A DNA stretch of 64,000 bases, taken from the NCBI GenBank assembly GCA_022820645.1, contig JAJEFD010000013.1, forward strand, positions 440,878 to 504,877, read 5' to 3'. Numbering within the stretch: position 1 is the stretch's first letter; every line of letters begins with the position of its first letter. The DNA comes from Dehalococcoidia bacterium. Its GTDB lineage: Bacteria > Chloroflexota > Dehalococcoidia > Lucifugimonadales > Australimonadaceae. A program made the position numbers and the translations under genes. Positions 1-64,000 of this stretch are shown in pieces. The notes below the pieces were generated by a model. It was not told the DNA's origin, did no database searches, and saw nothing but the letters and a program-made list of their open reading frames with translations.

Positions 1-799
1 TGAGCGTCTCCTTCTCCTTCGTGGGTGTGAGACTCGCCAGCACCCGGACGTTCCCTTGTACGTACGCGAGGCCGAGCGCGCCGTGCGTGGCCGCGAGGTC
101 GTCGAAGTAGTCTGCGCCGTGCTCCTCTCGATATGCGGCGGCGGCGCGCCGGAGCGCCTCGATGCGGGCGTAGTGGCGTCCGCGCGCCAGTTGCACCTGT
201 GCGTGTCCGTGAACGATCGAGCCTCCGGACCGCCAGAGGCAGTTCCAGAGGAAGAACGGGTATATCGCGTCCGGGTCTTCCCCATGCGCCGCAGCGAACC
301 AGCGGTTCGCCAGTTCCACGCAGCCGCGTACGGATGCGCGGTCGAACCGCAGCGGGTTGGCCTCCGCGAAGATGAGCAGGCTGTGGTGCGCGTCGTACTT
401 CGCCGCGTTCGCGGCGGTCAGCGCAGTGTCGTTGCGGAGGCGTCCGAACAGGTCCTCCGGCGTGCTCTCCTCGGGCTGCGCCCACGGGTCGTTCGCCAGT
501 TCGTCCTGGATGTCGGGTGAGACCCCGTCCCGCATCGGTCGCCGTGCCCGCAGCTCGTTGAAGATGGCGGCTTCGCCGGTGACGAGGTTCGAGACGCGCA
601 CCACGTGCTGCGACTCCACCGCCGCCACACTGCCGAACGTGCGCTCCACCCATGGGGCCATCGTCGACGGGACGCGCAGGCGCCCCTCGCTCTCGGTCAC
701 GTCGTAGATGCGGCGGAAACGCGCGGCGTCGTCCGGCGCGAGGCATTGCACCTGTTCGCGCAGGTTCAGTATGGATGGGGACAGCGGGGCAGCGGTCAA
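1..799 (-). CDS. GalT-like (HIT superfamily) nucleotidyltransferase-related protein, 3' part cut by window edge
   Basis: Open to the window edge; 266 codons are visible. It starts at TTG 799-797, whose bases overlap the purF stop (TTGA), so it is probably translationally coupled to purF. No stop occurs in this frame, and the protein reads as a normal globular sequence. The motif SGGSIVHGHAQVQ at about residues 191-203 resembles the histidine motif (HxHxQ) of galactose-1-phosphate uridylyltransferases, and RVSNLVTGEAAIFNELRA (about 68-85) looks like the substrate-binding face of such proteins. Known family members move nucleotidyl groups through a histidine intermediate; whether this relative keeps that chemistry is not shown. 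The substrate cannot be named. Its position behind purF hints at a nucleotide-related role, which is inference only. Confidence 0.7.
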   Translation of the reverse strand, partial: MTAAPLSPSILNLREQVQCLAPDDAARFRRIYDVTESEGRLRVPSTMAPWVERTFGSVAAVESQHVVRVSNLVTGEAAIFNELRARRPMRDGVSPDIQDELANDPWAQPEESTPEDLFGRLRNDTALTAANAAKYDAHHSLLIFAEANPLRFDRASVRGCVELANRWFAAAHGEDPDAIYPFFLWNCLWRSGGSIVHGHAQVQLARGRHYARIEALRRAAAAYREEHGADYFDDLAATHGALGLAYVQGNVRVLASLTPTKEKETL

Positions 800-2295
800 A
801 GCGTCGTGTCTGTGGGGTTCGTAGCTGCAAGTGTGCGTTCGAGCGAGAGTTTGTCCAACTGCAACTGGACGGGGATGGGGTACTTGCCGGTGAAACAGGC
901 GTCGCAGAACCCCTTGCCGGACGGGTCGCCGCTGACGGCTTCGTGCAACTGATCGACGCTCAGGTAACCGAGCGAGTCCGCGTCGATCTCCTTGCATATC
1001 TCCGGGATGGACCTGCCGGTCGCGATGAACTCGGCTTTCGTCGCCATGTCCACACCGAAGAAGCAGGGGTCGGTGATGGGCGGCGCGCAGACGCGAACGT
1101 GCACCTCACGGGCGCCCGCCTTTCGGAGGAGCGCGACGATGCGTGGCGTGGTCGTGCCGCGGACGATGCTGTCGTCCACTACCACCACGCGCTTGCCGCT
1201 GAGCACTTCCGGCAAGGGATTGAACTTGTTGCGCACGCCGAGCTCGCGGAACCACTGGTCAGGCTCGATGAACGTCCTGCCCATGTAGCGGTTCTTGATG
1301 AGGCCGTAGCTGAACGGGATACCGGACTCCTGTGAATAGCCGATGGCGGCAGAGTTGGCCGACTCCGGCACCGGGATGACGATGTCAGCGTCCACCGGAT
1401 GCGCCCGTGCAAGCGCCATCCCCATACGTGTTCGCGAGCTGTGCGTGAGGGAGCCGTCCAGTATCGAGTCCGGGCGGGCGAAGTAGATGTGCTCGAAGAC
1501 GCAGTGCGCCTTGCGGGTGCCGGGGACCTTCGACGGGATGCTCCGCAGGCCGGTGCGGCCAATGACGACGGTCTCACCGGGCTCGACGTCGCGCACGAAC
1601 TGTGCACCGACGTGGTCCAGCGCGCAGGTCTCCGACGCGATGATCCAGCCGCTGTGCTCGATGCGCCCGATGCAGAGCGGATGCACCCCGAGCGGGTCGC
1701 GGATGCCGATCAGCGTGTCGGCCGTGCAAACCGTGAGACAGTACGCACCCTTCAGCGAGCGCATGAGGTGGGCAGTCTTCTCCTCCCACGAATCGCCGGG
1801 CGCCCACGCCAGCAGGTGCGCGATGACCTCGGAGTCGGTGCCGGTCGAGCAGGTGACGCCCCAGTCGTCCAGCAGCCGCTGGCGTATCTCCGCTGCGTTG
1901 ATGACGTTGCCGTTGTGCGCGAGCGCCAGCTCGACGCGCGGGCCCTTGGAGACGATGGGCTGCGCGTTCAGCGGGCTGCTGGAGCCGGTGGTGGAGTAGC
2001 GCGTGTGCCCGATGGCGATGTGGCCGGGCAGCCGCTCGAGGTCCTCCTGGCGGAAGACGTTGGAGACGAGCCCCTGGTTGGTGAAGTTGCGGAGCGTCCG
2101 CCCGTCCGCTGCGGCGATGCCTGCGCTCTCCTGCCCGCGGTGTTGCAGGGCGAACAGGCCGTAGAAGGCGGCCTGCGCGGCTTCGTCGTGGGTCGATCCG
2201 GGGAGGTATGCGCCGATGACCCCGCACGCTTCGTGGGGAGCGTCGGACTCAACGACAGGCAACCTGCGGCCTATTGCCAAGAGAGCCTCGCTCAA
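796..2295 (-). CDS. purF: Amidophosphoribosyltransferase
   Basis: First committed step of purine synthesis: PRPP plus glutamine gives phosphoribosylamine. The 499-residue protein has a short propeptide ending before Cys24 (EACGVIGAY), the nucleophile of the class II glutaminase domain. LFALQHRGQESAGI and the SSSPLNAQPIV region belong to the glutaminase half. The phosphoribosyltransferase half has the PRPP loop VVVVDDSIVRGTTT. Near the C-terminus FCDACFTGKYP supplies a CxxC, and further cysteines lie in AHCVFEHIYF and ITDPCFF, matching the [4Fe-4S]-containing, propeptide-processed Bacillus type rather than the E. coli type. The downstream gene overlaps its stop. Start and length are normal for the family. 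Confidence 0.97.
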   Translation of the reverse strand: MSEALLAIGRRLPVVESDAPHEACGVIGAYLPGSTHDEAAQAAFYGLFALQHRGQESAGIAAADGRTLRNFTNQGLVSNVFRQEDLERLPGHIAIGHTRYSTTGSSSPLNAQPIVSKGPRVELALAHNGNVINAAEIRQRLLDDWGVTCSTGTDSEVIAHLLAWAPGDSWEEKTAHLMRSLKGAYCLTVCTADTLIGIRDPLGVHPLCIGRIEHSGWIIASETCALDHVGAQFVRDVEPGETVVIGRTGLRSIPSKVPGTRKAHCVFEHIYFARPDSILDGSLTHSSRTRMGMALARAHPVDADIVIPVPESANSAAIGYSQESGIPFSYGLIKNRYMGRTFIEPDQWFRELGVRNKFNPLPEVLSGKRVVVVDDSIVRGTTTPRIVALLRKAGAREVHVRVCAPPITDPCFFGVDMATKAEFIATGRSIPEICKEIDADSLGYLSVDQLHEAVSGDPSGKGFCDACFTGKYPIPVQLQLDKLSLERTLAATNPTDTTL

Positions 2296-2375
2296 GGGGT
2301 CAGGACTGGTAGCCGGATGTTAATCATTCTACGGCCAAACAAGCAAACCGGCGAGCCCGACGTTTTCACCCGGTT

Positions 2376-3608
2376 TTACGGGCGCGCTGCTGCGGCAGAC
2401 CCCAGGTTCGCCAGTACCTCCGCGGTCGGACGCACCGAACACCACTCCGCGAGGGACGGGAGATCGGGCGAGTCCGGCGGGTACGTGGCGTCGGCGATGA
2501 CGGTGATGTCGTAGCCGAGCGCGACGCCGTCGAGCGCAGTCGCCCAAACGCAACCGGTTACGGCCCCGCCGGTCATGATGAGGCGGCGGGCGTTCAGGTT
2601 CCGCAGGATGCGGTGCAGCGGCGTGTAGCCGAAGCCGCTGCCGCCCTTCTTCTCGACCACGTAGTCGTCCTCTTCCGGGCGCAATTCGTCCACCATCTCT
2701 GCGCCCCACGTGCCGTAGGCGCAGTGCGTGACGCCGGGCGGGAGCGTGCGCGCCCGCCGGTGCGTCCTGCTGTGAACGTCGTCCGAATTGTCCTGGCGGC
2801 GCACCACCCGCACGTAGACGACGGGCCAGCCGCGCTCGCGCATAGCCGCGCTCAACCGCTGCGTGTTCTCGGTGATGCTCATCCGCTTCTCTTCCGGCAT
2901 CGGGTCGCTGAGTCCGTAGAGGACGTGCGGGCGCTCCGCGTTCATGAAGTCGTTCTGCATGTCCACGAGCACCATCGCGTAGTCGGGGCCGGGTCGCGGG
3001 GCCGGCGGCGCGGCGGACGCGGCGGCAATAACGTCTTCTGTGAGCACGACTTCAGCCTGCTTGCGCGGCGCGTGCAGCTTCGCCGCGTTCGGCGGGTAGA
3101 GCGCGTCCTCGACGACGAACTGCTCGTACCCCAGCCGTCCGCCGGTGCGGGCGGTCTCGGCGATCGAGTCTGTCACCCCGCCGCCAACGACGATGCACTG
3201 GGTGACGCCGAGGTTCGTGAGGAGGCGGTCGAGGTGCGTGTTGTCGTACGCGCTGTGCCCTTTCTTGACGAGAACGTAGTCGTCCGGCGCGGCCTCGAGT
3301 CCGTCCATGAGTTCAGCGCCCCACGAGCCCTCGATGAAGAACGGGCCCGTCTCCTCGAGGCGGCGCTCCAGCCAGAGAGGCGCGTAGGTGCTGTCGGCGA
3401 AGTCGGGGCGCAGGCTGGTCTTCACCCATACGATGGGCCTCCCGCTCTCGCGCATGAGGTCGATGAGCCCACCCCACGCGTCCACGAGGCGGGACACCTC
3501 GTCGGCGTCGGGCGCCTGCCCTGCGCGACCCAGCGCTCCGTCGGGATGGAGAGCGTCGCGTTGAACGTCGACCAGCAGCAGCGCGGCGTTATCGAGAGCC
3601 ATCTGCAT
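2376..3608 (-). CDS. Tandem two-domain isochorismatase-like cysteine hydrolase, first domain probably inactive
   Basis: 410 residues made of two isochorismatase-fold units (about 1-200 and 208-405). The family hydrolyses amides, imides or vinyl ethers with an Asp-Lys-Cys triad. The second unit has all three: Asp216 in MVLVDMQNDF, Lys320/321 in VEKKGG and Cys353 in GGAVTGCVWATA. The first unit keeps Asp14 (LLVDVQRD) and Lys115/116 (LVKKGH), but the aligned motif GGGVTDSIAETA has Ser148 where the cysteine should be. The first half may therefore be structural or regulatory, or may bind ligand without turnover. Start ATG 3608 has GAGGAGG 8 nt upstream. The substrate is unknown; isochorismate, nicotinamide, N-carbamoyl compounds or biuret-like amides are all possible. 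Confidence 0.85.
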   Translation of the reverse strand: MQMALDNAALLLVDVQRDALHPDGALGRAGQAPDADEVSRLVDAWGGLIDLMRESGRPIVWVKTSLRPDFADSTYAPLWLERRLEETGPFFIEGSWGAELMDGLEAAPDDYVLVKKGHSAYDNTHLDRLLTNLGVTQCIVVGGGVTDSIAETARTGGRLGYEQFVVEDALYPPNAAKLHAPRKQAEVVLTEDVIAAASAAPPAPRPGPDYAMVLVDMQNDFMNAERPHVLYGLSDPMPEEKRMSITENTQRLSAAMRERGWPVVYVRVVRRQDNSDDVHSRTHRRARTLPPGVTHCAYGTWGAEMVDELRPEEDDYVVEKKGGSGFGYTPLHRILRNLNARRLIMTGGAVTGCVWATALDGVALGYDITVIADATYPPDSPDLPSLAEWCSVRPTAEVLANLGSAAAARP

Positions 3609-3713
3609 CTCCCACCTCCTCGCACCGTGAGGGTGTCGCGGCCATCATAGGGGCGCAGCCGCACCGGCTCAAGAGTGGTAGCCGTTCATGGCTAGCCTTT
3701 GCCTCGAAGCCCC

Positions 3714-3859
3714 GACCAAGATGACCAATCCCCCTGAATTCCGGACTCCTTGGTCGCCGGCCACGAGTAAACCTGACCGTCGATCTGGCCCTCTTGGTCT
3801 CCTTGGTTGGGGGTGTTTCCCAGGCCGTGGCCTGCTTCCTGCGACCAAGGCGACCAAGA
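3714..3859. repeat. Cluster of GACCAAG / CTTGGTC inverted repeats
   Basis: The spacer between the solute-binding protein gene and the isochorismatase-like gene carries at least six copies of GACCAAG or its complement: 3714-3720, 3749-3755, 3793-3799, a one-base variant at 3802-3808, 3843-3849 and 3852-3858. The segment 3792-3808 pairs with 3843-3859 at 15 of 17 positions around a 34-nt loop, and that loop holds a nested palindrome (CAGGCC gt GGCCTG). GACCAAGATGACCA occurs twice, at 3714-3727 and 3852-3865. On the minus-strand transcript this would follow the solute-binding gene and precede the isochorismatase gene. It could be a terminator, a processing signal, or a small mobile palindromic element. 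Confidence 0.6.
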
Positions 3860-3889
3860 TGACCACGAAAACAAAGTTTCCCACCGGAG

Positions 3890-3937
3890 CCATAGACCAG
3901 ATCTATGGCTCGGCTCTGAGCTATAGACGCCGTCTAT
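3890..3937. promoter_or_regulatory. Two adjacent dyads sharing the half-site ATAGA(C)
   Basis: CCATAGA at 3890-3896 pairs with TCTATGG at 3902-3908, and ATAGACG at 3923-3929 pairs with CGTCTAT at 3931-3937. Both perfect 7-bp dyads share the ATAGA half-site, with centres about 31 bp (three helical turns) apart. That spacing suits two dimers of one regulator on the same DNA face. They lie about 280 bp upstream of the isochorismatase-like gene (minus) and just past the 3' end of the solute-binding protein gene. No regulator gene lies next to them, so the binding protein is unknown. Confidence 0.4.
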
Positions 3938-4035
3938 GGGTTGCGCAAGGGCGACGGTCATGCAATCAGCGTACGCGGGCAGGTCGCGACCGCGAAAGGG
4001 GCTGGTGTCGCGCCCGTCATCTTTGTGCATAGCGC

Positions 4036-5214
4036 CTATTTCGGCGCGGGGCCGAGGACCCGGTACTGCCGGTCGGCGGTGCGCTCCGCCACGGGGAGCA
4101 CCTCCAGGACCATGCGGGAGAGGCCTACGACCTCGCCGTCGGCGTCGAAACTGTAGTTGTCGCCTATCGCGCCGCTCCAGGTGATGTTGTACATGCAGTC
4201 CCGGAAGCCGTCCGCGTCCTGGTCGTCGCCGGTCTGCCTGAGGCACTCGGCCGCGATGTAGACGTCGTCGTACGCTGAGCTCAGGTGCCAGGGCTGCGTT
4301 ACGTAGTCGTAACGCTCCCGGAAGTCGGCCAGCACCTGCCGGGCCTTCTCGTTGTTCGGGTCCAGGGCGGTGGCGATGGCCTTCATACCGGTCGCGGCTT
4401 CACCCGCGATATCCAGGGCGGTCGTTCCCACCGCTATCGTCTCCGCGTAGATAGGCCCCTCGTACCCCAGCTCCCGGGCCTGCTTCATGATGGTGCCCGC
4501 CGAGAACTCCGACTGGGGCGCTATATGCAGCGCGTCGGGGCCGGCTTCGATCAGCTTGGTCAGCTGGGTCCTGAAGTCGGCAACGTCGGAGGCGTACGAC
4601 TCGGCTGCCACCACCTGCCCGCCGCGCTGCTCGAATTGCGCGACCGTAGAGCGCCGCACGCCCTCGGCGTAGTCGGTGGACTCGGTGATGGTCGCGAGGG
4701 TGCGCGCTCCGTCTATCCAGAGGGCGTTGCCGGTGCCGACGCCCACCTCCAGGTCGTTGATCTGCGTGCGGAATATGTAGTCGCCCGCGTTGGCGATGTC
4801 CGGGTTGCTCGCCAGCCCGGAGAAGAGGATCACGCCGTCGGCTTCCGCCAGGGGAGCGACGCCGAGCATCGCGCTGCTGCACGAGGTGCCCAGGATGATC
4901 TTCACGCCCTCTACGTCGGTGAGTTTGCGGTAGGCGGTGATGGCGTCCTGGGCGTTGCACTTGGAGTCCTCGACGACGAACTCGAGGCGGCGTCCGTCGA
5001 TGCCGCCCGCGGCGTTGATCTCGTCCGCCGCCATCTGCTTGGACTGGCTGGCTACCGTGCCGTACGTCTCGCCGGCGCCTGTCAGCGACTCCATCACGCC
5101 GATCGTGAACGGCTCGTCCTGGTCATCGTCACCGTCACCACAGGCGACGACTCCCAGCGCAAGGATGGGCAGCAGGCAGAGGATGAGGAACAGTCGACGC
5201 AGGGGGTTGCTCAA
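4036..5214 (-). CDS. ABC transporter substrate-binding lipoprotein, branched-chain amino acid (LivJ) type
   Basis: About 392 residues from TTG 5214, chosen because GGAGGT lies 6-7 nt upstream and the protein then begins with a proper lipoprotein signal (SNPLRRLFL, hydrophobic core, lipobox LGVVAC, then an acidic GDGDDDQDEP linker). A longer frame to 5289 would put about 25 unneeded residues before it. The mature part is a type I periplasmic binding fold: FTIGVMESLTGAGETYG, AADEINAAGGIDGR, an ILGTSCSSAML switch region and an AYDDVYIAAEC helix. Such proteins bind branched-chain amino acids, amides or aromatic acids outside the membrane. No permease or ATPase genes are adjacent, so it acts with components encoded elsewhere. 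The ligand is unknown. Confidence 0.9.
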   Translation of the reverse strand: MSNPLRRLFLILCLLPILALGVVACGDGDDDQDEPFTIGVMESLTGAGETYGTVASQSKQMAADEINAAGGIDGRRLEFVVEDSKCNAQDAITAYRKLTDVEGVKIILGTSCSSAMLGVAPLAEADGVILFSGLASNPDIANAGDYIFRTQINDLEVGVGTGNALWIDGARTLATITESTDYAEGVRRSTVAQFEQRGGQVVAAESYASDVADFRTQLTKLIEAGPDALHIAPQSEFSAGTIMKQARELGYEGPIYAETIAVGTTALDIAGEAATGMKAIATALDPNNEKARQVLADFRERYDYVTQPWHLSSAYDDVYIAAECLRQTGDDQDADGFRDCMYNITWSGAIGDNYSFDADGEVVGLSRMVLEVLPVAERTADRQYRVLGPAPK

Positions 5215-5417
5215 GAGGGGACCTCCGAAGTTCCGGTGTGGGATGGCTGCGAGTGTAGCACGAGGCTCTGCTCCCTCCATCCGGTGCATCCTGTCCTCTG
5301 GCGTGCGCCTCTCGTCGTGGGAGGTGGTTCACGCGGGAGCGCGCTTCCTGCTAGAATGCCTTTTCGTTGCGCCGTGCGCTTCACCTGTGCGCGGCGCGTC
5401 GTGTGAGACTGGAAGGA

Positions 5418-6776
5418 ATGCTCCGCCAACTTCGCTGGAAATCACTCCTCGCCATCATCATCATCGTTGGCGTCGCTGCCGCTGCGCTCGTGGTGCCGGA
5501 CTACCGCATACCCGGCATCGGCGCGCGCGGCTCGCAGGACATCCTCGGCCTGCGGTTGGGGCTGGACCTCGCGGGCGGCACGCAACTCATCTACCAGGCC
5601 GGAGTGGAAGGCGAAGTCCCGACCCCCGAGCAGATGCAGGGCCTCGTCAGCACCATCACGCGGCGCATCGACCGGCTCGGCGTAGCCGAACCGTCCATCC
5701 AGCAGCTTGGCGAGGACCGGTTGCTCATCCAGCTGCCCGGGGTCGAGGACACCCAGCAGGCGAAGGACCTCATCGGCCAGACCGCGCAGTTGGAGATCGT
5801 CGAGCGCATCTGCGACAACGCCACCTGCACAACGTTCGAAGACCGCCCGAGCGGCCTCACCGGCGGCGACATGGCCCGCGCCTTCCCGAGCCAGGACCAG
5901 ACGACGAACCGGCCGGTCCTCAGCTTCGAGCTGAACCGGGACGCAGCGCAGCAGTTCGCGGTGATGACGCAGCGCATCTTCTCCACGAACATCACCGACA
6001 GCCCGGACCAGCTGGCGTTCGTACTGGACGGCGAGGTGCTCGTGTCGGCGGTCGTGAACAGCCCCATCCTCGCGGGCGTCGGCATCATCCAGGGCACCTT
6101 CACCGCGGAAGAAGTCCGGCAGCTCGCGATACAGGTCGAGTCCGGACGCCTGCCGGTGGACATCGAGGAGATATCGTCGAGCGTCGTCGCAGGCTCTCTC
6201 GGAGCGCAGTCGCTGGACGAGGCGCTCATCGCGGGCGGCGTCGGGCTGCTTTTGGTGCTCTTCTTCATGGCGGCCTACTACCGGGTCTCCGGGGTCGTCG
6301 CTGGCATGGCGCTCATCTGCTACACCCTGATCGTCCTCGCTCTCTTCAAGCTCATTCCGGTGACGCTCACGCTGGCCGGACTGGCCGGGTTCATCCTCTC
6401 GCTGGGCATGGCGGTGGACGCCAATATCCTCATCTTCGAGCGGTTGAAGGAGGAGTTGCAGATAGGCCGCACCGTGCAGCTGGCCATGCAGATCGGCTTC
6501 AACCGCGCTTGGCCGTCCATCCGTGACGGCAACGTCTCCACCATCCTCATCGCGCTCGTGCTCTTCTTCTTCGGCAGCGGGTCGGCGAACTCGGCGGTGA
6601 CCGGCTTCGCGGTATCCCTGCTCATCGGCGTGCTCACGAGTATGTTCACCGCAATCTTCATCAGCCGGAACCTGCTGGGCATCGTCGCCGCGACGTGGCT
6701 GCGGCGCTCAGGACGGTTTTTCACTCCCGACGCAGGCAGGCGCGACCGCGCCGCACCGGCGGGAGGAGGCGGCTGA
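5418..6776 (+). CDS. secD: Protein translocase subunit SecD
   Basis: Membrane subunit that uses the proton gradient to help pull exported proteins through SecYEG. It is about 452 residues: a first membrane helix (about 8-28), the signature LGLRLGLDLAGGTQLIY, a periplasmic P1 domain, then five helices near the C-terminus (VGLLLVLFFMAAYY; LAGLAGFILSLGMAVDANILIFERLKEE; and others), which is the standard SecD layout. The ATG at 5418 follows GGAAGGA almost directly; an in-frame GTG at 5403 is the alternative start. The stop overlaps the secF start (TGATG), so the two are co-translated. A TAGAAT element at 5352-5357 could be the -10 of its promoter. Confidence 0.95.
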   Translation: MLRQLRWKSLLAIIIIVGVAAAALVVPDYRIPGIGARGSQDILGLRLGLDLAGGTQLIYQAGVEGEVPTPEQMQGLVSTITRRIDRLGVAEPSIQQLGEDRLLIQLPGVEDTQQAKDLIGQTAQLEIVERICDNATCTTFEDRPSGLTGGDMARAFPSQDQTTNRPVLSFELNRDAAQQFAVMTQRIFSTNITDSPDQLAFVLDGEVLVSAVVNSPILAGVGIIQGTFTAEEVRQLAIQVESGRLPVDIEEISSSVVAGSLGAQSLDEALIAGGVGLLLVLFFMAAYYRVSGVVAGMALICYTLIVLALFKLIPVTLTLAGLAGFILSLGMAVDANILIFERLKEELQIGRTVQLAMQIGFNRAWPSIRDGNVSTILIALVLFFFGSGSANSAVTGFAVSLLIGVLTSMFTAIFISRNLLGIVAATWLRRSGRFFTPDAGRRDRAAPAGGGG

Positions 6777-7723
6777 TGCGCGTCGCCAGCTTCCGCAAAT
6801 GGTTCTTCGGCATCTCGGCGCTGCTGGTGCTCCTTTCCGCGGCGTCGCTTATCTCGTTCCAGTTGAAACCGGGCATCGACTTCACCGGCGGCGCGGCTAT
6901 CACCGCCATCTACGAGACGGACGTGACCTCCTCGCGGGTTGTGGAAGCGCTTACCCGCGTGGGCCAGCCGGACGCCATCGTGCAGGGTTCCGGCAACAAC
7001 ACGTTCTTCATCCGCCTCGGCATCCTGGAACTGGATGAGCGCGACGCCGCCGGGAACGTCGTGCGCCGCGGCGACGAGTCCCGCATTCGGGATGCGCTCG
7101 CGGAAGTCGGCACGGTGGAGATCGGCTCGTTCGACTCGGTCTCCGGCATCATCGGCTCGGAGAACGTGCGCAACGCCACCATCGCCGTCATCGTGGCCTC
7201 GCTCGTCATCCTGATCTACGTGACGTGGGCGTTCCGCCGAGTGCCGTCGCCGTTCCGCTACGGCGTCGCAGCCGTCGTCGCGCTCGTGCACGACGTCTTC
7301 ATCGTCCTGGGAGTCTTCTCGGTGCTGGGCGAGACGATCAACCTGGAAGTGAACGCCATGTTCATCACCGGGGTGCTCACCACCATCGGCTACAGCGTCA
7401 ACGACACCATCGTCGTCTTCGACCGCCTGCGGGAGAACGTGGCGCGTTACGCCGGAGTGAGCACGCGCGAGCTCGTGAACCTGAGCGTTCGCGAGACCAT
7501 AGCCCGCTCGCTGAACACGTCCATCACGCTCATCGTGGTCGTCGTCACGCTGCTCCTCTTCGCCGGGCCTTCCATCCGCCCGCTGCTCTACGTGCTGCTC
7601 GCGGGCGTCACGGTGGGAACGTACAGCTCCATCTTCATCGCGAGCCTGCTCCTCGTCTCCTGGGACGAGGGCGAGATAGGCCGCTTCTGGCGCCGCGTCC
7701 GCTTCAAGCGCGCCACCGCTTAG
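6776..7723 (+). CDS. secF: Protein translocase subunit SecF
   Basis: Partner of SecD in the export motor. It has 315 residues from the ATG overlapping the secD stop, with GGGAGGAGG just upstream. The first helix is WFFGISALLVLLSAASLISF, followed by the family signature KPGIDFTGGAAI. C-terminal helices include IAVIVASLVILIYVTWAF, FRYGVAAVVALVHDVFIVLGVF and FITGVLTTIGYSVNDTIVVFDRLREN, the last holding the conserved D..V.FDR segment. Length and topology are usual for SecF. The gene ends only a few bases before the convergent dehydrogenase gene. Confidence 0.95.
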   Translation: MRVASFRKWFFGISALLVLLSAASLISFQLKPGIDFTGGAAITAIYETDVTSSRVVEALTRVGQPDAIVQGSGNNTFFIRLGILELDERDAAGNVVRRGDESRIRDALAEVGTVEIGSFDSVSGIIGSENVRNATIAVIVASLVILIYVTWAFRRVPSPFRYGVAAVVALVHDVFIVLGVFSVLGETINLEVNAMFITGVLTTIGYSVNDTIVVFDRLRENVARYAGVSTRELVNLSVRETIARSLNTSITLIVVVVTLLLFAGPSIRPLLYVLLAGVTVGTYSSIFIASLLLVSWDEGEIGRFWRRVRFKRATA

Positions 7724-7727
7724 ACCC

Positions 7728-8693
7728 CTACGGCCGCAGCAACACCCGCCCCAGAACCTCGCGACCCTTGACCGCGCGATAGGCGCGCTTCACCGACTCC
7801 GCGGAGAGCGGCAACTCCTCGTGCACCAGCGGCGACATCTGCCCGCGTTCCGCCAGCGACAATGCGCGTTCCACGTGCCGCCGCTCGACCCCCAGGCTCC
7901 CCACGAGCGTCAACTCCCGGAAGATCGCCTCGGCGGGCGCGAACGGCGCGGCGTCCGGCGACGTCTGCCCCACGAGCGCGATGCGCCCGCCCCTCCGCAT
8001 CGCCGCGACGAGACGTCCCAACGACGCTCCCGTCGTGTCGAGCGCGGCGTCGGCGCCCGCGTCGCCGGTCAGCGCCGCGACGACCTCCTCCCACGGTTCG
8101 CCGTCGAGCAGGACGGCGTCGAGCCACGGCTCACTCTCCAGCCGCTGCGCCTTCTCAGGTGAACCGGTGATGCCGATGACGCTGGCGCGGAGCGCATGGG
8201 CGGCCTGCGCCGCGTGTGCCCCGACGCCTCCGCTGGCGCCGGTCACCACGAGCGTCTCGCCCTCCGCGACCGCGCACGCCTCCAGCGCCCTGAGCGCAAC
8301 GCCGATGGGCGAGGCGAGCAGTGCGCTGCCCGTCGCGGCCATGCCTTGGGGCAGCGGAACGAGCGATGCCACAGGTGCGGTCAGCATCTCGGCGAAACCG
8401 CCGTCGCGCCGGTGCCCGATGTCGCCCGGCATCACGACGGACTCAGTGCCTACGAGGCTCACAGGCACGCCCTCGCCGACGCCGCACACGACACCCGCTA
8501 CCTCGTGGCCGAGGACGCGCGGCAGCGTCACCCCTCGCCGGAGCGTGCCTTCCATGATGAGCGCGTCGTGGTGCGAGAAGCCGCACGCCGCCACGCGCAG
8601 CAGCGCCTCGCCCGGCGCGGGCTGCGGGTCCGGCAGGGTCGCGTCGCGCAGTCGCGGCTCCGGTCCTACGGTATCGAGGACAACGGCTCTCAT
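7728..8693 (-). CDS. Zinc-binding alcohol dehydrogenase / quinone reductase family oxidoreductase (MDR)
   Basis: 321 residues of the medium-chain dehydrogenase/reductase fold. The N-terminal GroES-like part has VAACGFSHHDALIMEG and VLGHEVAG, i.e. the Cys and His-Glu that bind catalytic zinc in alcohol dehydrogenases. The four-cysteine structural zinc lobe is absent, as in quinone-reductase-like members. The nucleotide-binding part begins at TLVVTGASGGVGAHAAQAA and is followed by the ALDTTGAS and GGRIALVGQ strands. It probably reduces or oxidises an alcohol, aldehyde or enone with NAD(P)(H). The gene is monocistronic and convergent with secF. The substrate is not predictable. Confidence 0.88.
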   Translation of the reverse strand: MRAVVLDTVGPEPRLRDATLPDPQPAPGEALLRVAACGFSHHDALIMEGTLRRGVTLPRVLGHEVAGVVCGVGEGVPVSLVGTESVVMPGDIGHRRDGGFAEMLTAPVASLVPLPQGMAATGSALLASPIGVALRALEACAVAEGETLVVTGASGGVGAHAAQAAHALRASVIGITGSPEKAQRLESEPWLDAVLLDGEPWEEVVAALTGDAGADAALDTTGASLGRLVAAMRRGGRIALVGQTSPDAAPFAPAEAIFRELTLVGSLGVERRHVERALSLAERGQMSPLVHEELPLSAESVKRAYRAVKGREVLGRVLLRP

Positions 8694-8754
8694 GCGGATA
8701 CTCTAACCGGACTTGGCGGCGGGTGTACGATGTGCGCGTACGAGGAGGCGCATC

Positions 8755-9513
8755 ATGCACGTCGACGATTTCATCGAGGAACTCTGGACGTATGCGAACA
8801 GCTTTCCCATGCGGGAGCATCCGTGGTTCCGCGGCATCGCGGAGCACTGGTGGACGCGCGAGCAGATCATCGCGGGCGAAGTGCAGCACTACCTGCGCGT
8901 GCGGGAGAACCCGGTCTACTTCGGTTACATCGCGGCGCACGCAGCCGAGGAGCGCCTGCCCGGGCTCACCGAGGCGGTGCTGGAGAACTACATGGAGGAA
9001 CTTTCCGGCGAGCGCACCCACGTCGACATCATGTTCCAGTTCCTGGAAGAGGGAGGCGTGTCCCGCGAGGACGCCGACAACGCGCAACCGGCGCCCGGGA
9101 CCCTCGCGGCGATCGAGATGATCCTCGGCCACTGCCAGCGGCGCTCCGCGCTGGAGGGCGTCGCGATGCTGGCGTTCGTGGAGAGCCAGCACGGCGGGCC
9201 GGACGGCGCGGCGGCGTCCGCCTACCCGGCGCTCGTCGGCCACTACGGCTTCTCGGAATGGGCGGCGGAGACGTACCGCATCCACGCCGAGCAGGACGTG
9301 GGGCACGGTCAGAGCCAGATCGACGTGATCAGGCGCTACGCGACCACCGACGAGATGCAGACGAAGATACGGCGCGCAGTGCGGCTCGGGCTGACGGCGT
9401 GGAACCTCGAGTACGACGGCCACGTGCAGGCGATGACCGGCCTCCGCGATCACTGGGACGGCGGCCATCCGCTCATCCACCAGAACCCGCCGATGCGCGT
9501 TCCTCTGATATGA
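8755..9513 (+). CDS. Haem-oxygenase-fold (TenA/PqqC-like) iron-containing redox enzyme
   Basis: 252 residues from ATG 8755, preceded by GAGGAGG about 7 nt upstream; the longer in-frame reading from 8713 has no such site. The sequence is all helical and opens with FIEELWTYANSFPMREHPWF, typical of the haem-oxygenase-like superfamily (TenA, PqqC and diiron oxidases). Possible metal ligands are spread over helices: Glu in GEVQHYLRVRENPVYFGYI, HAAEER, HCQRRSALEGVAML, ESQHGG, and the late IHAEQDVGHGQSQID pair. Members cleave thiamin, oxidise PQQ precursors or oxygenate fatty and amino acids. This one has no PQQ or thiamin operon beside it, so the reaction is open. Its stop overlaps the next gene. 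Confidence 0.8.
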   Translation: MHVDDFIEELWTYANSFPMREHPWFRGIAEHWWTREQIIAGEVQHYLRVRENPVYFGYIAAHAAEERLPGLTEAVLENYMEELSGERTHVDIMFQFLEEGGVSREDADNAQPAPGTLAAIEMILGHCQRRSALEGVAMLAFVESQHGGPDGAAASAYPALVGHYGFSEWAAETYRIHAEQDVGHGQSQIDVIRRYATTDEMQTKIRRAVRLGLTAWNLEYDGHVQAMTGLRDHWDGGHPLIHQNPPMRVPLI

Positions 9514-9746
9514 AAGACAAACAGCTCGATGCCGCAAGCTTCGTCGGGCGGGCCGCCACGATGCTGGCCCTGGGGTTCTTCGTGGAGCGTGTCGGAACGG
9601 CGTATTTCGGCGCGGTGTGGGGTGCGGTGATCGCCATCGTGGTGATGCTGGCCATCCTCGCCGGGATCCTGCTCTGGCCGCGGCTGCAGAGCAAGGGCAG
9701 TGAAGAAGAGCAGGCCGAGAGCCCTGGCGAAGGAGCAGGCCCCTAG
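9510..9746 (+). CDS. Small two-helix membrane protein
   Basis: 78 residues, starting at an ATG that overlaps the preceding stop (ATGA), so probably co-translated with the haem-oxygenase-fold enzyme. There are two hydrophobic stretches (about residues 12-34 and 36-57, the second being VIAIVVMLAILAGILLWP) and a charged C-terminal tail rich in Glu (KGSEEEQAESPGEG). No family is recognised. The coupling suggests it may anchor or assist the upstream enzyme at the membrane, but that is inference. The 3' end overlaps the 3' end of the broken minus-strand gene by two bases. Confidence 0.6.
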   Translation: MKDKQLDAASFVGRAATMLALGFFVERVGTAYFGAVWGAVIAIVVMLAILAGILLWPRLQSKGSEEEQAESPGEGAGP

Positions 9747-9958
9747 AACGGGAACTCGTCGGGCAGCGCTGACCGAAGCTCGGCGTACTCGGGGTCGCCG
9801 GCGTACTCGTTGGCGATGCTTTCGAGGCGCTCGACGAGCTCCTCGACCGGCATCCGGAACACGCTCGAGACCATTCCCGTGGTCTCCTCGAAGTCTCCCC
9901 TTCAGTTCCGGTATCAGCCGCGCATCCGCTCCATGAGGTAGCGGTCATCCTCGCGCAT
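9743..9958 (-). pseudogene. Small helical protein gene disrupted by two compensating frameshifts, or a shorter 43-residue ORF
   Basis: Reading from ATG 9958, the frame gives MREDDRYLMERMRG, then two TGA codons, then in the same frame GDFEETTGMVSSVFRMPVEE and a natural-looking acidic C-terminus ending PDEFPF before TAG. Between the two TGA codons, another frame reads RLIPELKG, which would join the halves smoothly if one base were added near 9918 and one removed near 9896. The gene may therefore be intact in relatives and carry two small indels here, or the window has consensus errors. If the stops are real, translation could still start at ATG 9874 (GAGGAG 9 nt upstream), giving 43 residues. 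Function is unknown. Confidence 0.5.
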
Positions 9959-9999
9959 GCTCCGATTGTAGCCGCATCTGCAAGGCTGGGCAGTGCGCC

Positions 10000-10392
10000 C
10001 TACTGCGAGAACCCCACGGGATGGAACGTGATCAGCTCTGTCGACGCGACAGGGCTGCCGTCGGCGTCCGCCGTCACCGCGAGCCGCGTGAGCACGCGCC
10101 ACTCCTCGCCCTGCCGCCGCACGCGAAGGATCACGAACGCGTTCTCCACCGGTTCGCCCGGCGGCTCGTCGAACCCCACGGTGAACTCGAGCCGCGCGCT
10201 TGCGCCGGACGCCAGCGGCGGCTGCGCCGTCAGCGGTACCGCCTCCGCCCGGAAGCGCCCGTGCGGCAGCCACGCTTCCAGCAATTCGATCGGCTCGCCC
10301 CCTGCGTTGCGCACCGCGAACGCAACGTCCCACGCGCCCGGTCCGCCGGAGGCCGGGCCGGTCTGCAGAACACTGAGAGACGGGCTCGTCAT
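10000..10392 (-). CDS. Hypothetical protein with predicted beta-sandwich fold
   Basis: 130 residues with no signal peptide or membrane helix. Alternating hydrophobic strands (WDVAFAVRNAGGEPIELLEA, ARLEFTVGF, NAFVILRVRRQG, WRVLTRLAVTAD) look like an immunoglobulin-like or C2-like beta sandwich. I do not recognise a family. It is followed on the same strand by the broken small gene at 9743-9958 and is divergent from the ubiD pair. Codon use matches its neighbours, so it is probably a real gene. Confidence 0.6.
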   Translation of the reverse strand: MTSPSLSVLQTGPASGGPGAWDVAFAVRNAGGEPIELLEAWLPHGRFRAEAVPLTAQPPLASGASARLEFTVGFDEPPGEPVENAFVILRVRRQGEEWRVLTRLAVTADADGSPVASTELITFHPVGFSQ

Positions 10393-10490
10393 GGCGTCAG
10401 GATATATCTCCCGCCAGCGCCCGGGGGGCAGACGATATTCGTAAGAAGTAAGGGGAATCGCAGTGCGAAACTGCGCAACGATGGCTTTGC

Positions 10491-10527
10491 TTGACCGGTC
10501 TACCCCTGCTCGGTAGTATCGCCGAGC
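10491..10527 (+). promoter_or_regulatory. Sigma-70-type promoter with overlapping dyad for the ubiD pair
   Basis: TTGACC at 10491-10496 and TAGTAT at 10514-10519 are separated by exactly 17 bp. GCTCGG at 10508-10513 and CCGAGC at 10522-10527 form a 6-bp inverted repeat bracketing the -10 box, a typical place for a repressor operator. The ubiD start follows about 40 bp later with a GAGGAGGAGG ribosome binding site. Confidence 0.55.
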
Positions 10528-10564
10528 GGGATATGCGCGAGACGCAACCCGAGGAGGAGGCGAA

Positions 10565-12028
10565 ATGGCGCACGTCGATTACAAGGACTTGCGGGACTAC
10601 CTCGGCGTCCTGGAGGAGAACGGCCTGCTCAAGCACGTCACCGCACCGGTCGATCTCGACTACGAGATCGGAGGCATCGCGGCGCGCGGGCTCGACAAGG
10701 GCGGCGACAGCCTCGTGGGGCTGCTCTTCGAGAACATCAATGGTTACCCCGGCAAGCGGGTGGTCGCGAACATCCTCGCCAAGACGGAGCAGCTCGCGCT
10801 GGCTATCGGCGCCGAGCCGGACGACATGACGCTCTACGAACGCATCGGGGAGGCGCGGCAGAGTCCCATCGCTCCGGTGCAGGTGTCGGAGGCGGTCTGC
10901 CAGGAGGAGGTTATCGCCGAGGAAGAAGTGAACCTGCACGAGCTGCCCATCCCGTGGTGGCACGAGGGGGATGCCGGACGCTACATCGGCACGACCGCAG
11001 GCGTCACGACGATGGACCCCGAGACCGGCTACATCAACCAGGGGCTCTATCGCTGCATGATCCTCGACGACAAGACGTTCTCCCTGCAGGCGCGCGGCGG
11101 CCACGAGATCGGCGAGAACCCCACGAAGACCGGCTATGGCGGACAGTCCCACATCCTCATGAACGAAGCGCAAGGGAAGCCGACTCCGGTCGCGCTCGCC
11201 ATCGGCATGGACCCCGCGCTCACCTACGCCGCGGGTGCGTTCGTGCACTCGGACGAGATAGAGCACGCCGAGTACGCCTTCGCGGGCGCGCTGAAGGGCG
11301 AGCCCATCGAGATCGTGAAGTGCCTCAACAGCGACCTGCTCGTCCCAGCCTACTCCGAGATGATCATCGAGGGCGAGATACTGCCCTACGAGCGCATCAA
11401 CGAGGGGCCGCACGGCGAGCACCAGGGTTTCTACACAGCGGTGGACAACGTGTTCGTCGTGCACGTGAAGTCGATCTCGCACCGGAAGGACGCCATCCAC
11501 TACGGCCTGATATGCCGCCAGCAGGAGGACTATCCCAAGTTCATGTACTCGGCGGGGATGCGCACTCGCCTTGAGGAGATGGGCATCGCCGACCTGCTGG
11601 AGGACGTGTGGTGCCCGGACAGCACGGGCGGCGGCTTCGGCGTCTTCGCCATCATCGCCGCGAAGGCCAGGACTCCCGCCGACGTGGCGCGCATCAAGGA
11701 AGCGATAACCAACCTCAAGGAAGAGCGTTACCTCGTCCGCAGGCCACGCTGGACGATCGTCGTGGACGACGACTGCGACGTTCGGGACTGGGCGGAGGTG
11801 ATGTGGCGGGTCGCGCTCGGCGTCATGCCGGACGCGCACCTCACCATCAGTGAACGGAACAATGCCATCTGGCACGAGCCGCTGGAAGTAGAGTTCGACG
11901 CAGGCTCTTGCGTCTTCGTCGACGCGACGTTCAAGACGAAGCAGGGGTTCGACCGCCCCATCAATGCGTTGAGCAGGGACCTGAAAGCGCGCGTCGACGG
12001 ACGCTGGCGGGAACTGGGGCTCGACTAG
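10565..12028 (+). CDS. UbiD family decarboxylase, copy 1
   Basis: 487 residues of the UbiD fold, prenylated-FMN enzymes that reversibly (de)carboxylate aromatic, heteroaromatic or alpha,beta-unsaturated acids. Family traits are DLRDYLGVLEENGLLKHV at the N-terminus, PIPWWHEGDAGRYI, the cofactor/metal region around NEGPHGEHQGFYT (usually EGPFGE; here Phe is His) and a DDDCDVRDWAEVMWRVALGV segment. The start has GAGGAGGAGG upstream. A second ubiD follows 31 bp later, so they form one operon. No UbiX flavin prenyltransferase gene lies in the window, so the cofactor must come from elsewhere. The substrate is unknown; nearby oxygenase and hydratase genes only loosely suggest aromatic acids. Confidence 0.88.
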   Translation: MAHVDYKDLRDYLGVLEENGLLKHVTAPVDLDYEIGGIAARGLDKGGDSLVGLLFENINGYPGKRVVANILAKTEQLALAIGAEPDDMTLYERIGEARQSPIAPVQVSEAVCQEEVIAEEEVNLHELPIPWWHEGDAGRYIGTTAGVTTMDPETGYINQGLYRCMILDDKTFSLQARGGHEIGENPTKTGYGGQSHILMNEAQGKPTPVALAIGMDPALTYAAGAFVHSDEIEHAEYAFAGALKGEPIEIVKCLNSDLLVPAYSEMIIEGEILPYERINEGPHGEHQGFYTAVDNVFVVHVKSISHRKDAIHYGLICRQQEDYPKFMYSAGMRTRLEEMGIADLLEDVWCPDSTGGGFGVFAIIAAKARTPADVARIKEAITNLKEERYLVRRPRWTIVVDDDCDVRDWAEVMWRVALGVMPDAHLTISERNNAIWHEPLEVEFDAGSCVFVDATFKTKQGFDRPINALSRDLKARVDGRWRELGLD

Positions 12029-12059
12029 CGGCCTCGCGCCGTATGAAAGGACAACAGCC

Positions 12060-13538
12060 ATGACGACCGAAGCGGAGATGGGGGTTGCGTACGACGACCT
12101 GCGTTCCTACATCGAGGCATGCCAGGCAGCCGATGACTGGCGGCTCATCGAGGGCGCGGACTGGGATGTGGAGATAGGAGCGCTGACGGAGGCGGCGGCC
12201 GACCGCATACCGGAGCCGCCGATGCTCCTGTTCGACAACATCAAGGGCTACCCGGAGGGCTATCGCGTCGTCAGCCTCACGGAGTCGTCGTGGAAGCGCG
12301 CGTGCATCGCGCTGGGCCTGCCGCTGGACCGTCCGAAGCTGGAACTGGTGCGGATGGCCGCCCGGAAGCTGAAGGCCGCGCACGACAGCCTCATCGGCCC
12401 CACCGAGGTCAAGAGCGGCCCCGTGATGGAGAACGTGTTCGAGGGCGAGCACGTCGACGTCTGGCAGTTGCCCATCCCCCGCTATCACGCGGCGGACGGA
12501 GGACGCTATCTCGGCACCGGCGGCGTGCTCATCAACAAGGACCCGGAGTCGGACTTCATCAACGTGGGCACCTACCGGATGCAGGCGCACGAGAAAGACC
12601 TGCTCGGTCTGTGGATGAGCCCCGGCCAGCAGGGCAGGCAGATATGCCAGCGGTACTGGGACCAGGGGAAGGCTGCGCCGGTCGTCGCCGCCTACGGGCT
12701 GGACCCGCTCACGTTCTCTGCCGGGCACATGAAGCTCCCGTGGGGGAAGAGCGAACTGGACCTGGCCGGCGGCCTGCGCGGGCGTTCCGTGGACGTCATC
12801 CCAGGCCCGATCACCGGACTGCCCATACCGGCCGGGGCGGAGATAGCCATCGAGGGAGAGGTGCCGCCCCCCTGGGAGCAGGCCGAGGAAGAAGGACCGT
12901 TCGGGGAATGGCCGGGCTACTACTCCGGCGGCACGCGCGGCACCGGCGAACCGCAGCCGGTCATCCGCATCAAGGCGCTCTACCACCGCAACTCGCCCAT
13001 CATCCACAACCAGGCGCCCATGTGGCCGGGCGCGGCGAAGTTCGCCATCCCGATCGGCGCAGGGTTGCTGTGGGACCAGTTGGAAGCGGCGGGCATACAG
13101 GACGTCACCGGCGTCTTCTCTTACACCGGCTATCTCGTCGCCATCTCCATCAAGCAGCGTTACGCCGGGCATGCGAAGCAGACCGCCCACGCGGCGGTCT
13201 CAGCCGCCGCAGCCGCGCGCAACGGGCGGTACGTCGTCATCGTCGACGAGGACATCGACGTCACGGACCTCAAGGAGGTCATCTGGGCGATGCAGACGCG
13301 CGTCGACCCCTACACCGACATCGAAACGATAGAGGGGACGTGGAGCACTCCCCTGGACCCCCGGATGCCTCCGGACAAGCGTGCGAACGGCGACCACACC
13401 AACAGCAGGGCTATCTTCTACGCCGTGCGCCCCTTCCACTGGAAGGACGAGTTCCCCGTGGTCAGCCGCACTCCGGCCGATATCCGCCAGGAGGTGATCG
13501 AGAAGTACCGCGGCATCCTCCCGTTCCCGGGTTTCTAG
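12060..13538 (+). CDS. UbiD family decarboxylase, copy 2
   Basis: 492 residues, related to but clearly diverged from copy 1. It has YDDLRSYIEACQAADDWRLI at the N-terminus, the PIPRYHAADGGRYLGTG segment, a canonical EGPFGEWPGYYSGGTRG active-site loop and IVDEDIDVTDLKEVIWAMQT near the C-terminus. It follows copy 1 with a short spacer containing GAAAGGA. Two distinct UbiD proteins in one operon may form a hetero-oligomer (as in some aryl carboxylases) or act on different acids. Copy 2 has the canonical Glu/Phe loop, so it is the better candidate for the active subunit; that is inference. Confidence 0.88.
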   Translation: MTTEAEMGVAYDDLRSYIEACQAADDWRLIEGADWDVEIGALTEAAADRIPEPPMLLFDNIKGYPEGYRVVSLTESSWKRACIALGLPLDRPKLELVRMAARKLKAAHDSLIGPTEVKSGPVMENVFEGEHVDVWQLPIPRYHAADGGRYLGTGGVLINKDPESDFINVGTYRMQAHEKDLLGLWMSPGQQGRQICQRYWDQGKAAPVVAAYGLDPLTFSAGHMKLPWGKSELDLAGGLRGRSVDVIPGPITGLPIPAGAEIAIEGEVPPPWEQAEEEGPFGEWPGYYSGGTRGTGEPQPVIRIKALYHRNSPIIHNQAPMWPGAAKFAIPIGAGLLWDQLEAAGIQDVTGVFSYTGYLVAISIKQRYAGHAKQTAHAAVSAAAAARNGRYVVIVDEDIDVTDLKEVIWAMQTRVDPYTDIETIEGTWSTPLDPRMPPDKRANGDHTNSRAIFYAVRPFHWKDEFPVVSRTPADIRQEVIEKYRGILPFPGF

Positions 13539-13628
13539 TTCCGGCGGAACGCAGGGTTTACGCATGCCCCGGTAGCGCCCCATGCCCCGGTTCGGGATAA
13601 TGGGCTATCCCTACCGCAGGAGGGTGCG

Positions 13629-14489
13629 TTGCGCATCGGGGCTCACGTTTCCGGATCAGGCTCGCTCGACAAGGCCATAGACAGGGCGCTGGACATCGGC
13701 GCGGAGTGCATCCAGCTCTTCCCCTCCGCCCCGCAGGGGTGGGGGTTCAAGGTCCCCGACGAGAAGATCGTCGCCGACTTCAAGCGCAAGGCGTTCGAGC
13801 ACGGCGTCGGCCCCAACGTGTTCCACGGCATCTATCTCGTCAGCCTCGGCGCCGACGATCCCGCGCTCGTGCAGCGCGGCAAGGCGTCGCTCGTCAAGTA
13901 CATGAACGTCGCGGGCGACATGGGCGTGCAGGGCGTCATCTTCCACCTGAACAGCCACAAGGGGCGCGGCTTCGACGGCGTATTCGGGCAGGTCATCGAG
14001 GGCATCCGCGAGGTGTTGGCCGACTCCCCGCCGGACGTGCAGCTCATCCTGGAGAACAGCGCGGGCATGGGGAACCACATCGGCTCCAGGTTCGCGGAGA
14101 TCGGCGCATTCGTGCGTGAACTGGACGACCCGCGCGTGCAGGTCTGCCTCGACACGCAGCACTCGTTCGCCGCGGGCTACGACCTCCGCACCCCGGACGG
14201 CGTCGACGCCGTGATGGACGAGTTCGACCGGGACATCGGCGTCGAGCACCTCGTCGCCGTTCACTGCAACGACTCGAAGCCTGCGCTCGGTGGGGCGCTC
14301 GACCGGCACGAGAACATCGGCGAGGGGCAGATGGGCATCGGCGCGTTCGAGTCGATACTCGGGCACTCCGCGTTCGCAAACGTGCCCTTCTACCTGGAGG
14401 TGCCCGGCTACGAGGGCAAGGGGCCGGACGAGCCGAACGTGACCACCATGAAGTCGGTGCGGGAGCGCGCCGCGCCGGACGCAGGCTGA
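13629..14489 (+). CDS. nfo: Endonuclease IV (AP endonuclease)
   Basis: 286-residue TIM-barrel enzyme that nicks DNA 5' to abasic sites in base-excision repair. The TTG start at 13629 has AGGAGG 7 nt upstream. Family features in order: MRIGAHVSGSGSLDKAIDRA, IQLFPSAPQGW (usually a run with N or S after QLF), VFHGIYLVSLGADD (His ligand), VIFHLNSHKG (His), LILENSAGMGNHIGS (Glu ligand), QVCLDTQHSFAAGYD (Asp, His), HCNDSKPALGGALDRHENIGEG (the zinc-binding signature) and YLEVPGY (Glu). Length is normal. It ends four bases before the zincin gene. Confidence 0.95.
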   Translation: MRIGAHVSGSGSLDKAIDRALDIGAECIQLFPSAPQGWGFKVPDEKIVADFKRKAFEHGVGPNVFHGIYLVSLGADDPALVQRGKASLVKYMNVAGDMGVQGVIFHLNSHKGRGFDGVFGQVIEGIREVLADSPPDVQLILENSAGMGNHIGSRFAEIGAFVRELDDPRVQVCLDTQHSFAAGYDLRTPDGVDAVMDEFDRDIGVEHLVAVHCNDSKPALGGALDRHENIGEGQMGIGAFESILGHSAFANVPFYLEVPGYEGKGPDEPNVTTMKSVRERAAPDAG

Positions 14490-14492
14490 GCC

Positions 14493-14900
14493 GTGATGCG
14501 CAAGCGGCAGTTCGAGGAGCTGGTCAGGCGCGCGGTCGAGGAAGTGGCGGACGACTGGCCGGATGCGAAGAAGGAGGGATGGCCCGTATTCGTGGAGAAC
14601 CTCCTGAGCAACAACGTGGACATCCAGGTGCGGCGTCAGCCGACGAAACGGCAACGCAGGTCGCTGGGGCTCGCGCCCGACGAAACGCTGCTGGGCCTCT
14701 ACGAGGGTGTCCCGTTGACTGACCGCGACGGCTACAACATGGTCCTGCCGGACGTCATCACCATCTTTCAGTTACCCATCGAGGAGATGTGCGAAACGGA
14801 GGAAGAGGTGATGGAGGAGGTGCGCAAGACGCTCGTGCACGAGGTGGCGCACCACTTCAGCATCACAGACGTGGAACTCGAAGCCTGGGGCGTCGCGTAG
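14493..14900 (+). CDS. Zincin-fold metallopeptidase family protein (PF06262-like)
   Basis: 135 residues with the zinc-protease signature HEVAHHF near residues 117-123 and a downstream acidic LEAWGV. The N-terminal half has FEELVRRAVEEVADDWPD and LLGLYEGVPLTDRDGYN, typical of the small single-domain minimal zincins. The first codon is GTG directly followed by ATG; either could start. It sits four bases after nfo and is probably co-transcribed. Peptidase activity has not been shown for most of this family, so the substrate is unknown. Confidence 0.85.
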   Translation: MMRKRQFEELVRRAVEEVADDWPDAKKEGWPVFVENLLSNNVDIQVRRQPTKRQRRSLGLAPDETLLGLYEGVPLTDRDGYNMVLPDVITIFQLPIEEMCETEEEVMEEVRKTLVHEVAHHFSITDVELEAWGVA

Positions 14901-14942
14901 GAGGGAGGCTCTACGCAGGCGCCCCACGCCTCGAATCGGGTC

Positions 14943-16124
14943 CTACACCTGCGCGTACTCCTCCATGAGCACGCGCGCGACCTCCGGGCGGCTGAACTCC
15001 AGCGGAGGCGTCTCCCGTCGCGCAAGCATGTCGCGCACCTGGGTGCCGCTCAACGAGACGCGGCTTTCGACGCCGTGGGGACAGGTCTTCTCCGAGGCCA
15101 TCGCGCCGCAGGCGGAGCAGAAGAACGAGTTCTCGAAGTAGAGCGGGGTGATGCCCAACTCCTTCGGCTCGAACTCCCTGAAGATGTGCTGGGCGTCGTA
15201 CGTCCCATAGTAAGAGCCGACGCCTGCGTGGTCGCGCCCCACGATGAAGTGGCTGCAGCCGTAGTTCTTGCGCGCGATGGCGTGGAACACGGCCTCGCGC
15301 GGCCCGGCGTAGCGCATGAACGCGGGGAAGACAGACAGGTGCACCCGGTCTGCCGGGTAGTAGTTCTCCAGCAGCGCTTCGTAGCACCGCATCCGTATTC
15401 CGGCAGGGATGTCGTCCGGCTTGGTCTCCCCCACCAGCGGGTGGAGCAGAAGCCCATCGGTTATCTCCATCGCGCACTTCTGGATGTACTCGTGCGCGCG
15501 GTGCACCGGGTTCCGGGTCTGGAACCCGACGACCGTCCGCCAGTTGCGGGCCGCGAAAGCGGCGCGCGTCTCGGCGGGCGTCTGGTGGTACGGGGCGGCA
15601 GCCGGTTCTAGCGCGGGCGTGCCGGAGAGCATGGTGATGCGCCCGCCGACGAGCACCGGCCCTTGTGCGTAGACGCCCGCAACGCCGGGATGCGCCTCGT
15701 CAGTCGTGCGGAACGCACGCTCCGCCTCAAGGTGCTTGTCGTAGCCGAACAGTTCGGCCACGTCGATGATGCCGGCCAGGCTGCCGTCCGGCGCGGCGAG
15801 CGCGGCCTGACCGCCCTCGCGCAGTCCTGCGGCTGTTTCCTCGTCGACAGCGAGTGTGACCGGAAGCGGCCATACTACGCCCGATTCGAGGCGCATGTGG
15901 TCGCGCACGCTGAGGTAGTCGGCCGAGGTGAGGAAGCCCTCCAGCGGGCTGAATGCGCCCTGTGCGATGAGCCGGGCATCCGACTCCTGGCGCGCGTTCA
16001 GCCTGATGACGGGCAGCGACACTGCGCTCTCGCTCAACTCGATGGCGTCGGCCGCAACGCGGTCGATCAGTTGCCCGCCGTGCGGCGTGATGAGTTGCGT
16101 TTCGGTGGTGGTGGCGGTAGTCAT
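14943..16124 (-). CDS. sat: Sulfate adenylyltransferase (ATP sulfurylase), single-subunit type
   Basis: 393 residues; activates sulfate with ATP to give APS. Start ATG 16124 overlaps the cysC stop. The HxxH-type nucleotide motif is [12 protein letters not shown], and GRDHAGVG is the second conserved site. Near the C-terminus [18 protein letters not shown] gives a Cys-x2-Cys-x8-Cys-x-His cluster, as in zinc-containing bacterial and archaeal enzymes. An apparent N-terminal extension up to 16742 in this frame is arginine- and glycine-rich antisense shadow of cysC and not part of the protein. It is third gene of cysH-cysC-sat; no CysD/CysN pair is present. Confidence 0.96.
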
Positions 16125-16687
16125 CAGGCGACACGCTCCTTCACAGTGTTCAGGTAGCCCAATTCCTCCAGTGCGGAGAGGACCTTCTCGACGCTCTCTT
16201 CCACGGTCTCGCTTTCGGTGTCGACGACGACCTCGGGGTTCACCGGCGCCTCGTATGGGTCGGAGACGCCGGTGAAGTTCTCTATCTCGCCGCGAAGCGC
16301 CTTCTCGTAGAGGCCCTTTACGTCGCGGCGCACCAACTCGTCGAGCGGACACTGGACGTAGACCTCGACGAAACTGCCGATGTGCGCCCGCACTTCGTCC
16401 CGCACGTCCCGGTACGGCGAGATCGCGGCGACGATGCTCGCGACGCCGTTCCGCGTCAGCAGATTGCTCACGAAGCCGATGCGCCGGATGTTGGTGTCCC
16501 GGTCCTCCTTGCTGAACCCGAGCCCCTTGCTCAGGTTCGTCCGGACGATGTCCCCGTCGAGCAGTTCGACCTTGCGGCCACGCTCCTGCAACTCCTCCAC
16601 GAGCGCGTTCGCGATCGTGCTCTTGCCTGCGCCCGACAGGCCGGTCAGCCATATCGTTACGCCCTGGTCCTCCACTAACTGAGTCAT
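16124..16687 (-). CDS. cysC: Adenylylsulfate kinase
   Basis: 187 residues; phosphorylates APS to PAPS. The P-loop is [12 protein letters not shown], followed by [11 protein letters not shown] (APS-binding DGD), [27 protein letters not shown] and [19 protein letters not shown], all family hallmarks. The ATG at 16687 has AAGGAGGT with 8-nt spacing; a GTG two codons earlier is too close to it. It lies 32 nt after cysH and overlaps sat. Because the CysH here looks like an APS reductase, this kinase may supply PAPS for sulfation rather than for reduction. Confidence 0.96.
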
Positions 16688-16719
16688 CTTCACGTACCTC
16701 CTTCTGGTATCGCTTTTCT

Positions 16720-17448
16720 CTATCTGGCAATGGGGAGTTCAAGCGGCCCGTCCGTGTGCAGGCCGCACTCCGTCTTGTCGAATCCCACCCAGCGTCCCGC
16801 CCGCAGGTCCCCGTCGCTGGCGGACGCCGGGCGGGTGCAATGCACGCACCCGATGCTGGCGTAGCCCTGGTCGTGGAGTGGGTTGTAGGGGACCCCGTTG
16901 GCCCGCACGTACTCCCAGACCTCCTCCTCGCTCCAGTCGGCGAGGGGATTGAGCTTCACGAGGTCGAATTTGTGGTCCCACTCGACCTTGGCGATGTGGC
17001 TCCGGGTGGCTGCCTGGTCGCGCCGCAGGCCTGCGATCCATGCCTGCTTGCCCTGGAGTGCCCGCGCGTTCGGCTCTACCTTCCGCAGCGAACAGCACAT
17101 GTCGGGGTTGCTCTCCCACAGGTTCGGGGCGAACTCGCGCGCCTGCGCTTCCAGCGTCCAGCGGGAGCGGTATCCGACCGGTTCGACGCCGTAGTGATTG
17201 CGCACCTGCTCGATGAGTGCGTACGTCTCCGGGAAGAGCAGGTCCGTATCGAGGTAGAACACTTCGAAGGCCCATCCGGTGCGAACGGCCATATCGAGCA
17301 GCGCCATTCCGGACGCTCCCCCGAACGAGCAGGCGAGCGCTATCTCGGGGCTGTATCGCTGCAGCCCCCAGTTCAGCACCTCGTGTGCCTCCGCGAGCTC
17401 CAGCCGGGCCCCGGCCTGCACTGCCTCTTCCATCGTCGCGTGTGTCAT
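16720..17448 (-). CDS. cysH: Assimilatory APS (PAPS) reductase
   Basis: 242 residues of the PAPS-reductase fold: [19 protein letters not shown] (PP-loop), [16 protein letters not shown], the cysteine pairs [10 protein letters not shown] and IGCVHCTRP, and the C-terminal active-site motif KTECGLH. The CC plus CxxC set binds a [4Fe-4S] cluster and marks APS-reducing enzymes; pure PAPS reductases lack it. It makes sulfite for cysteine synthesis. The ATG at 17448 follows AGGAGGAG by 8-9 nt (a TTG directly before is the alternative). It is the first gene of cysH-cysC-sat and lies directly behind a cysteine-codon leader peptide and terminator hairpin. Confidence 0.94.
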
Positions 17449-17475
17449 CAAGGGTCTCCTCCTGCTTAAACGAAG

Positions 17476-17501
17476 GAACCCCCGGCATCTTCCGGGGGTT
17501 C
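17476..17501 (-). terminator. Attenuator hairpin in the leader of cysH-cysC-sat
   Basis: GAACCCCCGG (17476-17485) and CCGGGGGTTC (17492-17501) form a perfect 10-bp stem with a 6-nt loop. On the minus transcript it is followed by CUUCGUUU, a moderately U-rich tract, and then by the cysH ribosome binding site. Its 5' arm on the transcript can pair instead with an upstream segment (17572-17580), which would abolish it. It is therefore best read as a conditional terminator. Confidence 0.75.
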
Positions 17502-17531
17502 GCGAGTTGGCGTTCTGCTTGGCGGTCGGTA

Positions 17532-17624
17532 TCAGCGATCGGTGATGTCCGCGCGGAACTGCCTGACGGGTGCGAACCCCTCAGGCATACAACAACAGCA
17601 GCAAACGGTTGCGCGGGAAAGCAT
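17532..17624 (-). CDS. Poly-cysteine leader peptide of the sulfate assimilation operon
   Basis: A 30-residue ORF starting MLSRATVCCCCCMPEG and ending RADITDR. Five consecutive cysteine codons (TGC TGC TGT TGT TGT) occupy 17603-17589; a run of five Cys in 30 residues is very unlikely by chance. The ATG lies 7 nt after a -10 box, so the mRNA is probably leaderless and translation starts at its first base. There is no ribosome binding site. The gene downstream makes cysteine precursors, so the ORF has the properties of an attenuation leader: ribosomes should stall on the Cys run when charged Cys-tRNA is scarce. It is not annotated as a protein of independent function. Confidence 0.85.
   Translation of the reverse strand: MLSRATVCCCCCMPEGFAPVRQFRADITDR
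17560..17587 (-). promoter_or_regulatory. Leader hairpin 1 (anti-antiterminator) of the cys operon
   Basis: On the transcript UGCCUGA (17587-17581) pairs with UCAGGCA (17566-17560), with an inner GGG/CCC pairing around UUCGCA. The 5' arm begins one base after the last Cys codon, so a ribosome paused on the Cys run would cover it. The segment GGGGTTCGC (17580-17572) inside this hairpin is exactly complementary to GCGAACCCC (17503-17495), which contains most of the terminator's 5' arm. Confidence 0.7.
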
Positions 17625-17631
17625 CCGATTG

Positions 17632-17660
17632 AGATTAACAGCGGTGCTACCGGCTGTCAA
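17632..17660 (-). promoter_or_regulatory. Promoter of the cys leader and cysH-cysC-sat
   Basis: On the minus strand the -35 is TTGACA (17660-17655, consensus) and the -10 is TAATCT (17637-17632), separated by exactly 17 bp. The expected start of transcription, about 7 nt further, coincides with the A of the leader peptide's ATG at 17624. The -35 lies inside the last codons of the upstream dehydrogenase gene. Confidence 0.8.
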
Positions 17661-18717
17661 GCACAGCATGTCCACGCGCTGCCGTGAGCCGCTCTTCGGC
17701 GAGACGGTTCGCCGCCTCCGCCGTCGTGATGCCCTCCGCATCCGCGATCGCGAGCACCCGCTGCATCGTGTCGTAGATGGTGGCGGTGTGGGCGCGCGCG
17801 CCTTCGCGGTCGTAGGGCTGCCCTATCTCGAAGTAGACGTTCGTCACGCCGCCCGCGTTCGCGATGAAGTCCGGCGCGTAGACGATGCCGCGCTCTACCA
17901 GCCGCTGCGCGTCCTCCGGTGTGGCGAGCTGGTTGTTCGCCGCGCCGCACACCACCTGGCACCGCAGCCGGGGCAGGGTTGCCTCGTTCAGCACGCCGCC
18001 CAGTGCGCAGGGTGCGAACACGTCGCACTCCGCGTCGTAGATGGCGTCCGGCGCCACGAGCGACGTGCGCGGCAGGCCCGCAGCGCGCTGCAGCGCGTCG
18101 TCGTGGATGTCGGTCACGATGAGCTCCGCGCCCGCCTCGACGAGGTGCGCCGCGAGCGACGATGCAGCGTTGCCGAAGCCCTGGATGGCGACGCGCCGCC
18201 CTTCGAGCGAATCGCTCCCCCACGCAGCCTCGGCGCAGGCGCGCATCCCCTGGAACACGCCGAACCCGGTCATGCCTGCGGGGTTGCCGCTGCCGCCCAG
18301 TTCCTCCGGCAGACCTACGACGTGCGGCGTCTCCTCGGCTATCCACACCATGTTCTGCGCGTTCGCGCCCACGTCCTCGGTCGTGACGTAGCGCCCGCCA
18401 AGCGACTCCACGAACCGCCCGTAGGAGCGGAACATCGCCTCCGTCTTGTCGGTGCGCGGATCGGCGACGATGAGCCCCTTGCCTCCGCCGAGATTGAGGC
18501 CCGCCGCCGCTGACTTGTAGGTCATCGCGCGGGAGAGGCGCAGGACGTCCATGATGGCGTCCTCGTCCGAGGGATGCGGCCAGATGCGCGTGCCGCCGAG
18601 CGACGGCCCCAGCGTGCGGTCGTGGATGGCGATGAACGCCTTCACGCCGTTGGCAGGGTCTGTCCAGACGGCCAGCTCTTCGTGTCCGCTCGCCTGCATG
18701 TACTCGATGAATTCCAT
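17647..18717 (-). CDS. Leucine/glutamate-type amino acid dehydrogenase
   Basis: 356 residues of the Glu/Leu/Phe/Val dehydrogenase family, which interconvert an L-amino acid and its 2-oxo acid with NAD(+) and ammonia. The substrate domain has GPSLGGTRIWPH, RAMTYKSAAAGLNLGGGKG (two lysines of the active site) and YVTTEDVGAN. The Rossmann part has VAIQGFGNAASSLAAHL, where the usual final glycine of GxGxxG is alanine. The C-terminus includes GAANNQLA and YAPDFIANAGGVTN. Length (about 355) fits leucine/valine dehydrogenases rather than glutamate dehydrogenases (over 410). Start ATG 18717 is preceded by GGAGGGGG. Its end overlaps the cys operon promoter. Confidence 0.9.
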   Translation of the reverse strand: MEFIEYMQASGHEELAVWTDPANGVKAFIAIHDRTLGPSLGGTRIWPHPSDEDAIMDVLRLSRAMTYKSAAAGLNLGGGKGLIVADPRTDKTEAMFRSYGRFVESLGGRYVTTEDVGANAQNMVWIAEETPHVVGLPEELGGSGNPAGMTGFGVFQGMRACAEAAWGSDSLEGRRVAIQGFGNAASSLAAHLVEAGAELIVTDIHDDALQRAAGLPRTSLVAPDAIYDAECDVFAPCALGGVLNEATLPRLRCQVVCGAANNQLATPEDAQRLVERGIVYAPDFIANAGGVTNVYFEIGQPYDREGARAHTATIYDTMQRVLAIADAEGITTAEAANRLAEERLTAARGHAVLDSR

Positions 18718-18734
18718 TGCTCACACCCCCTCCG

Positions 18735-18755
18735 GTGCTATGTTAATCGTAGCAC
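18735..18755. promoter_or_regulatory. Inverted repeat upstream of the amino acid dehydrogenase
   Basis: GTGCTA (18735-18740) and TAGCAC (18750-18755) bracket a 9-nt AT-rich centre containing TTAATC. The pair lies about 20-40 bp before the dehydrogenase start, where a promoter and operator would be expected. No cognate regulator is encoded nearby. Confidence 0.3.
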
Positions 18756-18792
18756 TTTCGGCGGATACGTGCACGCCTGTAGAGGTTCAGCC

Positions 18793-19788
18793 TCACTCAT
18801 CGTGATGTGGTTCGTGCAGGAGTCCCCGCCAGCCCTGCATGAGCCCGATGCCCTCGCGGGGCAACACCACGATCGCGAATATGGTCGTTGGCCCCAGCAG
18901 CACGAGGTGCAGGATGAGCCCGAACCCAATCCCCAACTCGCGCGGCACGTCCCATAGCGCCAGTATCTCGACCACCGCGAGTTCGAATGTGCCGACGGCG
19001 CCCGGCAGCCCCGGTAGCGACGTCGCGAAGAAGATCGCGCCGAGCGCGACGATGGTCGCCTGGAAGATCGAAATCTCGATCCCCATGCCCTGCGCCAGCA
19101 CCCACGCGCACGGTCCCAGCAGGAGCGAGTAGATGATGGTCAGCGACCCCGTGGTCGCCAGCTCCCGCTTCCGTCGCATCGCCTCGCTTATCGTCTGCTC
19201 GTAGGTAAGGATCCCGGGGATCCTTCCAACCAGGGAGATGCGGCGCGCCACCCGCCCCAGGTTCAGCAGCAGCACGAAGAAGACGATGAGTATCCCGCTC
19301 AGGTAGATCGCCGGGCCTGCGAAGTCCGCTATCCGCGGCTCGGATACGATCGCCACGAACGCGAATACCATCGTGAACATGATGTCCTGCACGCGCGTCA
19401 TCACGATGGTCGCCACCACGGTCGCTGCGGGATGCCTGTCCCGCAGCGTCAGCATCGTCAGCACGGCGGGCTCGTCCATCAGCCGCACCGGCGCGAAGTT
19501 GTTCAGGCCCAGCGCCGCCATCTCCACGGTGAAGAGCCGCCAGGAGGTGACGCGTTCGGACGTCCACATCAGCCGCCACCGGTAGGCGCGCAGGAAGCTG
19601 GAGAAGAGCATGATCGCGATGGCGGCCGCTACTGCCAGGAGCGACGTTTCGGCCAGCTGCTCGCCTACCTCTCCCCATTCGATGCCGCGTATCGTCAGGT
19701 AGAGGAAGAACCCACCGAGCGCAAACCCGAACGGAACCAGGAAGCGCGGGCTCCTGATGATCGAGAAGAGCGTGGAGAGGAAAGCCAT
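18793..19788 (-). CDS. Lysylphosphatidylglycerol synthase-type transmembrane (flippase-like) protein
   Basis: 331 residues with about eight membrane helices, matching the UPF0104/LPG_synthase_TM family. Hallmarks are AIMLFSSFLRAYRWRLMW, ALGLNNFAPVRLMDEPAVL, VVATIVMTRVQDIMFTMVFA and FATSLPGLPGAVGTFELAVV (the conserved P.G.G..E motif). Family members flip or transport lipid-linked molecules; no catalytic transferase domain is attached. The gene ends about 75 bp from the dehydrogenase start and follows the HerA-type ATPase by about 10 bp on the same strand. Substrate unknown. Confidence 0.85.
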   Translation of the reverse strand: MAFLSTLFSIIRSPRFLVPFGFALGGFFLYLTIRGIEWGEVGEQLAETSLLAVAAAIAIMLFSSFLRAYRWRLMWTSERVTSWRLFTVEMAALGLNNFAPVRLMDEPAVLTMLTLRDRHPAATVVATIVMTRVQDIMFTMVFAFVAIVSEPRIADFAGPAIYLSGILIVFFVLLLNLGRVARRISLVGRIPGILTYEQTISEAMRRKRELATTGSLTIIYSLLLGPCAWVLAQGMGIEISIFQATIVALGAIFFATSLPGLPGAVGTFELAVVEILALWDVPRELGIGFGLILHLVLLGPTTIFAIVVLPREGIGLMQGWRGLLHEPHHDE

Positions 19789-19798
19789 GGGCGCGGTC

Positions 19799-21427
19799 TC
19801 AGCCGAACAGGTCGCTCCTCGATGGGGTGGAGGCCGATCCCGGCGCCGCGCCGTGTCCCGGCACGCTCATGTCCGCGTAGAACGCCTCGTCGTAGGCCCG
19901 CGTCCGCACGACCACCGGCATCGGCAGCGCGTGCCCGAACATGAGCGACTGCTGCTGCGACTCCAGCCGCGACAGCACGGTCTTCAGCTCCCGGGAACCC
20001 GGCGCGCCGGTCAGCACCGCGTCGACGTCGCGGTCGTTGTCGAGTTGGCAGACGATGCGCGTGCCCACCTGGCTCAGGACCTCGCCATCGATGCCGGACG
20101 GGCGCTGGTCCACCACCAGCAGCGTCACGCGGTACTTCCGCATCTCCCGCGCGATGGTCCCGAAGATCGTCTGTCCGGCGACGCCGGGGTCGAGGAATCG
20201 GTGCGCCTCCTCGATGGTGATGAGGAGCGGTGTCGGCTGGGGCTTGCCCTCGGCGAGCGCCTTTTCCGTGCGCTCTCGGTACTCGGCGTGGATGCGCCGC
20301 GTGATGAGGTTGGCTACCAGCAGGTAGGCCGTGATGTTGTCGCCGTAGCTGCCGAACTCCAGCACCACGTGCCGGTTGTCCTGCAGGTGCTCCAGCACCT
20401 GGCGCACGGCGCTGCCGCCCGTCGAATGTTCCGACATGAACCCGAACCGCTGGAGTTGGGAGAGCCTGCGCCGCAACGCACCGAGCGTTCCCGCGTTCTC
20501 GGCCATCGAATCGGCCAGCGATGCCAGGTCCTCCTGCGAGTGGTGCAGGAACTCCAGCAGCCAGTTCCGCCCGAAGCGGCGCTCCAGCGCGTAGCACGAC
20601 TGTACGCCCAGGTCGGTCACATGCAGCGTGGAGGCGAGCACCGCGATGTCGTCCGGCTCGATCTCGTCGAACCCGATGACCACGTCGTAGTCCGTTGACG
20701 CGCCCCGGCGCCGCGACGACGCAGGGTCGAGCGTGAACACGGAGACGCGGCTCCCGAACAGCTGCTTCAGCCCCTTCGCCGCGTAGCCGGACTCGGACGT
20801 GGACTGCCAGCCGTACTCGCTGTGCATGTCGAACACGAGGTTGATGGCCGCGTTGCGCTGCAGGATGCCTGCGAGCAGGATGCGTGTGAGGAAACTCTTG
20901 CCGGAGCCGCTCTTGCCGAAGACGCCGTTGGAGCGCTTCACGAACTCCTCGAGGTTCAGGCAGACGCGCGTGTCCTCCATGTCCAGGGGGCTGCCTATCC
21001 AGATGTGACGCGCGTCCTCGCTGCCGAAGACCGCGGCCACGTCGTCGTTGGACGCCCGGTACGCATCGGCGAAGTGCGGGGGCATCGAGCGCGCGGGCTG
21101 CGGCCCCTCGTCGCCTGCGGTCATCGTAAGCATCGGCGTTACCGACGCCGTCGAGTACGCCGTCGTGCCGGAGAGCGCCTCTGCCAGCGCCGCCCCGCCT
21201 CCCGCGACCGCCGACGCCATGCGCGGATCGCTGCTCTCCAGTTGCAGGTCGGTCACGATGCCGAAGAAGCGGTTGAACTGTCCCTGCACGGTGACGAACG
21301 TGCCGACCTTCACGTCTTCGACCGCGCGCGCCGACTCCAGCCGCACGTCGAGCCCGCGCGAGAGTGACCCGCCCACGACCGCGCCGATGCGGACGGGGAC
21401 CTCGGGTTCCGTGCCGTTCGTGGTCAC
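19799..21427 (-). CDS. HerA-type hexameric DNA translocase / ATPase (DUF87)
   Basis: 542 residues from GTG 21427, which overlaps the preceding gene's stop (GTGA). The N-terminal HAS-barrel is about residues 12-65 (VRIGAVVGGSLSRGLDVRLE to FFGIVTDLQLE). Walker A is GKSGSGKS at about 171-178; Walker B is LLITIEEAHRFLDPG. A sensor/arginine region is VTLLVVDQRPSGIDGEVLSQ, typical of HerA/VirB4-like pumps. HerA relatives move along double-stranded DNA, usually with the nuclease NurA in end resection. No nuclease gene is adjacent; the partner is instead a second HAS-barrel-like protein. An apparent longer N-terminus to 21955 is antisense shadow of that partner gene. Confidence 0.9.
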   Translation of the reverse strand: MTTNGTEPEVPVRIGAVVGGSLSRGLDVRLESARAVEDVKVGTFVTVQGQFNRFFGIVTDLQLESSDPRMASAVAGGGAALAEALSGTTAYSTASVTPMLTMTAGDEGPQPARSMPPHFADAYRASNDDVAAVFGSEDARHIWIGSPLDMEDTRVCLNLEEFVKRSNGVFGKSGSGKSFLTRILLAGILQRNAAINLVFDMHSEYGWQSTSESGYAAKGLKQLFGSRVSVFTLDPASSRRRGASTDYDVVIGFDEIEPDDIAVLASTLHVTDLGVQSCYALERRFGRNWLLEFLHHSQEDLASLADSMAENAGTLGALRRRLSQLQRFGFMSEHSTGGSAVRQVLEHLQDNRHVVLEFGSYGDNITAYLLVANLITRRIHAEYRERTEKALAEGKPQPTPLLITIEEAHRFLDPGVAGQTIFGTIAREMRKYRVTLLVVDQRPSGIDGEVLSQVGTRIVCQLDNDRDVDAVLTGAPGSRELKTVLSRLESQQQSLMFGHALPMPVVVRTRAYDEAFYADMSVPGHGAAPGSASTPSRSDLFG

Positions 21428-22077
21428 GAGCCCTCGCTCAGGGGGAGCCGCCGCATGATCGCGGCGAGCCGCGCCGCGTCCGTGGGCAGCTGCGACGCTA
21501 TCGTGCGGCACGCCTGCATCAGGAACGCGCGCGGGTCGCCGAAGTGCGGCGCGGCCTCCCGCAGCGCCGCGGCGAGCACGTCGTCGGCGGTCGGCAGGGC
21601 GCTTGCGAGCACGAGCGCCGTCCAGTCGCTCCGCTCCATGAACCCGCGCACCTCGGTGCCGGAGCAGGCGTAGAGGAACGTGTGGATGCGCGGTGGCAGG
21701 GGCGGCAGGTGCTGGAAGTAGCGTCCGCTCTCCTCGTGGCCGACGACCGTGAGCGTCACGTCGGTGCGGAGCAGCCGCTCCAACTGCGGGTTCTCCGCGT
21801 ACACGTCCGACTCCGACTCCAGCCCGGCGCCGCGGGCGATGACGCGCCTGCCCGGGTCGAGCGCTGCCGTGCTCACGCCGTCCACGACGGCGAACAGCGA
21901 CGCGCCCACGCGCACGAGCGTCCCCAGCGGCGGGGCGCCGTACAACGTGTGGCACTGCCCCACGACGCTGTCCACCGACGCCTCGACGACCTCCCCGAAC
22001 TTCGTCGTTGCGCCGGGGTCTGCAGTCGCGGGGTCGGTGGAGGGAGAGGGGCTGCTTGCTGGCCGTGCGGCGGGCAT
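21424..22077 (-). CDS. HAS-barrel-like protein, co-translated partner of the HerA-type ATPase
   Basis: 217 residues from ATG 22077. The first about 20 residues are Pro/Ser/Ala-rich and look flexible; residues about 27-75 (FGEVVEASVDSVVGQCHTL, PLGTLVRVGASLFAVVDGVS) resemble the beta-barrel that caps HerA ATPases. The rest is helical (RSDWTALVLASALPTADDVL, RTIASQLPTDAARLAAIMRR). It is not an obvious NurA: the usual acidic nuclease motifs are not seen. A TACAAT box ends 6 nt before the ATG, so the mRNA may be leaderless. The GTGA overlap with the ATPase argues for a stoichiometric complex. Confidence 0.7.
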   Translation of the reverse strand: MPAARPASSPSPSTDPATADPGATTKFGEVVEASVDSVVGQCHTLYGAPPLGTLVRVGASLFAVVDGVSTAALDPGRRVIARGAGLESESDVYAENPQLERLLRTDVTLTVVGHEESGRYFQHLPPLPPRIHTFLYACSGTEVRGFMERSDWTALVLASALPTADDVLAAALREAAPHFGDPRAFLMQACRTIASQLPTDAARLAAIMRRLPLSEGS

Positions 22078-22115
22078 GCGGCTATTGTAGCGTAGCAATG
22101 CTGGAGGACACGCCT

Positions 22116-23162
22116 ATGACATCGAACGGTTCCAACCCTGCCGAAGCCCCGCACTTCACGCGCGAGTGGCTGATCGACGCCCTCCGCTACGTCCGGCGCG
22201 ACTTCGAGGCCGCTGCCTCCGGCGAGGCAGAGGAGGGCGACGCCCGCGCTCGCTCGCGCATGGAGATGGCGCGCCGCATGGGGCTGGACGTGCTCGCCGG
22301 CGAGGCGATGGCTGCGATAGACCGTGCCATCGACGACGCCGCGCGCCTCGAATGGCCCGGCGGGCTGGAGGTGCGCTACACCGCGTTCCTCGGTGCGCTG
22401 AAGACGCTCGCACAGGCGAGCAGCGCCTTCAACGACCACACGCCGGAGCGCCCGCACCTGACCTATCTCGCGGAGACGATGGCGCGGGCCGAACTCGCCG
22501 CCGCGAGCCTCGTCCGCAGGCGCAGGGCCGAGCGCCTGCGCGGGCTGTACGTCATCGTCGATCCGTCGCTCACCCTCGACCGCGACCCCGTCTGGATCAC
22601 GCAGGAGGCCGTCGCTGGAGGCGCGACCGCCGTCCAGCTGCGCGTGAAGGAGACCGACAAGGGCCGCTGGCTCCCGCTCGCCGGGACGCTGCGCGGCGTC
22701 TGCAACGATGGCGGCGCTGCGCTCATCATCAACGACCACCCGGACGTTGCCGTTGCCGTGGGGGCCGACGGCGTCAACCTTGGCCAGAACGACATGCCCG
22801 TTGCGGCTGCCCGCGCCACGCTGCGCCCGTGGCAGATCGCGGGCACGTCCAACGCACTCGCGACCGAGGCCGACGTGTCGGTGCAGGCCGGGGCCGACTA
22901 CGTCGCGGTGGGGCGCATGTTCCCCACCGGCTCGAAGGCCGACACCCGCCCCGCGGGGCCGGAGACCCTGCGCGCCGTGCGCGACGCCATGCCATTTGAC
23001 GGCCCGCCGCTGCTGGCGATAGGCGGCATCACCCCGGAGAACGTCGGCGAGGTCGCCCGCGCGGGCGCGGACGGCATCTGCGTCATCGCCGCCGTCACCC
23101 AGGCCGACGACCCCCGCGCTGCCGCCGCCCGCCTGCTGGAAGCGTTCGACGCGGCTGGCTGA
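22116..23162 (+). CDS. thiE: ThiE-like thiamine-phosphate synthase with an unrecognised N-terminal helical domain
   Basis: 348 residues from ATG 22116 (GGAGGA 7 nt upstream). Residues from about 147 onward are the ThiE TIM barrel, which joins HMP-PP and thiazole phosphate: LYVIVDPSLT, GGATAVQLRVKE, ALIINDHPDVAVAVGADGVN LGQNDMP (the usual HLGQ is NLGQ here), VAVGRMFPTGSK and LAIGGITPENV. The first about 145 residues are helical with many Arg/Glu/Ala (RMEMARRMGLDVLAGEAMAA, RPHLTYLAETMARAELAAAS). They lack the ILDAN..RAREGLR motif of the ThiD2 domain that is fused to some ThiE proteins, so the extension is something else. No other thi genes are nearby. Confidence 0.85.
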   Translation: MTSNGSNPAEAPHFTREWLIDALRYVRRDFEAAASGEAEEGDARARSRMEMARRMGLDVLAGEAMAAIDRAIDDAARLEWPGGLEVRYTAFLGALKTLAQASSAFNDHTPERPHLTYLAETMARAELAAASLVRRRRAERLRGLYVIVDPSLTLDRDPVWITQEAVAGGATAVQLRVKETDKGRWLPLAGTLRGVCNDGGAALIINDHPDVAVAVGADGVNLGQNDMPVAAARATLRPWQIAGTSNALATEADVSVQAGADYVAVGRMFPTGSKADTRPAGPETLRAVRDAMPFDGPPLLAIGGITPENVGEVARAGADGICVIAAVTQADDPRAAAARLLEAFDAAG

Positions 23163-23208
23163 CCTCTCCCCTGCCAGCCGCTCACCCCAATCCTGATACC
23201 ATGCCCGC

Positions 23209-25104
23209 ATGCCCGCTTCACCCCCAGGCGAGGAGACAACGACGCTCACGCTGACGCTGCGCGCGCTCGGCAGGCACGGCGAGGCGCTCGCGGAGACGGA
23301 CGACGGTAAACCCGTCTTCGTGTTCGGCGGCATCCCCGGCGAGACGGTCACCGCGGAGGTCGTGGCAACGCGACGCGGTTACGTGGCCGCGCGCGTGAAC
23401 GACGTGTCGGAGCCGTCGCCGCACCGCGTTGAGCCCGCCTGCCGCTACTTCGGCGAGTGCACCGGCTGCCAGTGGCAGCACGTCGCCTACGAGCGCCAGC
23501 TGGAGATGAAGCGCGAGGCGCTGGCTGACGCCCTGCACCGCATCGGTGGGCTGGATATCGAACCGCTGCCCACGCTGCCCAGCCCCGATACGCTGGGCTA
23601 CCGCAACCACGCCCGCTTCACGGTGAGCAAGCAAGGCGGGCGGCTCGGCTACGTCCACAAGGAGCGACGCCGTCACGTGGAGGTGGAGGAGTGTCTGCTC
23701 ATGGCGCCGTGGATCAACCACGCGCTGGCGTCGCTGCAGGGACACGCTGCCGAGACCACCCAGCTCTCGCTCCGGTACGGCGTGCACACCGGCGACTACC
23801 TGCTGCAGCCGACCTTCCAGGACATGGACGTGCCGCTGGCCTCCGGCCAGAAGCACTACCAGGAGGTGCTGCTCGGCCACCCCTTCCGCATCAGCTCCCC
23901 GTCCTTCTTCCAGGTAAACACCCGCCAGGCCGAGCAGATGGCCCAACTCGTCATGGGGGAACTGCGCCTGGACGGCTCGCAGACCGTCGTGGACGCCTAC
24001 GCGGGCGTTGCGACGTTCGCCGTGCTCATGGCCGACCGCGCGCGCCGTGTCATCGCGGTCGAAGAGTCCAAGTCGGCGGTCGCCGACGCCCGCGTGAATA
24101 TCGAGGGCATCCCGAACGTGGAACTGCGGCAGGCGCGCACGGAAGACGTGCTGTCGGAACTCGCGGAGGGAGGCGTCGACGCGGTGCTGCTGGACCCGCC
24201 GCGCGCCGGTTGCATGCCGGGAACGCTCGATGCGCTGCTGGACGTGCCGCCGGAGCGCGTCGTCTACGTCTCGTGCGACCCCGAAACGCTGGCGCGCGAC
24301 CTCGCCATCCTCGCAGCGGGGCCGTTCCGCATCGAGCAGGTACGGCCCGTCGACATGTTCCCGCAGACGTACCACGTCGAGGCCGTTGCGACGCTCGTCC
24401 GCGACGACGAACGGCTCGCGGTGCTGCGCGGACGGCAGACGCTGGTACTGGCATCGTCGTCCCCGCGCCGCACGGAGATACTCGGACGACTGGGGCTGCC
24501 GTTCGAGACAGAGGAGCCGGGCGTGGACGAACCGGACGCCGCCCCCGGAGCGGACCCGGTTGAGGTCGCGCGGGAGCGTGCGATCGAGAAAGCCCGCGCC
24601 GTCGCATCCCGAAGGAGCGCCGGGACCGTGTTCGGCGCCGACACCGTCGTCGAGCTGGACGGTGTCGTGCTCGGCAAGCCCCACGACGATGGAGACGCCG
24701 TGCGGATGCTGCGCGACCTGCGTGGCCGCGAGCACCGCGTTATCACGGCGGTGGCGCTCGTCGACGCCGCGACTGGCGAGACGGCGGAGGGCTACCGGGC
24801 GTCGCGCGTGGTGATGCGCGACTACACCGACGAGGAGATAGCGGCGTACGTCGCCTCCGGCGCGCCGATGGACAAGGCGGGCGCGTACGGCGTGCAGGAC
24901 GAGGCATTCGCTCCGGCGGCAGAGGTGCACGGCTGCTACCTGAACGTCGTCGGCCTGCCGGTCTGCGAGACCCTCAAACTGGCAGAGCGGTTCGGCCTGC
25001 GGCGGCGCCTGCGTCTCGACGGGCAGTGGCCCGCGCTGGAGCGCTGCCCCGCGTGCGCGGGGCAGGTGCGTCCGAAACCCCTGAGCGGACGCAGCAAGCG
25101 ATGA
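23209..25104 (+). CDS. Fusion: RlmD/TrmA-type RNA m5U methyltransferase plus Maf-type nucleotide pyrophosphatase
   Basis: 631 residues in one uninterrupted frame. Residues 1-405 are a 23S rRNA/tRNA uracil-5-methyltransferase: TRAM-like barrel, four [4Fe-4S] cysteines (Cys78, Cys84, Cys87, Cys162), VDAYAGVATFA as a divergent SAM motif, LLDPPRAG, and catalytic Cys356 in YVSCDPETLARD. Residues about 410-605 are a Maf domain: TLVLASSSPRRTEILGRLG, VFGADTVVELDG, GKPHDDGDA, GAPMDKAGAYGVQDEAF and LNVVGLPV. Maf proteins hydrolyse non-canonical or methylated pyrimidine nucleotides, including m5UTP-like ones. A tail with CPAC may bind metal. The tatB-like gene overlaps its stop. Confidence 0.9.
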   Translation: MPASPPGEETTTLTLTLRALGRHGEALAETDDGKPVFVFGGIPGETVTAEVVATRRGYVAARVNDVSEPSPHRVEPACRYFGECTGCQWQHVAYERQLEMKREALADALHRIGGLDIEPLPTLPSPDTLGYRNHARFTVSKQGGRLGYVHKERRRHVEVEECLLMAPWINHALASLQGHAAETTQLSLRYGVHTGDYLLQPTFQDMDVPLASGQKHYQEVLLGHPFRISSPSFFQVNTRQAEQMAQLVMGELRLDGSQTVVDAYAGVATFAVLMADRARRVIAVEESKSAVADARVNIEGIPNVELRQARTEDVLSELAEGGVDAVLLDPPRAGCMPGTLDALLDVPPERVVYVSCDPETLARDLAILAAGPFRIEQVRPVDMFPQTYHVEAVATLVRDDERLAVLRGRQTLVLASSSPRRTEILGRLGLPFETEEPGVDEPDAAPGADPVEVARERAIEKARAVASRRSAGTVFGADTVVELDGVVLGKPHDDGDAVRMLRDLRGREHRVITAVALVDAATGETAEGYRASRVVMRDYTDEEIAAYVASGAPMDKAGAYGVQDEAFAPAAEVHGCYLNVVGLPVCETLKLAERFGLRRRLRLDGQWPALERCPACAGQVRPKPLSGRSKR

Positions 25105-25400
25105 ACATCCTCGGCATCGGCAACCTCGAGCTCATCTGGATACTGCTGCTTGCGCTCGTGCTGCTGGGGCCGGGGCGCATGGTCGACGCTGCGCGTGCGG
25201 CGGGGAAGTTCTGGCGCGAGGCCCAACACGTATTGCGCGCCGCGGCTGACGCGGCGACGGTCAGTCTCGACGCGCCGCCGCCCCGCAGCGCACCCCGCGA
25301 TCCACTCCCCGAGCCGGAGGACGCGGTCGCGCGCGAAGGCACCGGCGACGAGGCGGACGCGCAGCCGGGTGCTGAGGACACGTCTCCGGAGGCGCGGTAG
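25101..25400 (+). CDS. tatB: Twin-arginine translocase subunit TatB/TatA-like
   Basis: 99 residues starting at an ATG that overlaps the preceding stop. One N-terminal membrane helix (LELIWILLLALVLLGPGRM) is followed by an amphipathic helix (VDAARAAGKFWREAQHVLRA) and an acidic, proline-rich tail, which is the TatA/TatB plan. The Gly-Pro hinge is present (LGPGRM). It lies directly before tatC, and a second TatA-like gene is at 27571-27798, so this one is tentatively the TatB role. TatB with TatC recognises twin-arginine signals on folded proteins. The assignment A versus B rests on position and the longer tail. Confidence 0.85.
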   Translation: MNILGIGNLELIWILLLALVLLGPGRMVDAARAAGKFWREAQHVLRAAADAATVSLDAPPPRSAPRDPLPEPEDAVAREGTGDEADAQPGAEDTSPEAR

Positions 25401-25402
25401 CG

Positions 25403-26248
25403 ATGGCCGCGAAGGAGATGACGCTCCGCGAGCACCTGGAGGAATTACGCAGGCGGCTCGTCATCGTCGTCGTGTTTGTCATCCTCGCGATGATCGTGGC
25501 GTTCGTCTTCCGCAACCCCATCTTCGCCTTCCTGCTGGAACCCGGCTTCTCCCAACTCGACGAGAAGCCGATAGCGACCGAGGTGCTGGAGACGGTTGGC
25601 GTGACGTTCAAGGTGACGCTTCTCGTCGCGTTCGCCGCCTCGCTCCCCGTCGTGCTCTACCACGTCATCATGTTCGCCTCGCCCGGTCTTACCACGCGGG
25701 AGCGGCTCTACGTCTTCCTCTTCCTGCCGGGCGTGCTCATCGCGTTCGGCGCGGGCGTGGCGTTCGGCTACTACGTGCTCTTCCCTCCGGCGTTCTACTT
25801 CCTCTTCAACTTCGGCTCGGAGAACGTGAACCCGGAGATACGCATCGCCAGCTACGTCAACGTCATCACGTCGCTCATGTTCTGGATGGGCGTCGTCTTC
25901 CAGATACCGCTGGTGCTCTTCGCGCTCGGACGCCTCGGCGTCGTCAGTTCGCGATGGCTGCTGCGCCGGTGGCGCTTCGCCGTCCTGATCGCGTTCATCG
26001 CCGCCGCGATGATCACCCCGACGTTCGACCCCGTGAACCAGACGTTCGTCGCCGTGCCCATCATCGTCCTCTACCTGTTCGGCATCCTGCTGGCGCGGTT
26101 CGGCGAGCGGCTGCGGCGCGGCGCGAGGGCGGAGAAAACCGAGCGCGGCCCCGGCCTGCTGCGGCGCATCGGGCGCCGCCTCGCGTTCTGGCGGCTGCCG
26201 GGCTTCCTGTGGCGCAAGCTCTTCCGGCGCGGTCGCGGCGAGTCGTAG
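25403..26248 (+). CDS. tatC: Twin-arginine translocase subunit TatC
   Basis: 281 residues, six membrane helices. The N-terminus MTLREHLEELRRRLVI is the family signature that binds the RR signal peptide. Other conserved parts are ETVGVTFKVTLLVAFAASLPVVLYHV, FASPGLTTRER, FAFGYYVLFPPAFYFL-type helix 3, and ITPTFDPVNQTFVAVPIIVLYLFGI. The arginine-rich C-terminal extension (about 40 residues) is longer than in E. coli. It is two bases behind tatB. An MFS gene starts immediately after. Confidence 0.96.
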   Translation: MAAKEMTLREHLEELRRRLVIVVVFVILAMIVAFVFRNPIFAFLLEPGFSQLDEKPIATEVLETVGVTFKVTLLVAFAASLPVVLYHVIMFASPGLTTRERLYVFLFLPGVLIAFGAGVAFGYYVLFPPAFYFLFNFGSENVNPEIRIASYVNVITSLMFWMGVVFQIPLVLFALGRLGVVSSRWLLRRWRFAVLIAFIAAAMITPTFDPVNQTFVAVPIIVLYLFGILLARFGERLRRGARAEKTERGPGLLRRIGRRLAFWRLPGFLWRKLFRRGRGES

Positions 26249-26249
26249 G

Positions 26250-27497
26250 TTGAGAGTTCCGGAGCGACTCGCCGGCACACTCCCGTTCTACTACGGCTGG
26301 GTCGTCGTGGGCGTGGGCGCGGCGGCGGTCACGTCGCGGGTCGTGGGCTCGGTCGAGGCGGCGAGCGTCTTCGTTGCCGCGCTCACCGCCGAGTACGGAT
26401 GGAGCGCGACCCTGCTCGCGGTGCCCACCCTGATCGGCAGCTCCGGCAGCGCGCTGGGCGGCCCGTTCGTGGGACGCCTGCTGGACAGGCGCGGCCCGCG
26501 ACTCGTCACCACCGTGGGGACGGCGCTCGTCGGCGTCTCCTGCTTCGTGCTCGCGGCCACGCAGTCCATCCTCTTCTACATCGCCTTCTACGGCCTGCTC
26601 CGCATGGCAGGGCAGGGGATGGTGCAGCTCTCCAGCCAGATCACCGCCGCCAAGTGGTTCGAGCGTCGACGCGGACGCGCCATCGCGCTCATCACGCTCA
26701 TATCGAGCGTCGGCCTCGTCGGCGCGCCGCCCGTCGCGCAGGCGCTCATCGACGGCCCCGGCATCGCCGTGGCGTGGATGTTCTTCGGCTGCCTTGCGCT
26801 GGGGATAGGCACGGTGCCGTCCCTGCTGCTCCTCGTCCGCAGCCCGGAGGACCTTGGACTCCAGCCGGACGGCGCTCCGCAGGCGAGCGCGCCGGTCCAA
26901 CGGCAGAGCTTCACCGCGGGCCAGGCGGTCCATACCCCGGCGCTCTGGGCCATCGTCTTCGCCGTGTTCATGGTCTCGTCGGTGATGACCGGCGTCGGGT
27001 TCCACCAGCTCGCCTACTACACCGAGCGCGGCATCGACCCCACCGTCGGCGCGTACGTCGTGAGCAGCTTCGCGTTCGGGTTCTTCGCGGGCGGCGTCAC
27101 CTGGGCTCCCCTGGCCGACCGCCTGCCCGTCCGCTTCATCCTCACGGGGCTCTACCTCTCCGGCGTGGGCACCATGATGCTGATGCTGCAGGTGCACGCT
27201 CCGTGGCAGGCGTTCGCGGCGGCACTGGCGTTCGGCATGCTCGTGGGCGGCTCCATCCAACTGCCCACCATGCTCCTCGCCAACTACTTCGGGCGGGCGC
27301 ACATCGGCGCGATAGGCGGCACGGTGCACATGGCGCGCGGGTTCGGACTCGGCAGCGGGCCGGTCATCGGCGGACTGCTGATCGACGGGATCGGCTACGA
27401 GGCGGCGTGGGTAGCGTTCGGGGCGTTCGCAGCGACGGCTGCGGTGCTGATGGGGTTCGCGCGGCGGCCCCGGCTGCCGGTGGGAGTGAGCGTCTGA
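26250..27497 (+). CDS. Major facilitator superfamily transporter
   Basis: 415 residues, twelve hydrophobic segments. The start is TTG 26250, one base after the tatC stop, without a clear ribosome binding site, so it may depend on coupling. The loop GRLLDRRGPRLV between helices 2 and 3 is the MFS signature; WFERRRGRAIALITL and WAPLADRLPVRFIL are the matching loops in each half. The general look (FYYGWVVVGVGAAAV start, LLRSPEDLGLQPDG mid-loop) is that of the monocarboxylate/oxalate-formate antiporter group. The substrate is unknown. Confidence 0.88.
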   Translation: MRVPERLAGTLPFYYGWVVVGVGAAAVTSRVVGSVEAASVFVAALTAEYGWSATLLAVPTLIGSSGSALGGPFVGRLLDRRGPRLVTTVGTALVGVSCFVLAATQSILFYIAFYGLLRMAGQGMVQLSSQITAAKWFERRRGRAIALITLISSVGLVGAPPVAQALIDGPGIAVAWMFFGCLALGIGTVPSLLLLVRSPEDLGLQPDGAPQASAPVQRQSFTAGQAVHTPALWAIVFAVFMVSSVMTGVGFHQLAYYTERGIDPTVGAYVVSSFAFGFFAGGVTWAPLADRLPVRFILTGLYLSGVGTMMLMLQVHAPWQAFAAALAFGMLVGGSIQLPTMLLANYFGRAHIGAIGGTVHMARGFGLGSGPVIGGLLIDGIGYEAAWVAFGAFAATAAVLMGFARRPRLPVGVSV

Positions 27498-27498
27498 T

Positions 27499-27535
27499 CC
27501 CCTCTCCCTACAAGGGGAGAGGGCTGGGGTGAGGG
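27499..27535. repeat. Interspersed palindrome, CCCTCTCCC / GGGAGAGGG family
   Basis: CCCTCTCCC (27500-27508) and GGGAGAGGG (27515-27523) form a 9-bp stem and are followed by the family's 3' flank CTGGGGTGAGGG. The same arrangement recurs at 45503-45535 and 46491-46556 inside genes and in degenerate form at 28916-28976. Here it lies between the MFS gene and the convergent tatA, where it may also act as a terminator. Confidence 0.75.
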
Positions 27536-27570
27536 TACTGCGGGGCGAGTGGGGATGCTCGACGCAGGAC

Positions 27571-27798
27571 TCAGGCCGAGGGCTTGTCGGACGTGGACTC
27601 GGCCTTCTCCGGTTCGCCTGAGCCGGACTCGGCGGCCTTGCCCTCGACGCCTTCCTTGACCTCGCTCACGGAGCCGCGGAACTCGCGGATGCCCTTGCCG
27701 AGCGCGCGCCCGATCTCCGGCACGCGGCTCGCCCCGAAGATGACGAGCACGATGACGAGGATGATGACCAGTTCCGGCCAGCCCAGTCCGAATGGCAT
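27571..27798 (-). CDS. tatA: Twin-arginine translocase subunit TatA
   Basis: 75 residues: short helix WPELVIILVIVLVIFGASRV, the hinge FGASRVPEIG, amphipathic helix GRALGKGIREFRGSVSEVK and an acidic Glu/Ser tail, i.e. the standard TatA that polymerises to form the export pore. The conserved FG dipeptide before the amphipathic helix is present. It lies on the opposite strand, about 2 kb from tatB-tatC, with its own start; holA follows downstream on the same strand. Confidence 0.95.
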   Translation of the reverse strand: MPFGLGWPELVIILVIVLVIFGASRVPEIGRALGKGIREFRGSVSEVKEGVEGKAAESGSGEPEKAESTSDKPSA

Positions 27799-27861
27799 CG
27801 CACAGACTCCCGCTCGTTAACGAGCACATGCAGGATACCACACGGGGGGGAAGCGCTCTTC

Positions 27862-28884
27862 CTACCGCGCGGCGCGAGCGGTGGGCAGCGCCGACGCGCC
27901 CGCCAGCATCTCCGTGAGCGCAAGCTCGTCCGACGTGCCCGTCTTCAGCGCGACGTCGGTCTCCAGCAGCAGACGGTAGAGCGCGCGCACGGCTTCCGGT
28001 GAGAACCGGCGGGCCTGGTCCATCGTCTTGCGCACCACGAAATCGGACGACGTCCCCAGCCGGGCAGGCCACTCCTGCTGCGGCGCCTTGCGCGCGAGCA
28101 ACTCCTGTGCGAGCGCCACCATGCGCGCCTGCCGCGCAACCATCGTGAGCAGGTACGGCCCTGCCGCGCCCTCGTCGAGCAGCTGCCGCATCGAGTTGAG
28201 CGCCGCGCCCGTCCGGCGCTCCATGATGGCGTCCACGAGCGCGAAGACGTTGGCGTCCTTCGTGCTGCTCACGAGCGCCTTCACGTCGTCCTCGCCGATG
28301 GGCCTGCCGTCGCAGTAGATGGTCAGCTTCTCCAGTTCGGAGTCCATCACCCACAGGTTCGGCCCTATCTGCTCCGCGAGCATCGAGGCCGTGCGACGGT
28401 CGATCTCGCCGCCCTTCTGCGCCGCGCGCTCCGACACCCACGCCGCGAGTGCGTCCCGCCGCAGCGGGGCGAACTCGCGCACCCGCACCTGGCCGTCGCC
28501 GGCCTCCGCCACCGCCTTCAGGAACGGGTTGGCGGGTGAGAGCCTGCCCTCGAAGAAGATCACGTCCGACGTCGGCGGCAGTTCGCCGAGCAGCGCGCTC
28601 AGCTCTGCCGGGGGCCGCGCCTGCGCGCCGTCCTGCCCGCGCCTTCCGCCCCGGCGCTGGCCGCCCTCCGCCGTCCCCATCAGCCCGCGAACGACGACCG
28701 CCCGGCGGTCCGCGAGGAACGGCACGACCATCGCGGCGGCGGCGAGCTTGTCGACCGAGAACTCACGCGCCTCGAGCTCCGAGACGTTGGAGTCGCGCAC
28801 GTCCTCCGGCCCGACGGCCTCCAGCAGCTCGCGGAGCGCCTCCGTGGCCGAGAACGAGTCTTCACCGTGCAGGACGTATATCAC
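27862..28884 (-). CDS. holA: DNA polymerase III delta subunit
   Basis: 340 residues from GTG 28884. The delta subunit opens the sliding clamp within the clamp loader. Hallmarks are YVLHGEDSFSATEALREL at the start (in place of a Walker A), MVVPFLADRRAVVVRGL, the FFEGRLSPANPFLKAV strand, WVMDSELEKLTIYCDG and the C-terminal collar segments FALVDAIMERRTGAAL and FSPEAVRALYRLLLETDVALKTG. A run of Gly/Arg/Gln (GQRRGGRRGQDGAQARPP) interrupts domain 1 and is an unusual insert. The apparent longer frame to 29397 is antisense to the DUF1232 gene and is not part of it. Confidence 0.92.
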   Translation of the reverse strand: MIYVLHGEDSFSATEALRELLEAVGPEDVRDSNVSELEAREFSVDKLAAAAMVVPFLADRRAVVVRGLMGTAEGGQRRGGRRGQDGAQARPPAELSALLGELPPTSDVIFFEGRLSPANPFLKAVAEAGDGQVRVREFAPLRRDALAAWVSERAAQKGGEIDRRTASMLAEQIGPNLWVMDSELEKLTIYCDGRPIGEDDVKALVSSTKDANVFALVDAIMERRTGAALNSMRQLLDEGAAGPYLLTMVARQARMVALAQELLARKAPQQEWPARLGTSSDFVVRKTMDQARRFSPEAVRALYRLLLETDVALKTGTSDELALTEMLAGASALPTARAAR

Positions 28885-28915
28885 GAGGGTGCACCATCTC
28901 CGCTTGATGATGAAC

Positions 28916-28976
28916 ACCTCTCCCTTGAGGGAAGAGGTCGCCGCCGTGCTTCGAGGCGTGAGCGGCGGGTGAGGGT
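28916..28976. repeat. Degenerate copy of the CCTCTCCC palindrome family
   Basis: CCTCTCCC TTGA GGGAAGAGG makes a near-perfect stem, and GGGTGAGGG ends the unit after a 35-nt insert that itself holds GCCGCCG...CGGCGGG. It lies between the divergent holA and DUF1232 genes. Confidence 0.55.
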
Positions 28977-29019
28977 GGACCGGAGCGCGCGGGCGTATAC
29001 TCGTAGCAGGAGGCTTGGC

Positions 29020-29385
29020 GTGGGGATGTTCCTGTTCCTGAGGCGGCTCCTGTCGGTAGTCTACCTGATGACGCACCCGGCGGTGCCGGTGCACCTGAAG
29101 GTGCTGCCCGTGCTCGCGTTCATCTACCTCGTCTTCCCGCGCGACCTCTGGTTCGACTTCCGCGCCTTCGGTTTCCTGGACGATTTCATCGTCGGCGGAC
29201 TGCTCATCGGCACGTTCGTGAACAAGGGCTGGGCCCGCGTGCTCGAGGCGCAGCGCAAGCGCGACGAGACCATTCCCGCCGAGTTCCGCGTCATCAACGA
29301 GGACGACCCGCCTTCGACTGAGGACACGCCCCCCGGCGACGCCCCGGACACCGACGGCGCCCCCTCCTCCGACCTCCGCGGGTGA
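29020..29385 (+). CDS. DUF1232 (YkvA-like) membrane protein
   Basis: 121 residues from GTG 29020, chosen for AGGAGG six bases upstream; ATG 29026 is the alternative. The core MTHPAVPVHLKVLPVLAFIY then FPRDLWFDF and FLDDFIVGGLLIGTFV matches the DUF1232 family, small integral proteins with a conserved P.D..P/D pattern. The C-terminal 40 residues are acidic and Pro/Thr-rich and look disordered. Function of the family is unknown. The gene is divergent from holA. Confidence 0.85.
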   Translation: MGMFLFLRRLLSVVYLMTHPAVPVHLKVLPVLAFIYLVFPRDLWFDFRAFGFLDDFIVGGLLIGTFVNKGWARVLEAQRKRDETIPAEFRVINEDDPPSTEDTPPGDAPDTDGAPSSDLRG

Positions 29386-29408
29386 GGGCGGGGCCAACAG
29401 GGTGCTGA

Positions 29409-30257
29409 ATGCGAACTGAACCGCGTCAACCCTCCGCTGCCTTACGCGCCTCCCCGGCAGCCTATGGCTGGGCGATAGCGCTCATCCTGCTCGCAGGCAT
29501 TGCGCTGACGCTTGCATTCTTCGCTTCGTCCGATGTCCGTATACCGTTCTGGCTTTACCTGTTGCTTGGCTTCATCGGGGTAGGAGCCCCCTTCGTCGCA
29601 GGCTGGATGTCCCCAAGACTCGGTGTCGTAGTGCTCATTCCATTCGTCATGCTGGCCGGGACGTACATCGGTTACACGAACTCCGACTTCTATCCCGGAG
29701 ATGTGTTCGAGCGCGAGGTCTACATGTTCATCCAGGCCTTCATGCTCGGCGGAATGACGTCGGCCATATTCACTGCGGGTTGGGGCGTGCGTCTCGCAGT
29801 GAAGAGGGCGGTCCGCAGGCCGGTCCGGAAGGACACCAAGGTGAGACTCGATAAGCGGTCCGTGTTCACCCTCGTGCGCGTCGGCATGGCAGCCCACCGC
29901 TGGATGATATTCCTCTTCCTGCTTACCGGAGTCACACTCTCAGTGTGGCTCTTCATCGTAGCGGCGTCGGATCCCAATCCCTGGCTCGTGATATTGACTA
30001 CCGTAGTCGGCATCGGGGCGCCCTGCGTCGCGGGCTGGCTCTCCCCGAAACTCAGTCACGTGGCATTCCTCCCCTTCGTTCTGCTGGTCAGCATGTGGGT
30101 GGCATACCGGGTATACATCTTCAACACCGGAGACGCGAATCTGGTACCTTCATTTGTCCCCGCATTCGTCCTGGCCGGCTTTGCATGCAGCGCGTTTGCT
30201 GTCGGGTGGGGAGCGCGATGGACGGTGCGCAGGGCTGACTCCCGGTTGCGGAGGTAG
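29409..30257 (+). CDS. Integral membrane protein with two homologous halves
   Basis: 282 residues, about six to eight membrane helices. The halves (about 19-135 and 163-275) align throughout: LILLAGIALTLAFF with LFLLTGVTLSVWLF, GFIGVGAPFVAGWMSPRLG with VVGIGAPCVAGWLSPKLS, LIPFVMLAGTYIGY with FLPFVLLVSMWVAY, and TAGWGVRLAVKRAVRR with AVGWGARWTVRRADSR. This is an internal gene duplication. The shared motif GxGAPxVAGWxSPxL is striking and unfamiliar. No family is recognised and no operon partner is evident; GC content is lower than that of the flanking genes. Confidence 0.75.
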   Translation: MRTEPRQPSAALRASPAAYGWAIALILLAGIALTLAFFASSDVRIPFWLYLLLGFIGVGAPFVAGWMSPRLGVVVLIPFVMLAGTYIGYTNSDFYPGDVFEREVYMFIQAFMLGGMTSAIFTAGWGVRLAVKRAVRRPVRKDTKVRLDKRSVFTLVRVGMAAHRWMIFLFLLTGVTLSVWLFIVAASDPNPWLVILTTVVGIGAPCVAGWLSPKLSHVAFLPFVLLVSMWVAYRVYIFNTGDANLVPSFVPAFVLAGFACSAFAVGWGARWTVRRADSRLRR

Positions 30258-30298
30258 GGGCCGGGCCGGCGGTGTAACATCCCCCCACGGAGGTCCCT

Positions 30299-31063
30299 AT
30301 GGCCGTACACGAACTCTGCTTCCTCCCCAACGGAGTCCTGAGCCTGCCCCGCTCGCGCGTCATCTACGGCGACACGAGTGACGAGCGGCTGCTCACGCCC
30401 GTCTACAGCGTTCTGCTCCGCACCGACGACGGCGACATCCTGTACGACACCGGCATCGACCCCAACGCCGCCTACGACCCGAAGGCGCTCGAGGGCATCA
30501 CGCGCAACCTCCACTCGTTCACCGAGGAGGACGACATCCGCAACCGCCTGCGCGACGTCGGCACGACCGAGGACCAGGTGCGGACGGTCATCATGTCGCA
30601 CTTCCACTACGACCACGTCGGCGGGCTGCGCTACTTCAGGAACGCGAAGGTCTACGTGCAGAACAACGAGTACCGGGCCGGGATGCACCCCGACATGGGG
30701 ATGGACCGCGTCCTCCGCAAACAGTACTTCGACCATCCGCTCGACTTCGAGACAGTCATGGGCGATACCGAGATCGTGCCGGGCGTCTGGGCGCTGTCGA
30801 CGTTCGGCCACACGCCGGGACACCAGAGCCTGCTCGTGGAGCTGCCAAACAGCGGCACGATGATCTTCAGCGGCGACGCCATCCACGTCTGGGAGAACGC
30901 CGAGAAGGAGCGCCCCTTCAACGGCTTCTACAACCTCCAGGACGCCTACGAGTCCATCCGCCGCCTCAAGATGCTCGCCGCCGTCACGAAGGGCACCCTC
31001 GTCCCCAGCCACGACCCCGCCGTCTGGGAGACATTTAAACCTGCGCCGTACCGGTACACGTAG
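30299..31063 (+). CDS. Metallo-beta-lactamase-fold hydrolase, N-acyl homoserine lactonase family
   Basis: 254 residues with the metal-binding motif SHFHYDHVGG, then GHTPGHQSLLVELP, FSGDAIHVWENAE and PSHDPAVW, which together supply the two-zinc site. The order and spacing fit the AttM/AiiA group that opens the lactone ring of acyl-homoserine lactones, but the same subfamily contains other lactonases. The N-terminal GDTSDERLLTPVYSVLLRT segment is also typical. It begins at ATG 30299 with GGAGG 5 nt upstream. If it is a true AHL lactonase it would quench signals of other bacteria; no LuxI/LuxR genes are present here. Confidence 0.85.
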   Translation: MAVHELCFLPNGVLSLPRSRVIYGDTSDERLLTPVYSVLLRTDDGDILYDTGIDPNAAYDPKALEGITRNLHSFTEEDDIRNRLRDVGTTEDQVRTVIMSHFHYDHVGGLRYFRNAKVYVQNNEYRAGMHPDMGMDRVLRKQYFDHPLDFETVMGDTEIVPGVWALSTFGHTPGHQSLLVELPNSGTMIFSGDAIHVWENAEKERPFNGFYNLQDAYESIRRLKMLAAVTKGTLVPSHDPAVWETFKPAPYRYT

Positions 31064-31074
31064 GGCATTCCTCC

Positions 31075-31103
31075 GTCATTCCCGCGAAGGCGGGAACCCA
31101 GAG
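31075..31103. repeat. Interspersed palindrome, GTCATTCCCGCGAAGGCGGGAA family
   Basis: TTCCCGC gaag GCGGGAA forms a 7-bp stem preceded by GTCA and followed by CCCAGAG. A second copy with nearly the same sequence lies at 55983-56010, and a truncated start at 55963-55974. The rest of the 31064-31286 spacer holds only the toxin-antitoxin leader and nothing else recognisable. Confidence 0.75.
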
Positions 31104-31286
31104 GGTGGCGCAAGGTCGCGCGCCTGCACTACGGCACCCCGCTCGTGGGTGGGCCTGTCGAATCCCGCGCCCTCAGCGTGGTACTCCGGCGGGCGCGGGG
31201 AAGCGCTCTTTGGATGCTATGCTGTTGACGATGCCGACGTAGCCCAGCCTCATGAAGGCGGATGTGTCGGCTCAGGAGGGAAGACC

Positions 31287-31538
31287 ATGTCTGGCAACGC
31301 GAAACTGCTGGAGCGTGTCACGGCCCGCCCTGAAGTGTTTGGCGGAAAGCCGATCGTCCGCGATATGAGGATATCGGTAGAGTTCGTTCTGAGCCTCCTG
31401 AGCCAGGGAACTACTCAGGACGAGTTGCTGGACGATTACCCTGAACTGGAGCCGGAGGACATTCGCGCCTGCATCGCCTACGCCCACACGGTGATAGCCG
31501 GAGACACGCTGGCCTCCGTTTCCGTCGCGGCGTCGTGA
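31287..31538 (+). CDS. DUF433 family antitoxin
   Basis: 83 residues from ATG 31287 (AGGAGGGAAG upstream). RVTARPEVFGGKPIVRDMRI, FVLSLLSQGTTQDELLDDYP and LEPEDIRACIAYA match the DUF433 family, small helical proteins that are paired with PIN-like toxins and bind their own promoter. The GTGA overlap with the downstream toxin gene is the usual arrangement. It would neutralise the toxin and repress the operon. Confidence 0.9.
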   Translation: MSGNAKLLERVTARPEVFGGKPIVRDMRISVEFVLSLLSQGTTQDELLDDYPELEPEDIRACIAYAHTVIAGDTLASVSVAAS

Positions 31539-31888
31539 GGTTCCTCGTAGACCGGTGCGCAGGTCGCCGATTGGCGGAGTGGCTCCAGACTGGCGGACAT
31601 GATGTGATGGAGGCGAGGACCCTGGGCCCGGATCCCGGGGACAGAGCTTTGTTGGAGTTGGCAGCATCGACGGGTCGGGTCCTGGTTACGATAGATACCG
31701 ACTTCGGTGAGTTGATCTACGTGCACGACCAGCCGCACGCCGGGCTGATCCGGTTGCCGGACGTCCCGACCGAGCAGCGCATAGCACTGGTGGCCGAAGT
31801 CCTCCAACGGCATGCCCACGCCCTGGAAGCGAAAGCTGTGGTAACGATACGTGGAGAGCGGGTCCGAATCTCTCATCCGTCGACATGA
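31535..31888 (+). CDS. DUF5615 PIN-like toxin
   Basis: 117 residues starting at a GTG that overlaps the antitoxin stop. RFLVDRCAGRRLAEWLQTGGHDV, DRALLELAASTGRVLVTIDTDFGEL and QPHAGLIRLPDVP match the DUF5615 family, a PIN-like fold expected to be a ribonuclease with an Asp-rich metal site (Asp6; Asp in VTIDTDFGEL). The second conserved position after VD is usually Glu or Asn but here is Arg, so catalytic strength is uncertain. Confidence 0.88.
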   Translation: MRFLVDRCAGRRLAEWLQTGGHDVMEARTLGPDPGDRALLELAASTGRVLVTIDTDFGELIYVHDQPHAGLIRLPDVPTEQRIALVAEVLQRHAHALEAKAVVTIRGERVRISHPST

Positions 31889-31938
31889 GTTGACCGCCGC
31901 ATCTTCACGGACTACTATCCCGCGACACAACAAAGAGG

Positions 31939-32319
31939 ATGATTATGTTCTGGCCTGAACCGCGTTCCCGTAAATCCTTCGGGAAAATTGAGAGAGATGC
32001 CCTGTACAAAGCTCAGGGAGGCAAGTGCATGTACTGCGGCCGTAAGGTCGCCAAAGACCTCTTTGACGTTGATCACAAGACCCCGTTCTCCCGCGGCGGC
32101 AGCGACAGGTTGTCCAACTTGCAGTTACTTTGCCGGACATGCAACACACGCAAGGGAGACATGAGCGATGGTGAGTTCAGGAGGCGTTACAAGCTGGGGG
32201 CCTCGCGTGGGGCGAAGCCGCCGAGCAAGGCTATTCCCATGTCCTACTTTGATAATGTCTCCAAGCAGATAGCCTCTCGAAACGCGAAGGCCAGACGTCG
32301 CGAAAACTCTTGGTGGTAG
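31939..32319 (+). CDS. HNH endonuclease domain protein
   Basis: 126 residues: CMYCGRK, FDVDHKTPFSRGGSDRLSNL and LLCRTCNTRKGD supply the HNH core (Asp-His) with two CxxC pairs for structural zinc. The start could be ATG 31939 or ATG 31945; AGAGG lies closer to the second. GC content is about 50%, clearly below its neighbours, suggesting recent transfer. It is alone, without terminase, restriction or toxin-domain genes, so its role (mobile nuclease or defence remnant) is open. Confidence 0.85.
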   Translation: MIMFWPEPRSRKSFGKIERDALYKAQGGKCMYCGRKVAKDLFDVDHKTPFSRGGSDRLSNLQLLCRTCNTRKGDMSDGEFRRRYKLGASRGAKPPSKAIPMSYFDNVSKQIASRNAKARRRENSWW

Positions 32320-32526
32320 AGATAGAAAATAGACGCCAGACATAACCTTCGTGGTTATTTGGGGTGGTGTCTTTTCGCTGCTTTCACCTGAAAACACGTG
32401 GAGCAATAGCACTCCCCCAGTGACACCCGCCCCTTACACCACCGCCCCCTGACCGCGTACCCTGTTCCGTGAGCGACGCGTCGAGCATCCAGGCGCCCTG
32501 CCGGGCCCCGGCGGCAGTCACGGGCG

Positions 32527-32652
32527 CTGGCCTCGTTTTGGCCTCATCGCGGCATCGTTCACGTCTGGGTTGGCTTCGATTCGGCTCCGTCGTGGCCTCG
32601 TTGGAGCATGCGTCCCCCGAATGAGTGAGGCCAAATGAGGCCAGATGAGGCC
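32527..32652. repeat. Spaced copies of a TGAGGCC repeat forming a long inverted repeat
   Basis: The 404-nt spacer between the HNH gene and ilvD contains no convincing gene. GGCCTCGTTTTGGCCTCAT (32529-32547) is nearly the reverse complement of GAGGCCAAATGAGGCC (32627-32642), and ATGAGGCC recurs in tandem at 32635-32642 and 32645-32652. GTGGCCTCGTTGG at 32592-32604 is a further half-copy. It could be the remnant of a mobile element end. Confidence 0.5.
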
Positions 32653-32688
32653 ACCTGCAGAGTCCGCCGCTGGCCCGGAGGCGCAGGC

Positions 32689-32694
32689 TATAAT
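32689..32694 (+). promoter_or_regulatory. Consensus -10 box of ilvD
   Basis: TATAAT matches the sigma-70 -10 consensus and lies 29 bp before the ilvD ATG, leaving a short 5' UTR with GGAGGAG as ribosome binding site. No good -35 is visible at 17 bp. There is no room for a leader peptide, unlike the cys and thrS transcripts. Confidence 0.6.
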
Positions 32695-32723
32695 CGAGAG
32701 CGTACCTACTCGGAGGAGTCCTC

Positions 32724-34424
32724 ATGGCAACGAACCCGCTCAAGAAGCACTCAGCAGAGATGACCGACGGCCCGTCCCGCGCTCCGGCGCGCGCCATGCT
32801 CAAGGCCATCGGCTTCACCGACGACGACCTCGCCAAGCCCCTCATCGGCGTCGCCACGACTTGGATCGAGACGATGCCTTGCAACTACAACCAGCGCGAG
32901 TTGGCGCAGTACGTGAAGGAGGGCATCCGGGAGGCGGGCGGCACGCCCATGGAGTTCAACACCATCTCCGTTTCGGACGGCGTCGCGATGGGCACGGAGG
33001 GCATGCGCGGCTCGCTCGTCAGCCGAGAGGTCATCGCCGACTCCATCGAGACGGTCGCGCGCGGCCACTCGTTCGATGGCATCGTCGTGCTCGTCGGCTG
33101 CGACAAGACCCTCCCGGCGGGCGGGATGGCGCTCGCACGCCTCAACCTGCCCGGCCTCGCCTTCTACAACGGCTCCATCCTGCCCGGGAAGCTGGACGGG
33201 AAGGACATCACCATCCTGGACGTGTTCGAGGCCGTCGGCGCACACGGCGCGGGACGCATCGACGACGCGCGGCTGAAGGCGGTCGAGGACCACGCCTGCC
33301 CCGGCGCGGGCGCGTGCGGCGGGCAGTTCACCGCCAACACGATGGCGATGGCGCTGGAGTTCCTCGGCATCAGCCCCGCGGGCGCGAACGCCGTCCCCGC
33401 CGTCTTCGACGCGAAGGCCGAGGCAGCGCGGAACGCGGGCAGGCTCGCGATGGACCTCCTCCGCAGTGGCACGACGCCCCGCGACATCATGACGCGCGAG
33501 GCGTTCGAGAACGCCATCGCCGGCGTCGCCGCGACCGCGGGCTCGACGAACGCGGTGCTCCATCTGCTCGCGATAGCGCGCGAGGCGGGCGTCGAGCTCT
33601 CCATCGACGACTTCGACGAGATCGCGTGGCGCACGCCCATCGTCGCCAGCATGAAGCCCGGCGGCGCGTACAACGCGGTGGACCTGTACGCGGCGGGCGG
33701 CTACGGCCTCGTCTCGAAGGAGCTCGTCGGCGCTGAGCTGGCGCACGCGGGCGCGGCCAACGTGAGCGGCCAGAGCTTCGGCCAGATCGGCGCCGCGGCG
33801 GTCGCCGAGCCCGGCCAGCAGGTCGTCGTCTCCGCCAGCGACCCCATCAACCCGAACGGCGGCGTCGCCATCCTGCGCGGCAACCTCGCGCCGGAGGGCT
33901 GCGTCGTCAAGCTCGCGGGACACGGACGCAGGCTGCACCGCGGCCCCGCCCGGGTCTACGACCGCGAGGAGGACTGCTTCGCCGCCATCCGGGCCCGTGA
34001 GGTGCAGGACGGCGACGTCGTCGTCATCCGCTACGAGGGGCCGGTCGGCGGGCCGGGCATGCGCGAGATGCTGGCGGTCACCGCGGCGATCCAGGGCACG
34101 GGACTCGGCGACACCGTCGCGCTCATCACGGACGGGCGCTTCTCCGGTGCGACGCACGGCTTCATGGTCGGCCACATCACGCCCGAGGCCGCGAACGGCG
34201 GCCCGCTCGCGTTCCTGCGCGACGGCGACACCATCGTGCTGGACGTGGAGCGCCGCGTGCTGGAGACCGAGGTGCCGGACGAGGAGATGGCGCGCCGCCG
34301 CGAGGGCTGGAGCGCCCCGCCGCCGCGCTACACGACGGGCGTCTTCGCCAAGTACGCGCGCAGCGTCGCCTCCGCCAGCGAGGGCGCCATCACCAGCCCC
34401 GGCCTCCAGGGCAGCGTCTGGTAG
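32724..34424 (+). CDS. ilvD: Dihydroxy-acid dehydratase
   Basis: 566 residues; third step of valine, leucine and isoleucine synthesis, dehydrating 2,3-dihydroxy acids in the cytosol. Iron-sulfur ligands are in [13 protein letters not shown] [20 protein letters not shown] and [16 protein letters not shown], the three-cysteine pattern of the [2Fe-2S]/[4Fe-4S] family. [32 protein letters not shown] and [21 protein letters not shown] are the other signatures. The usual KT(I/L)PGM is KTLPAGGM. The length of about 560 corresponds to the shorter archaeal/plant-like group. Start has GGAGGAG 7 nt upstream. Confidence 0.96.
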
Positions 34425-34443
34425 GAGGTGGGGGATACGGGGT

Positions 34444-34536
34444 TGTCATGCCGAGCGCAGCCGAGGCATCTCTCAGGGAGCATCTGCAGAGACGGAGGTT
34501 CACCCGAGAGATTTCTCGGCTCCGCTCGAAATGACA
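34444..34536. repeat. Interspersed inverted repeat, TGTCATnCCGAGCG family
   Basis: The left arm 34444-34474 pairs with 34506-34536 at 26 of 31 positions around a 31-nt loop. It begins TGTCAT and ends ATGACA and contains CGAGCG and AGCCGAG. A relative lies at 35856-35974. Both flank the solute-binding lipoprotein gene at 34565-35845. Confidence 0.75.
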
Positions 34537-34564
34537 GGTGAGAGAGAACAAGTCAGGGAATCTC

Positions 34565-35845
34565 ATGCGCCGTAACCTCCTGAAGACCGTCGCCCTTGCC
34601 GCCCTCGCTGCCATCGCCGCTGCCGCCTGCGGCGGTGACGATGACCCCGGCGTTGTCGTCATTGGCCCTGACGAGCCCATCGAGATACGCACACTGCTCT
34701 CGGGGACCGGCGCATCGCGCGCCGCCGTTGAGATGGCCGTCGCCGACTTCGGACTCATCCACGGCCACGAGGTGGAGCTCGGCCCGCCCGTGGACGCCAT
34801 GTGCTCACGGGAGGGAGGACACGAGGGCGCGGATGAGATCGTCGACGACCCGAAGGTGCTCGGCATCGTCGGCACGTCGTGCTCGGTGTCGGCGGTGGCG
34901 GCGTCCCCCCGTATAAGCGTCGCCGGGCTCGTCATGATCTCCCCTTCCAACACGTCGCCCGCGCTCACGTCCGACCTGCTCGGCAACGCGGGCCCCAGCA
35001 ACCACGCGGGCTATTTCCGTGTTGCCAACAACGACCTCTACCAGGGGCAGGCGGTCGCCGGGTTCGCCTACGATGAACTCGGCCTGCGCCGCATGGTCGG
35101 GCTGCACGACGGCGACCCGTACACGAGCGCCCTCGCCAGAGCGTTCAGAGAGGAGTTCCGCGCTCGCGGCGGCAGGGTCCCGACCCTCGGCGTTATCGAG
35201 AAGGGGCAGACCGACATGAGTGCAGTGCTTCGGGAGTTCGCGCTCGAGGAGCCGGACGGCATCTTCTTCCCGGTCTTCGAGGCGGAGGCCGAGCACTTCA
35301 TCCGGCAGGCGCGGGAGTCCAACCGGCTGAGGGGCGTCACGTTCATATCGGCGGACGGCGCGTTCACGGCGGACTTCCTCGCCCTGCCGGAGACGGAGGG
35401 GCTCTACTTCGCGGGGTTCCCCTCCCACGTCTGGGGCAACCGCAACGCCGCGACCGGCAAGACCACCGGCGAGGCGCTCGCGGCGTTCGAGGCTGCACAC
35501 GGCGACCTGGCGCACGCGTCGCCCTTCTGGGCGCACGCCTACGACGCCGCGACGCTGCTGCTCGCCGCCATCGAGCGCGCCGCCGTCCCCGACGACGGCA
35601 CCTTCTTCGGCCGGCTCGTCGGCGTCGACGCGAGGGGAACGCTGCGCGTCGACCGCGGCGCGCTGCGGGGGGCCGTGTTCCAGGTCTCCCGGAACGAGGG
35701 CGAGGGCTTCGCCGGCCTTACCGGCGTGCTCGCCTGCGACGACTTCGGCGACTGCGGCCCCGGCGTCCAGGTCGTCTACCACCACACCGACGCAACCGTC
35801 ACGGACCCCGGCGAACTGCCCGTCGTCTACCGGTTCGAGCCGTGA
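34565..35845 (+). CDS. ABC transporter substrate-binding lipoprotein, amino acid/amide type
   Basis: 426 residues from ATG 34565 (AGGGAAT upstream); the longer frame to 34538 runs into the repeat. Signal peptide MRRNLLKTVALAALAAIAAA with lipobox then Cys-Gly-Gly-Asp, followed by a type I binding fold: IEIRTLLSGTGASRAAVEMA, GIVGTSCSVSAVAASP, ISPSNTSPALT, YFRVANNDLYQGQAVAGFAYDELG, and FWAHAYDAATLLLAAIERA. It binds a solute outside the membrane. No permease genes are adjacent, although an orphan ABC ATPase lies 2 kb downstream. Ligand unknown; the resemblance is to Leu/Ile/Val or amide receptors. Confidence 0.88.
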   Translation: MRRNLLKTVALAALAAIAAAACGGDDDPGVVVIGPDEPIEIRTLLSGTGASRAAVEMAVADFGLIHGHEVELGPPVDAMCSREGGHEGADEIVDDPKVLGIVGTSCSVSAVAASPRISVAGLVMISPSNTSPALTSDLLGNAGPSNHAGYFRVANNDLYQGQAVAGFAYDELGLRRMVGLHDGDPYTSALARAFREEFRARGGRVPTLGVIEKGQTDMSAVLREFALEEPDGIFFPVFEAEAEHFIRQARESNRLRGVTFISADGAFTADFLALPETEGLYFAGFPSHVWGNRNAATGKTTGEALAAFEAAHGDLAHASPFWAHAYDAATLLLAAIERAAVPDDGTFFGRLVGVDARGTLRVDRGALRGAVFQVSRNEGEGFAGLTGVLACDDFGDCGPGVQVVYHHTDATVTDPGELPVVYRFEP

Positions 35846-35855
35846 GATCGGCTCT

Positions 35856-35974
35856 TGTCATTCCGAGCGCAGCGCAGCGGAGCCGAGGAATCTCTCGGGT
35901 GGCGCCCGGTTGTCACTCCAGCGTTCTCCCCGAGAGATGTTTCGACTTCGCCTCCGACTTCGCTCAACATGACA
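35856..35974. repeat. Second copy of the TGTCATnCCGAGCG inverted repeat
   Basis: TGTCATTCCGAGCGCAGCG at 35856 onward and its imperfect complement ending ATGACA at 35974 enclose CCGAGGAATCTCTCGGG and CCCCGAGAGATG. The element is longer than the copy at 34444 because the inner arms carry extra AGC/TTCG units. It fills most of the spacer before the membrane protein gene. Confidence 0.7.
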
Positions 35975-36019
35975 GGTGGGGTGGGCCTGCCTATCCACAG
36001 GGCGGAGACTAGCCCGCCA

Positions 36020-36472
36020 ATGGCAGCGCAGGCAGTCCTCATCGCTGTCCTCATCGTCGTCGCGGCTGCTGCCGCCGTCCCGTTCGTCTGGCTGGAGCGC
36101 ACCCGCACCCGGCGCAGGCGGGACGCCAACGTGCTCGTCCTCGGCGGCGCGGTGCTCGGCGGCGGACAGGGCGCCATCGCCTTCGGCATCTTCGCCGCCG
36201 CCACCGCCGACCTCACGACGCCTTGGCTGCTCCTGCTGCCGCTGCTCAGCGTTGCGGCGGCGCTGCTCGCGCTGTGGGCCGCGTTCCGGCGTGAAGGCCA
36301 GACGCGGCGCGGGCTGCTGCTGGCGGCGGCAGGGCTCTCGCTCGGCGGAGCGTCCGCCGGGGCGCTGTTCGTGCTGACGGGCGTCGCGTCGTTCGTCGCT
36401 GCGCTCTGCTACCTCGCGGGGCTCTCCGACAACCCCCGCGCCCTCCTCCGCAAACTCGACCCGCGGGAGTGA
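36020..36472 (+). CDS. Hypothetical four-helix membrane protein
   Basis: 150 residues from ATG 36020. The N-terminal helix AAQAVLIAVLIVVAAAAAVP is followed by an Arg-rich cytoplasmic loop (RTRTRRRR), then three helices (VLVLGGAVLGGGQGAIAFGI, LTTPWLLLLPLLSVAAALLA, LLLAAAGLSLGGASAGALFV and the adjoining VLTGVASFVAALCYL). No family is recognised. Its stop overlaps the start of the SRPBCC gene (GTGA), suggesting co-translation. An upstream extension of the frame lies within the repeat and is discounted. Confidence 0.6.
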   Translation: MAAQAVLIAVLIVVAAAAAVPFVWLERTRTRRRRDANVLVLGGAVLGGGQGAIAFGIFAAATADLTTPWLLLLPLLSVAAALLALWAAFRREGQTRRGLLLAAAGLSLGGASAGALFVLTGVASFVAALCYLAGLSDNPRALLRKLDPRE

Positions 36473-37143
36473 GGCTTATGGCCTATAGTCTGGCTGCAGG
36501 CAGTGCGATGGCGAGCAACGAGCAGCGATACGGCGGCTTGTCCGCTGAGGCCGTGGCCAGAGCGACCGGCAGGGATTGGGACGCCTGGCTGGAGTTCCTG
36601 GACGGCCTCGGCGCGCGGGAGATGGACCACAAGCAGATCGTGGCGCTCATCGCCGGGCCGGGCGGGCTGTCCAGCGGCTGGTGGCAGCAGTCGGTCGCGG
36701 TGGGATATGAGCAGGCGCGGGGCCTGCGGGTCGTGGGGCAGACGTCTGCCGGCGGCTTCCAGATCGGTGTCCAGATGACCTTGCCGGTACCGGCAGAGGA
36801 GGCATGGGACCTGCTGACGGAAGGGCCCGGCCTGGGTGTCTGGCTGGGGACGGCCGACGGCATCGAGTTCCGCAAGGGTGAGCGGTACCGCACGTTGGAA
36901 GGCGTCTCGGGAGAGGTCCGCTCTCTGGTTCCCGGAGAGCGTGTCAGGCTGACCTGGAGCAGCCCGGCCCTGGCGCATCCGTCTACCCTGCAAGTCACTG
37001 TCTTACCGTCGGGAGGGAAGGCCTCGGTCAGGTTCCACCAGGAACGATTGTCCAGCCTCGAGGAGCGGGAGCGGATGCGGGACCACTGGGGGGATGTGCT
37101 GAAGGAGCTGTCGCAGTTGGTGCTCAGCAGGTGCCGCGCATGA
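36469..37143 (+). CDS. DUF4287-like plus SRPBCC (AHSA1-type) domain protein
   Basis: Up to 224 residues; GTG 36469 overlaps the upstream stop, while ATG 36478 or ATG 36508 are also possible starts. Residues about 22-85 (GLSAEAVARATGRDWDAWLE, DHKQIVALI, WWQQSVAVGYEQARGLR) match the DUF4287 type of domain. The rest, from about TLPVPAEEAWDLLTEGPGL to the end, is an SRPBCC helix-grip fold with YRTLEGVSGEVRSLVPGERV and the closing helix MRDHWGDVLKELSQLV. Such proteins bind small hydrophobic ligands or act as stress factors. It overlaps the next gene (ATGA). Confidence 0.8.
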   Translation: MRLMAYSLAAGSAMASNEQRYGGLSAEAVARATGRDWDAWLEFLDGLGAREMDHKQIVALIAGPGGLSSGWWQQSVAVGYEQARGLRVVGQTSAGGFQIGVQMTLPVPAEEAWDLLTEGPGLGVWLGTADGIEFRKGERYRTLEGVSGEVRSLVPGERVRLTWSSPALAHPSTLQVTVLPSGGKASVRFHQERLSSLEERERMRDHWGDVLKELSQLVLSRCRA

Positions 37144-37871
37144 ACTTCGAAGACCTGTTCCCCGAGGGCTTGTACGTGGTCCATGCGCTCGACCTGCTTG
37201 GCCCTGTGGCGGTCTACGTCCTCGGCATGAGCGTCTACGCCATCTTCATCTTCAGGTTCTACCGTTTCCTCGCCGCGCGGGACATGTTCGCGCTGGACCT
37301 CTCCCGGTACGAGAAGTCGCGCCGCCGGTCCGTGCGGCGCGTCCTCGGCGTGGTGATGTACGTGGCCAGGTATCTCATCGTCTTCCCGCTCTTCGCGTTC
37401 TTCTGGTTCGCCGTGCTCACGCTCATCCTGGCGTTCCTGGCGAAGGAACGCTCGTTCGCGGATACCCTGCTGATCGCGCTGGCGACCGTGAGCGCTATCC
37501 GCGTGACGGCGTACTACAACGAAGACCTCTCGCGCGACCTCGCGAAGATACTACCGTTCGCGGTGCTCGCCATCTTCCTGATCGACGCGTCCTTCTTCGA
37601 GATAAGCGAGTCGCTGTCGCTCCTGGAGCGTGCCAACGATCACCGCGAGACCATCCTCTACTACCTGCTCTTCCTGGTGCTGCTGGAGTTCGCGCTGCGG
37701 ATCGTGCGTGCGGTGCTCAGGGGCATATTCCGGCGGAAGAAGCGTGCGCAACCGGCTCCCGCAGCCGGACCTCCGCAGGACGACGAGCCATCGATCGCGG
37801 AAGACGGTGCGGCGGACGGCGCCGGAGCCCCAACCGCCGGTACTCCTGCCGGGGAACGCCCTCCTTCGTGA
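37140..37871 (+). CDS. Hypothetical multi-spanning membrane protein
   Basis: 243 residues from the ATG that overlaps the SRPBCC stop. About five membrane helices: VAVYVLGMSVYAIFIFRFYR, YLIVFPLFAFFWFAVLTLIL, TLLIALATVSAIRVTAYY, ILPFAVLAIFLIDASFF and ILYYLLFLVLLEFALRIVRA, then a charged, proline-rich cytoplasmic tail (about 50 residues). The segment RDMFALDLSRYEKSRRRS between helices 1 and 2 is basic. I do not recognise a family. The tight overlap suggests the 36020-37871 genes form one unit. Confidence 0.65.
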   Translation: MNFEDLFPEGLYVVHALDLLGPVAVYVLGMSVYAIFIFRFYRFLAARDMFALDLSRYEKSRRRSVRRVLGVVMYVARYLIVFPLFAFFWFAVLTLILAFLAKERSFADTLLIALATVSAIRVTAYYNEDLSRDLAKILPFAVLAIFLIDASFFEISESLSLLERANDHRETILYYLLFLVLLEFALRIVRAVLRGIFRRKKRAQPAPAAGPPQDDEPSIAEDGAADGAGAPTAGTPAGERPPS

Positions 37872-37920
37872 GGCGCACGCTCACCGGCTGCTGTCCTATA
37901 CTTCCGGCAGGCAGGGATCA

Positions 37921-38658
37921 ATGAGTGGCATACGAGTGCTGCGGCTCAAGTTCCAGTACCCCAAGACCGAGGCTCCCGCGGTCGACATCGCGGACCTCGA
38001 GGTCGGTGCGGGCGAGTTCGTCGCGATCATGGGCGAGTCGGGGTCGGGCAAGACCACGCTGCTGCGCCTCATCGCCGGCCTCGAGCGGCCTGAGCAGGGC
38101 GACATCTACATCGGCGGGGAGTACATGAACGACGTGCCGGTCGGGCGCAGGCCGGTGCAGCTCATCTTCCAGAGCCTCGCGCTCTGGCCGCACCTGCGGG
38201 TCATGGAGGAGCGCGGCTACTCCAACCTCAGCCTTCCGCTGAAAGCCCGACGCTGGGGCGATGAACAGATCCGTTCCCGCGTGAACAACGTGGCGCGCCG
38301 TGTGGGGCTCAGGGAGTACCTCTTCCCGCGCAAGCCGGACGAGCTGTCGGGCGGCGAGCGCCAGCGCGTCGCCCTCGCCCGCGCGATGGTCACGGAGGCC
38401 ACGTCGTTCCTGATGGACGAACCGCTGAGCAACCTCGACCCCATCAGCAGGCCCAAGATGCGCACGGAGATACGGCGCGTCCACGACGAGTTCGGCGCAA
38501 CGACGCTGTACGTGACGCACAACGTCACCGACGCACGCGTCATGGCGGACCGCATCGCCATCATCCGCGACGGCAGCATCCTCCGCACCGGCACGTACCA
38601 GGAGCTCATCCGGAACCCCGGCGACGAGTACACCCGCCTCCTGCTGTCGTCGTCCTAG
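37921..38658 (+). CDS. Orphan ABC transporter ATP-binding protein
   Basis: 245 residues from ATG 37921. Walker A GESGSGKTT (about 39-47), Q-loop LIFQSLALWPHLRVMEE, signature LSGGERQRVALARAM, Walker B TSFLMDEPLSNLDP and the switch histidine in LYVTHNVTDARVMAD. It resembles the sugar/polyamine import ATPases (MalK, PotA) but lacks their long C-terminal regulatory domain. No permease lies next to it. It could serve either solute-binding lipoprotein in this window with permeases encoded elsewhere; that is inference. Confidence 0.88.
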   Translation: MSGIRVLRLKFQYPKTEAPAVDIADLEVGAGEFVAIMGESGSGKTTLLRLIAGLERPEQGDIYIGGEYMNDVPVGRRPVQLIFQSLALWPHLRVMEERGYSNLSLPLKARRWGDEQIRSRVNNVARRVGLREYLFPRKPDELSGGERQRVALARAMVTEATSFLMDEPLSNLDPISRPKMRTEIRRVHDEFGATTLYVTHNVTDARVMADRIAIIRDGSILRTGTYQELIRNPGDEYTRLLLSSS

Positions 38659-38669
38659 GCAGCCGTCCG

Positions 38670-40307
38670 CTACTTCCCGCGGGCGCTCATGACCAGCATC
38701 TCCAGTATCTCGTGGGCGGAGATGGAGCCCCTGAACTCGCCGGTCTCGGAGTCGACGACGGGGAGGACGGAGAGGGAGTGCTCGGTCATGCGTTGCAGCG
38801 CGTCCTCCAGGTGTTCGTCGGAGTAGGCGGTCGGCGTCTGCTGCCGCAGCATCTGGCTGAGCGGGGTGTGGTCCCACTCGGCGTTGGGCAGGTAGCGCAG
38901 CATGCCCAGGGACACGATGCCGACCAGCGCCCCGTGTTCCACGATCACGTAGTCGTGCTGGTCCTGCAACAGCCAGTCATCCGCGAAGGTCTTGACCGTC
39001 TGCGAGGCCTCGGGATGGAGGCGGTAGGGGTCCAGCAGGTCGCGCACCCTGACCTCGTCCAGCACGAAGCGCTCGAACGACGGAGGGATCTTGTCGAACG
39101 AGAGTTCGCGTGTCGGGCGGGCCATCCGCCGCAGCGCGTAACCGATGCCCATGGGCGTGAGCATGATGTAGATCAGCATCACCAGCACCAGCAGGGAGAA
39201 GATGTCCTTGCCGATGGCGCCGCTGTGCAGCATGACCAGGAGCAGCGCGATCTCCGCGACGCCCTTCGCCGTGAGGCCCACCGCCGTGGCGAAGGGCGCG
39301 TCGACCCGTGTGACGTATGTGCTGAGCAGGGATGCGCCGACCTTGCCCACCAGGGGGACGAGGGCCAGTACGAGGATCGTCTCCACGGGCAGTCTGGTGA
39401 ATTCCAGGCTGAAGTACAGACCCGCGGAAGCGAAGAACAGCGGCACGAAGAAGCCCTCGGCAGCCCCCCGCATGCCGGGCATGATGTCACGCCGCATCTG
39501 GTACGGCAGGAAGGAGAGGGCGGCGCCGAAGAGGAGCGCGCCCAGTGAGCCGTGCAGCCCCACCTTTTCGGCGGCGACGACGACGAGGAAGAGGCTCCCG
39601 AGAAGAATGCCCAGGGCGAACTGCGGCACACGCAGGATGCGGTGCAGCAGACCGAGGGCCCGGGGCAACAGCTTGCTGGCCACGAACCACGTGACGATTG
39701 CGAACCCGATGATCTCCGCGATGATGATGGCCACGCCCGCCGTGTCGAGGCCGCCGTGCTCGTCCACCGAGAAGTGCCCGCTGATGGCGAAGCCCACGAT
39801 GAAGAGGGCGATCAGCTCGATGATGATGGCGGCGGTGAATATCTGCACGCCGACGGGCTCGCGCAGCCGGCCCTCGTCGATGAGCGCCTTCGCGACGACG
39901 CCCAGACTGGAGAGGGAGAGCACGCCGGCGAGGCCGAGCGCCTCCGTGAAACTGAGGCCCAGCCCGAGGTCGAAGACGTAGTCGGTCGTGACCGCGAGGG
40001 AGACGAGCATGGAGAGGGTGACGGCAAGTACCGCGGTGAAGAAGATGCGGCCACGGATGGCGGCGAGGAAGCCGGCGATGTCCAACTCCTCCAGTCCGAT
40101 GAGGAAGAAGAACATGAAGATGCCGATGCTGAGGATGAGGTCGATCTCCCTGCCGGTGTGGACGAGGCCGGTCACGGGGCCGAGGACCACGCCGGCGATG
40201 GCGTAGGCGAAGATGGCGTTCACGCCGAGGCGCTTGAAGACGCCTTCCAGCAGCTTGGCGGTGACGATGAGTATGCCAACCGCAAAGAGGGCTTCGTGGA
40301 TCTCCAC
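38670..40307 (-). CDS. CPA2-type cation/proton antiporter with C-terminal CBS pair
   Basis: 545 residues from GTG 40307 (GGGAGG 7 nt upstream); TTG 40340 and ATG 40325 are less well placed. About twelve helices with the Kef/NapA-type pattern: FAYAIAGVVLGPVTGL, GIFMFFFLIGLEELD, LSLSSLGVVAKAL, GALLFGAALSFLPY, FFASAGLYFSLEF and TAKGVAEIALLLVMLHSG. Residues about 420-540 form two CBS motifs (VRVRDLLDPYRLHPEASQTV; EHSLSVLPVVDSETGEFRGS), which usually sense adenine nucleotides. It likely exchanges Na+ or K+ for H+. It converges with the ABC ATPase gene. Confidence 0.88.
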   Translation of the reverse strand: MEIHEALFAVGILIVTAKLLEGVFKRLGVNAIFAYAIAGVVLGPVTGLVHTGREIDLILSIGIFMFFFLIGLEELDIAGFLAAIRGRIFFTAVLAVTLSMLVSLAVTTDYVFDLGLGLSFTEALGLAGVLSLSSLGVVAKALIDEGRLREPVGVQIFTAAIIIELIALFIVGFAISGHFSVDEHGGLDTAGVAIIIAEIIGFAIVTWFVASKLLPRALGLLHRILRVPQFALGILLGSLFLVVVAAEKVGLHGSLGALLFGAALSFLPYQMRRDIMPGMRGAAEGFFVPLFFASAGLYFSLEFTRLPVETILVLALVPLVGKVGASLLSTYVTRVDAPFATAVGLTAKGVAEIALLLVMLHSGAIGKDIFSLLVLVMLIYIMLTPMGIGYALRRMARPTRELSFDKIPPSFERFVLDEVRVRDLLDPYRLHPEASQTVKTFADDWLLQDQHDYVIVEHGALVGIVSLGMLRYLPNAEWDHTPLSQMLRQQTPTAYSDEHLEDALQRMTEHSLSVLPVVDSETGEFRGSISAHEILEMLVMSARGK

Positions 40308-40495
40308 TCTGTCGCCTCCCGTCATCCCCCTTGCGGTCAACGAGTCCGGTCGAGTGTGGATGCGCCGTCGAGACCGGGCCTCTACCGCTCGGGGGGCGCG
40401 CTGACACTAGCACCGGCAGGCTGGGCAGGCAAGGTGGACGGCGACTCATCGAGAAAGTACCTTCACCGTCCAGCCGGTTCTCCTGGGAGTGAGGC

Positions 40496-41047
40496 ATGAG
40501 TGCCACTGGCCACTGGCATTCGCTCGGCACGCAGGGCGGACGCATCGAGATAGTCGGGTACAACCCCGACTGGCCCCCGGTCTTCGAGCGCGAGGCAGCG
40601 ACTATCCGCGAGGCCTGCGGGCCCCGGGTCGTCGAGGTGCACCACGTCGGCAGTACCTCTGTGCCGGGGCTGGCGGCGAAGCCCGTCTTGGACATCATGC
40701 CGGTTGCCGCAAGCCCGTCGGACGCCCTGGCAGCCGTCCCACGGATGACGGCGCTCGGCTACCGTTGCCTCGGGGAGAACGGCATCCCCGGACGCCTGTA
40801 CTTCGAGAAGGACGTCGATGACCGCGACGTCGCGCACGTCCACATGTTCCCCGCGGGCCATCCCGCTATCCGGATGCACCTGGCGTTCCGCGACTACCTC
40901 CGGACGCACCCCGCCGCCGCCCGCGACTACGAACGGCTGAAGCGGACGCTCGCCGCGAAACACCGGAACGACCGTGAGGCCTACACCGACGCCAAGGCCG
41001 CCTTCATCGAGGGCATCATCGAGGTTGCGATGCATAATGAGAGATAG
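40496..41047 (+). CDS. GrpB/UPF0157 family protein
   Basis: 183 residues. IEIVGYNPDWPPVFEREAAT, VEVHHVGSTSVPGLAAKPVLDIMP (the family's nucleotidyltransferase-like GSTS...D.D strand region) and HVHMFPAGHPAIRMHLAFRDYLRTHP match the GrpB family, which has a nucleotidyltransferase fold. In some relatives the domain is fused to dephospho-CoA kinase. The specific reaction here is unknown. It starts at ATG 40496, divergent from the antiporter, with GGGAGTGAGG before it. Confidence 0.9.
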   Translation: MSATGHWHSLGTQGGRIEIVGYNPDWPPVFEREAATIREACGPRVVEVHHVGSTSVPGLAAKPVLDIMPVAASPSDALAAVPRMTALGYRCLGENGIPGRLYFEKDVDDRDVAHVHMFPAGHPAIRMHLAFRDYLRTHPAAARDYERLKRTLAAKHRNDREAYTDAKAAFIEGIIEVAMHNER

Positions 41048-41100
41048 CGCGATTCTGTGGCGTGTCCGAAGAGGGCGCTCGATGATGAGAGAGAACACCG

Positions 41101-42279
41101 ATGACAACAAAAGCGGGTAAGAACGAGAACGAGACGGCATTGACACTGCTTCGCACGGCAATGGCTCCGTTGGAAGAGGCGCGTGCGCTCCCATTTGCCG
41201 CCTACCACAGCGAGGATTTCTTCGCCCTGGAGATGGACCGCGTGTTTCGCGGCGACTGGGTAGCGGTCTGCGCGGAAGCGGCGCTTGCAGACACTGGGGA
41301 CTACCTTGCCATTGACATCGCCGGAGAACCGCTAGTGTTGATTCGCAGCGCGGACGGCGAGTTGCGGGCGCTGTCGAACGTGTGCCGCCATCGCGGCACA
41401 GTCTTGCTCGATCCGGGAGTCGACAATCTCCACGGGGAGAGGATCGTCTGCCCATACCACGGCTGGAGCTATAGCGACTCAGGGACGTTCCGGGGCGCGC
41501 CGTATGCGCAGGGCGCCAGGATCGATCGCGACGAGCACTGCCTTCCCTCCTTCCGCACTGAGGTCTGGATGGGCATCGTGTTCGTGTGCCTGTCAGCCGA
41601 CGCCCCACCGCTGGCCGAACGGCTTGCCGGCATCGCTCCGCACCTTGCGGAGTTCGACATGGCGTCGTTCGCGGCGCCCGGCGCACTCTCGGCGCCGGAA
41701 GTCTGGGCGGCCAACTGGAAGCTGATCGTCGAGAACGGCATGGAGAGTTACCACCTCTTCAAGGTGCACGAGAACACCCTGGAGAAGATCAGCCCGACGA
41801 AGGGGGCTTACTACATAGAAGGCTCGGCGGCATGGACGCTGACCGGCGGGGAGATCGTGCAAGGCGGAGGAGGTATCGCCGGAAAACTGCTTGCAACGCT
41901 GTTCGGCAGTGGGGCCAGCGGCGACCACTACGTCCTCGTCTCGATTCCGCCTTCATTCGTTGGCGTGGTCACGAAGGACTCCTGGGACTGGATAATCGCC
42001 CATCCGTTGAGCCCGACCTCCACCCGCGTGCTGTTGGGGTCGCTGGCGAGGTCATCCCCTGATCTGATGACCCGCATGGCCGCCAGCGGCTATACGGCCG
42101 CCTTCCTGGAAGAGGACCGCGCGATCTGCGAGCGTGTCCAGACGGGGATGGCGGCGCGGGCCTCCGCCGGAGGGCGGCTGGTCCCGCTGGAGCGGGTGGT
42201 CGTGGACTTCCATCACTACCTGGCCTGGCATCTCACCGGGGAGAGCCCCCCGGAAAGACACGTGGAGGCGACGAGATGA
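41101..42279 (+). CDS. Rieske non-haem iron oxygenase, large subunit
   Basis: 392 residues. The [2Fe-2S] Rieske centre is CRHRG and CPYHGWSY (Cys-x-His ... Cys-x2-His). The mononuclear iron site is in KLIVENGMESYHLFKVHENT (two His) with a later Asp. This domain order is that of ring-hydroxylating and choline/carnitine-type oxygenases. They use O2 and electrons from a separate reductase, which is not encoded here. The next gene overlaps the stop (ATGA). The substrate is unknown; no beta subunit is present, which favours a homotrimeric single-subunit enzyme. Confidence 0.9.
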   Translation: MTTKAGKNENETALTLLRTAMAPLEEARALPFAAYHSEDFFALEMDRVFRGDWVAVCAEAALADTGDYLAIDIAGEPLVLIRSADGELRALSNVCRHRGTVLLDPGVDNLHGERIVCPYHGWSYSDSGTFRGAPYAQGARIDRDEHCLPSFRTEVWMGIVFVCLSADAPPLAERLAGIAPHLAEFDMASFAAPGALSAPEVWAANWKLIVENGMESYHLFKVHENTLEKISPTKGAYYIEGSAAWTLTGGEIVQGGGGIAGKLLATLFGSGASGDHYVLVSIPPSFVGVVTKDSWDWIIAHPLSPTSTRVLLGSLARSSPDLMTRMAASGYTAAFLEEDRAICERVQTGMAARASAGGRLVPLERVVVDFHHYLAWHLTGESPPERHVEATR

Positions 42280-42560
42280 GTTACGACCGCCGTAGAAGCC
42301 GTCAGGCAGGCGCCGGGATCCGCCTGCGCACGCTCTGCGCCCTCGTTGTCCTGCTCGCCGCGGTCGTGTTCGACCTGCAGTGGATCTGGGGCGTGTTGTT
42401 CCTGTTCTGGTCGGCGCAGAGCCTCTTTGCCGGTGTGACCTTTCTCGTGGAGCCGGTCTACCGCGACGAGAATCCCCGGCTCTTCTGGGCCATAGCGGCG
42501 TTGTGGTTGGGCCTGAGCCTGGCGCTCATCGCCACGGATGTGGCGGGGTTGGTCGCTTGA
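42276..42560 (+). CDS. Small three-helix membrane protein coupled to the Rieske oxygenase
   Basis: 94 residues beginning at the ATG that overlaps the oxygenase stop. Three hydrophobic stretches (LCALVVLLAAVVFDLQWIWG, VLFLFWSAQSLFAGVTFLVE, LFWAIAALWLGLSLALIATD) follow a basic N-terminus (SYDRRRSRQAG). No family is recognised. Coupled translation suggests it assists the oxygenase, perhaps by membrane attachment, by analogy with the similar layout at 8755-9746. Confidence 0.65.
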   Translation: MSYDRRRSRQAGAGIRLRTLCALVVLLAAVVFDLQWIWGVLFLFWSAQSLFAGVTFLVEPVYRDENPRLFWAIAALWLGLSLALIATDVAGLVA

Positions 42561-42593
42561 TGGCCGTCACTACCTGGACTCGAACAGTGCCCC

Positions 42594-43382
42594 CTACGTG
42601 AACCGCACGCTCACGCCGCCGAGCGTGGCGAACTCCGCGCGGACGGTGTCGCCCGCGCGGACGTCCATCGCCGTCGTGATGGTGCCCGTCATCACGAACT
42701 CGCCCGCGCGCAGCCCCTGGCCGAACTCCGCCAGCTTGTTCGCGCACCACGCCACCGAGCGCGCCGGGTTCCCCAGCACCGCCGACGCACGCGCCCGCTC
42801 GAACTCCTCGCCGTTGCGGTAGAGCACGACCTCCTCCGTCGAGAGGTTGAACGCGCCGGGAGGCAGCCGCGTGCTCCCGACCACGACCCGGGCCGCCACG
42901 CCGTTGTCCGCGATGATGTCCTGCTCCTTGATGCGCCACCCCTCGATGCGGCAGTCCACGATCTCCAGCGCCGGGAACACGTAGTCCGTCGCGGCCACCA
43001 CGTCCTGCATCGTCAGGCCCGGCCCGCGCAGCGGCGACTTCAACCGGAACGCCAGCTCCGGCTCCGCCTTCGGGTGGATGAGCTCGGACGACTTGATGCG
43101 CCCGTTGTCCCGCACTGTCGTGTCGTCGAATATCGTGCCGTAGATGGGCGTGTCGATGCCGAACACGGTCTGCATCGCCTTGTTCGTGAGGCCGACCTTC
43201 CGCCCGACGATGCGGTGCCCGTGCTCCAGCTCGTGCACGACGATGTCCGCGGCGACGGCGTACGCGTCCTCGGACGTGATCTCCGGCGCCTGCTCGGTGA
43301 GCGGGGGGATGGGCGTCGCGTTGTGCTCGGCCTCGCTCAGCGCGTGGGCGAGTGTATGGAGCACGTCGTGCGGTACCGGCAT
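42594..43382 (-). CDS. 2-oxopent-4-enoate hydratase / oxalocrotonate decarboxylase family enzyme
   Basis: 262 residues from ATG 43382 (GGAGGT 5 nt upstream). The fold is that of fumarylacetoacetate hydrolase-like hydratases in meta-cleavage pathways: GRKVGLTNKAMQTVFGIDTP, YGTIFDDT, PKAEPELAFRLKSPLRGPGL (metal Glu pair), FPALEIVDCRIEGW and GEFVMTGTITTAMDVRAGDTV. Such enzymes hydrate or decarboxylate 2-oxo-4-enoates from aromatic ring cleavage. With the Rieske oxygenase next door (opposite strand) it is a plausible aromatic catabolism step, but no ring-cleavage dioxygenase is in the window. Confidence 0.88.
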   Translation of the reverse strand: MPVPHDVLHTLAHALSEAEHNATPIPPLTEQAPEITSEDAYAVAADIVVHELEHGHRIVGRKVGLTNKAMQTVFGIDTPIYGTIFDDTTVRDNGRIKSSELIHPKAEPELAFRLKSPLRGPGLTMQDVVAATDYVFPALEIVDCRIEGWRIKEQDIIADNGVAARVVVGSTRLPPGAFNLSTEEVVLYRNGEEFERARASAVLGNPARSVAWCANKLAEFGQGLRAGEFVMTGTITTAMDVRAGDTVRAEFATLGGVSVRFT

Positions 43383-43440
43383 GGGGGACCTCCGTCGAGG
43401 ATGGGGCTGCGCCTGCGCCAAGATTACCAGCGGCGGTAAG

Positions 43441-44064
43441 ATGTCCGCCATGACCGGGAACGAGCCTCGCGTCGCGGCGGTACTGCTCGCGGCGGGCGAA
43501 TCGACGCGGATGCACGAGATGAAGGCGTTGCTGCCCTGGATAAGCGGCAGGACGCTGCTGGCGCACCAGGCCCATGCGCTCGGGGCGGCGGGCTACGAGC
43601 CCATCGTGGTGGTGCTCGGACACCTCGCCGAGCGGCTGCGGCAGGTGCTGACCGGCCCCGAGCCGCTGCAGATCGTCGAGAACCCGCGCTACCGCGAGGG
43701 GCGCACCACCTCTATCACCGCCGGCCTGGCTGTCGTGCCCGACGACGTCTCGGGCGTGCTCATCGTCTCGGTGGACCAGCCCCGCTCCGGCGCGCTGCTG
43801 TCGCGGCTGCGCGAGGCGTGGCTCGCGTCGCGGCCCGCCATCGCCGTACCGTCGCTCGACGGCAACGCCGGGCATCCGCCCTTGTTCGACACCGCGCTTC
43901 TGCCGGAGCTGCGCGGCATCACGGAGGAAGGGCAGGGGCTGCGGGAGGTCGTCTCGCGCCATCGCGGCGAGCGCATGCTCGTGCCGGTGGACGACCCGCT
44001 CACGCTCACGAATCTCAACACGCGCGAGCAGTACGAGGCCGCGCTGCGCCTCGCACAGGCGTAG
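43441..44064 (+). CDS. MocA/MobA-like nucleotidyltransferase (molybdopterin cytidylyltransferase type)
   Basis: 207 residues from ATG 43441. VAAVLLAAGESTRMHEMKALLP is the nucleotide-binding loop (usual GxSxRMGxxK; the glycine after Met is His-Glu here), followed by QIVENPRYREGRTTSI, VLIVSVDQPRSGALL (the usual DQP metal motif) and PSLDGNAGHPPLFDTALLPEL. These are the marks of the cytidylyl/guanylyl transferases that mature the molybdenum cofactor of xanthine- and CO-dehydrogenase-type enzymes. The xdhC gene 11 kb away belongs to the same maturation system. No hydroxylase structural genes are in the window. Confidence 0.85.
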   Translation: MSAMTGNEPRVAAVLLAAGESTRMHEMKALLPWISGRTLLAHQAHALGAAGYEPIVVVLGHLAERLRQVLTGPEPLQIVENPRYREGRTTSITAGLAVVPDDVSGVLIVSVDQPRSGALLSRLREAWLASRPAIAVPSLDGNAGHPPLFDTALLPELRGITEEGQGLREVVSRHRGERMLVPVDDPLTLTNLNTREQYEAALRLAQA

Positions 44065-44068
44065 CCCA

Positions 44069-44992
44069 TCAGCGGTCTGCCGCCGCGACCACCAGCATCG
44101 CCGACCCCGCGAACGACACCAGTACGCCGAGCACGACCCCGAGCGTGATGCGCTCCAGCCGCCGGTTCACCAGGTACGAGAGGATGAGCGTGAAGACGCC
44201 GATCATGCGCATGAGCGGGTTCACGACGCTCACGTCGGCGATCGAGAGCGCGAAGAAGCGCAGCAGTTGCGCGAAGAAAACAGCGAACCCCGCGCCGCCG
44301 AACAGCCGCATGTAGCGGAAGTTGATGGTGCCGATGAGGTGCCGCTGCGCGGGCAGGGCGAGCGTGGCCATGAGCACCGCCGACGCCCCGACGTAGGCGA
44401 TGAACGTGCCGACGGCGGCCACGCCCGTCGCGTCCTCCAGCGCGGCACGGATGAGGATGGGGCTGCTGCCGTACCCCACCGACGCGAGCAGGGAGAAGGT
44501 GTAGCCCTCCAGCATGCGCATCTCGACGGCAGGCTTGCCGCTCTCAGGGGAGGAGCGATTCCCGCGGTCGATCATCAGTGCCGGGCTGCCGAGGATGAGC
44601 GCGATGCCCACGAACATCAGGATGGTCGGCCGCTCGCCGAGGAGCACCATCGCCATGACGACGCTGTACGGCACGGCGATAGCCTGGATGGTGGCGGCGC
44701 GCGGGGCGCCGATGGCGGCGATGCCCCGGTAGTTGCAGTAACGACCGATGCCGAAGTGGACGATGCCCGCCGCGGCGAGCAGCAGGTAACCGTTCAGCGA
44801 TATCTCGCCGAAGTTGAAGAGCTGCCCGGTGATGAGCACCGCCGCGAGCCCGAACGGCACGCCGAGCAGCACGGTGATGAACGCGCCCTGCGCCGCCGTC
44901 GCGCCCGCGTCGGCGAACCCTCGCCGCACGAGGATGAAGTTGACGCTGAACGAGAACGCGGAGACGAGCGCGAGGAGCGCGCCGAATATCAT
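44069..44992 (-). CDS. EamA/DMT family transporter, paralogue 1
   Basis: 307 residues, ten predicted helices in two EamA repeats. It begins MIFGALLALVSAFSFSVNFI and includes ILVRRGFADAGATAAQGAF and FGIGRYCNYRGIAAIGAPRA. It is about 70-80% identical by eye to the two upstream paralogues in the helices. The cytoplasmic loop between helices 5 and 6 is short (MIDRGNRSSPESGKPAVEMR) and lacks the palindrome insert seen in the others, so it probably shows the ancestral form. It is the last gene of the CoA-transferase/EamA array. Substrate unknown. Confidence 0.9.
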   Translation of the reverse strand: MIFGALLALVSAFSFSVNFILVRRGFADAGATAAQGAFITVLLGVPFGLAAVLITGQLFNFGEISLNGYLLLAAAGIVHFGIGRYCNYRGIAAIGAPRAATIQAIAVPYSVVMAMVLLGERPTILMFVGIALILGSPALMIDRGNRSSPESGKPAVEMRMLEGYTFSLLASVGYGSSPILIRAALEDATGVAAVGTFIAYVGASAVLMATLALPAQRHLIGTINFRYMRLFGGAGFAVFFAQLLRFFALSIADVSVVNPLMRMIGVFTLILSYLVNRRLERITLGVVLGVLVSFAGSAMLVVAAADR

Positions 44993-45001
44993 GCCGTCAC
45001 C

Positions 45002-45997
45002 TCAGCGGTTCGCCGCCGCGACCACCAGCAGCGCCGACCCGGCGAACGATACCAGCACGCCGAGCACGACCCCCAGCGTGATGTGCTCCAGTCGCCGGTT
45101 GACCAGGTACGAGAGGATGAGCGTGAACACGCCCACGGTCCGCATGAGCGGGTCGACGACGCTCACGTCGGCGAGGGCGAGCGAGAAGAAACGCAGCAGT
45201 TGCGCCATAAAGACGCTCAGCCCCGCGGTGCCGAACAACCGCATGTAGCGGAAGTTGATGGCCCCCATCAGGTGCCGCTGCGCGGGCAGGGCCAGCGACG
45301 CCATGAGCACGGCTGACGCACCGACGTATGCGACGAAGGTGCCGATGGCGGCCACGCCCGTCGCGTCCTCCAGCGCGGCGCGGATGAGGATGGGGCTGGT
45401 GCCGTACCCCACCGACGCAAGCAGGGAGAAGACAACGCCCTCCACCATGCGTATCTCGACGGCGGGAGCGCCACTCTTGGTGGCGGCACTTGCACCTCTG
45501 GTCCCCTCTCCTGAGGGAGAGGGCTGGGGTGAGGGCTCTGCCGGGGAGGCAGGGGCGGGGCGCTTCCGGCGGTCGATCATCAGGAAGGGGCTCGCGAGGA
45601 TGAGGGCGATGGCCAGGTACATGGGGACGGTTGGCCGCTCGCCGAGCAGCACGATCGCCATGACGATGCTGTACGGCACCGCGATGGCCTGGATGGTGAC
45701 GGTGCGCGACGCGCCGATAGCCGCGATGCTCCGGTAGTTGCAGTAGCGCCCGATGCAGAAGTGGACGATGCCCGCCCCGGCGAGCAGCAGGTAGCTGTCC
45801 AGCGGGAGCTGGTCGAAGTTGAAGACCTGCCCGGTGATGACCACCGCCGCGAGCCCGAACGGCACGCCGAGCAGCACGGTGATGAACGCGCCCTGCGCCG
45901 CCGTCGCGCCCGCGTCGGCCAGGCCCCGGCGTATGAGGATGGAGTTGACGCTGAACGAGAACGCCGAGCCGAGCGCGAGGAGCGCGCCGAATATCAT
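45002..45997 (-). CDS. EamA/DMT family transporter, paralogue 2, with in-frame palindrome insert
   Basis: 331 residues. Helices match paralogue 1 almost throughout (MIFGALLALGSAFSFSVNSI; ILIRRGLADAGATAAQGAF). The loop between helices 5 and 6 is longer and contains PSPQPSPSGEGTRGAS, encoded by the interspersed palindrome at 45503-45535. The insert keeps the frame, so the protein is probably functional with a longer cytoplasmic loop. Nine bases separate its end from the start of paralogue 1. Confidence 0.9.
   Translation of the reverse strand: MIFGALLALGSAFSFSVNSILIRRGLADAGATAAQGAFITVLLGVPFGLAAVVITGQVFNFDQLPLDSYLLLAGAGIVHFCIGRYCNYRSIAAIGASRTVTIQAIAVPYSIVMAIVLLGERPTVPMYLAIALILASPFLMIDRRKRPAPASPAEPSPQPSPSGEGTRGASAATKSGAPAVEIRMVEGVVFSLLASVGYGTSPILIRAALEDATGVAAIGTFVAYVGASAVLMASLALPAQRHLMGAINFRYMRLFGTAGLSVFMAQLLRFFSLALADVSVVDPLMRTVGVFTLILSYLVNRRLEHITLGVVLGVLVSFAGSALLVVAAANR
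45503..45535. repeat. CCCTCTCC/GGGAGAGGG palindrome inserted within an EamA gene
   Basis: CCCCTCTCCTGAGGGAGAGG then GCTGGGGTGAGGG has the same stem and 3' flank as the intergenic copy at 27499-27535. It sits inside the coding sequence of paralogue 2 and is read in frame. Paralogue 1 lacks it at the same place. Confidence 0.8.
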
Positions 45998-46004
45998 GCC
46001 GCTC

Positions 46005-47021
46005 TCACCTCGTGGCCGCCGAGTAGACCAGCAGTGCGGAACCCGCGAACGAGACCAGCACGCCGATGACGACGCGCAGAGTGATCGTTTCCAGCGAGCG
46101 GTTGAACATCCAGGTGAGTATGACCGTGAAGACGTTCGCCATGCGCTGCAGTGGGTTCACGACACTGACGTCCGCCAGCGACAGCGCGAAGAAGCGGAGC
46201 AGCTGCGCGAGGAAGACAAAGAGGCCCGCGCCGCCGAACAGCCGCATGACGCGCAGATTGATGGCCCCCATCAGTTGCCGCCGTCCGGGCATCACGAGAG
46301 TCGCGAGGAGCACCGCCGACGCGCCGCAGTACGCGACGAACGTGCCTATCGCCGCCGTCCGCGTCGCGTCCATCAGCGCGGCTCGGATGAGGATGGGGCT
46401 CGTTCCGTACGCGAGCGCCGCGAGGATGGCGAACGTATACCCCTCGAGCAGCCGTATCTCCAGAGGGTTCCGTGCGGGCGCGGGCCTCGTCCCCTCTCCC
46501 CCCGGGAGAGGTCCACGTCCGGCTCCTTCTCCTGGGAGAGAGGGCTGGGGTGAGGGCCCTGCCGGGGTGGTGGGCGTGGGGCTCCTCGGCCTGCGCTCGA
46601 TGATCACCGCGGGGCCGAGCAGCACCAGCGCGATGGCGAACAGCATCGTCAGCGTCACGACCTCGTCGAGCAGGATGACGGCCATCAGGATGCTGTACGG
46701 GGTGACGATGCCCTGGATGGGGCCGGAGCGCGCCGCCCCGATCGCCTCGACGGAGCGGTAGTTGCAGTACCGGCCGATGCCGAAGTGCACGACGCCCGCT
46801 GCGAGCAGCAGCAGGTAGCCTGTCGGCGCCACCTCGCCGAAACGAAGGAGTTGGCCGGTGATGACCACCGCCGCGAAACCGAACGGCACCCCCAGCAGCA
46901 CGGTGATGAACGCGCCCTGCGACGCCGTCGCGCCTGCTCCGGCGATGCCCCTCCGGACGAGGATGGCGTTGACGCTGAACGAGAACGACGAGGCGAGCGA
47001 GAGCAGCGCCCCGAATATCAC
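46005..47021 (-). CDS. EamA/DMT family transporter, paralogue 3, with double palindrome insert
   Basis: 338 residues from GTG 47021, which overlaps the CoA-transferase stop. It is more diverged than paralogues 1 and 2 ([40 protein letters not shown]) but clearly homologous along its length. The loop between helices 5 and 6 is the longest of the three, with PSPQPSLPGEGAGRG and PLPGGEGTRPAP from two palindrome units in tandem (46491-46556). Overlap with the CoA-transferase suggests its cargo is linked to that enzyme's product or substrate; inference only. Confidence 0.9.
   Translation of the reverse strand: MIFGALLSLASSFSFSVNAILVRRGIAGAGATASQGAFITVLLGVPFGFAAVVITGQLLRFGEVAPTGYLLLLAAGVVHFGIGRYCNYRSVEAIGAARSGPIQGIVTPYSILMAVILLDEVVTLTMLFAIALVLLGPAVIIERRPRSPTPTTPAGPSPQPSLPGEGAGRGPLPGGEGTRPAPARNPLEIRLLEGYTFAILAALAYGTSPILIRAALMDATRTAAIGTFVAYCGASAVLLATLVMPGRRQLMGAINLRVMRLFGGAGLFVFLAQLLRFFALSLADVSVVNPLQRMANVFTVILTWMFNRSLETITLRVVIGVLVSFAGSALLVYSAATR
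46491..46556. repeat. Two tandem CCCTCTCC palindrome units within an EamA gene
   Basis: A first unit CCCCTCTCCCCCCGGGAGAG and a second CTTCTCCTGGGAGAGAGGG followed by CTGGGGTGAGGG are joined head to tail. They are read in frame in paralogue 3 at the equivalent loop position to the single insert in paralogue 2. Confidence 0.75.
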
Positions 47022-48241
47022 GCCACGACTCCCTCGGCCATGAGCGCCGCCGCTTCATCCTCCGCCATCCCAAGGTCGGCGGTCAGCACTTCGAGCGTCT
47101 GCTCGCCGAGCTGCGGTGGGACGCGGCTGGGGCCGCTGGGCGTTCGCGAAAGTTTGATAGGGTTGCCGGTGAACCGCACCGGTCCAAGCACCGGGTGCTC
47201 CATCTCCACGAACATCTCCCGGTGGTTCACCTGCGGGTCCACGGCCACCTCTGCGATGTCCTGCACCGGCCCTGCCGGAACGCCCATCTCGTTCAGTGTC
47301 TCCACCCACTCCGCGGTCGTCTTCTGCAGCATCGCCTCCTCGATCACGGGGATCAGCTCGTCGTAGTGCTGCGTGCGCGACCAGCCGGTGAGGTAGCGCT
47401 CGTCGTCCATCAGCTCCACGTGGTCTATCGCCGCGCAGAAGAGCGGCCACTGGTCGGTCCCGCCGCCCATGATGGCGACCACGACGTAGCCGTCGGCGGT
47501 CCGGAACGCCTGGAACGGCGTGGAGCTCGGATGCCGTGTGCCGATGCGCTGCGGCACCTGCCCGAGCGTGAAGTAGCGCATGAACGCGTTCTCCATGATG
47601 GAGACCTGGCAGTCCAGCATCCCGATGTCGATGTACTGCCCCTCGCCGGAGCGCTCGCGCTCCAGGAGCGCGCTCTGGATGGCGACGGTGGCGAAGAGCG
47701 CGGCGGTGATGTCGCCGATGCTTGCGCCGGGACGCACGGGGCCGCGTCCGGGCTCGCCCGTGATGCTCAGCATCCCGCCCATCCCCTGCACGATAACGTC
47801 TAGGGCGGCGCGCTGGGCGTACGGCCCTGTCTGACCGAAGCCGGAGACCGAGCACATGACGATGCGCGGGTTGCGCGCCCGCACGGCCTCGTAGTCCAGC
47901 CCCAGCCGCTGCATCGAGCCGGGGCGGAAGTTCTCGATGAGCACGTCGGCAGTCTCGGCGAGCCGCAGCAGCACCTCGCGTCCCTTCGGGTTGGCGAGGT
48001 TGACGGCGATGCTGCGCTTCCCCCGGTTGATGCTCATGAAGTACGTGCTGAACGCCTGCTCGTCCGTCTCCGCCCCCTCCGGCGTGAGGAACGGCCCGTT
48101 GCCGCGCGCCGGGTCGCCCGTCTCCGGCTGCTCGACCTTGATGACGTCCGCGCCGAGGTCGGCCATGAGCATCGTCGAGAACGGCCCTGCGAGGATGCGG
48201 GTGAGGTCTATGACGCGTATGCCTTCGAGCGGGCCGGGCAT
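47018..48241 (-). CDS. CaiB/BaiF (class III) CoA-transferase
   Basis: 407 residues from ATG 48241 (AGGAG 7 nt upstream; a longer frame to 48430 is antisense to the MFS gene). [75 protein letters not shown] and [19 protein letters not shown] carry the family marks, including the catalytic Asp (in IGMLDC). These enzymes move CoA between acids such as formyl/oxalyl-, carnitine or succinyl esters. It is the first gene of an array with three EamA transporters. Acceptor acid unknown. Confidence 0.93.
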
Positions 48242-48357
48242 GGGGCAACTCCTCGTGCGCAAGGTTCGGGAACCCCGCGATTCTACCCGACGCGCAGGGG
48301 ACGCGTGCCGGCGGCCCCGCATTTGCGCCGCGCCGCGATCTCCGCGACGATGCGCGA

Positions 48358-49584
48358 GTGAACGAAGAGCGGAAAACCGAACGGCTGCCGGGGCTCCTGA
48401 GCAAGGAAGCGCTGCCGGTGTTCTCCGCATTCTTCCTGTGGGGGTTCGGCACGGGAGCCCTCTGGATGGCGCGCCCGCTGCTCGCCTTCGACCTGGGCGG
48501 TACGTTCTTCCTCGTCGGCCTCGTCTCGGCGTTCAGCGCCGCTCCGCGGATCATCGGCGGGCCGCTGGGCGGAGCCCTGGCCGACCGGCTGGGACGCCGC
48601 CCCATCGTGGTCGCCGGCTGTGTGCTGCACGGAGGAGCCGCGGCCATGCAGGGGTTCACCGACAGCTACACCGTCTTCCTGATGCTCGAACTCGTCTCCG
48701 GCTTCGGCGTGGCCGTGTGGGTTACCGGGTCGGCTGCGCTGCTCGCGGACTTCACGCGGGTGACCAACCGGGGCAGGGGAGTCGCCCTGCGGAACATGTC
48801 CATGCGGCTGGGCATCCTCTCGGGGCCGGTGGCTGCCGGCTTGATCGCGACGGCTTTCGACATCGGGGCGGTGATGGTCTTCATCGGCGTAACCAAGATA
48901 TTCATCGTGGCCGTCACCTTGCTCCTGATCAAGGAGACGCACCAGCCCCGTGCTCCTGCTCCCGAGGCCGGGGAGCGTCCGCGACGGCGGTTGCGGCTGG
49001 ACGTGTCCGTGTTCAGGACGCGGAACTTCCTCACGCTGAGCGTGGTGACGCTCGCTATCGGCTTGGTCACGGCGGGGCCGGGCGCATTCCGGACGTACTT
49101 CCCGGTGCGGGCCGAGGACGTGGGACTGAGCGTCTCGGACATCGGGCTCGCCATCGGCCTGTCCGGCCTGCTCGCGATGCTCATCTCGATGCCGGTGGGC
49201 GCTGCGGTGGACTGGTGGGGGCGCAAGCCCATCCTGCTGCTCGGGCTCGTGACGATGGCGGCGTCGATGTTTCTCATCTTCGGGATGGAGGGACTGCTGA
49301 TCGCGCTGATCGTGGCGGGCGTGTTCGGCATCGGCGAAGTGGTGGGCATGAACACCCTCCAGACCTACGCGATGGACCTGGCGCCCGAAGAGAAGCGGGG
49401 CTACTTCCTCGGGACGTGGCAGGGTACCGTGAACGTTGGCCAGCTGGGCGGGCCGCTCCTGGTGGGCGCCATCGCCGCACCGCTGGGCATCCCCGCGGCG
49501 TTCGGGATCATCGGGGTCGTGCTGCTCTGCGCGGCGGCGTTCTTGGCCGTTTCGAGGACGGCGCCCGCGCCCGCACAGGTGTAG
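48358..49584 (+). CDS. MFS transporter, paralogue A
   Basis: 408 residues from GTG 48358, twelve helices. LLSKEALPVFSAFFLWGFGT at the start, GALADRLGRRPIVVAGCVLHGGAAAMQGF (helix 2-3 loop), RVTNRGRGVALRNMSMRLG and AMDLAPEEKRGYFLGTWQGT are shared almost word for word with paralogue B at 53575-54771. The pair resembles drug-efflux MFS carriers. It lies upstream of the MacB-like ABC genes on the same strand, about 70 bp before them, so the three may be co-transcribed. Confidence 0.88.
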   Translation: MNEERKTERLPGLLSKEALPVFSAFFLWGFGTGALWMARPLLAFDLGGTFFLVGLVSAFSAAPRIIGGPLGGALADRLGRRPIVVAGCVLHGGAAAMQGFTDSYTVFLMLELVSGFGVAVWVTGSAALLADFTRVTNRGRGVALRNMSMRLGILSGPVAAGLIATAFDIGAVMVFIGVTKIFIVAVTLLLIKETHQPRAPAPEAGERPRRRLRLDVSVFRTRNFLTLSVVTLAIGLVTAGPGAFRTYFPVRAEDVGLSVSDIGLAIGLSGLLAMLISMPVGAAVDWWGRKPILLLGLVTMAASMFLIFGMEGLLIALIVAGVFGIGEVVGMNTLQTYAMDLAPEEKRGYFLGTWQGTVNVGQLGGPLLVGAIAAPLGIPAAFGIIGVVLLCAAAFLAVSRTAPAPAQV

Positions 49585-49656
49585 GCGTGCCGGTTGCTCA
49601 CGCCGCATGTGCGTGCGATGGTATGCAGTCGCAGTGAAGGGGTACAGGAGGACTGT

Positions 49657-50364
49657 GTGACGAACATCATAGAGGCGCGGAGCGTGGTGAAGACGTACCG
49701 GGCGGGCGAGATAGAGGTGCACGCTCTGCAGGGGATAGACCTCTCGATAGGCAGGGGGCAGATGGTCGCGGTAATGGGGCCCTCCGGCTCCGGCAAGACC
49801 ACACTGCTCAACACCTTCTCCGGCATAGACGACGTCACGAGCGGAGAGGTGATCATCGACGGGGCGTCCGTGCACGAGATGTCGGACAGAGAGCGCACTC
49901 GGTTCCGCGCCATGAGCATGGGGTTCGTGTTCCAGGCCTACAACCTGCTGCCCGTGCTCACCGGCGCAGAGAACGTCGAGTTGCCGCTGCTGCTCGCGGG
50001 CCACGGCCAGGCGAAGGCCCGCGCCCGCGCGATGGAAGCGCTGGAGATGGTGGAGCTCGCGGACCAGGCGAACAAGCGCCCCGCCGAGATGTCCGGCGGA
50101 CAGCAGCAGCGCGTGACCATAGCCCGGGCGCTCGTGAACGATCCCGCCATCGTCTGGGCGGACGAACCGACCGGCGCGCTGGACAGCGAGACCGGCACGC
50201 ACATCATGGACCTGCTCTGCCGCCTCAACAAGCAGCAGGAGCAGACGTTCGTGCTCGTCACCCACGACTCCGTGGTCGGCTCCCGCGCCGGGCGCATGGT
50301 GCGGATGCGCGACGGCCACATCGAGAGCGATGAGACGCTCTCGGCGGACGGGAAGGCCAACTGA
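49657..50364 (+). CDS. MacB/LolD-type ABC transporter ATP-binding protein
   Basis: 235 residues from GTG 49657 (GGAGG 6 nt upstream). [20 protein letters not shown], Walker [15 protein letters not shown]-loop [20 protein letters not shown], signature [15 protein letters not shown], Walker [18 protein letters not shown] and H-loop VLVTHDSV. This is the ATPase family paired with FtsX-like permeases in lipoprotein sorting, antibiotic efflux and membrane remodelling. The permease gene follows after two bases. Confidence 0.95.
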
Positions 50365-50366
50365 CG

Positions 50367-53300
50367 GTGGAGACGCTCTTCGGCATACCCATCGGCACGC
50401 TGACCACTGTCCTCACGGTCGTATTCCTCGTCGCCGCCGCGATAACGGCGTACTTCGTGCTGCGCAACCCCGTCGTACTGAAGATGGCGGTGCGCAACAT
50501 CCCGCGGCGGCGAGCGCAGACCGTGCTCATCGTCGTCGGCCTCATGCTGGCGACACTCCTCTTCTCGGCCTCATTCGCCACCGGCGACACGCTCTCGCAC
50601 TCGGTGCGCGTGCTGGTGGTCAAGCAGTTGGGGCATCTCGACGAGACCGTCTTCTCTGAAGAGCGGGATGCGTCCGGTGTACGGGCGTTCATGCCCGCGG
50701 AGACTGCCGATGCCGTGCGTGCGGCGCTCGCTGACGCTCCTGTCGACGGCGTTATGCCGGCGATCAGCCGGTCGGCGCCCGCCATATCGCTCGCGTCGGA
50801 CCGCAACGTACCGGGGCTGCAGGTGCAGGGGCTGGACCCTGCATACACGGACGGCTTCGGGCGCTATCTCGATGCGGACGGCAGCGAACTCGACCTGGGG
50901 GCGCTCGGAAAGAACGAGTTGTACCTGAGCGCCGACGTCGCCGAGGACCTGCGCGCCGAGCCCGGCGATCAACTCGCGCTCTTCTTCGAGGAGATACCGG
51001 TGACGGTGAGCGTCGCGGGTGTCTTCGACGAGGGCGGAGCCACCAGTTCATCCTCCCCGTTGTCGGTGATGCGCCTGACCGACATGCAGGCGCTGCTGGG
51101 CGAGCAGGGGAATATCAACTTCGTTTTCATCTCGAACGAGGGCGACGCCATCTCCGGCGCGCGGCACACGGAAACGGTGCTGGACGCCTTCGAGGACCTC
51201 CGCGACGAGCGCGGGCTGGACTACAACGACGTCAAGCGGGATGGCCTCGAACAGGCCGATGAAACAGGCGACCAGTTCGCGAGCATCTTCCTGCTGTTCG
51301 GGACGTTCTCCATCATGGCGGGCATCCTGCTCATCGCGCTCATCTTCGTGATGCTGGCGGCGGAGCGGAAGCGCGAGTTGGGCATCGCCCGGGCAGTGGG
51401 CGCACAACGCGGGGACATCGTGCGGCTGTTCACGTTCGAGGGAGCGGTCTACTCGCTCGCCGCGGCTGCGGTCGGCAGCGTGTTGGGCATCGTTATCGGC
51501 CTCGTCATGGTGCGCATCATATCTGCCGCGTTGGGGGCGATAGACGAGTTCGACGGCTTCGAGATCGTGTTCGCATTCCGGTGGCAGAGCCTGCTGCTGG
51601 CGTACACGCTGGGGATGGTGGTGACGTACCTTGTCGTGATCGTCTCGGCTGCGCGAGTGAGCGCGCTGAACATCGTGCGCGCCGTGCGCGACATCCCGGA
51701 ACCGCCCGGCGAGGGACGCCGGCTCCGGGAGTCGTGGCGTGCGGTCGGCGCCGCCTACATGGACGGCTTGCGGGCGATACCGCGCCTGCGTCCGCTCCGC
51801 GTGCTGCGGCGGTTGTTGCTCAGCGGGCCGTGCGCCATCGTGAAACTGGCGTGGGCGCTGTTCATCGCCGGCTATCTCATGGTTGCGCTAGGCATCCTGT
51901 TGACGCTGAACGGCATCTCGTCGGAGCAGTTGGGCGTGTTCTCCATCGGCCTGTCGCTCGTGGTGGTTGGCGTGCCGCTCGTACTCAACCATGCCGCGCG
52001 CCTGCCGGAGCGCATCGCGTACACGGCTGCCGGCGTGGTCCTCGTGCTGCTCTGGCTCATTCCCATCGACTGGGAAGACTTCGGGTTGCCCCAGTTCAAC
52101 GAGGGGATAGAGCTGTTCATCCTCTCCGGCATAACACTCGTGGTCGGCGCCGTGTGGGTTGTGATGTACAACTCCGGGTACCTGGTCAGCGCGATATCCG
52201 TCCTGGGAGGAAGGGGACGCACGCTCGCGCCCATCATCCGGACAGCGCTGGCGTACCCGATGGCGAGCCGCTTCCGCACGGGAATGACCCTCGCCATGTT
52301 CTCGCTCGTCATCTTCACACTGTCGATCATCGGCTTCATCGACGCTTCCTTCAATAGTGCATTCGACGACACCCGGAGGTTCTCGGGTGGGTTCGATATC
52401 ACCGCGAGCGCCAGCTTCACCAACCCCCTCGGCGACCTCGGTGCGCGCATCGACGAGTCCCCGGCGCTGGACGCGGGCGATTTCGCGGCCATTGGCGCAA
52501 CGAGTGGCCTGCCCGTGCGCATCAGGCAGGAGGACACCGAGCAGGATCTGCAGGACTGGTTCGTCACGAGCATAGACGCCCCATACGCCGAGGCAATCAC
52601 CTACGGGTTCCGCCTGCGGGACGAGCGGTACGCCGACGACCGTGCCGTCTGGCGTGCGCTCGCCGCAGGGGAGGAGGCCACGGTCGTCAGCGCTGCGATG
52701 GTCCCTGCCGCGTCCGATTTCGAGCAGGGCGGCCCGGACTTCTCGTTCCAGCTGGAGGGTTTCCATCGTGATGACGATGTGCTGCCGGAAGTGTACGTAG
52801 AGGTGTACGACTCGTCCGAGCAACGGATGGAGCGCCTGCGCGTGATAGGCGTGATAGAGGATTCAGCGTTCTTCGCGCCGACGGTCGTCACCGGGCACGC
52901 GACGTTGCAGCGGCTCGCGCCCGTGGAACTGCCGTACCTGGGGTACGAGATCGTGCTGAACGACCCGTCGCGCGCGGAAGAGATCGCGACAGCGCTGGAA
53001 GAGGAGTTCGAGGAGCACGGCGTGCAGGCGACCTCACTCGAGAAGATCGTGCGGGACCTCACCGCACTGAACCGCACGTTCAACCGCCTCATCCAGGGCT
53101 TCATGGGCCTTGGCCTGGTGGTGGGCATCGCGGCGCTGGGCGTCATCGCGGCGCGCTCCGTCGTGGAACGCCGCGTGCAGATCGGCATACTGCGCGCCAT
53201 CGGCTATCGCAGCGGCATGGTGCAGCTCTCCTTCCTGATCGAATCGTCGTTCATCGCACTGCTGGGCATCGCTGTTGGGCTGGGACTCGGTTTCGGACTG

Positions 53301-53480
53301 TCCATCGGCATCGTCAGCGAGGTGTCCGAGGACTTTGACAGCGTCACGTACGCCATCCCTTGGGCGACGATCATTCTCGTGGTAGTCGTCGCATACGGCG
53401 CGTCGCTCCTGACGACCTACCTGCCCGCGCGGCAGGCGTCGCGCATCTATCCGGCGGAAGCCCTCCGGTACGACGAGTAG
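50367..53480 (+). CDS. FtsX/MacB-type ABC permease with two FtsX domains
   Basis: 1037 residues from GTG 50367. An extra N-terminal helix (about 10-31) precedes the usual MacB start (KMAVRNIPRRRAQTVLIVVG). The first FtsX core (about 300-440) has LLFGTFSIMAGILLIALIFV and ERKRELGIARAVGAQRGDI; a middle membrane block lies at about 495-640. The second core near the C-terminus has LVVGIAALGVIAARSVVERR, RRVQIGILRAIGYRSGMVQL and TYLPARQASRIYPAEALRYD. Two large extracellular domains lie between. The arrangement resembles large Gram-positive/Chloroflexi mechanotransmission ABC transporters acting on extracytoplasmic substrates. Substrate unknown. Confidence 0.93.
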   Translation: METLFGIPIGTLTTVLTVVFLVAAAITAYFVLRNPVVLKMAVRNIPRRRAQTVLIVVGLMLATLLFSASFATGDTLSHSVRVLVVKQLGHLDETVFSEERDASGVRAFMPAETADAVRAALADAPVDGVMPAISRSAPAISLASDRNVPGLQVQGLDPAYTDGFGRYLDADGSELDLGALGKNELYLSADVAEDLRAEPGDQLALFFEEIPVTVSVAGVFDEGGATSSSSPLSVMRLTDMQALLGEQGNINFVFISNEGDAISGARHTETVLDAFEDLRDERGLDYNDVKRDGLEQADETGDQFASIFLLFGTFSIMAGILLIALIFVMLAAERKRELGIARAVGAQRGDIVRLFTFEGAVYSLAAAAVGSVLGIVIGLVMVRIISAALGAIDEFDGFEIVFAFRWQSLLLAYTLGMVVTYLVVIVSAARVSALNIVRAVRDIPEPPGEGRRLRESWRAVGAAYMDGLRAIPRLRPLRVLRRLLLSGPCAIVKLAWALFIAGYLMVALGILLTLNGISSEQLGVFSIGLSLVVVGVPLVLNHAARLPERIAYTAAGVVLVLLWLIPIDWEDFGLPQFNEGIELFILSGITLVVGAVWVVMYNSGYLVSAISVLGGRGRTLAPIIRTALAYPMASRFRTGMTLAMFSLVIFTLSIIGFIDASFNSAFDDTRRFSGGFDITASASFTNPLGDLGARIDESPALDAGDFAAIGATSGLPVRIRQEDTEQDLQDWFVTSIDAPYAEAITYGFRLRDERYADDRAVWRALAAGEEATVVSAAMVPAASDFEQGGPDFSFQLEGFHRDDDVLPEVYVEVYDSSEQRMERLRVIGVIEDSAFFAPTVVTGHATLQRLAPVELPYLGYEIVLNDPSRAEEIATALEEEFEEHGVQATSLEKIVRDLTALNRTFNRLIQGFMGLGLVVGIAALGVIAARSVVERRVQIGILRAIGYRSGMVQLSFLIESSFIALLGIAVGLGLGFGLSIGIVSEVSEDFDSVTYAIPWATIILVVVVAYGASLLTTYLPARQASRIYPAEALRYDE

Positions 53481-53574
53481 TCGACGGGGCTGGGAGCCAC
53501 CCTCGCGGCCGTTGCGCCACGCCTCGAACTTCATGGATGATGCACGGATGCACGACCTCCGCGACGATGCGCAG

Positions 53575-54771
53575 GTGCGCGAGCACGGAGAGACGGAGCG
53601 GCCGCCTCCGTTGCTCAGCAAGGAAGCACTGCCGCTGTTCGCGGTGTTCTTCCTGTGGAGCTTTGGAAATGCAGCCCTCTGGCTTGGGCGGCCGCTGCTC
53701 GCATACGAACTGAGCGGGTCCGCCTTCGCCGTGGGCGCCGCCTTTGCGCTTGGTGGTGTGCCGTTGCTCACTACCCCGCTGATCGGGGTGCTCGTCGACC
53801 GGTTGGGGCGCAAGCAGGTGGTCGTCGCCGGCGCGGTGCTGCATGGCGGCGCGGCAGCTATGCAGGGGTTCGCGGACAGTTACCTGGTCTTCATGGGGCT
53901 TGCGTTCATCTCCGGTTCGGGCTCGGCAGCGTGGCTGACCGGGTCTACCACACTGCTTGCGGGCTTCACCCGGGTAGCCAATCGAGGCCGCGGGATCGCG
54001 TTGAGGTACGTCACGGTGGGGCTTGGGCTAATTGCAGGGCCGGCGGTCGGGGGAGCGGTGGCAGCAACATTCGATGTCAGCGCGGTCCTGTTCTTCGGCG
54101 CGGCGACCAGGGTTCCCATCGTAGTGCTCGTGTGGTTCCTGATCCGGGAGACTCGCCCCGCGCCGTCCTCTGCTCCCGAAGCGGGGGAGTTCCCACGGCG
54201 GCTGCGACCGGACGTGTCGTTGTTCATGACGCGGAGTTTTCTCGTCCTGACCGCAGTTATGCTCGTGCTGGGGCTGACTGCAACGGGCCACTTTGAACAT
54301 CAGGCGCTGTTCCTTGATGACGCGGGATTGGATCCCACGCAGATAGGCCTCGCCTTGAGCATAATCGGCTTTGTCGGGCTGCTTATCGCGATGCCGGTGG
54401 GCAGCCTGGTGGACTCATGGGGGCGCAGGCTGGTCCTTGCGACAGGCCTGGTGACGCTGGGGGTGACAGTGCTACTGACCCCGTGGCTGGATGGCTGGCC
54501 TATGCCCCTGGCTTTACTCGGCGTCTTCGCTGTCGGCAAACTCATGACCGGAATCGCGCTGGAGACGCACGCCATGGACCTGGCGCCTCGGGAGAGGAGA
54601 GGTTACTTCCTGGGCACGTGGTTGCTGGTGAAGGACCTCATCGAGGGTGCAGCTGCGCTCCTCGTGGGTGCAGCGTTCCTGCTGCCGGGGGCGTTGGGGA
54701 TCGGGGTCGTCGGACTCGTGCTGCTCGGCATGGCCGCATTCCTGGCAGTTTCGAGGACGCCACGCCCTTGA
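53575..54771 (+). CDS. MFS transporter, paralogue B
   Basis: 398 residues. GTG 53575 is chosen because it aligns with the GTG of paralogue A, and about 15 bases before it are nearly the same in both (GACGATGCGC then GAGTG or AGGTG). A longer frame from TTG 53512 runs into the xdhC-like relic. The signature strings LLSKEALPLFAVFFLWSFGN, VDRLGRKQVVVAGAVLHGGA and AMDLAPRERRGYFLGTW mirror paralogue A, marking a duplication around the ABC transporter. It converges on xdhC. Confidence 0.88.
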   Translation: MREHGETERPPPLLSKEALPLFAVFFLWSFGNAALWLGRPLLAYELSGSAFAVGAAFALGGVPLLTTPLIGVLVDRLGRKQVVVAGAVLHGGAAAMQGFADSYLVFMGLAFISGSGSAAWLTGSTTLLAGFTRVANRGRGIALRYVTVGLGLIAGPAVGGAVAATFDVSAVLFFGAATRVPIVVLVWFLIRETRPAPSSAPEAGEFPRRLRPDVSLFMTRSFLVLTAVMLVLGLTATGHFEHQALFLDDAGLDPTQIGLALSIIGFVGLLIAMPVGSLVDSWGRRLVLATGLVTLGVTVLLTPWLDGWPMPLALLGVFAVGKLMTGIALETHAMDLAPRERRGYFLGTWLLVKDLIEGAAALLVGAAFLLPGALGIGVVGLVLLGMAAFLAVSRTPRP

Positions 54772-54798
54772 GCGTACCGCATCGCTGCCGCAACGCTC

Positions 54799-55923
54799 CT
54801 ACCTAGGCGCTGCTGCGCCGTTCACCTTGGCGACGAGCCGGTCGAGATGGAACGACTCCATCGTCATCGGACCGCCCTCGCGGCCGTTCCGCCATGCAAC
54901 GATCTCCGACACGATGCTGAGCGCGATCTCCTCCGGGGTCCGTCCGCCGAGGTCGAGGCCCACTGGCGCGTGTATCTCCCGCAGCCGCTCCTCCGGAACG
55001 CCCTTCCGCAGCAGCGACTCGTAGATCATGATCGTCTTGCGCTTGCTGCCGAGCAGCCCCACGTAGCCCGCGTTCGTGCGCGCCGCCGCCTCGGTCGCGA
55101 GGTCGTCGAAGTGGTGCCCGCGCGAGCCGATGACGATGGCCGTGTTCGGCGTCACCGGGAACGCATCCACGCCCCGGTCGTACGGCGCGACGTTCGTCGC
55201 CTCCGCCATCGGGAAGCGCTCCGTGTTCGCGAACTCGCGGCGGTCGTCGGTCACCATCACGCGCAGCCCCATCATGTGGCCGATGCGCGCGACCTGCAGG
55301 TTGACGTGCCCGCCGCCGATGAGCACGAGCAGCGCGGGTGCCGTGTAGCCCTCCACGAACAGCTCGTCGCCCTGATCGGTGTGGATGCGCGCGGTGCGCC
55401 CCATCGGCATGACGTCCTTCGCGGTCTCGATCGCCTCCGCGTCGAGCGCCGCGTCGCCGAGCGTTCCCTCGGACGTGCCGTCCTCGCGGACGACGATGCG
55501 CGCGCCTGCAGCCAGGCGGTCGCTCTTGACGAGCGTTGCGACCGAGAGGCTGGGGCCTCCGGCGTAGGCGTCGGCGATCTCGGCGGAGAGCGCCCGTCCG
55601 CCCGCGTCGCCGGTGAGCGGCTCGATGTAGAAGTACATCGTGCCGCCGCAGACGAGGCCGTCGCGCGCGGCTATGTCCTCGTTCAGGTAGTAGCGCTTGT
55701 ACTGCGGGCCGGTGTTCTCGCGGAGCGCTTCCTTGGCGGCGAACCAGATGTCGCCCTCGACGCAGCCGCCGCCGAGCGTGCCGACGGTCGAGCCGTCGCC
55801 GCGCACGAGGAGCGCCGCGCCCGGCTTCTGGGGCGTCGAGCCCTGCGTGTGCACGACGGTTGCGATGACGAAGTCCTGCCCGTCGCTCGTCAGCGCTGTT
55901 GCTTCGTCGTAGACGGCCTTCAT
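54799..55923 (-). CDS. xdhC: XdhC/CoxF family molybdenum-cofactor insertion protein
   Basis: 374 residues. FVIATVVHTQGSTPQKPGAA and VGTLGGGCVEGD form the N-terminal XdhC motif; LLVLIGGGHVNLQVARIGHM, VTDDRREFAN, IVIGSRGHHFDD, GYVGLLGSKRK and IHAPVGLDLGGRTPEEIALS form the C-terminal Rossmann part. XdhC binds molybdenum cofactor and helps sulfurate and load it into xanthine- or CO-dehydrogenase-type enzymes. The client enzyme is not in the window. Its last codons (EIVAWRNGREGG) have partial copies upstream of both MFS genes. Confidence 0.92.
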   Translation of the reverse strand: MKAVYDEATALTSDGQDFVIATVVHTQGSTPQKPGAALLVRGDGSTVGTLGGGCVEGDIWFAAKEALRENTGPQYKRYYLNEDIAARDGLVCGGTMYFYIEPLTGDAGGRALSAEIADAYAGGPSLSVATLVKSDRLAAGARIVVREDGTSEGTLGDAALDAEAIETAKDVMPMGRTARIHTDQGDELFVEGYTAPALLVLIGGGHVNLQVARIGHMMGLRVMVTDDRREFANTERFPMAEATNVAPYDRGVDAFPVTPNTAIVIGSRGHHFDDLATEAAARTNAGYVGLLGSKRKTIMIYESLLRKGVPEERLREIHAPVGLDLGGRTPEEIALSIVSEIVAWRNGREGGPMTMESFHLDRLVAKVNGAAAPR

Positions 55924-55962
55924 GCGCTCACCCTCCCCCGCGTGTCCCCGCCGTTCCCTTCC

Positions 55963-56010
55963 GTCATTCCCGCCCCTCTCTCGTCATTCCCGCGAAGGCG
56001 GGAATCCAGG
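55963..56010. repeat. Interspersed palindrome, GTCATTCCCGC family, one truncated and one full copy
   Basis: GTCATTCCCGC at 55963 is followed by a pyrimidine-rich stretch and by a complete copy at 55983-56010 (TTCCCGC gaag GCGGGAA plus TCCAGG). The rest of the 333-nt spacer between xdhC and the multicopper oxidase has no recognisable gene or signal. Confidence 0.7.
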
Positions 56011-56256
56011 AGTGCGCGTCAGCGCACACGGCCACGCGGTGTCGTGCAACGATTGTAGCACTGCCCCGCAACTTGTCCGTGTGTGGTGGGCCCATCCGAC
56101 CTCGAATGAACGGCGAACGACCGCGATGAGCACGGTCTGTGTGCCACTCGTGCGGGAGGGCCCGGAACGAAATCCCGACTCGGAGTCCTCCCCGCCAACT
56201 CATGCCGTGACCGGAAGGTGCCCGTTCCCCTTTTCCGGTAACGCAGTACGCGCGTG

Positions 56257-57681
56257 CTACTCAACGATCAGGAACTGCCCCATCATGCCAAGATCTTCAT
56301 GATCGAGAATGTGACAGTGGAACATATACGGAATGTCTTCAGCGGCATAAGAGTTGAAGCGGGCCGCGATAACGACCTCACGGTCGGCATTCACCAAGAC
56401 GGAGTCCTCCCAACCGGATTCCTCTGGCGGTGGAGGTTCGCCATTGATCGCCAATATCTGAAACTGAATCTGGTGGGGGTGGAACACATGCTGGCCGTCA
56501 TCGCTGGAGAGAGTCCAGCGCTCGGTATCTCCAATCTGCACGCTTACGTCGATCCTGCTCATGTCGAACTGGACTCCATTGATCGCCCAGCTTGCGTCGA
56601 ATTCCCAGAAGTTACGCACATCTCCCATGTGGAAACTCCGGTCCACCGTGATCTCCGACTCGGATATGGGCTCTATGGTGGCGAGCTTGTCTGGAAGGAT
56701 ACCCGTGCCTGAAGCTGATCCGCTCGGGCGGAGCTCCAGCACTCGGCCAAACACACTGTCGACCAAAGCGGCTGATTCCATCCCGACATCAACGATGATC
56801 TCAGCTCGGTCCCCGGGTGCAAGCACGAGCTGCTCGAGTACGACGGGACCAACCAGGTAGCCGCCATCGGAGGCAATCTTGGTCATGCTGGCGTCTTCGA
56901 CGCTGAGGCGGTAAATCCGGGCTTGGCTGCCATTCAGCAGCCGGAGCCGCACCAACCCTTCAGGCACCTCGACGTACGGGTCGATCGTGCCGTTCACTGT
57001 CAGCGTGGAATATAGGTTTCCTTCTTCGCCATCGTCGATGGCGAAGTCAAGTTGGCCATCCTGGGTGAAGTCCCTGTCCTGGATGATGACCGGAATGTCG
57101 TCAACGCCGTAGGTTGCCGGCAGTGTTGTGACGGCAGCGTTGTCGTCTTCGATGATTATCAAACCTGCGGCGCCGCGGTAGACATGCTCGGCTGTGGACC
57201 CATGGGCATGGGGGTGATACCAGAGCGTGGCTGCTGGCTGGATGACGTCGAAGTCGGCTACCCATGTTGTGCCTGGCGCAATCGTGCTATGCGGACCCCC
57301 GTCGTCCTCGGCCGGAACGTCGGCACCATGCCAGTGGGTCGTCGTGGTCTCGTCCAACTCGTTCGTGACGCTGATAACCACCGAGTCTCCGGTTCTGAGA
57401 CGAAGCGTGGGGCCGAGCACAGACATGCCATTATAAGAGTAGGTATCAGTGATCCTTATCTGCTTGTAGACGTGCTGTGATGTACCGATCGTAAGCCCGT
57501 AATGTGAGACGCCATTCTCAATCGTCGGTTCGAGCAGCGGGGGGATCGCTAGCGGCTCCACCGCCGGCGTATCAGCCGATATCGGCTCAGCGGGATCGCT
57601 GGCATCAACCAAGACGACCGCGACAAGGATGGCGACTACGACGCTTGTGAGGATACCGACTACAACGCTTGCTCTGATCAT
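56257..57681 (-). CDS. Multicopper oxidase
   Basis: About 474 residues from ATG 57681 (GTG 57708 is an alternative; neither has a clear ribosome binding site). An N-terminal hydrophobic helix (ASVVVGILTSVVVAILVAVV) is a signal or anchor. The four copper motifs are complete: TTTHWHGAD, LWYHPHAHG, HVFHPHQIQF and FHCHILDHEDLGMM, giving type 1, 2 and 3 sites; the Met after the last motif is the type 1 axial ligand. It probably oxidises a metal ion or a phenol outside the cell. GC content (about 50-55%) is well below that of neighbours, which suggests acquisition by transfer. Confidence 0.93.
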   Translation of the reverse strand: MIRASVVVGILTSVVVAILVAVVLVDASDPAEPISADTPAVEPLAIPPLLEPTIENGVSHYGLTIGTSQHVYKQIRITDTYSYNGMSVLGPTLRLRTGDSVVISVTNELDETTTTHWHGADVPAEDDGGPHSTIAPGTTWVADFDVIQPAATLWYHPHAHGSTAEHVYRGAAGLIIIEDDNAAVTTLPATYGVDDIPVIIQDRDFTQDGQLDFAIDDGEEGNLYSTLTVNGTIDPYVEVPEGLVRLRLLNGSQARIYRLSVEDASMTKIASDGGYLVGPVVLEQLVLAPGDRAEIIVDVGMESAALVDSVFGRVLELRPSGSASGTGILPDKLATIEPISESEITVDRSFHMGDVRNFWEFDASWAINGVQFDMSRIDVSVQIGDTERWTLSSDDGQHVFHPHQIQFQILAINGEPPPPEESGWEDSVLVNADREVVIAARFNSYAAEDIPYMFHCHILDHEDLGMMGQFLIVE

Positions 57682-57886
57682 GGCGTGACTACGATGACGC
57701 CGAGGCACCAGCGTGCAAACAACCGTGTGCCCTCGACAGTCAGACCGATTGCGATTCGATTCGTAATTCCCCTCCTGGGGCTATTGCAAGTTACAACACA
57801 GGACACAGTGTTTAAATCCGGCTGCTGAGGCTATCGACTCTGGTGAGCTTGCGTCAAGAACGCCTGCGCCCATTCGTGCGAGGCCG

Positions 57887-57895
57887 TGCTACAAT
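57887..57895 (+). promoter_or_regulatory. Extended -10 promoter of the thrS leader
   Basis: TGC TACAAT is an extended -10 element (TGn followed by a TATAAT-like box at 57890-57895). No good -35 is seen, as expected for extended -10 promoters. Transcription should begin near 57902, only about 4 nt before the leader peptide ATG at 57906. Confidence 0.6.
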
Positions 57896-57905
57896 GCCGG
57901 GCGTC

Positions 57906-57995
57906 ATGCAGCGCGCCGCAGCCACGACAACGACGACGACCCGCACTACGAGGGCCGCGGCTGCGCGCGTCCGCGAGACGGCAGCCGTGGCCTGA
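57906..57995 (+). CDS. Threonine-rich leader peptide of thrS
   Basis: A 29-residue ORF beginning MQRAAATTTTTTRTTRA and ending ETAAVA before TGA 57993-57995. Six consecutive threonine codons (ACG ACA ACG ACG ACG ACC, 57924-57941) are followed after one Arg by two more. An in-frame ATG at 57894 lies within the -10 box and so would precede the transcription start. The downstream gene is threonyl-tRNA synthetase and a terminator lies between, so the ORF fits an attenuation leader that senses charged Thr-tRNA. Confidence 0.82.
   Translation: MQRAAATTTTTTRTTRAAAARVRETAAVA
57953..57992 (+). promoter_or_regulatory. Leader hairpin following the Thr codons
   Basis: GGCCGCGGCTGC (57953-57964) and GCAGCCGTGGCC (57981-57992) pair over 12 bp with one G-U, around a 16-nt loop. 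The 5' arm starts four bases after the last Thr codon, so ribosomes paused on the Thr run would approach or cover it. Confidence 0.6.
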
Positions 57996-58032
57996 GTCCG
58001 CCTGGGCGCGTACGTATCTCCAACCATGCATG

Positions 58033-58055
58033 AAGGGGCGCGCCGAGCGCCCCTT
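58033..58055 (+). terminator. Intrinsic terminator (attenuator) before thrS
   Basis: AAGGGGCGC and GCGCCCCTT form a 9-bp stem with loop GCCGA, followed by TCTCGT; with the paired UU the transcript has UUUCUCGU after the GC stem. It ends about 30 nt before the thrS ATG, with the GAGAGG ribosome binding site in between, so thrS transcription must pass through it. Confidence 0.75.
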
Positions 58056-58086
58056 TCTCGTAACAGGAAATCAGAGAGGCAGACCG

Positions 58087-59835
<1,749 letters not shown>

Positions 59836-59901
59836 GGCGATGGATGCCCCTCCGCTGACACCCTACCCGGACGTCCGAGGGGACGATGGTAAGGTGATGA
59901 G

Positions 59902-62900
59902 ATGACCCGATTCCCGTCAACAACGCTCATGGTCGTCGTGGCCATGTTGGCGCTCGTGCTCGCGTTCAACAGTTCGGTCAACGCGCAGTCAGGACCGTCG
60001 GGCGACTATGACATCGACAACGACGGGCTGATCGAGATATCGAACCTGGATCAGTTGGACGCGGTCCGCCACGACCTGAACGGCGACGGTACCCCTGATC
60101 TCAGCACCGCCGAGGCCGACTACCTCCGGGCCTTCCCGGGAGCAACTTCCAGACTGGGCTGCCCTGCCGATGGTTGTGAGGGCTACGAACTGACCCGTGG
60201 TCTCGACTTCAACGATCCAGGCAGCTACGTATCCGGCGCGGTCGACCGGGGTTGGAGCGAAGGCGAAGGAGGCGTGGGATGGCTCCCCATCGGGACGCAC
60301 TTCGAAAGGTACATGTCCAACCTCGATGGTAATGGCCACGTCATAGCCAACCTCTTTATCGGGCGCCACCTTGACTATGCCGGCTTGTTCGGTGGCATCG
60401 GTTCCACCGGCTCTGTCCGGCGATTGGGGTTGGTTGACGCCGACGTTCGCGGAGGATCGAGGGTGGGCGCACTGGCTGGAGGAAGCGATGGCGTCTTGTC
60501 CGACTGCTACGCCACAGGCAGCGTGTCGGGCACTCGGCGGGTGGGCGGACTGGTCGGCGCCAACGGCGACGATACCGGCACGATCATCGACAGCTACGCC
60601 GAGAGCAACGTCTCCGGCATCGGCGCCGTCGGTGGGCTGGCCGGTGGCAGTTGGGGAACGATCACGGGCAGTCACGCCACGGGCAACGTTTCGGGGACCA
60701 ACACGGTCGGTGGGCTGGCTGGGTGGAATACGGGCCCGATCGGGACGAGCTACGCTACGGGCAACGTTTACGGGACGATTTCGGTCGGCGGGCTGGTCGG
60801 CAACAACAATAACGGTGGAATCATCACCGCGAGCTATGCTGCCGGGAATGTGGGCAGTGCCGAAGGTGGCGCCCGGATCGGTGGCCTGGTCGGAGAGAAC
60901 TACGGGGCCATCAGAGCAAGCTACGCCAATGGCAACGTGTTGGGGGGGAGTCGAGTCGGAGGTCTGGTCGGGGCCAACTTCACCAGCCAACCGGTCGTTT
61001 CAACCTATGCGATCGGCGCCGTCGCTGGGGGTGGCAGTATCGGGGGGTTGCTTGGCTACAACAGCGACACGAGTGTAGTCATCGGCAGCTATGCGATCGG
61101 GTCTGTGTCGGGGTCTTCCGGCGTCGGAGGGCTGGTCGGCCGGAATGACCGATCGAACGGAGTCTCCGCCAGTTACTGGGATATCGAGACTTCCGGCCAG
61201 GCGCAAGGAGTGGGAGACGGGTTCACTTCCGGCATTGAGGGCAAGACCACTGCTGAACTGAAGGCGCCCACCTCGTACGCCGGGATCTACCGTGACTGGA
61301 ACACGGACATCGACGACGCTGATGGCGACGGCTATGAAACGACAGGCACGGACGATCCCTGGGACTTCCGCATGGAGGACCGGTATCCGGCTTTGCAGGT
61401 GGACTTCGATGCTGACGGAGAGGCCACTTGGGAGGAATTCGGCGCCCAGCACGTTGCGGTCCCTCCTTCGGAATTTGAGGTTCCGCCACAACCCATGCGG
61501 CCCAGCGAGGAAGAAAGCTCGCCACTGTCGTGTACCAATGGCACAGTAGTGCAGGACCCCGAAGAGAACGTTGGTCTTGTGAACGACTGCAAGGCCTTGC
61601 TCCAAGGTCGAGATACCCTCGCAGGCAGGGCAGCGTTGAACTGGAGCACGGACACTCCCATCGCCCGATGGCAGGGCGTAACCGTCGAGGGCTCCCCGAC
61701 TCGTGTCGTCGGTCTTCAGCTCGAGAACATCGCGCTCTCGGGCCGGGTCCCACCACGTCTGGGAGAACTCTCGGCCCTCAGGGTCCTGAGTTTCCGCGTC
61801 AACGATCTCACCGGCGGCATTCCACCGGAGCTGGGCCACCTCTCGGAACTGCGGTCTCTGGACCTACATGGCAACACGGGGTTGGGCGGCGTCATTCCGC
61901 CTGAGCTGGGGAACCTTTCGAAACTGGAGCGGTTGGACCTCGACGCGACCGGCCTGACGGGGAACATCCCACCCCAGTTCGGCAGGCTGTCGAGTCTGGA
62001 GACACTGGACCTTGGCCAGAATGACCTGACCGGCCCTATCCCCCCGCAGTTGGCTGGACTATCGAATCTCACGTTCCTGTCGCTCGGGCGAAACGAATTG
62101 TCCGGTGCGATACCACCCGAGCTGGGAGACCTGGCCAGCCTGGAAGGCCTCTACTTGGCCGGCAATCGATTGACCGGGAACATCCCTCCCCAGTTGGGCC
62201 AGCTATCGACTCTCAGATCGCTGTATCTTGGTGAGAATGAGTTGACTGGGCAGATTCCCCAGGCATTGGCGAAACTGTCGGAGCTGGACGGACTCGACCT
62301 TAGCGATAACCAGCTGACCGGTGAGATCCCAACCTGGCTCTCAGGCCTGTCTCGAATGGATAGCCTTCGCCTCCATGGAAACAGGCTCACCGGTACCATT
62401 CCGGCTGGGCTTGGAGACCTGTCACGTCTGACCCTCTTATACCTCCACGAGAATCAGCTCACTGGAACGGTCCCCGCGGAATTAGGCAGACTCTCCGGGC
62501 TGCGCGACTTCATTCTGGGTCACAATCAACTGACCGGCCCCATCCCGGAGGAGCTGTCCAACCTGGGTAGGCTGGAAGTACTGGACTTCGGCCACAACGG
62601 TCTGACCGGTGTCATCCCTCGCAGGTTCGGGAACCTCTCCAGCCTTCAGTTCCTCGTACTCGATAACAACAGGTTAACCGGCGGCATCCCGGCTGAGTTG
62701 GGGAATCTCGCCGAACTCCAGTACCTGCGCCTGAATGACAACCAACTGACCGGCCCCATACCCCCCGAGCTGGCCGCGCTTTCGAACATAAGGGAACTGG
62801 ATGTCACGGGAAACGATGTCACCGGATGTGCCCCATGGTTCCTGGCGCAGCAACTGATACTCGATTTCTACCGTGAGGGGCAGCTCAACTGCTTCCCTCC

Positions 62901-64000
62901 TGTGGCCGAGGGAGGCACGCTCTCCGTGGAGGCGTCGCGGCTCGTGGAGCATGACGGCGTGATCGTGGCGGTTGGGGATGCTGTCAACGGTACGGTCTTC
63001 CTGGACGGACCGGAGATTATCTATACCCACGACGGCTCCGAGACGACAACGGACAGCTTCACTTACGTAATCACGGACGGCGCGAGCACTGCCACGGCCA
63101 CAGCGGAAATCACAGTTACACCCGTCAATGACCCGCCTGTGGCCGTCGGTGACAGAGGCACGGTCGAAGAAGGGTCCACGCTCCATGTCGAGGCGCCGGC
63201 CCTCCTGTACAACGACTCCGATGCGGAGAGCGACACGCTCACCATCACTGCTGTTGAGGATGCCGTCAACGGTACGGTCTTCCTGGACGGAACGGAGGTC
63301 ATCTATACCCACGACGGCTCCGAGACGACGGTGGGCAGTTTCACTTACACCGTCACCGACGGCATGGACACCGATACTGCAACGGTGGAGATCACTGTAT
63401 TGGCGATCAATGACCCACCTACGGCCGTTGGCGACAGAGGTACGGTCGAAGAGGGATACACGCTCCACATCGAGGCGGCGACTCTCCTGTCTAACGACTC
63501 TGACGCAGAGGGCGATAGGCTGCGCATCGTGGCGGTCGGGGATGCACGCAACGGTACGGCTTCGCTGGACGGGACAACCATTGCCTACGAGCATGACGGC
63601 ACCGAGACGACTGCGGACAGCTTCGGCTACACCGTCACCGACGGCGCGGATACTTCCACCGCAACGGTGGAGATCAGAGTGGTGCCGGTCAATGACCCGC
63701 CCGTGGCCACCGAGGATACGGGCACGGTTGAGGAGGGAGGTACGTTATCGATCGAAGCGGCGATGCTCCTCTCCAACGACTCCGACGCGGAGAGCGATGG
63801 GCTGCGCATCGTGGAGGTGGGAGATGCGCTCAATGGTACGGTCTCGCTGGACGGGACGACTGTCACCTACGAGCACGACGGCACTGAGACGACCACGGAC
63901 GGTTTCACTTACACCGTCACCGATGGCGTGGATACCGACACCACAACGATGGAGATCAGAGTCCCGCCGGTAAAGGACCCGCCCGTGGCCACGGGGGATA
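59902..64000 (+). CDS. Very large secreted repeat protein: GLUG repeats, plant-type LRRs and Ig/cadherin-like repeats (cut by window end)
   Basis: At least 1366 residues and still open. Signal peptide about 1-32 (LMVVVAMLALVLAFNSSVNA), then DYDIDNDGLIEISNLDQLDA, a calcium-loop-like entry. Residues about 165-430 hold nine or so GLUG units (VGGLVG...G.I..SYATGNVSG). About 595-985 are leucine-rich repeats of the plant extracellular type (LTGxIPxELGxLSxLxxLxLxxN, 24-residue period), ending with a cap (VTGCAPWFL). From about 995 Ig/cadherin-like units repeat every 94 residues (NDPPVAVGDRGTVEEGSTLH; TDGMDTDTATVEI). Such proteins act in adhesion or surface binding. It follows thrS by 66 bp. Confidence 0.88.
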   Translation, partial: MTRFPSTTLMVVVAMLALVLAFNSSVNAQSGPSGDYDIDNDGLIEISNLDQLDAVRHDLNGDGTPDLSTAEADYLRAFPGATSRLGCPADGCEGYELTRGLDFNDPGSYVSGAVDRGWSEGEGGVGWLPIGTHFERYMSNLDGNGHVIANLFIGRHLDYAGLFGGIGSTGSVRRLGLVDADVRGGSRVGALAGGSDGVLSDCYATGSVSGTRRVGGLVGANGDDTGTIIDSYAESNVSGIGAVGGLAGGSWGTITGSHATGNVSGTNTVGGLAGWNTGPIGTSYATGNVYGTISVGGLVGNNNNGGIITASYAAGNVGSAEGGARIGGLVGENYGAIRASYANGNVLGGSRVGGLVGANFTSQPVVSTYAIGAVAGGGSIGGLLGYNSDTSVVIGSYAIGSVSGSSGVGGLVGRNDRSNGVSASYWDIETSGQAQGVGDGFTSGIEGKTTAELKAPTSYAGIYRDWNTDIDDADGDGYETTGTDDPWDFRMEDRYPALQVDFDADGEATWEEFGAQHVAVPPSEFEVPPQPMRPSEEESSPLSCTNGTVVQDPEENVGLVNDCKALLQGRDTLAGRAALNWSTDTPIARWQGVTVEGSPTRVVGLQLENIALSGRVPPRLGELSALRVLSFRVNDLTGGIPPELGHLSELRSLDLHGNTGLGGVIPPELGNLSKLERLDLDATGLTGNIPPQFGRLSSLETLDLGQNDLTGPIPPQLAGLSNLTFLSLGRNELSGAIPPELGDLASLEGLYLAGNRLTGNIPPQLGQLSTLRSLYLGENELTGQIPQALAKLSELDGLDLSDNQLTGEIPTWLSGLSRMDSLRLHGNRLTGTIPAGLGDLSRLTLLYLHENQLTGTVPAELGRLSGLRDFILGHNQLTGPIPEELSNLGRLEVLDFGHNGLTGVIPRRFGNLSSLQFLVLDNNRLTGGIPAELGNLAELQYLRLNDNQLTGPIPPELAALSNIRELDVTGNDVTGCAPWFLAQQLILDFYREGQLNCFPPVAEGGTLSVEASRLVEHDGVIVAVGDAVNGTVFLDGPEIIYTHDGSETTTDSFTYVITDGASTATATAEITVTPVNDPPVAVGDRGTVEEGSTLHVEAPALLYNDSDAESDTLTITAVEDAVNGTVFLDGTEVIYTHDGSETTVGSFTYTVTDGMDTDTATVEITVLAINDPPTAVGDRGTVEEGYTLHIEAATLLSNDSDAEGDRLRIVAVGDARNGTASLDGTTIAYEHDGTETTADSFGYTVTDGADTSTATVEIRVVPVNDPPVATEDTGTVEEGGTLSIEAAMLLSNDSDAESDGLRIVEVGDALNGTVSLDGTTVTYEHDGTETTTDGFTYTVTDGVDTDTTTMEIRVPPVKDPPVATGD

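Follow-up and report, generated by a model that had tools for sequence, protein, structure and literature searches.

The window, by which we mean the whole stretch of 64,000 nucleotides that was analysed, carries on its minus strand the genes cysH, cysC and sat and, ahead of them, a short ORF accompanied by promoter-like boxes and hairpins. The features are listed here in 5' to 3' order along that strand. The leader ORF, the Cys codons and the Shine-Dalgarno-like motif were identified by reading the sequence, and the -35 box by the same reading together with a promoter comparison.

17655..17660, minus strand: -35 box TTGACA
17632..17637, minus strand: -10 box TAATCT, after a 17-nt spacer, with TGT before it and 7 nt to the leader ATG
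17532..17624, minus strand: leader ORF MLSRATVCCCCCMPEGFAPVRQFRADITDR, 30 codons, predicted to be leaderless
17589..17603, minus strand: five consecutive Cys codons TGCTGCTGTTGTTGT
17560..17587, minus strand: hairpin 1, the proposed anti-antiterminator (1:2), -19.6 kcal/mol
17572..17580, minus strand: segment 2, the antiterminator strand GGGGTTCGC, which complements 17503-17495 exactly over 9 nt
17495..17503, minus strand: segment 3, GCGAACCCC, common to antiterminator and terminator
17476..17501, minus strand: terminator-like hairpin GAACCCCCGG-aagatg-CCGGGGGTTC, 10 bp, -20.3 kcal/mol
17468..17475, minus strand: imperfect U-tract CTTCGTTT, falling short of the at least 6 T in 8 that our strict rule (below) demands
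17456..17463, minus strand: Shine-Dalgarno-like motif AGGAGGAG of cysH
16720..17448, minus strand: cysH, PAPS/APS reductase, ATG at 17448 (Pfam PF01507, E 1.4e-49)
16124..16693, minus strand: cysC, adenylylsulfate kinase (Pfam PF01583, E 1.1e-63)
14943..16124 (start approximate), minus strand: sat, ATP sulfurylase (Pfam PF01747 and PF14306)

This reading of the minus strand bore out the claim of an earlier note on the same DNA that a 30-codon ORF with five consecutive Cys codons stands upstream of cysH-cysC-sat. The upstream neighbour of the leader is a Glu/Leu/Phe/Val-dehydrogenase gene (Pfam) on the same strand, whose end lies 22 nt 5' of the leader ATG. That neighbourhood, together with the fact that GC-rich hairpins are common, would also fit the view that the hairpin before cysH is the ordinary gene-end terminator of the dehydrogenase gene, and that the Cys run and the complementarity are there by chance. 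However, the Cys5 motif TGYTGYTGYTGYTGY occurred a single time on the two strands of the 64-kb window and was absent from all 100 dinucleotide shuffles, and the survey of relatives described below weighs further against this explanation. The leader folded with a z-score of -2.22, with 8 of 200 shuffles folding equally well or better. An Rfam scan of the window, covering T-box, SAM and other riboswitches, gave 0 matches at the gathering score, and the same scan of 16 related loci returned tRNA only; a riboswitch or T-box identity was therefore rejected.

The promoter had been described as a consensus promoter. Its TTGACA box and 17-nt spacer stood up to inspection, but the word consensus is too strong for the -10 box, which agrees with TATAAT at 3 of 6 positions and was for that reason missed by a consensus scan with a threshold of 4. 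A TG lies one base ahead of this hexamer. Because 7 nt separate TAATCT from the ATG at 17624, the transcription start point is predicted to be the A of the leader ATG or the base before it, which agrees with the start at the ATG proposed previously. The -35 box shares sequence with the last codons, at the 3' end, of the dehydrogenase gene (window 17647-17660), so the leader could also be reached by readthrough from upstream.

The RNA elements downstream of the Cys run were all recovered as they had been drawn. Hairpin 1 (TGCCTGA-gGGGTtcgcACCCg-TCAGGCA, 17587-17560) has a 5' arm that begins one base past the Cys run, and the 9-nt complement between segment 2 (17580-17572) and segment 3 (17503-17495) is exact, with the alternative duplex predicted to reach 12 pairs at -21.9 kcal/mol. 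The perfect 10-bp terminator-like hairpin is likewise present ahead of the cysH ribosome binding site; its stem is the longest among 9 terminator-like sites in the region 10000-29000, where shuffles give 5.9. The tail 3' of this hairpin is not a continuous U run, and this broken U-tract is why the window and its genus sister, locus L002, fail the strict terminator criterion applied below.

The poor U-tract is one reason to consider a mechanism that involves no termination. In the polycysteine attenuators of mycobacteria, RNA structure sequesters the downstream ribosome binding site, and Canestrari et al. (2020) reportedly described translational control by polycysteine leaderless short ORFs in these bacteria. 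By analogy, a ribosome slowed on the Cys run of the window would open the cysH binding site. The genus of the window does have a leaderless-looking polycysteine ORF like that of mycobacteria, and the Shine-Dalgarno region is partly paired with the Cys-run region in the minimum-energy fold; yet the same region is unpaired in the centroid fold, and the stable 10-bp hairpin stops before the Shine-Dalgarno motif and does not cover it. Since, in addition, a leader segment matches the 5' arm of the terminator and the U-tracts of the 40 strict loci presented below contain 6 or more T in 8, we consider translational attenuation of this type unlikely.

Within the genus, a CysH match was present in 2 of 6 genomes, the window's own included, the other being L002. 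The remaining four (G001-G004) had no CysH match, so that sulfate assimilation by the CysH route may be patchy in the genus. In L002 the leader reads MISRASVCCCCCTSEGFAPVRQFRADIVTR and the peptide is conserved, as is the Cys run, in which the fifth codon shows a synonymous TGT-to-TGC change. The promoter (TTGACG-17-TACTAT) keeps the 7-nt spacing between -10 box and ATG, and hairpin 1 and the alternative pairing are both kept, each with one wobble. The terminator gains one pair, its 5' arm having an additional T and its 3' arm an additional G. We also observed that L002 and the window are identical over 30 nt, GCACCCGTCAGGCAGTTCCGCGCGGACATC (window 17573-17544), which come after the antiterminator strand and continue beyond the end of hairpin 1.

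To look beyond the genus, CysH loci were collected from three sources: 59 related genomes yielded 27 loci; named genome contigs contributed the best 80 of 172 confirmed relatives; and 110 loci were taken out of the 175 members of the class in which a search of 393 had revealed CysH. Once identical starts were dropped, 209 of these 217 loci were left, with some genomes represented twice (e.g. L009 and L043). Our strict rule called for an ORF of at most 60 aa with at least 3 Cys within 7 residues and, at a distance of 20-150 nt beyond it, a hairpin no weaker than -14 kcal/mol with 6 or more T in 8 after it. It was satisfied at 40 of the 209 loci on the gene strand and at 0 of 209 on the reverse strand, which is an imperfect control because strict terminators as such numbered 80 on the gene strand and 31 on the reverse strand; a comparison with other residues therefore counts equally. 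When Cys was replaced in the rule by another residue, the gene-strand counts out of 209 were 22 for G, 21 each for A, L and R, 14 each for P and S, 10 for V, 4 for T, 3 for W and 2 for N, with all further residues at 0 or 1 (M 1, H 1, F 1, Y 0); reverse-strand counts for the non-Cys residues ranged from 0 to 8.

By source, the strict loci amounted to 13/27, 17/76 and 10/106. They form 28 sequence clusters, mostly from Chloroflexota and some from Acidobacteriota; the window and L002 stand outside the 40 on account of their U-tract. Loci labelled Acidobacteria or Blastocatellia included L050, L053, L060, L063, L068 and L079, and one (L100) was from Phycisphaerae. One strict hit, L040 (labelled Rubrobacter), looks like chance by eye and was retained in every count. 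Two earlier filters were superseded by the strict rule: a first, simpler one with 23/209 forward loci and 1 control hit, and a looser one with 64 hits in 55/209 forward loci against 19 hits in 18 reverse loci. From the 64 forward hits we had picked 41 leaders by hand after some of the sequences had been seen; L048, which contains many N, was omitted from this selection and also falls short of the strict set. Two loci outside every count, L017 and L020, have only two leader Cys codons (C-P-C and C-L-C) in an AT-rich region upstream of cysH, where a promoter-like pair of boxes and a U-run terminator are nevertheless present.

In the genome of the window itself, runs of four Cys codons were not enriched, since TGYTGYTGYTGY gave 27 matches against 45 for the reversed control pattern. 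Apart from the window site, these matches overlap a longer open frame, the exceptions being L224 and L225, where only short frames were present (136 and 91 codons) and where L225, judged by eye, appears surrounded by tRNA genes. No strict terminator was found near L224 or L225, and both were rejected as further leaders of this genome.

Promoter position was compared across the 41 hand-picked leaders. A promoter score of at least 9.5 was obtained for 24 of them, and in 14 of these an ATG lies 7-12 nt past the -10 box; the 10 others have their first ATG or GTG at a distance of 27-51 nt, with L068, one of them, having an additional TTG at 9 nt. The promoter match was weaker or absent in the remaining 17. 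A leaderless start is thus predicted to be frequent and not universal, and we regard the start sites, placed from promoter position, as putative but common among the leaders.

The case rests mainly on comparison across loci, in which we also asked whether each leader pairs with its own terminator. For this we computed the duplex energy between the 30 nt past the last Cys codon and the 5' arm of the terminator at the same locus, and compared the sum with that obtained after permuting partners. Because the first set had been picked by hand, the test was repeated on an automatic set of 28 clusters (42 entries) from which the window family was excluded. Cognate pairing summed to -453.9, against a permuted mean of -362.9 (sd 14.3), corresponding to a z-score of -6.38 and to 0 of 100,000 permutations. 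Control segments gave no signal, whether taken upstream of the Cys codons (z -0.78, 28 clusters), at 20-50 nt (z -0.14, 27 clusters) or at 30-60 nt (z 0.73, 24 clusters), and neither did pairing with the 3' arm of the terminator (z 0.63, 28 clusters). The hand-picked set (30 families) gave a z-score of -6.66 for 0-30 nt, and its 24 families outside Acidobacteriota gave -6.2, or -5.8 without the window family; Acidobacteriota plus one Phycisphaerae record alone (6 families, 0-40 nt) gave -1.3, which is not significant. When the families were considered one at a time, 10 of the 30 did better than simple shuffles at the 5% level, so strong pairing is not found at every locus. The alternative pairing is thus specific to the cognate locus across the 28 clusters when these are pooled, which means that the terminator arms as a group have a matching strand in a segment that would stay accessible if a ribosome stopped on the Cys codons. 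A comparison of Cys run and pairing in relatives had been proposed in the earlier note as a check; L002 keeps both, and the pooled clusters show the cognate-specific pairing.

These results also bear on the competing explanations. Neither the 40 versus 0 of 209 loci nor the cognate pairing is expected by chance, and relatives carry the element before several different sulfur genes, which makes a gene-end terminator of the dehydrogenase gene a very improbable explanation. A further proposal would be that the Cys-rich peptide itself is functional, in metal, redox or thiol sensing, with the RNA structures being secondary. A long run of Cys could in general serve to bind metals or to react with oxidants. 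Outside the Cys codons, however, the leader peptides vary widely among loci in both length and sequence, and it is the segment past the Cys codons that tracks the terminator arm; we give a functional peptide the smallest chance of all the explanations considered. Compared with shuffles, the hairpin-1 regions showed no clear gain in stability, with a mean z-score of -0.69, 7 of 30 families below -1.5 and the window family at -1.1. Hairpin 1 is clear in the genus, and weak or not clearly conserved elsewhere, and outside the genus the ribosome itself may do more of the switching work.

We then considered how the window leader would fold while being transcribed, with the ribosome assumed to extend 12 nt past the first base of the codon in its A site and with RNA up to the terminator loop. 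With any of the five Cys codons in the A site, the model gave the antiterminator a probability of 0.99-1.00, as compared with 0.07 without a ribosome, when hairpin 1 reached 0.93. For later codons the antiterminator fell to 0.56 at codon 13 and to 0.00 from codon 14. A ribosome on codons 1-7, before the Cys run, gave 0.29-0.98 and thus could also favour the antiterminator, so that selectivity rests on where ribosomes actually stall. At equilibrium with the complete terminator, the terminator had a probability of 1.00 at every ribosome position; as the finished terminator always wins in this calculation, the switch must be kinetic and set by timing.

Altogether, the anatomy described above is present in the window, the element recurs before sulfur-assimilation genes in relatives, and cognate pairing is evident in the pooled clusters. 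We therefore think it quite probable that the element is a ribosome-mediated, trp-type transcription attenuator that senses charged Cys-tRNA; the cysteine-attenuation reading of the earlier note gains support from the conservation in L002, the cognate pairing in 28 clusters and the folding of the nascent RNA. In such an attenuator, RNA polymerase would start at or beside the leader ATG and a ribosome would load onto the leaderless 5' end. With ample cysteine, the ribosome would clear the Cys run and hairpin 1 would re-form behind it, so that the terminator could form and transcription would halt before cysH. When Cys-tRNA is scarce, the ribosome would wait on the Cys codons and mask the 5' arm of hairpin 1; GGGGTTCGC could then pair with GCGAACCCC in the nascent RNA and remove the 5' arm of the terminator, and with that arm captured, cysH-cysC-sat would be transcribed.

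The genes that follow the leaders in relatives are of several kinds. At many loci the first gene is cysH itself, while at a few the simple ORF finder gave no frame or a clearly wrong one. A Pfam check of six proteins following leaders about 1 kb or more upstream of cysH identified TauE-type proteins in L009 and L112, a PHO4-type permease in L004, a sulfite reductase in L049, a tetrapyrrole methylase in L068 and, in L050, a PAPS_reduct protein that we read as CysD. In L009 and L043 (labelled SAR202-VII-2) two tandem Cys-cluster leaders, each with a terminator-like hairpin, stand before the TauE-type gene, those of L009 at about -1266 and -1113 relative to cysH. L049 and L063 have two separate Cys-cluster leaders, a proximal one immediately ahead of cysH and a distal one some 2 kb further up, the distal one in L049 preceding the sulfite reductase gene. 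It is conceivable, and we propose it tentatively, that polycysteine leaders at the mRNA 5' end combined with transcription termination make up a cysteine regulon that works without a protein regulator, spans sulfate uptake, activation and reduction as well as siroheme synthesis, and recurs in Chloroflexota and Acidobacteriota, sometimes in tandem.

How does this element compare with known systems? The attenuators of the trp and his operons combine end-product codons in a leader with a competing hairpin, an antiterminator and a terminator. In the window, end-product codons are clustered in the leader ORF (five Cys, with 40/209 strict loci against 0/209 on the reverse strand), and 3' of them lies an antiterminator strand that shares the 5' arm of the terminator-like hairpin; hairpin 1 is the proposed competing hairpin, and the terminator-like hairpin is strong with an imperfect U-tract. 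The window differs in that cysteine takes the place of Trp or His, that the start is predicted to be leaderless, and that the leader stop is some 40 nt beyond segment 2, a position from which a ribosome would probably fail to cover this segment. For the trp/his model we refer to PMC1183508. Cys-run leader peptides ahead of mycobacterial cys operons were described in 2005, with conserved terminator hairpins being absent (PMC1262725); in 2015, leaderless Cys-run ORFs were proposed as candidates for the first cysteine-directed attenuation (PMC4633059), and subsequent work on the polycysteine leaderless ORFs of mycobacteria showed that they control how the downstream gene is translated, as given in PMC9031893 and PMC13236596. 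The window resembles these ORFs in its contiguous Cys codons, its short and predicted leaderless ORF, its association with a cysteine-metabolism operon and its proposed readout of Cys supply through ribosome speed; whereas the mycobacterial ORFs control translation, the window has a terminator-like hairpin and an antiterminator pairing. Another known system is uORFC-8-2 of Rhodobacterales, predicted in PMC8632094 to be a cysteine-specific ribosome-mediated transcription attenuator before cysS. Both are predicted transcription attenuators with Cys codons, uORFC-8-2 having a terminal U run. As described there, uORFC-8-2 is a single conserved motif of Alphaproteobacteria with two tandem Cys codons before a cysteinyl-tRNA synthetase gene, in contrast to the five Cys codons and the downstream cysH of the window, and to leaders that differ in sequence between clusters and are followed by biosynthetic genes. 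Thus, ribosome-mediated attenuation itself is known, and among the literature matches listed, which mostly lacked subscription papers, no terminator-type polycysteine leader was described for Chloroflexota or Acidobacteriota.

A survey from 2010 named Proteobacteria, Actinobacteria and Firmicutes as groups with leader-peptide attenuation (PMC2965389). If our reading is true, this form of control would extend past the groups named in that survey. The element would also unite leaderless polycysteine sensing, so far described as translational, with a classical terminator/antiterminator switch. As it can be found from the DNA letters alone, its regulon could be listed genome by genome. Few members of the Chloroflexota are in culture; if our reading is true, many of this phylum would have their assimilatory sulfate reduction governed by ribosome speed on Cys codons.
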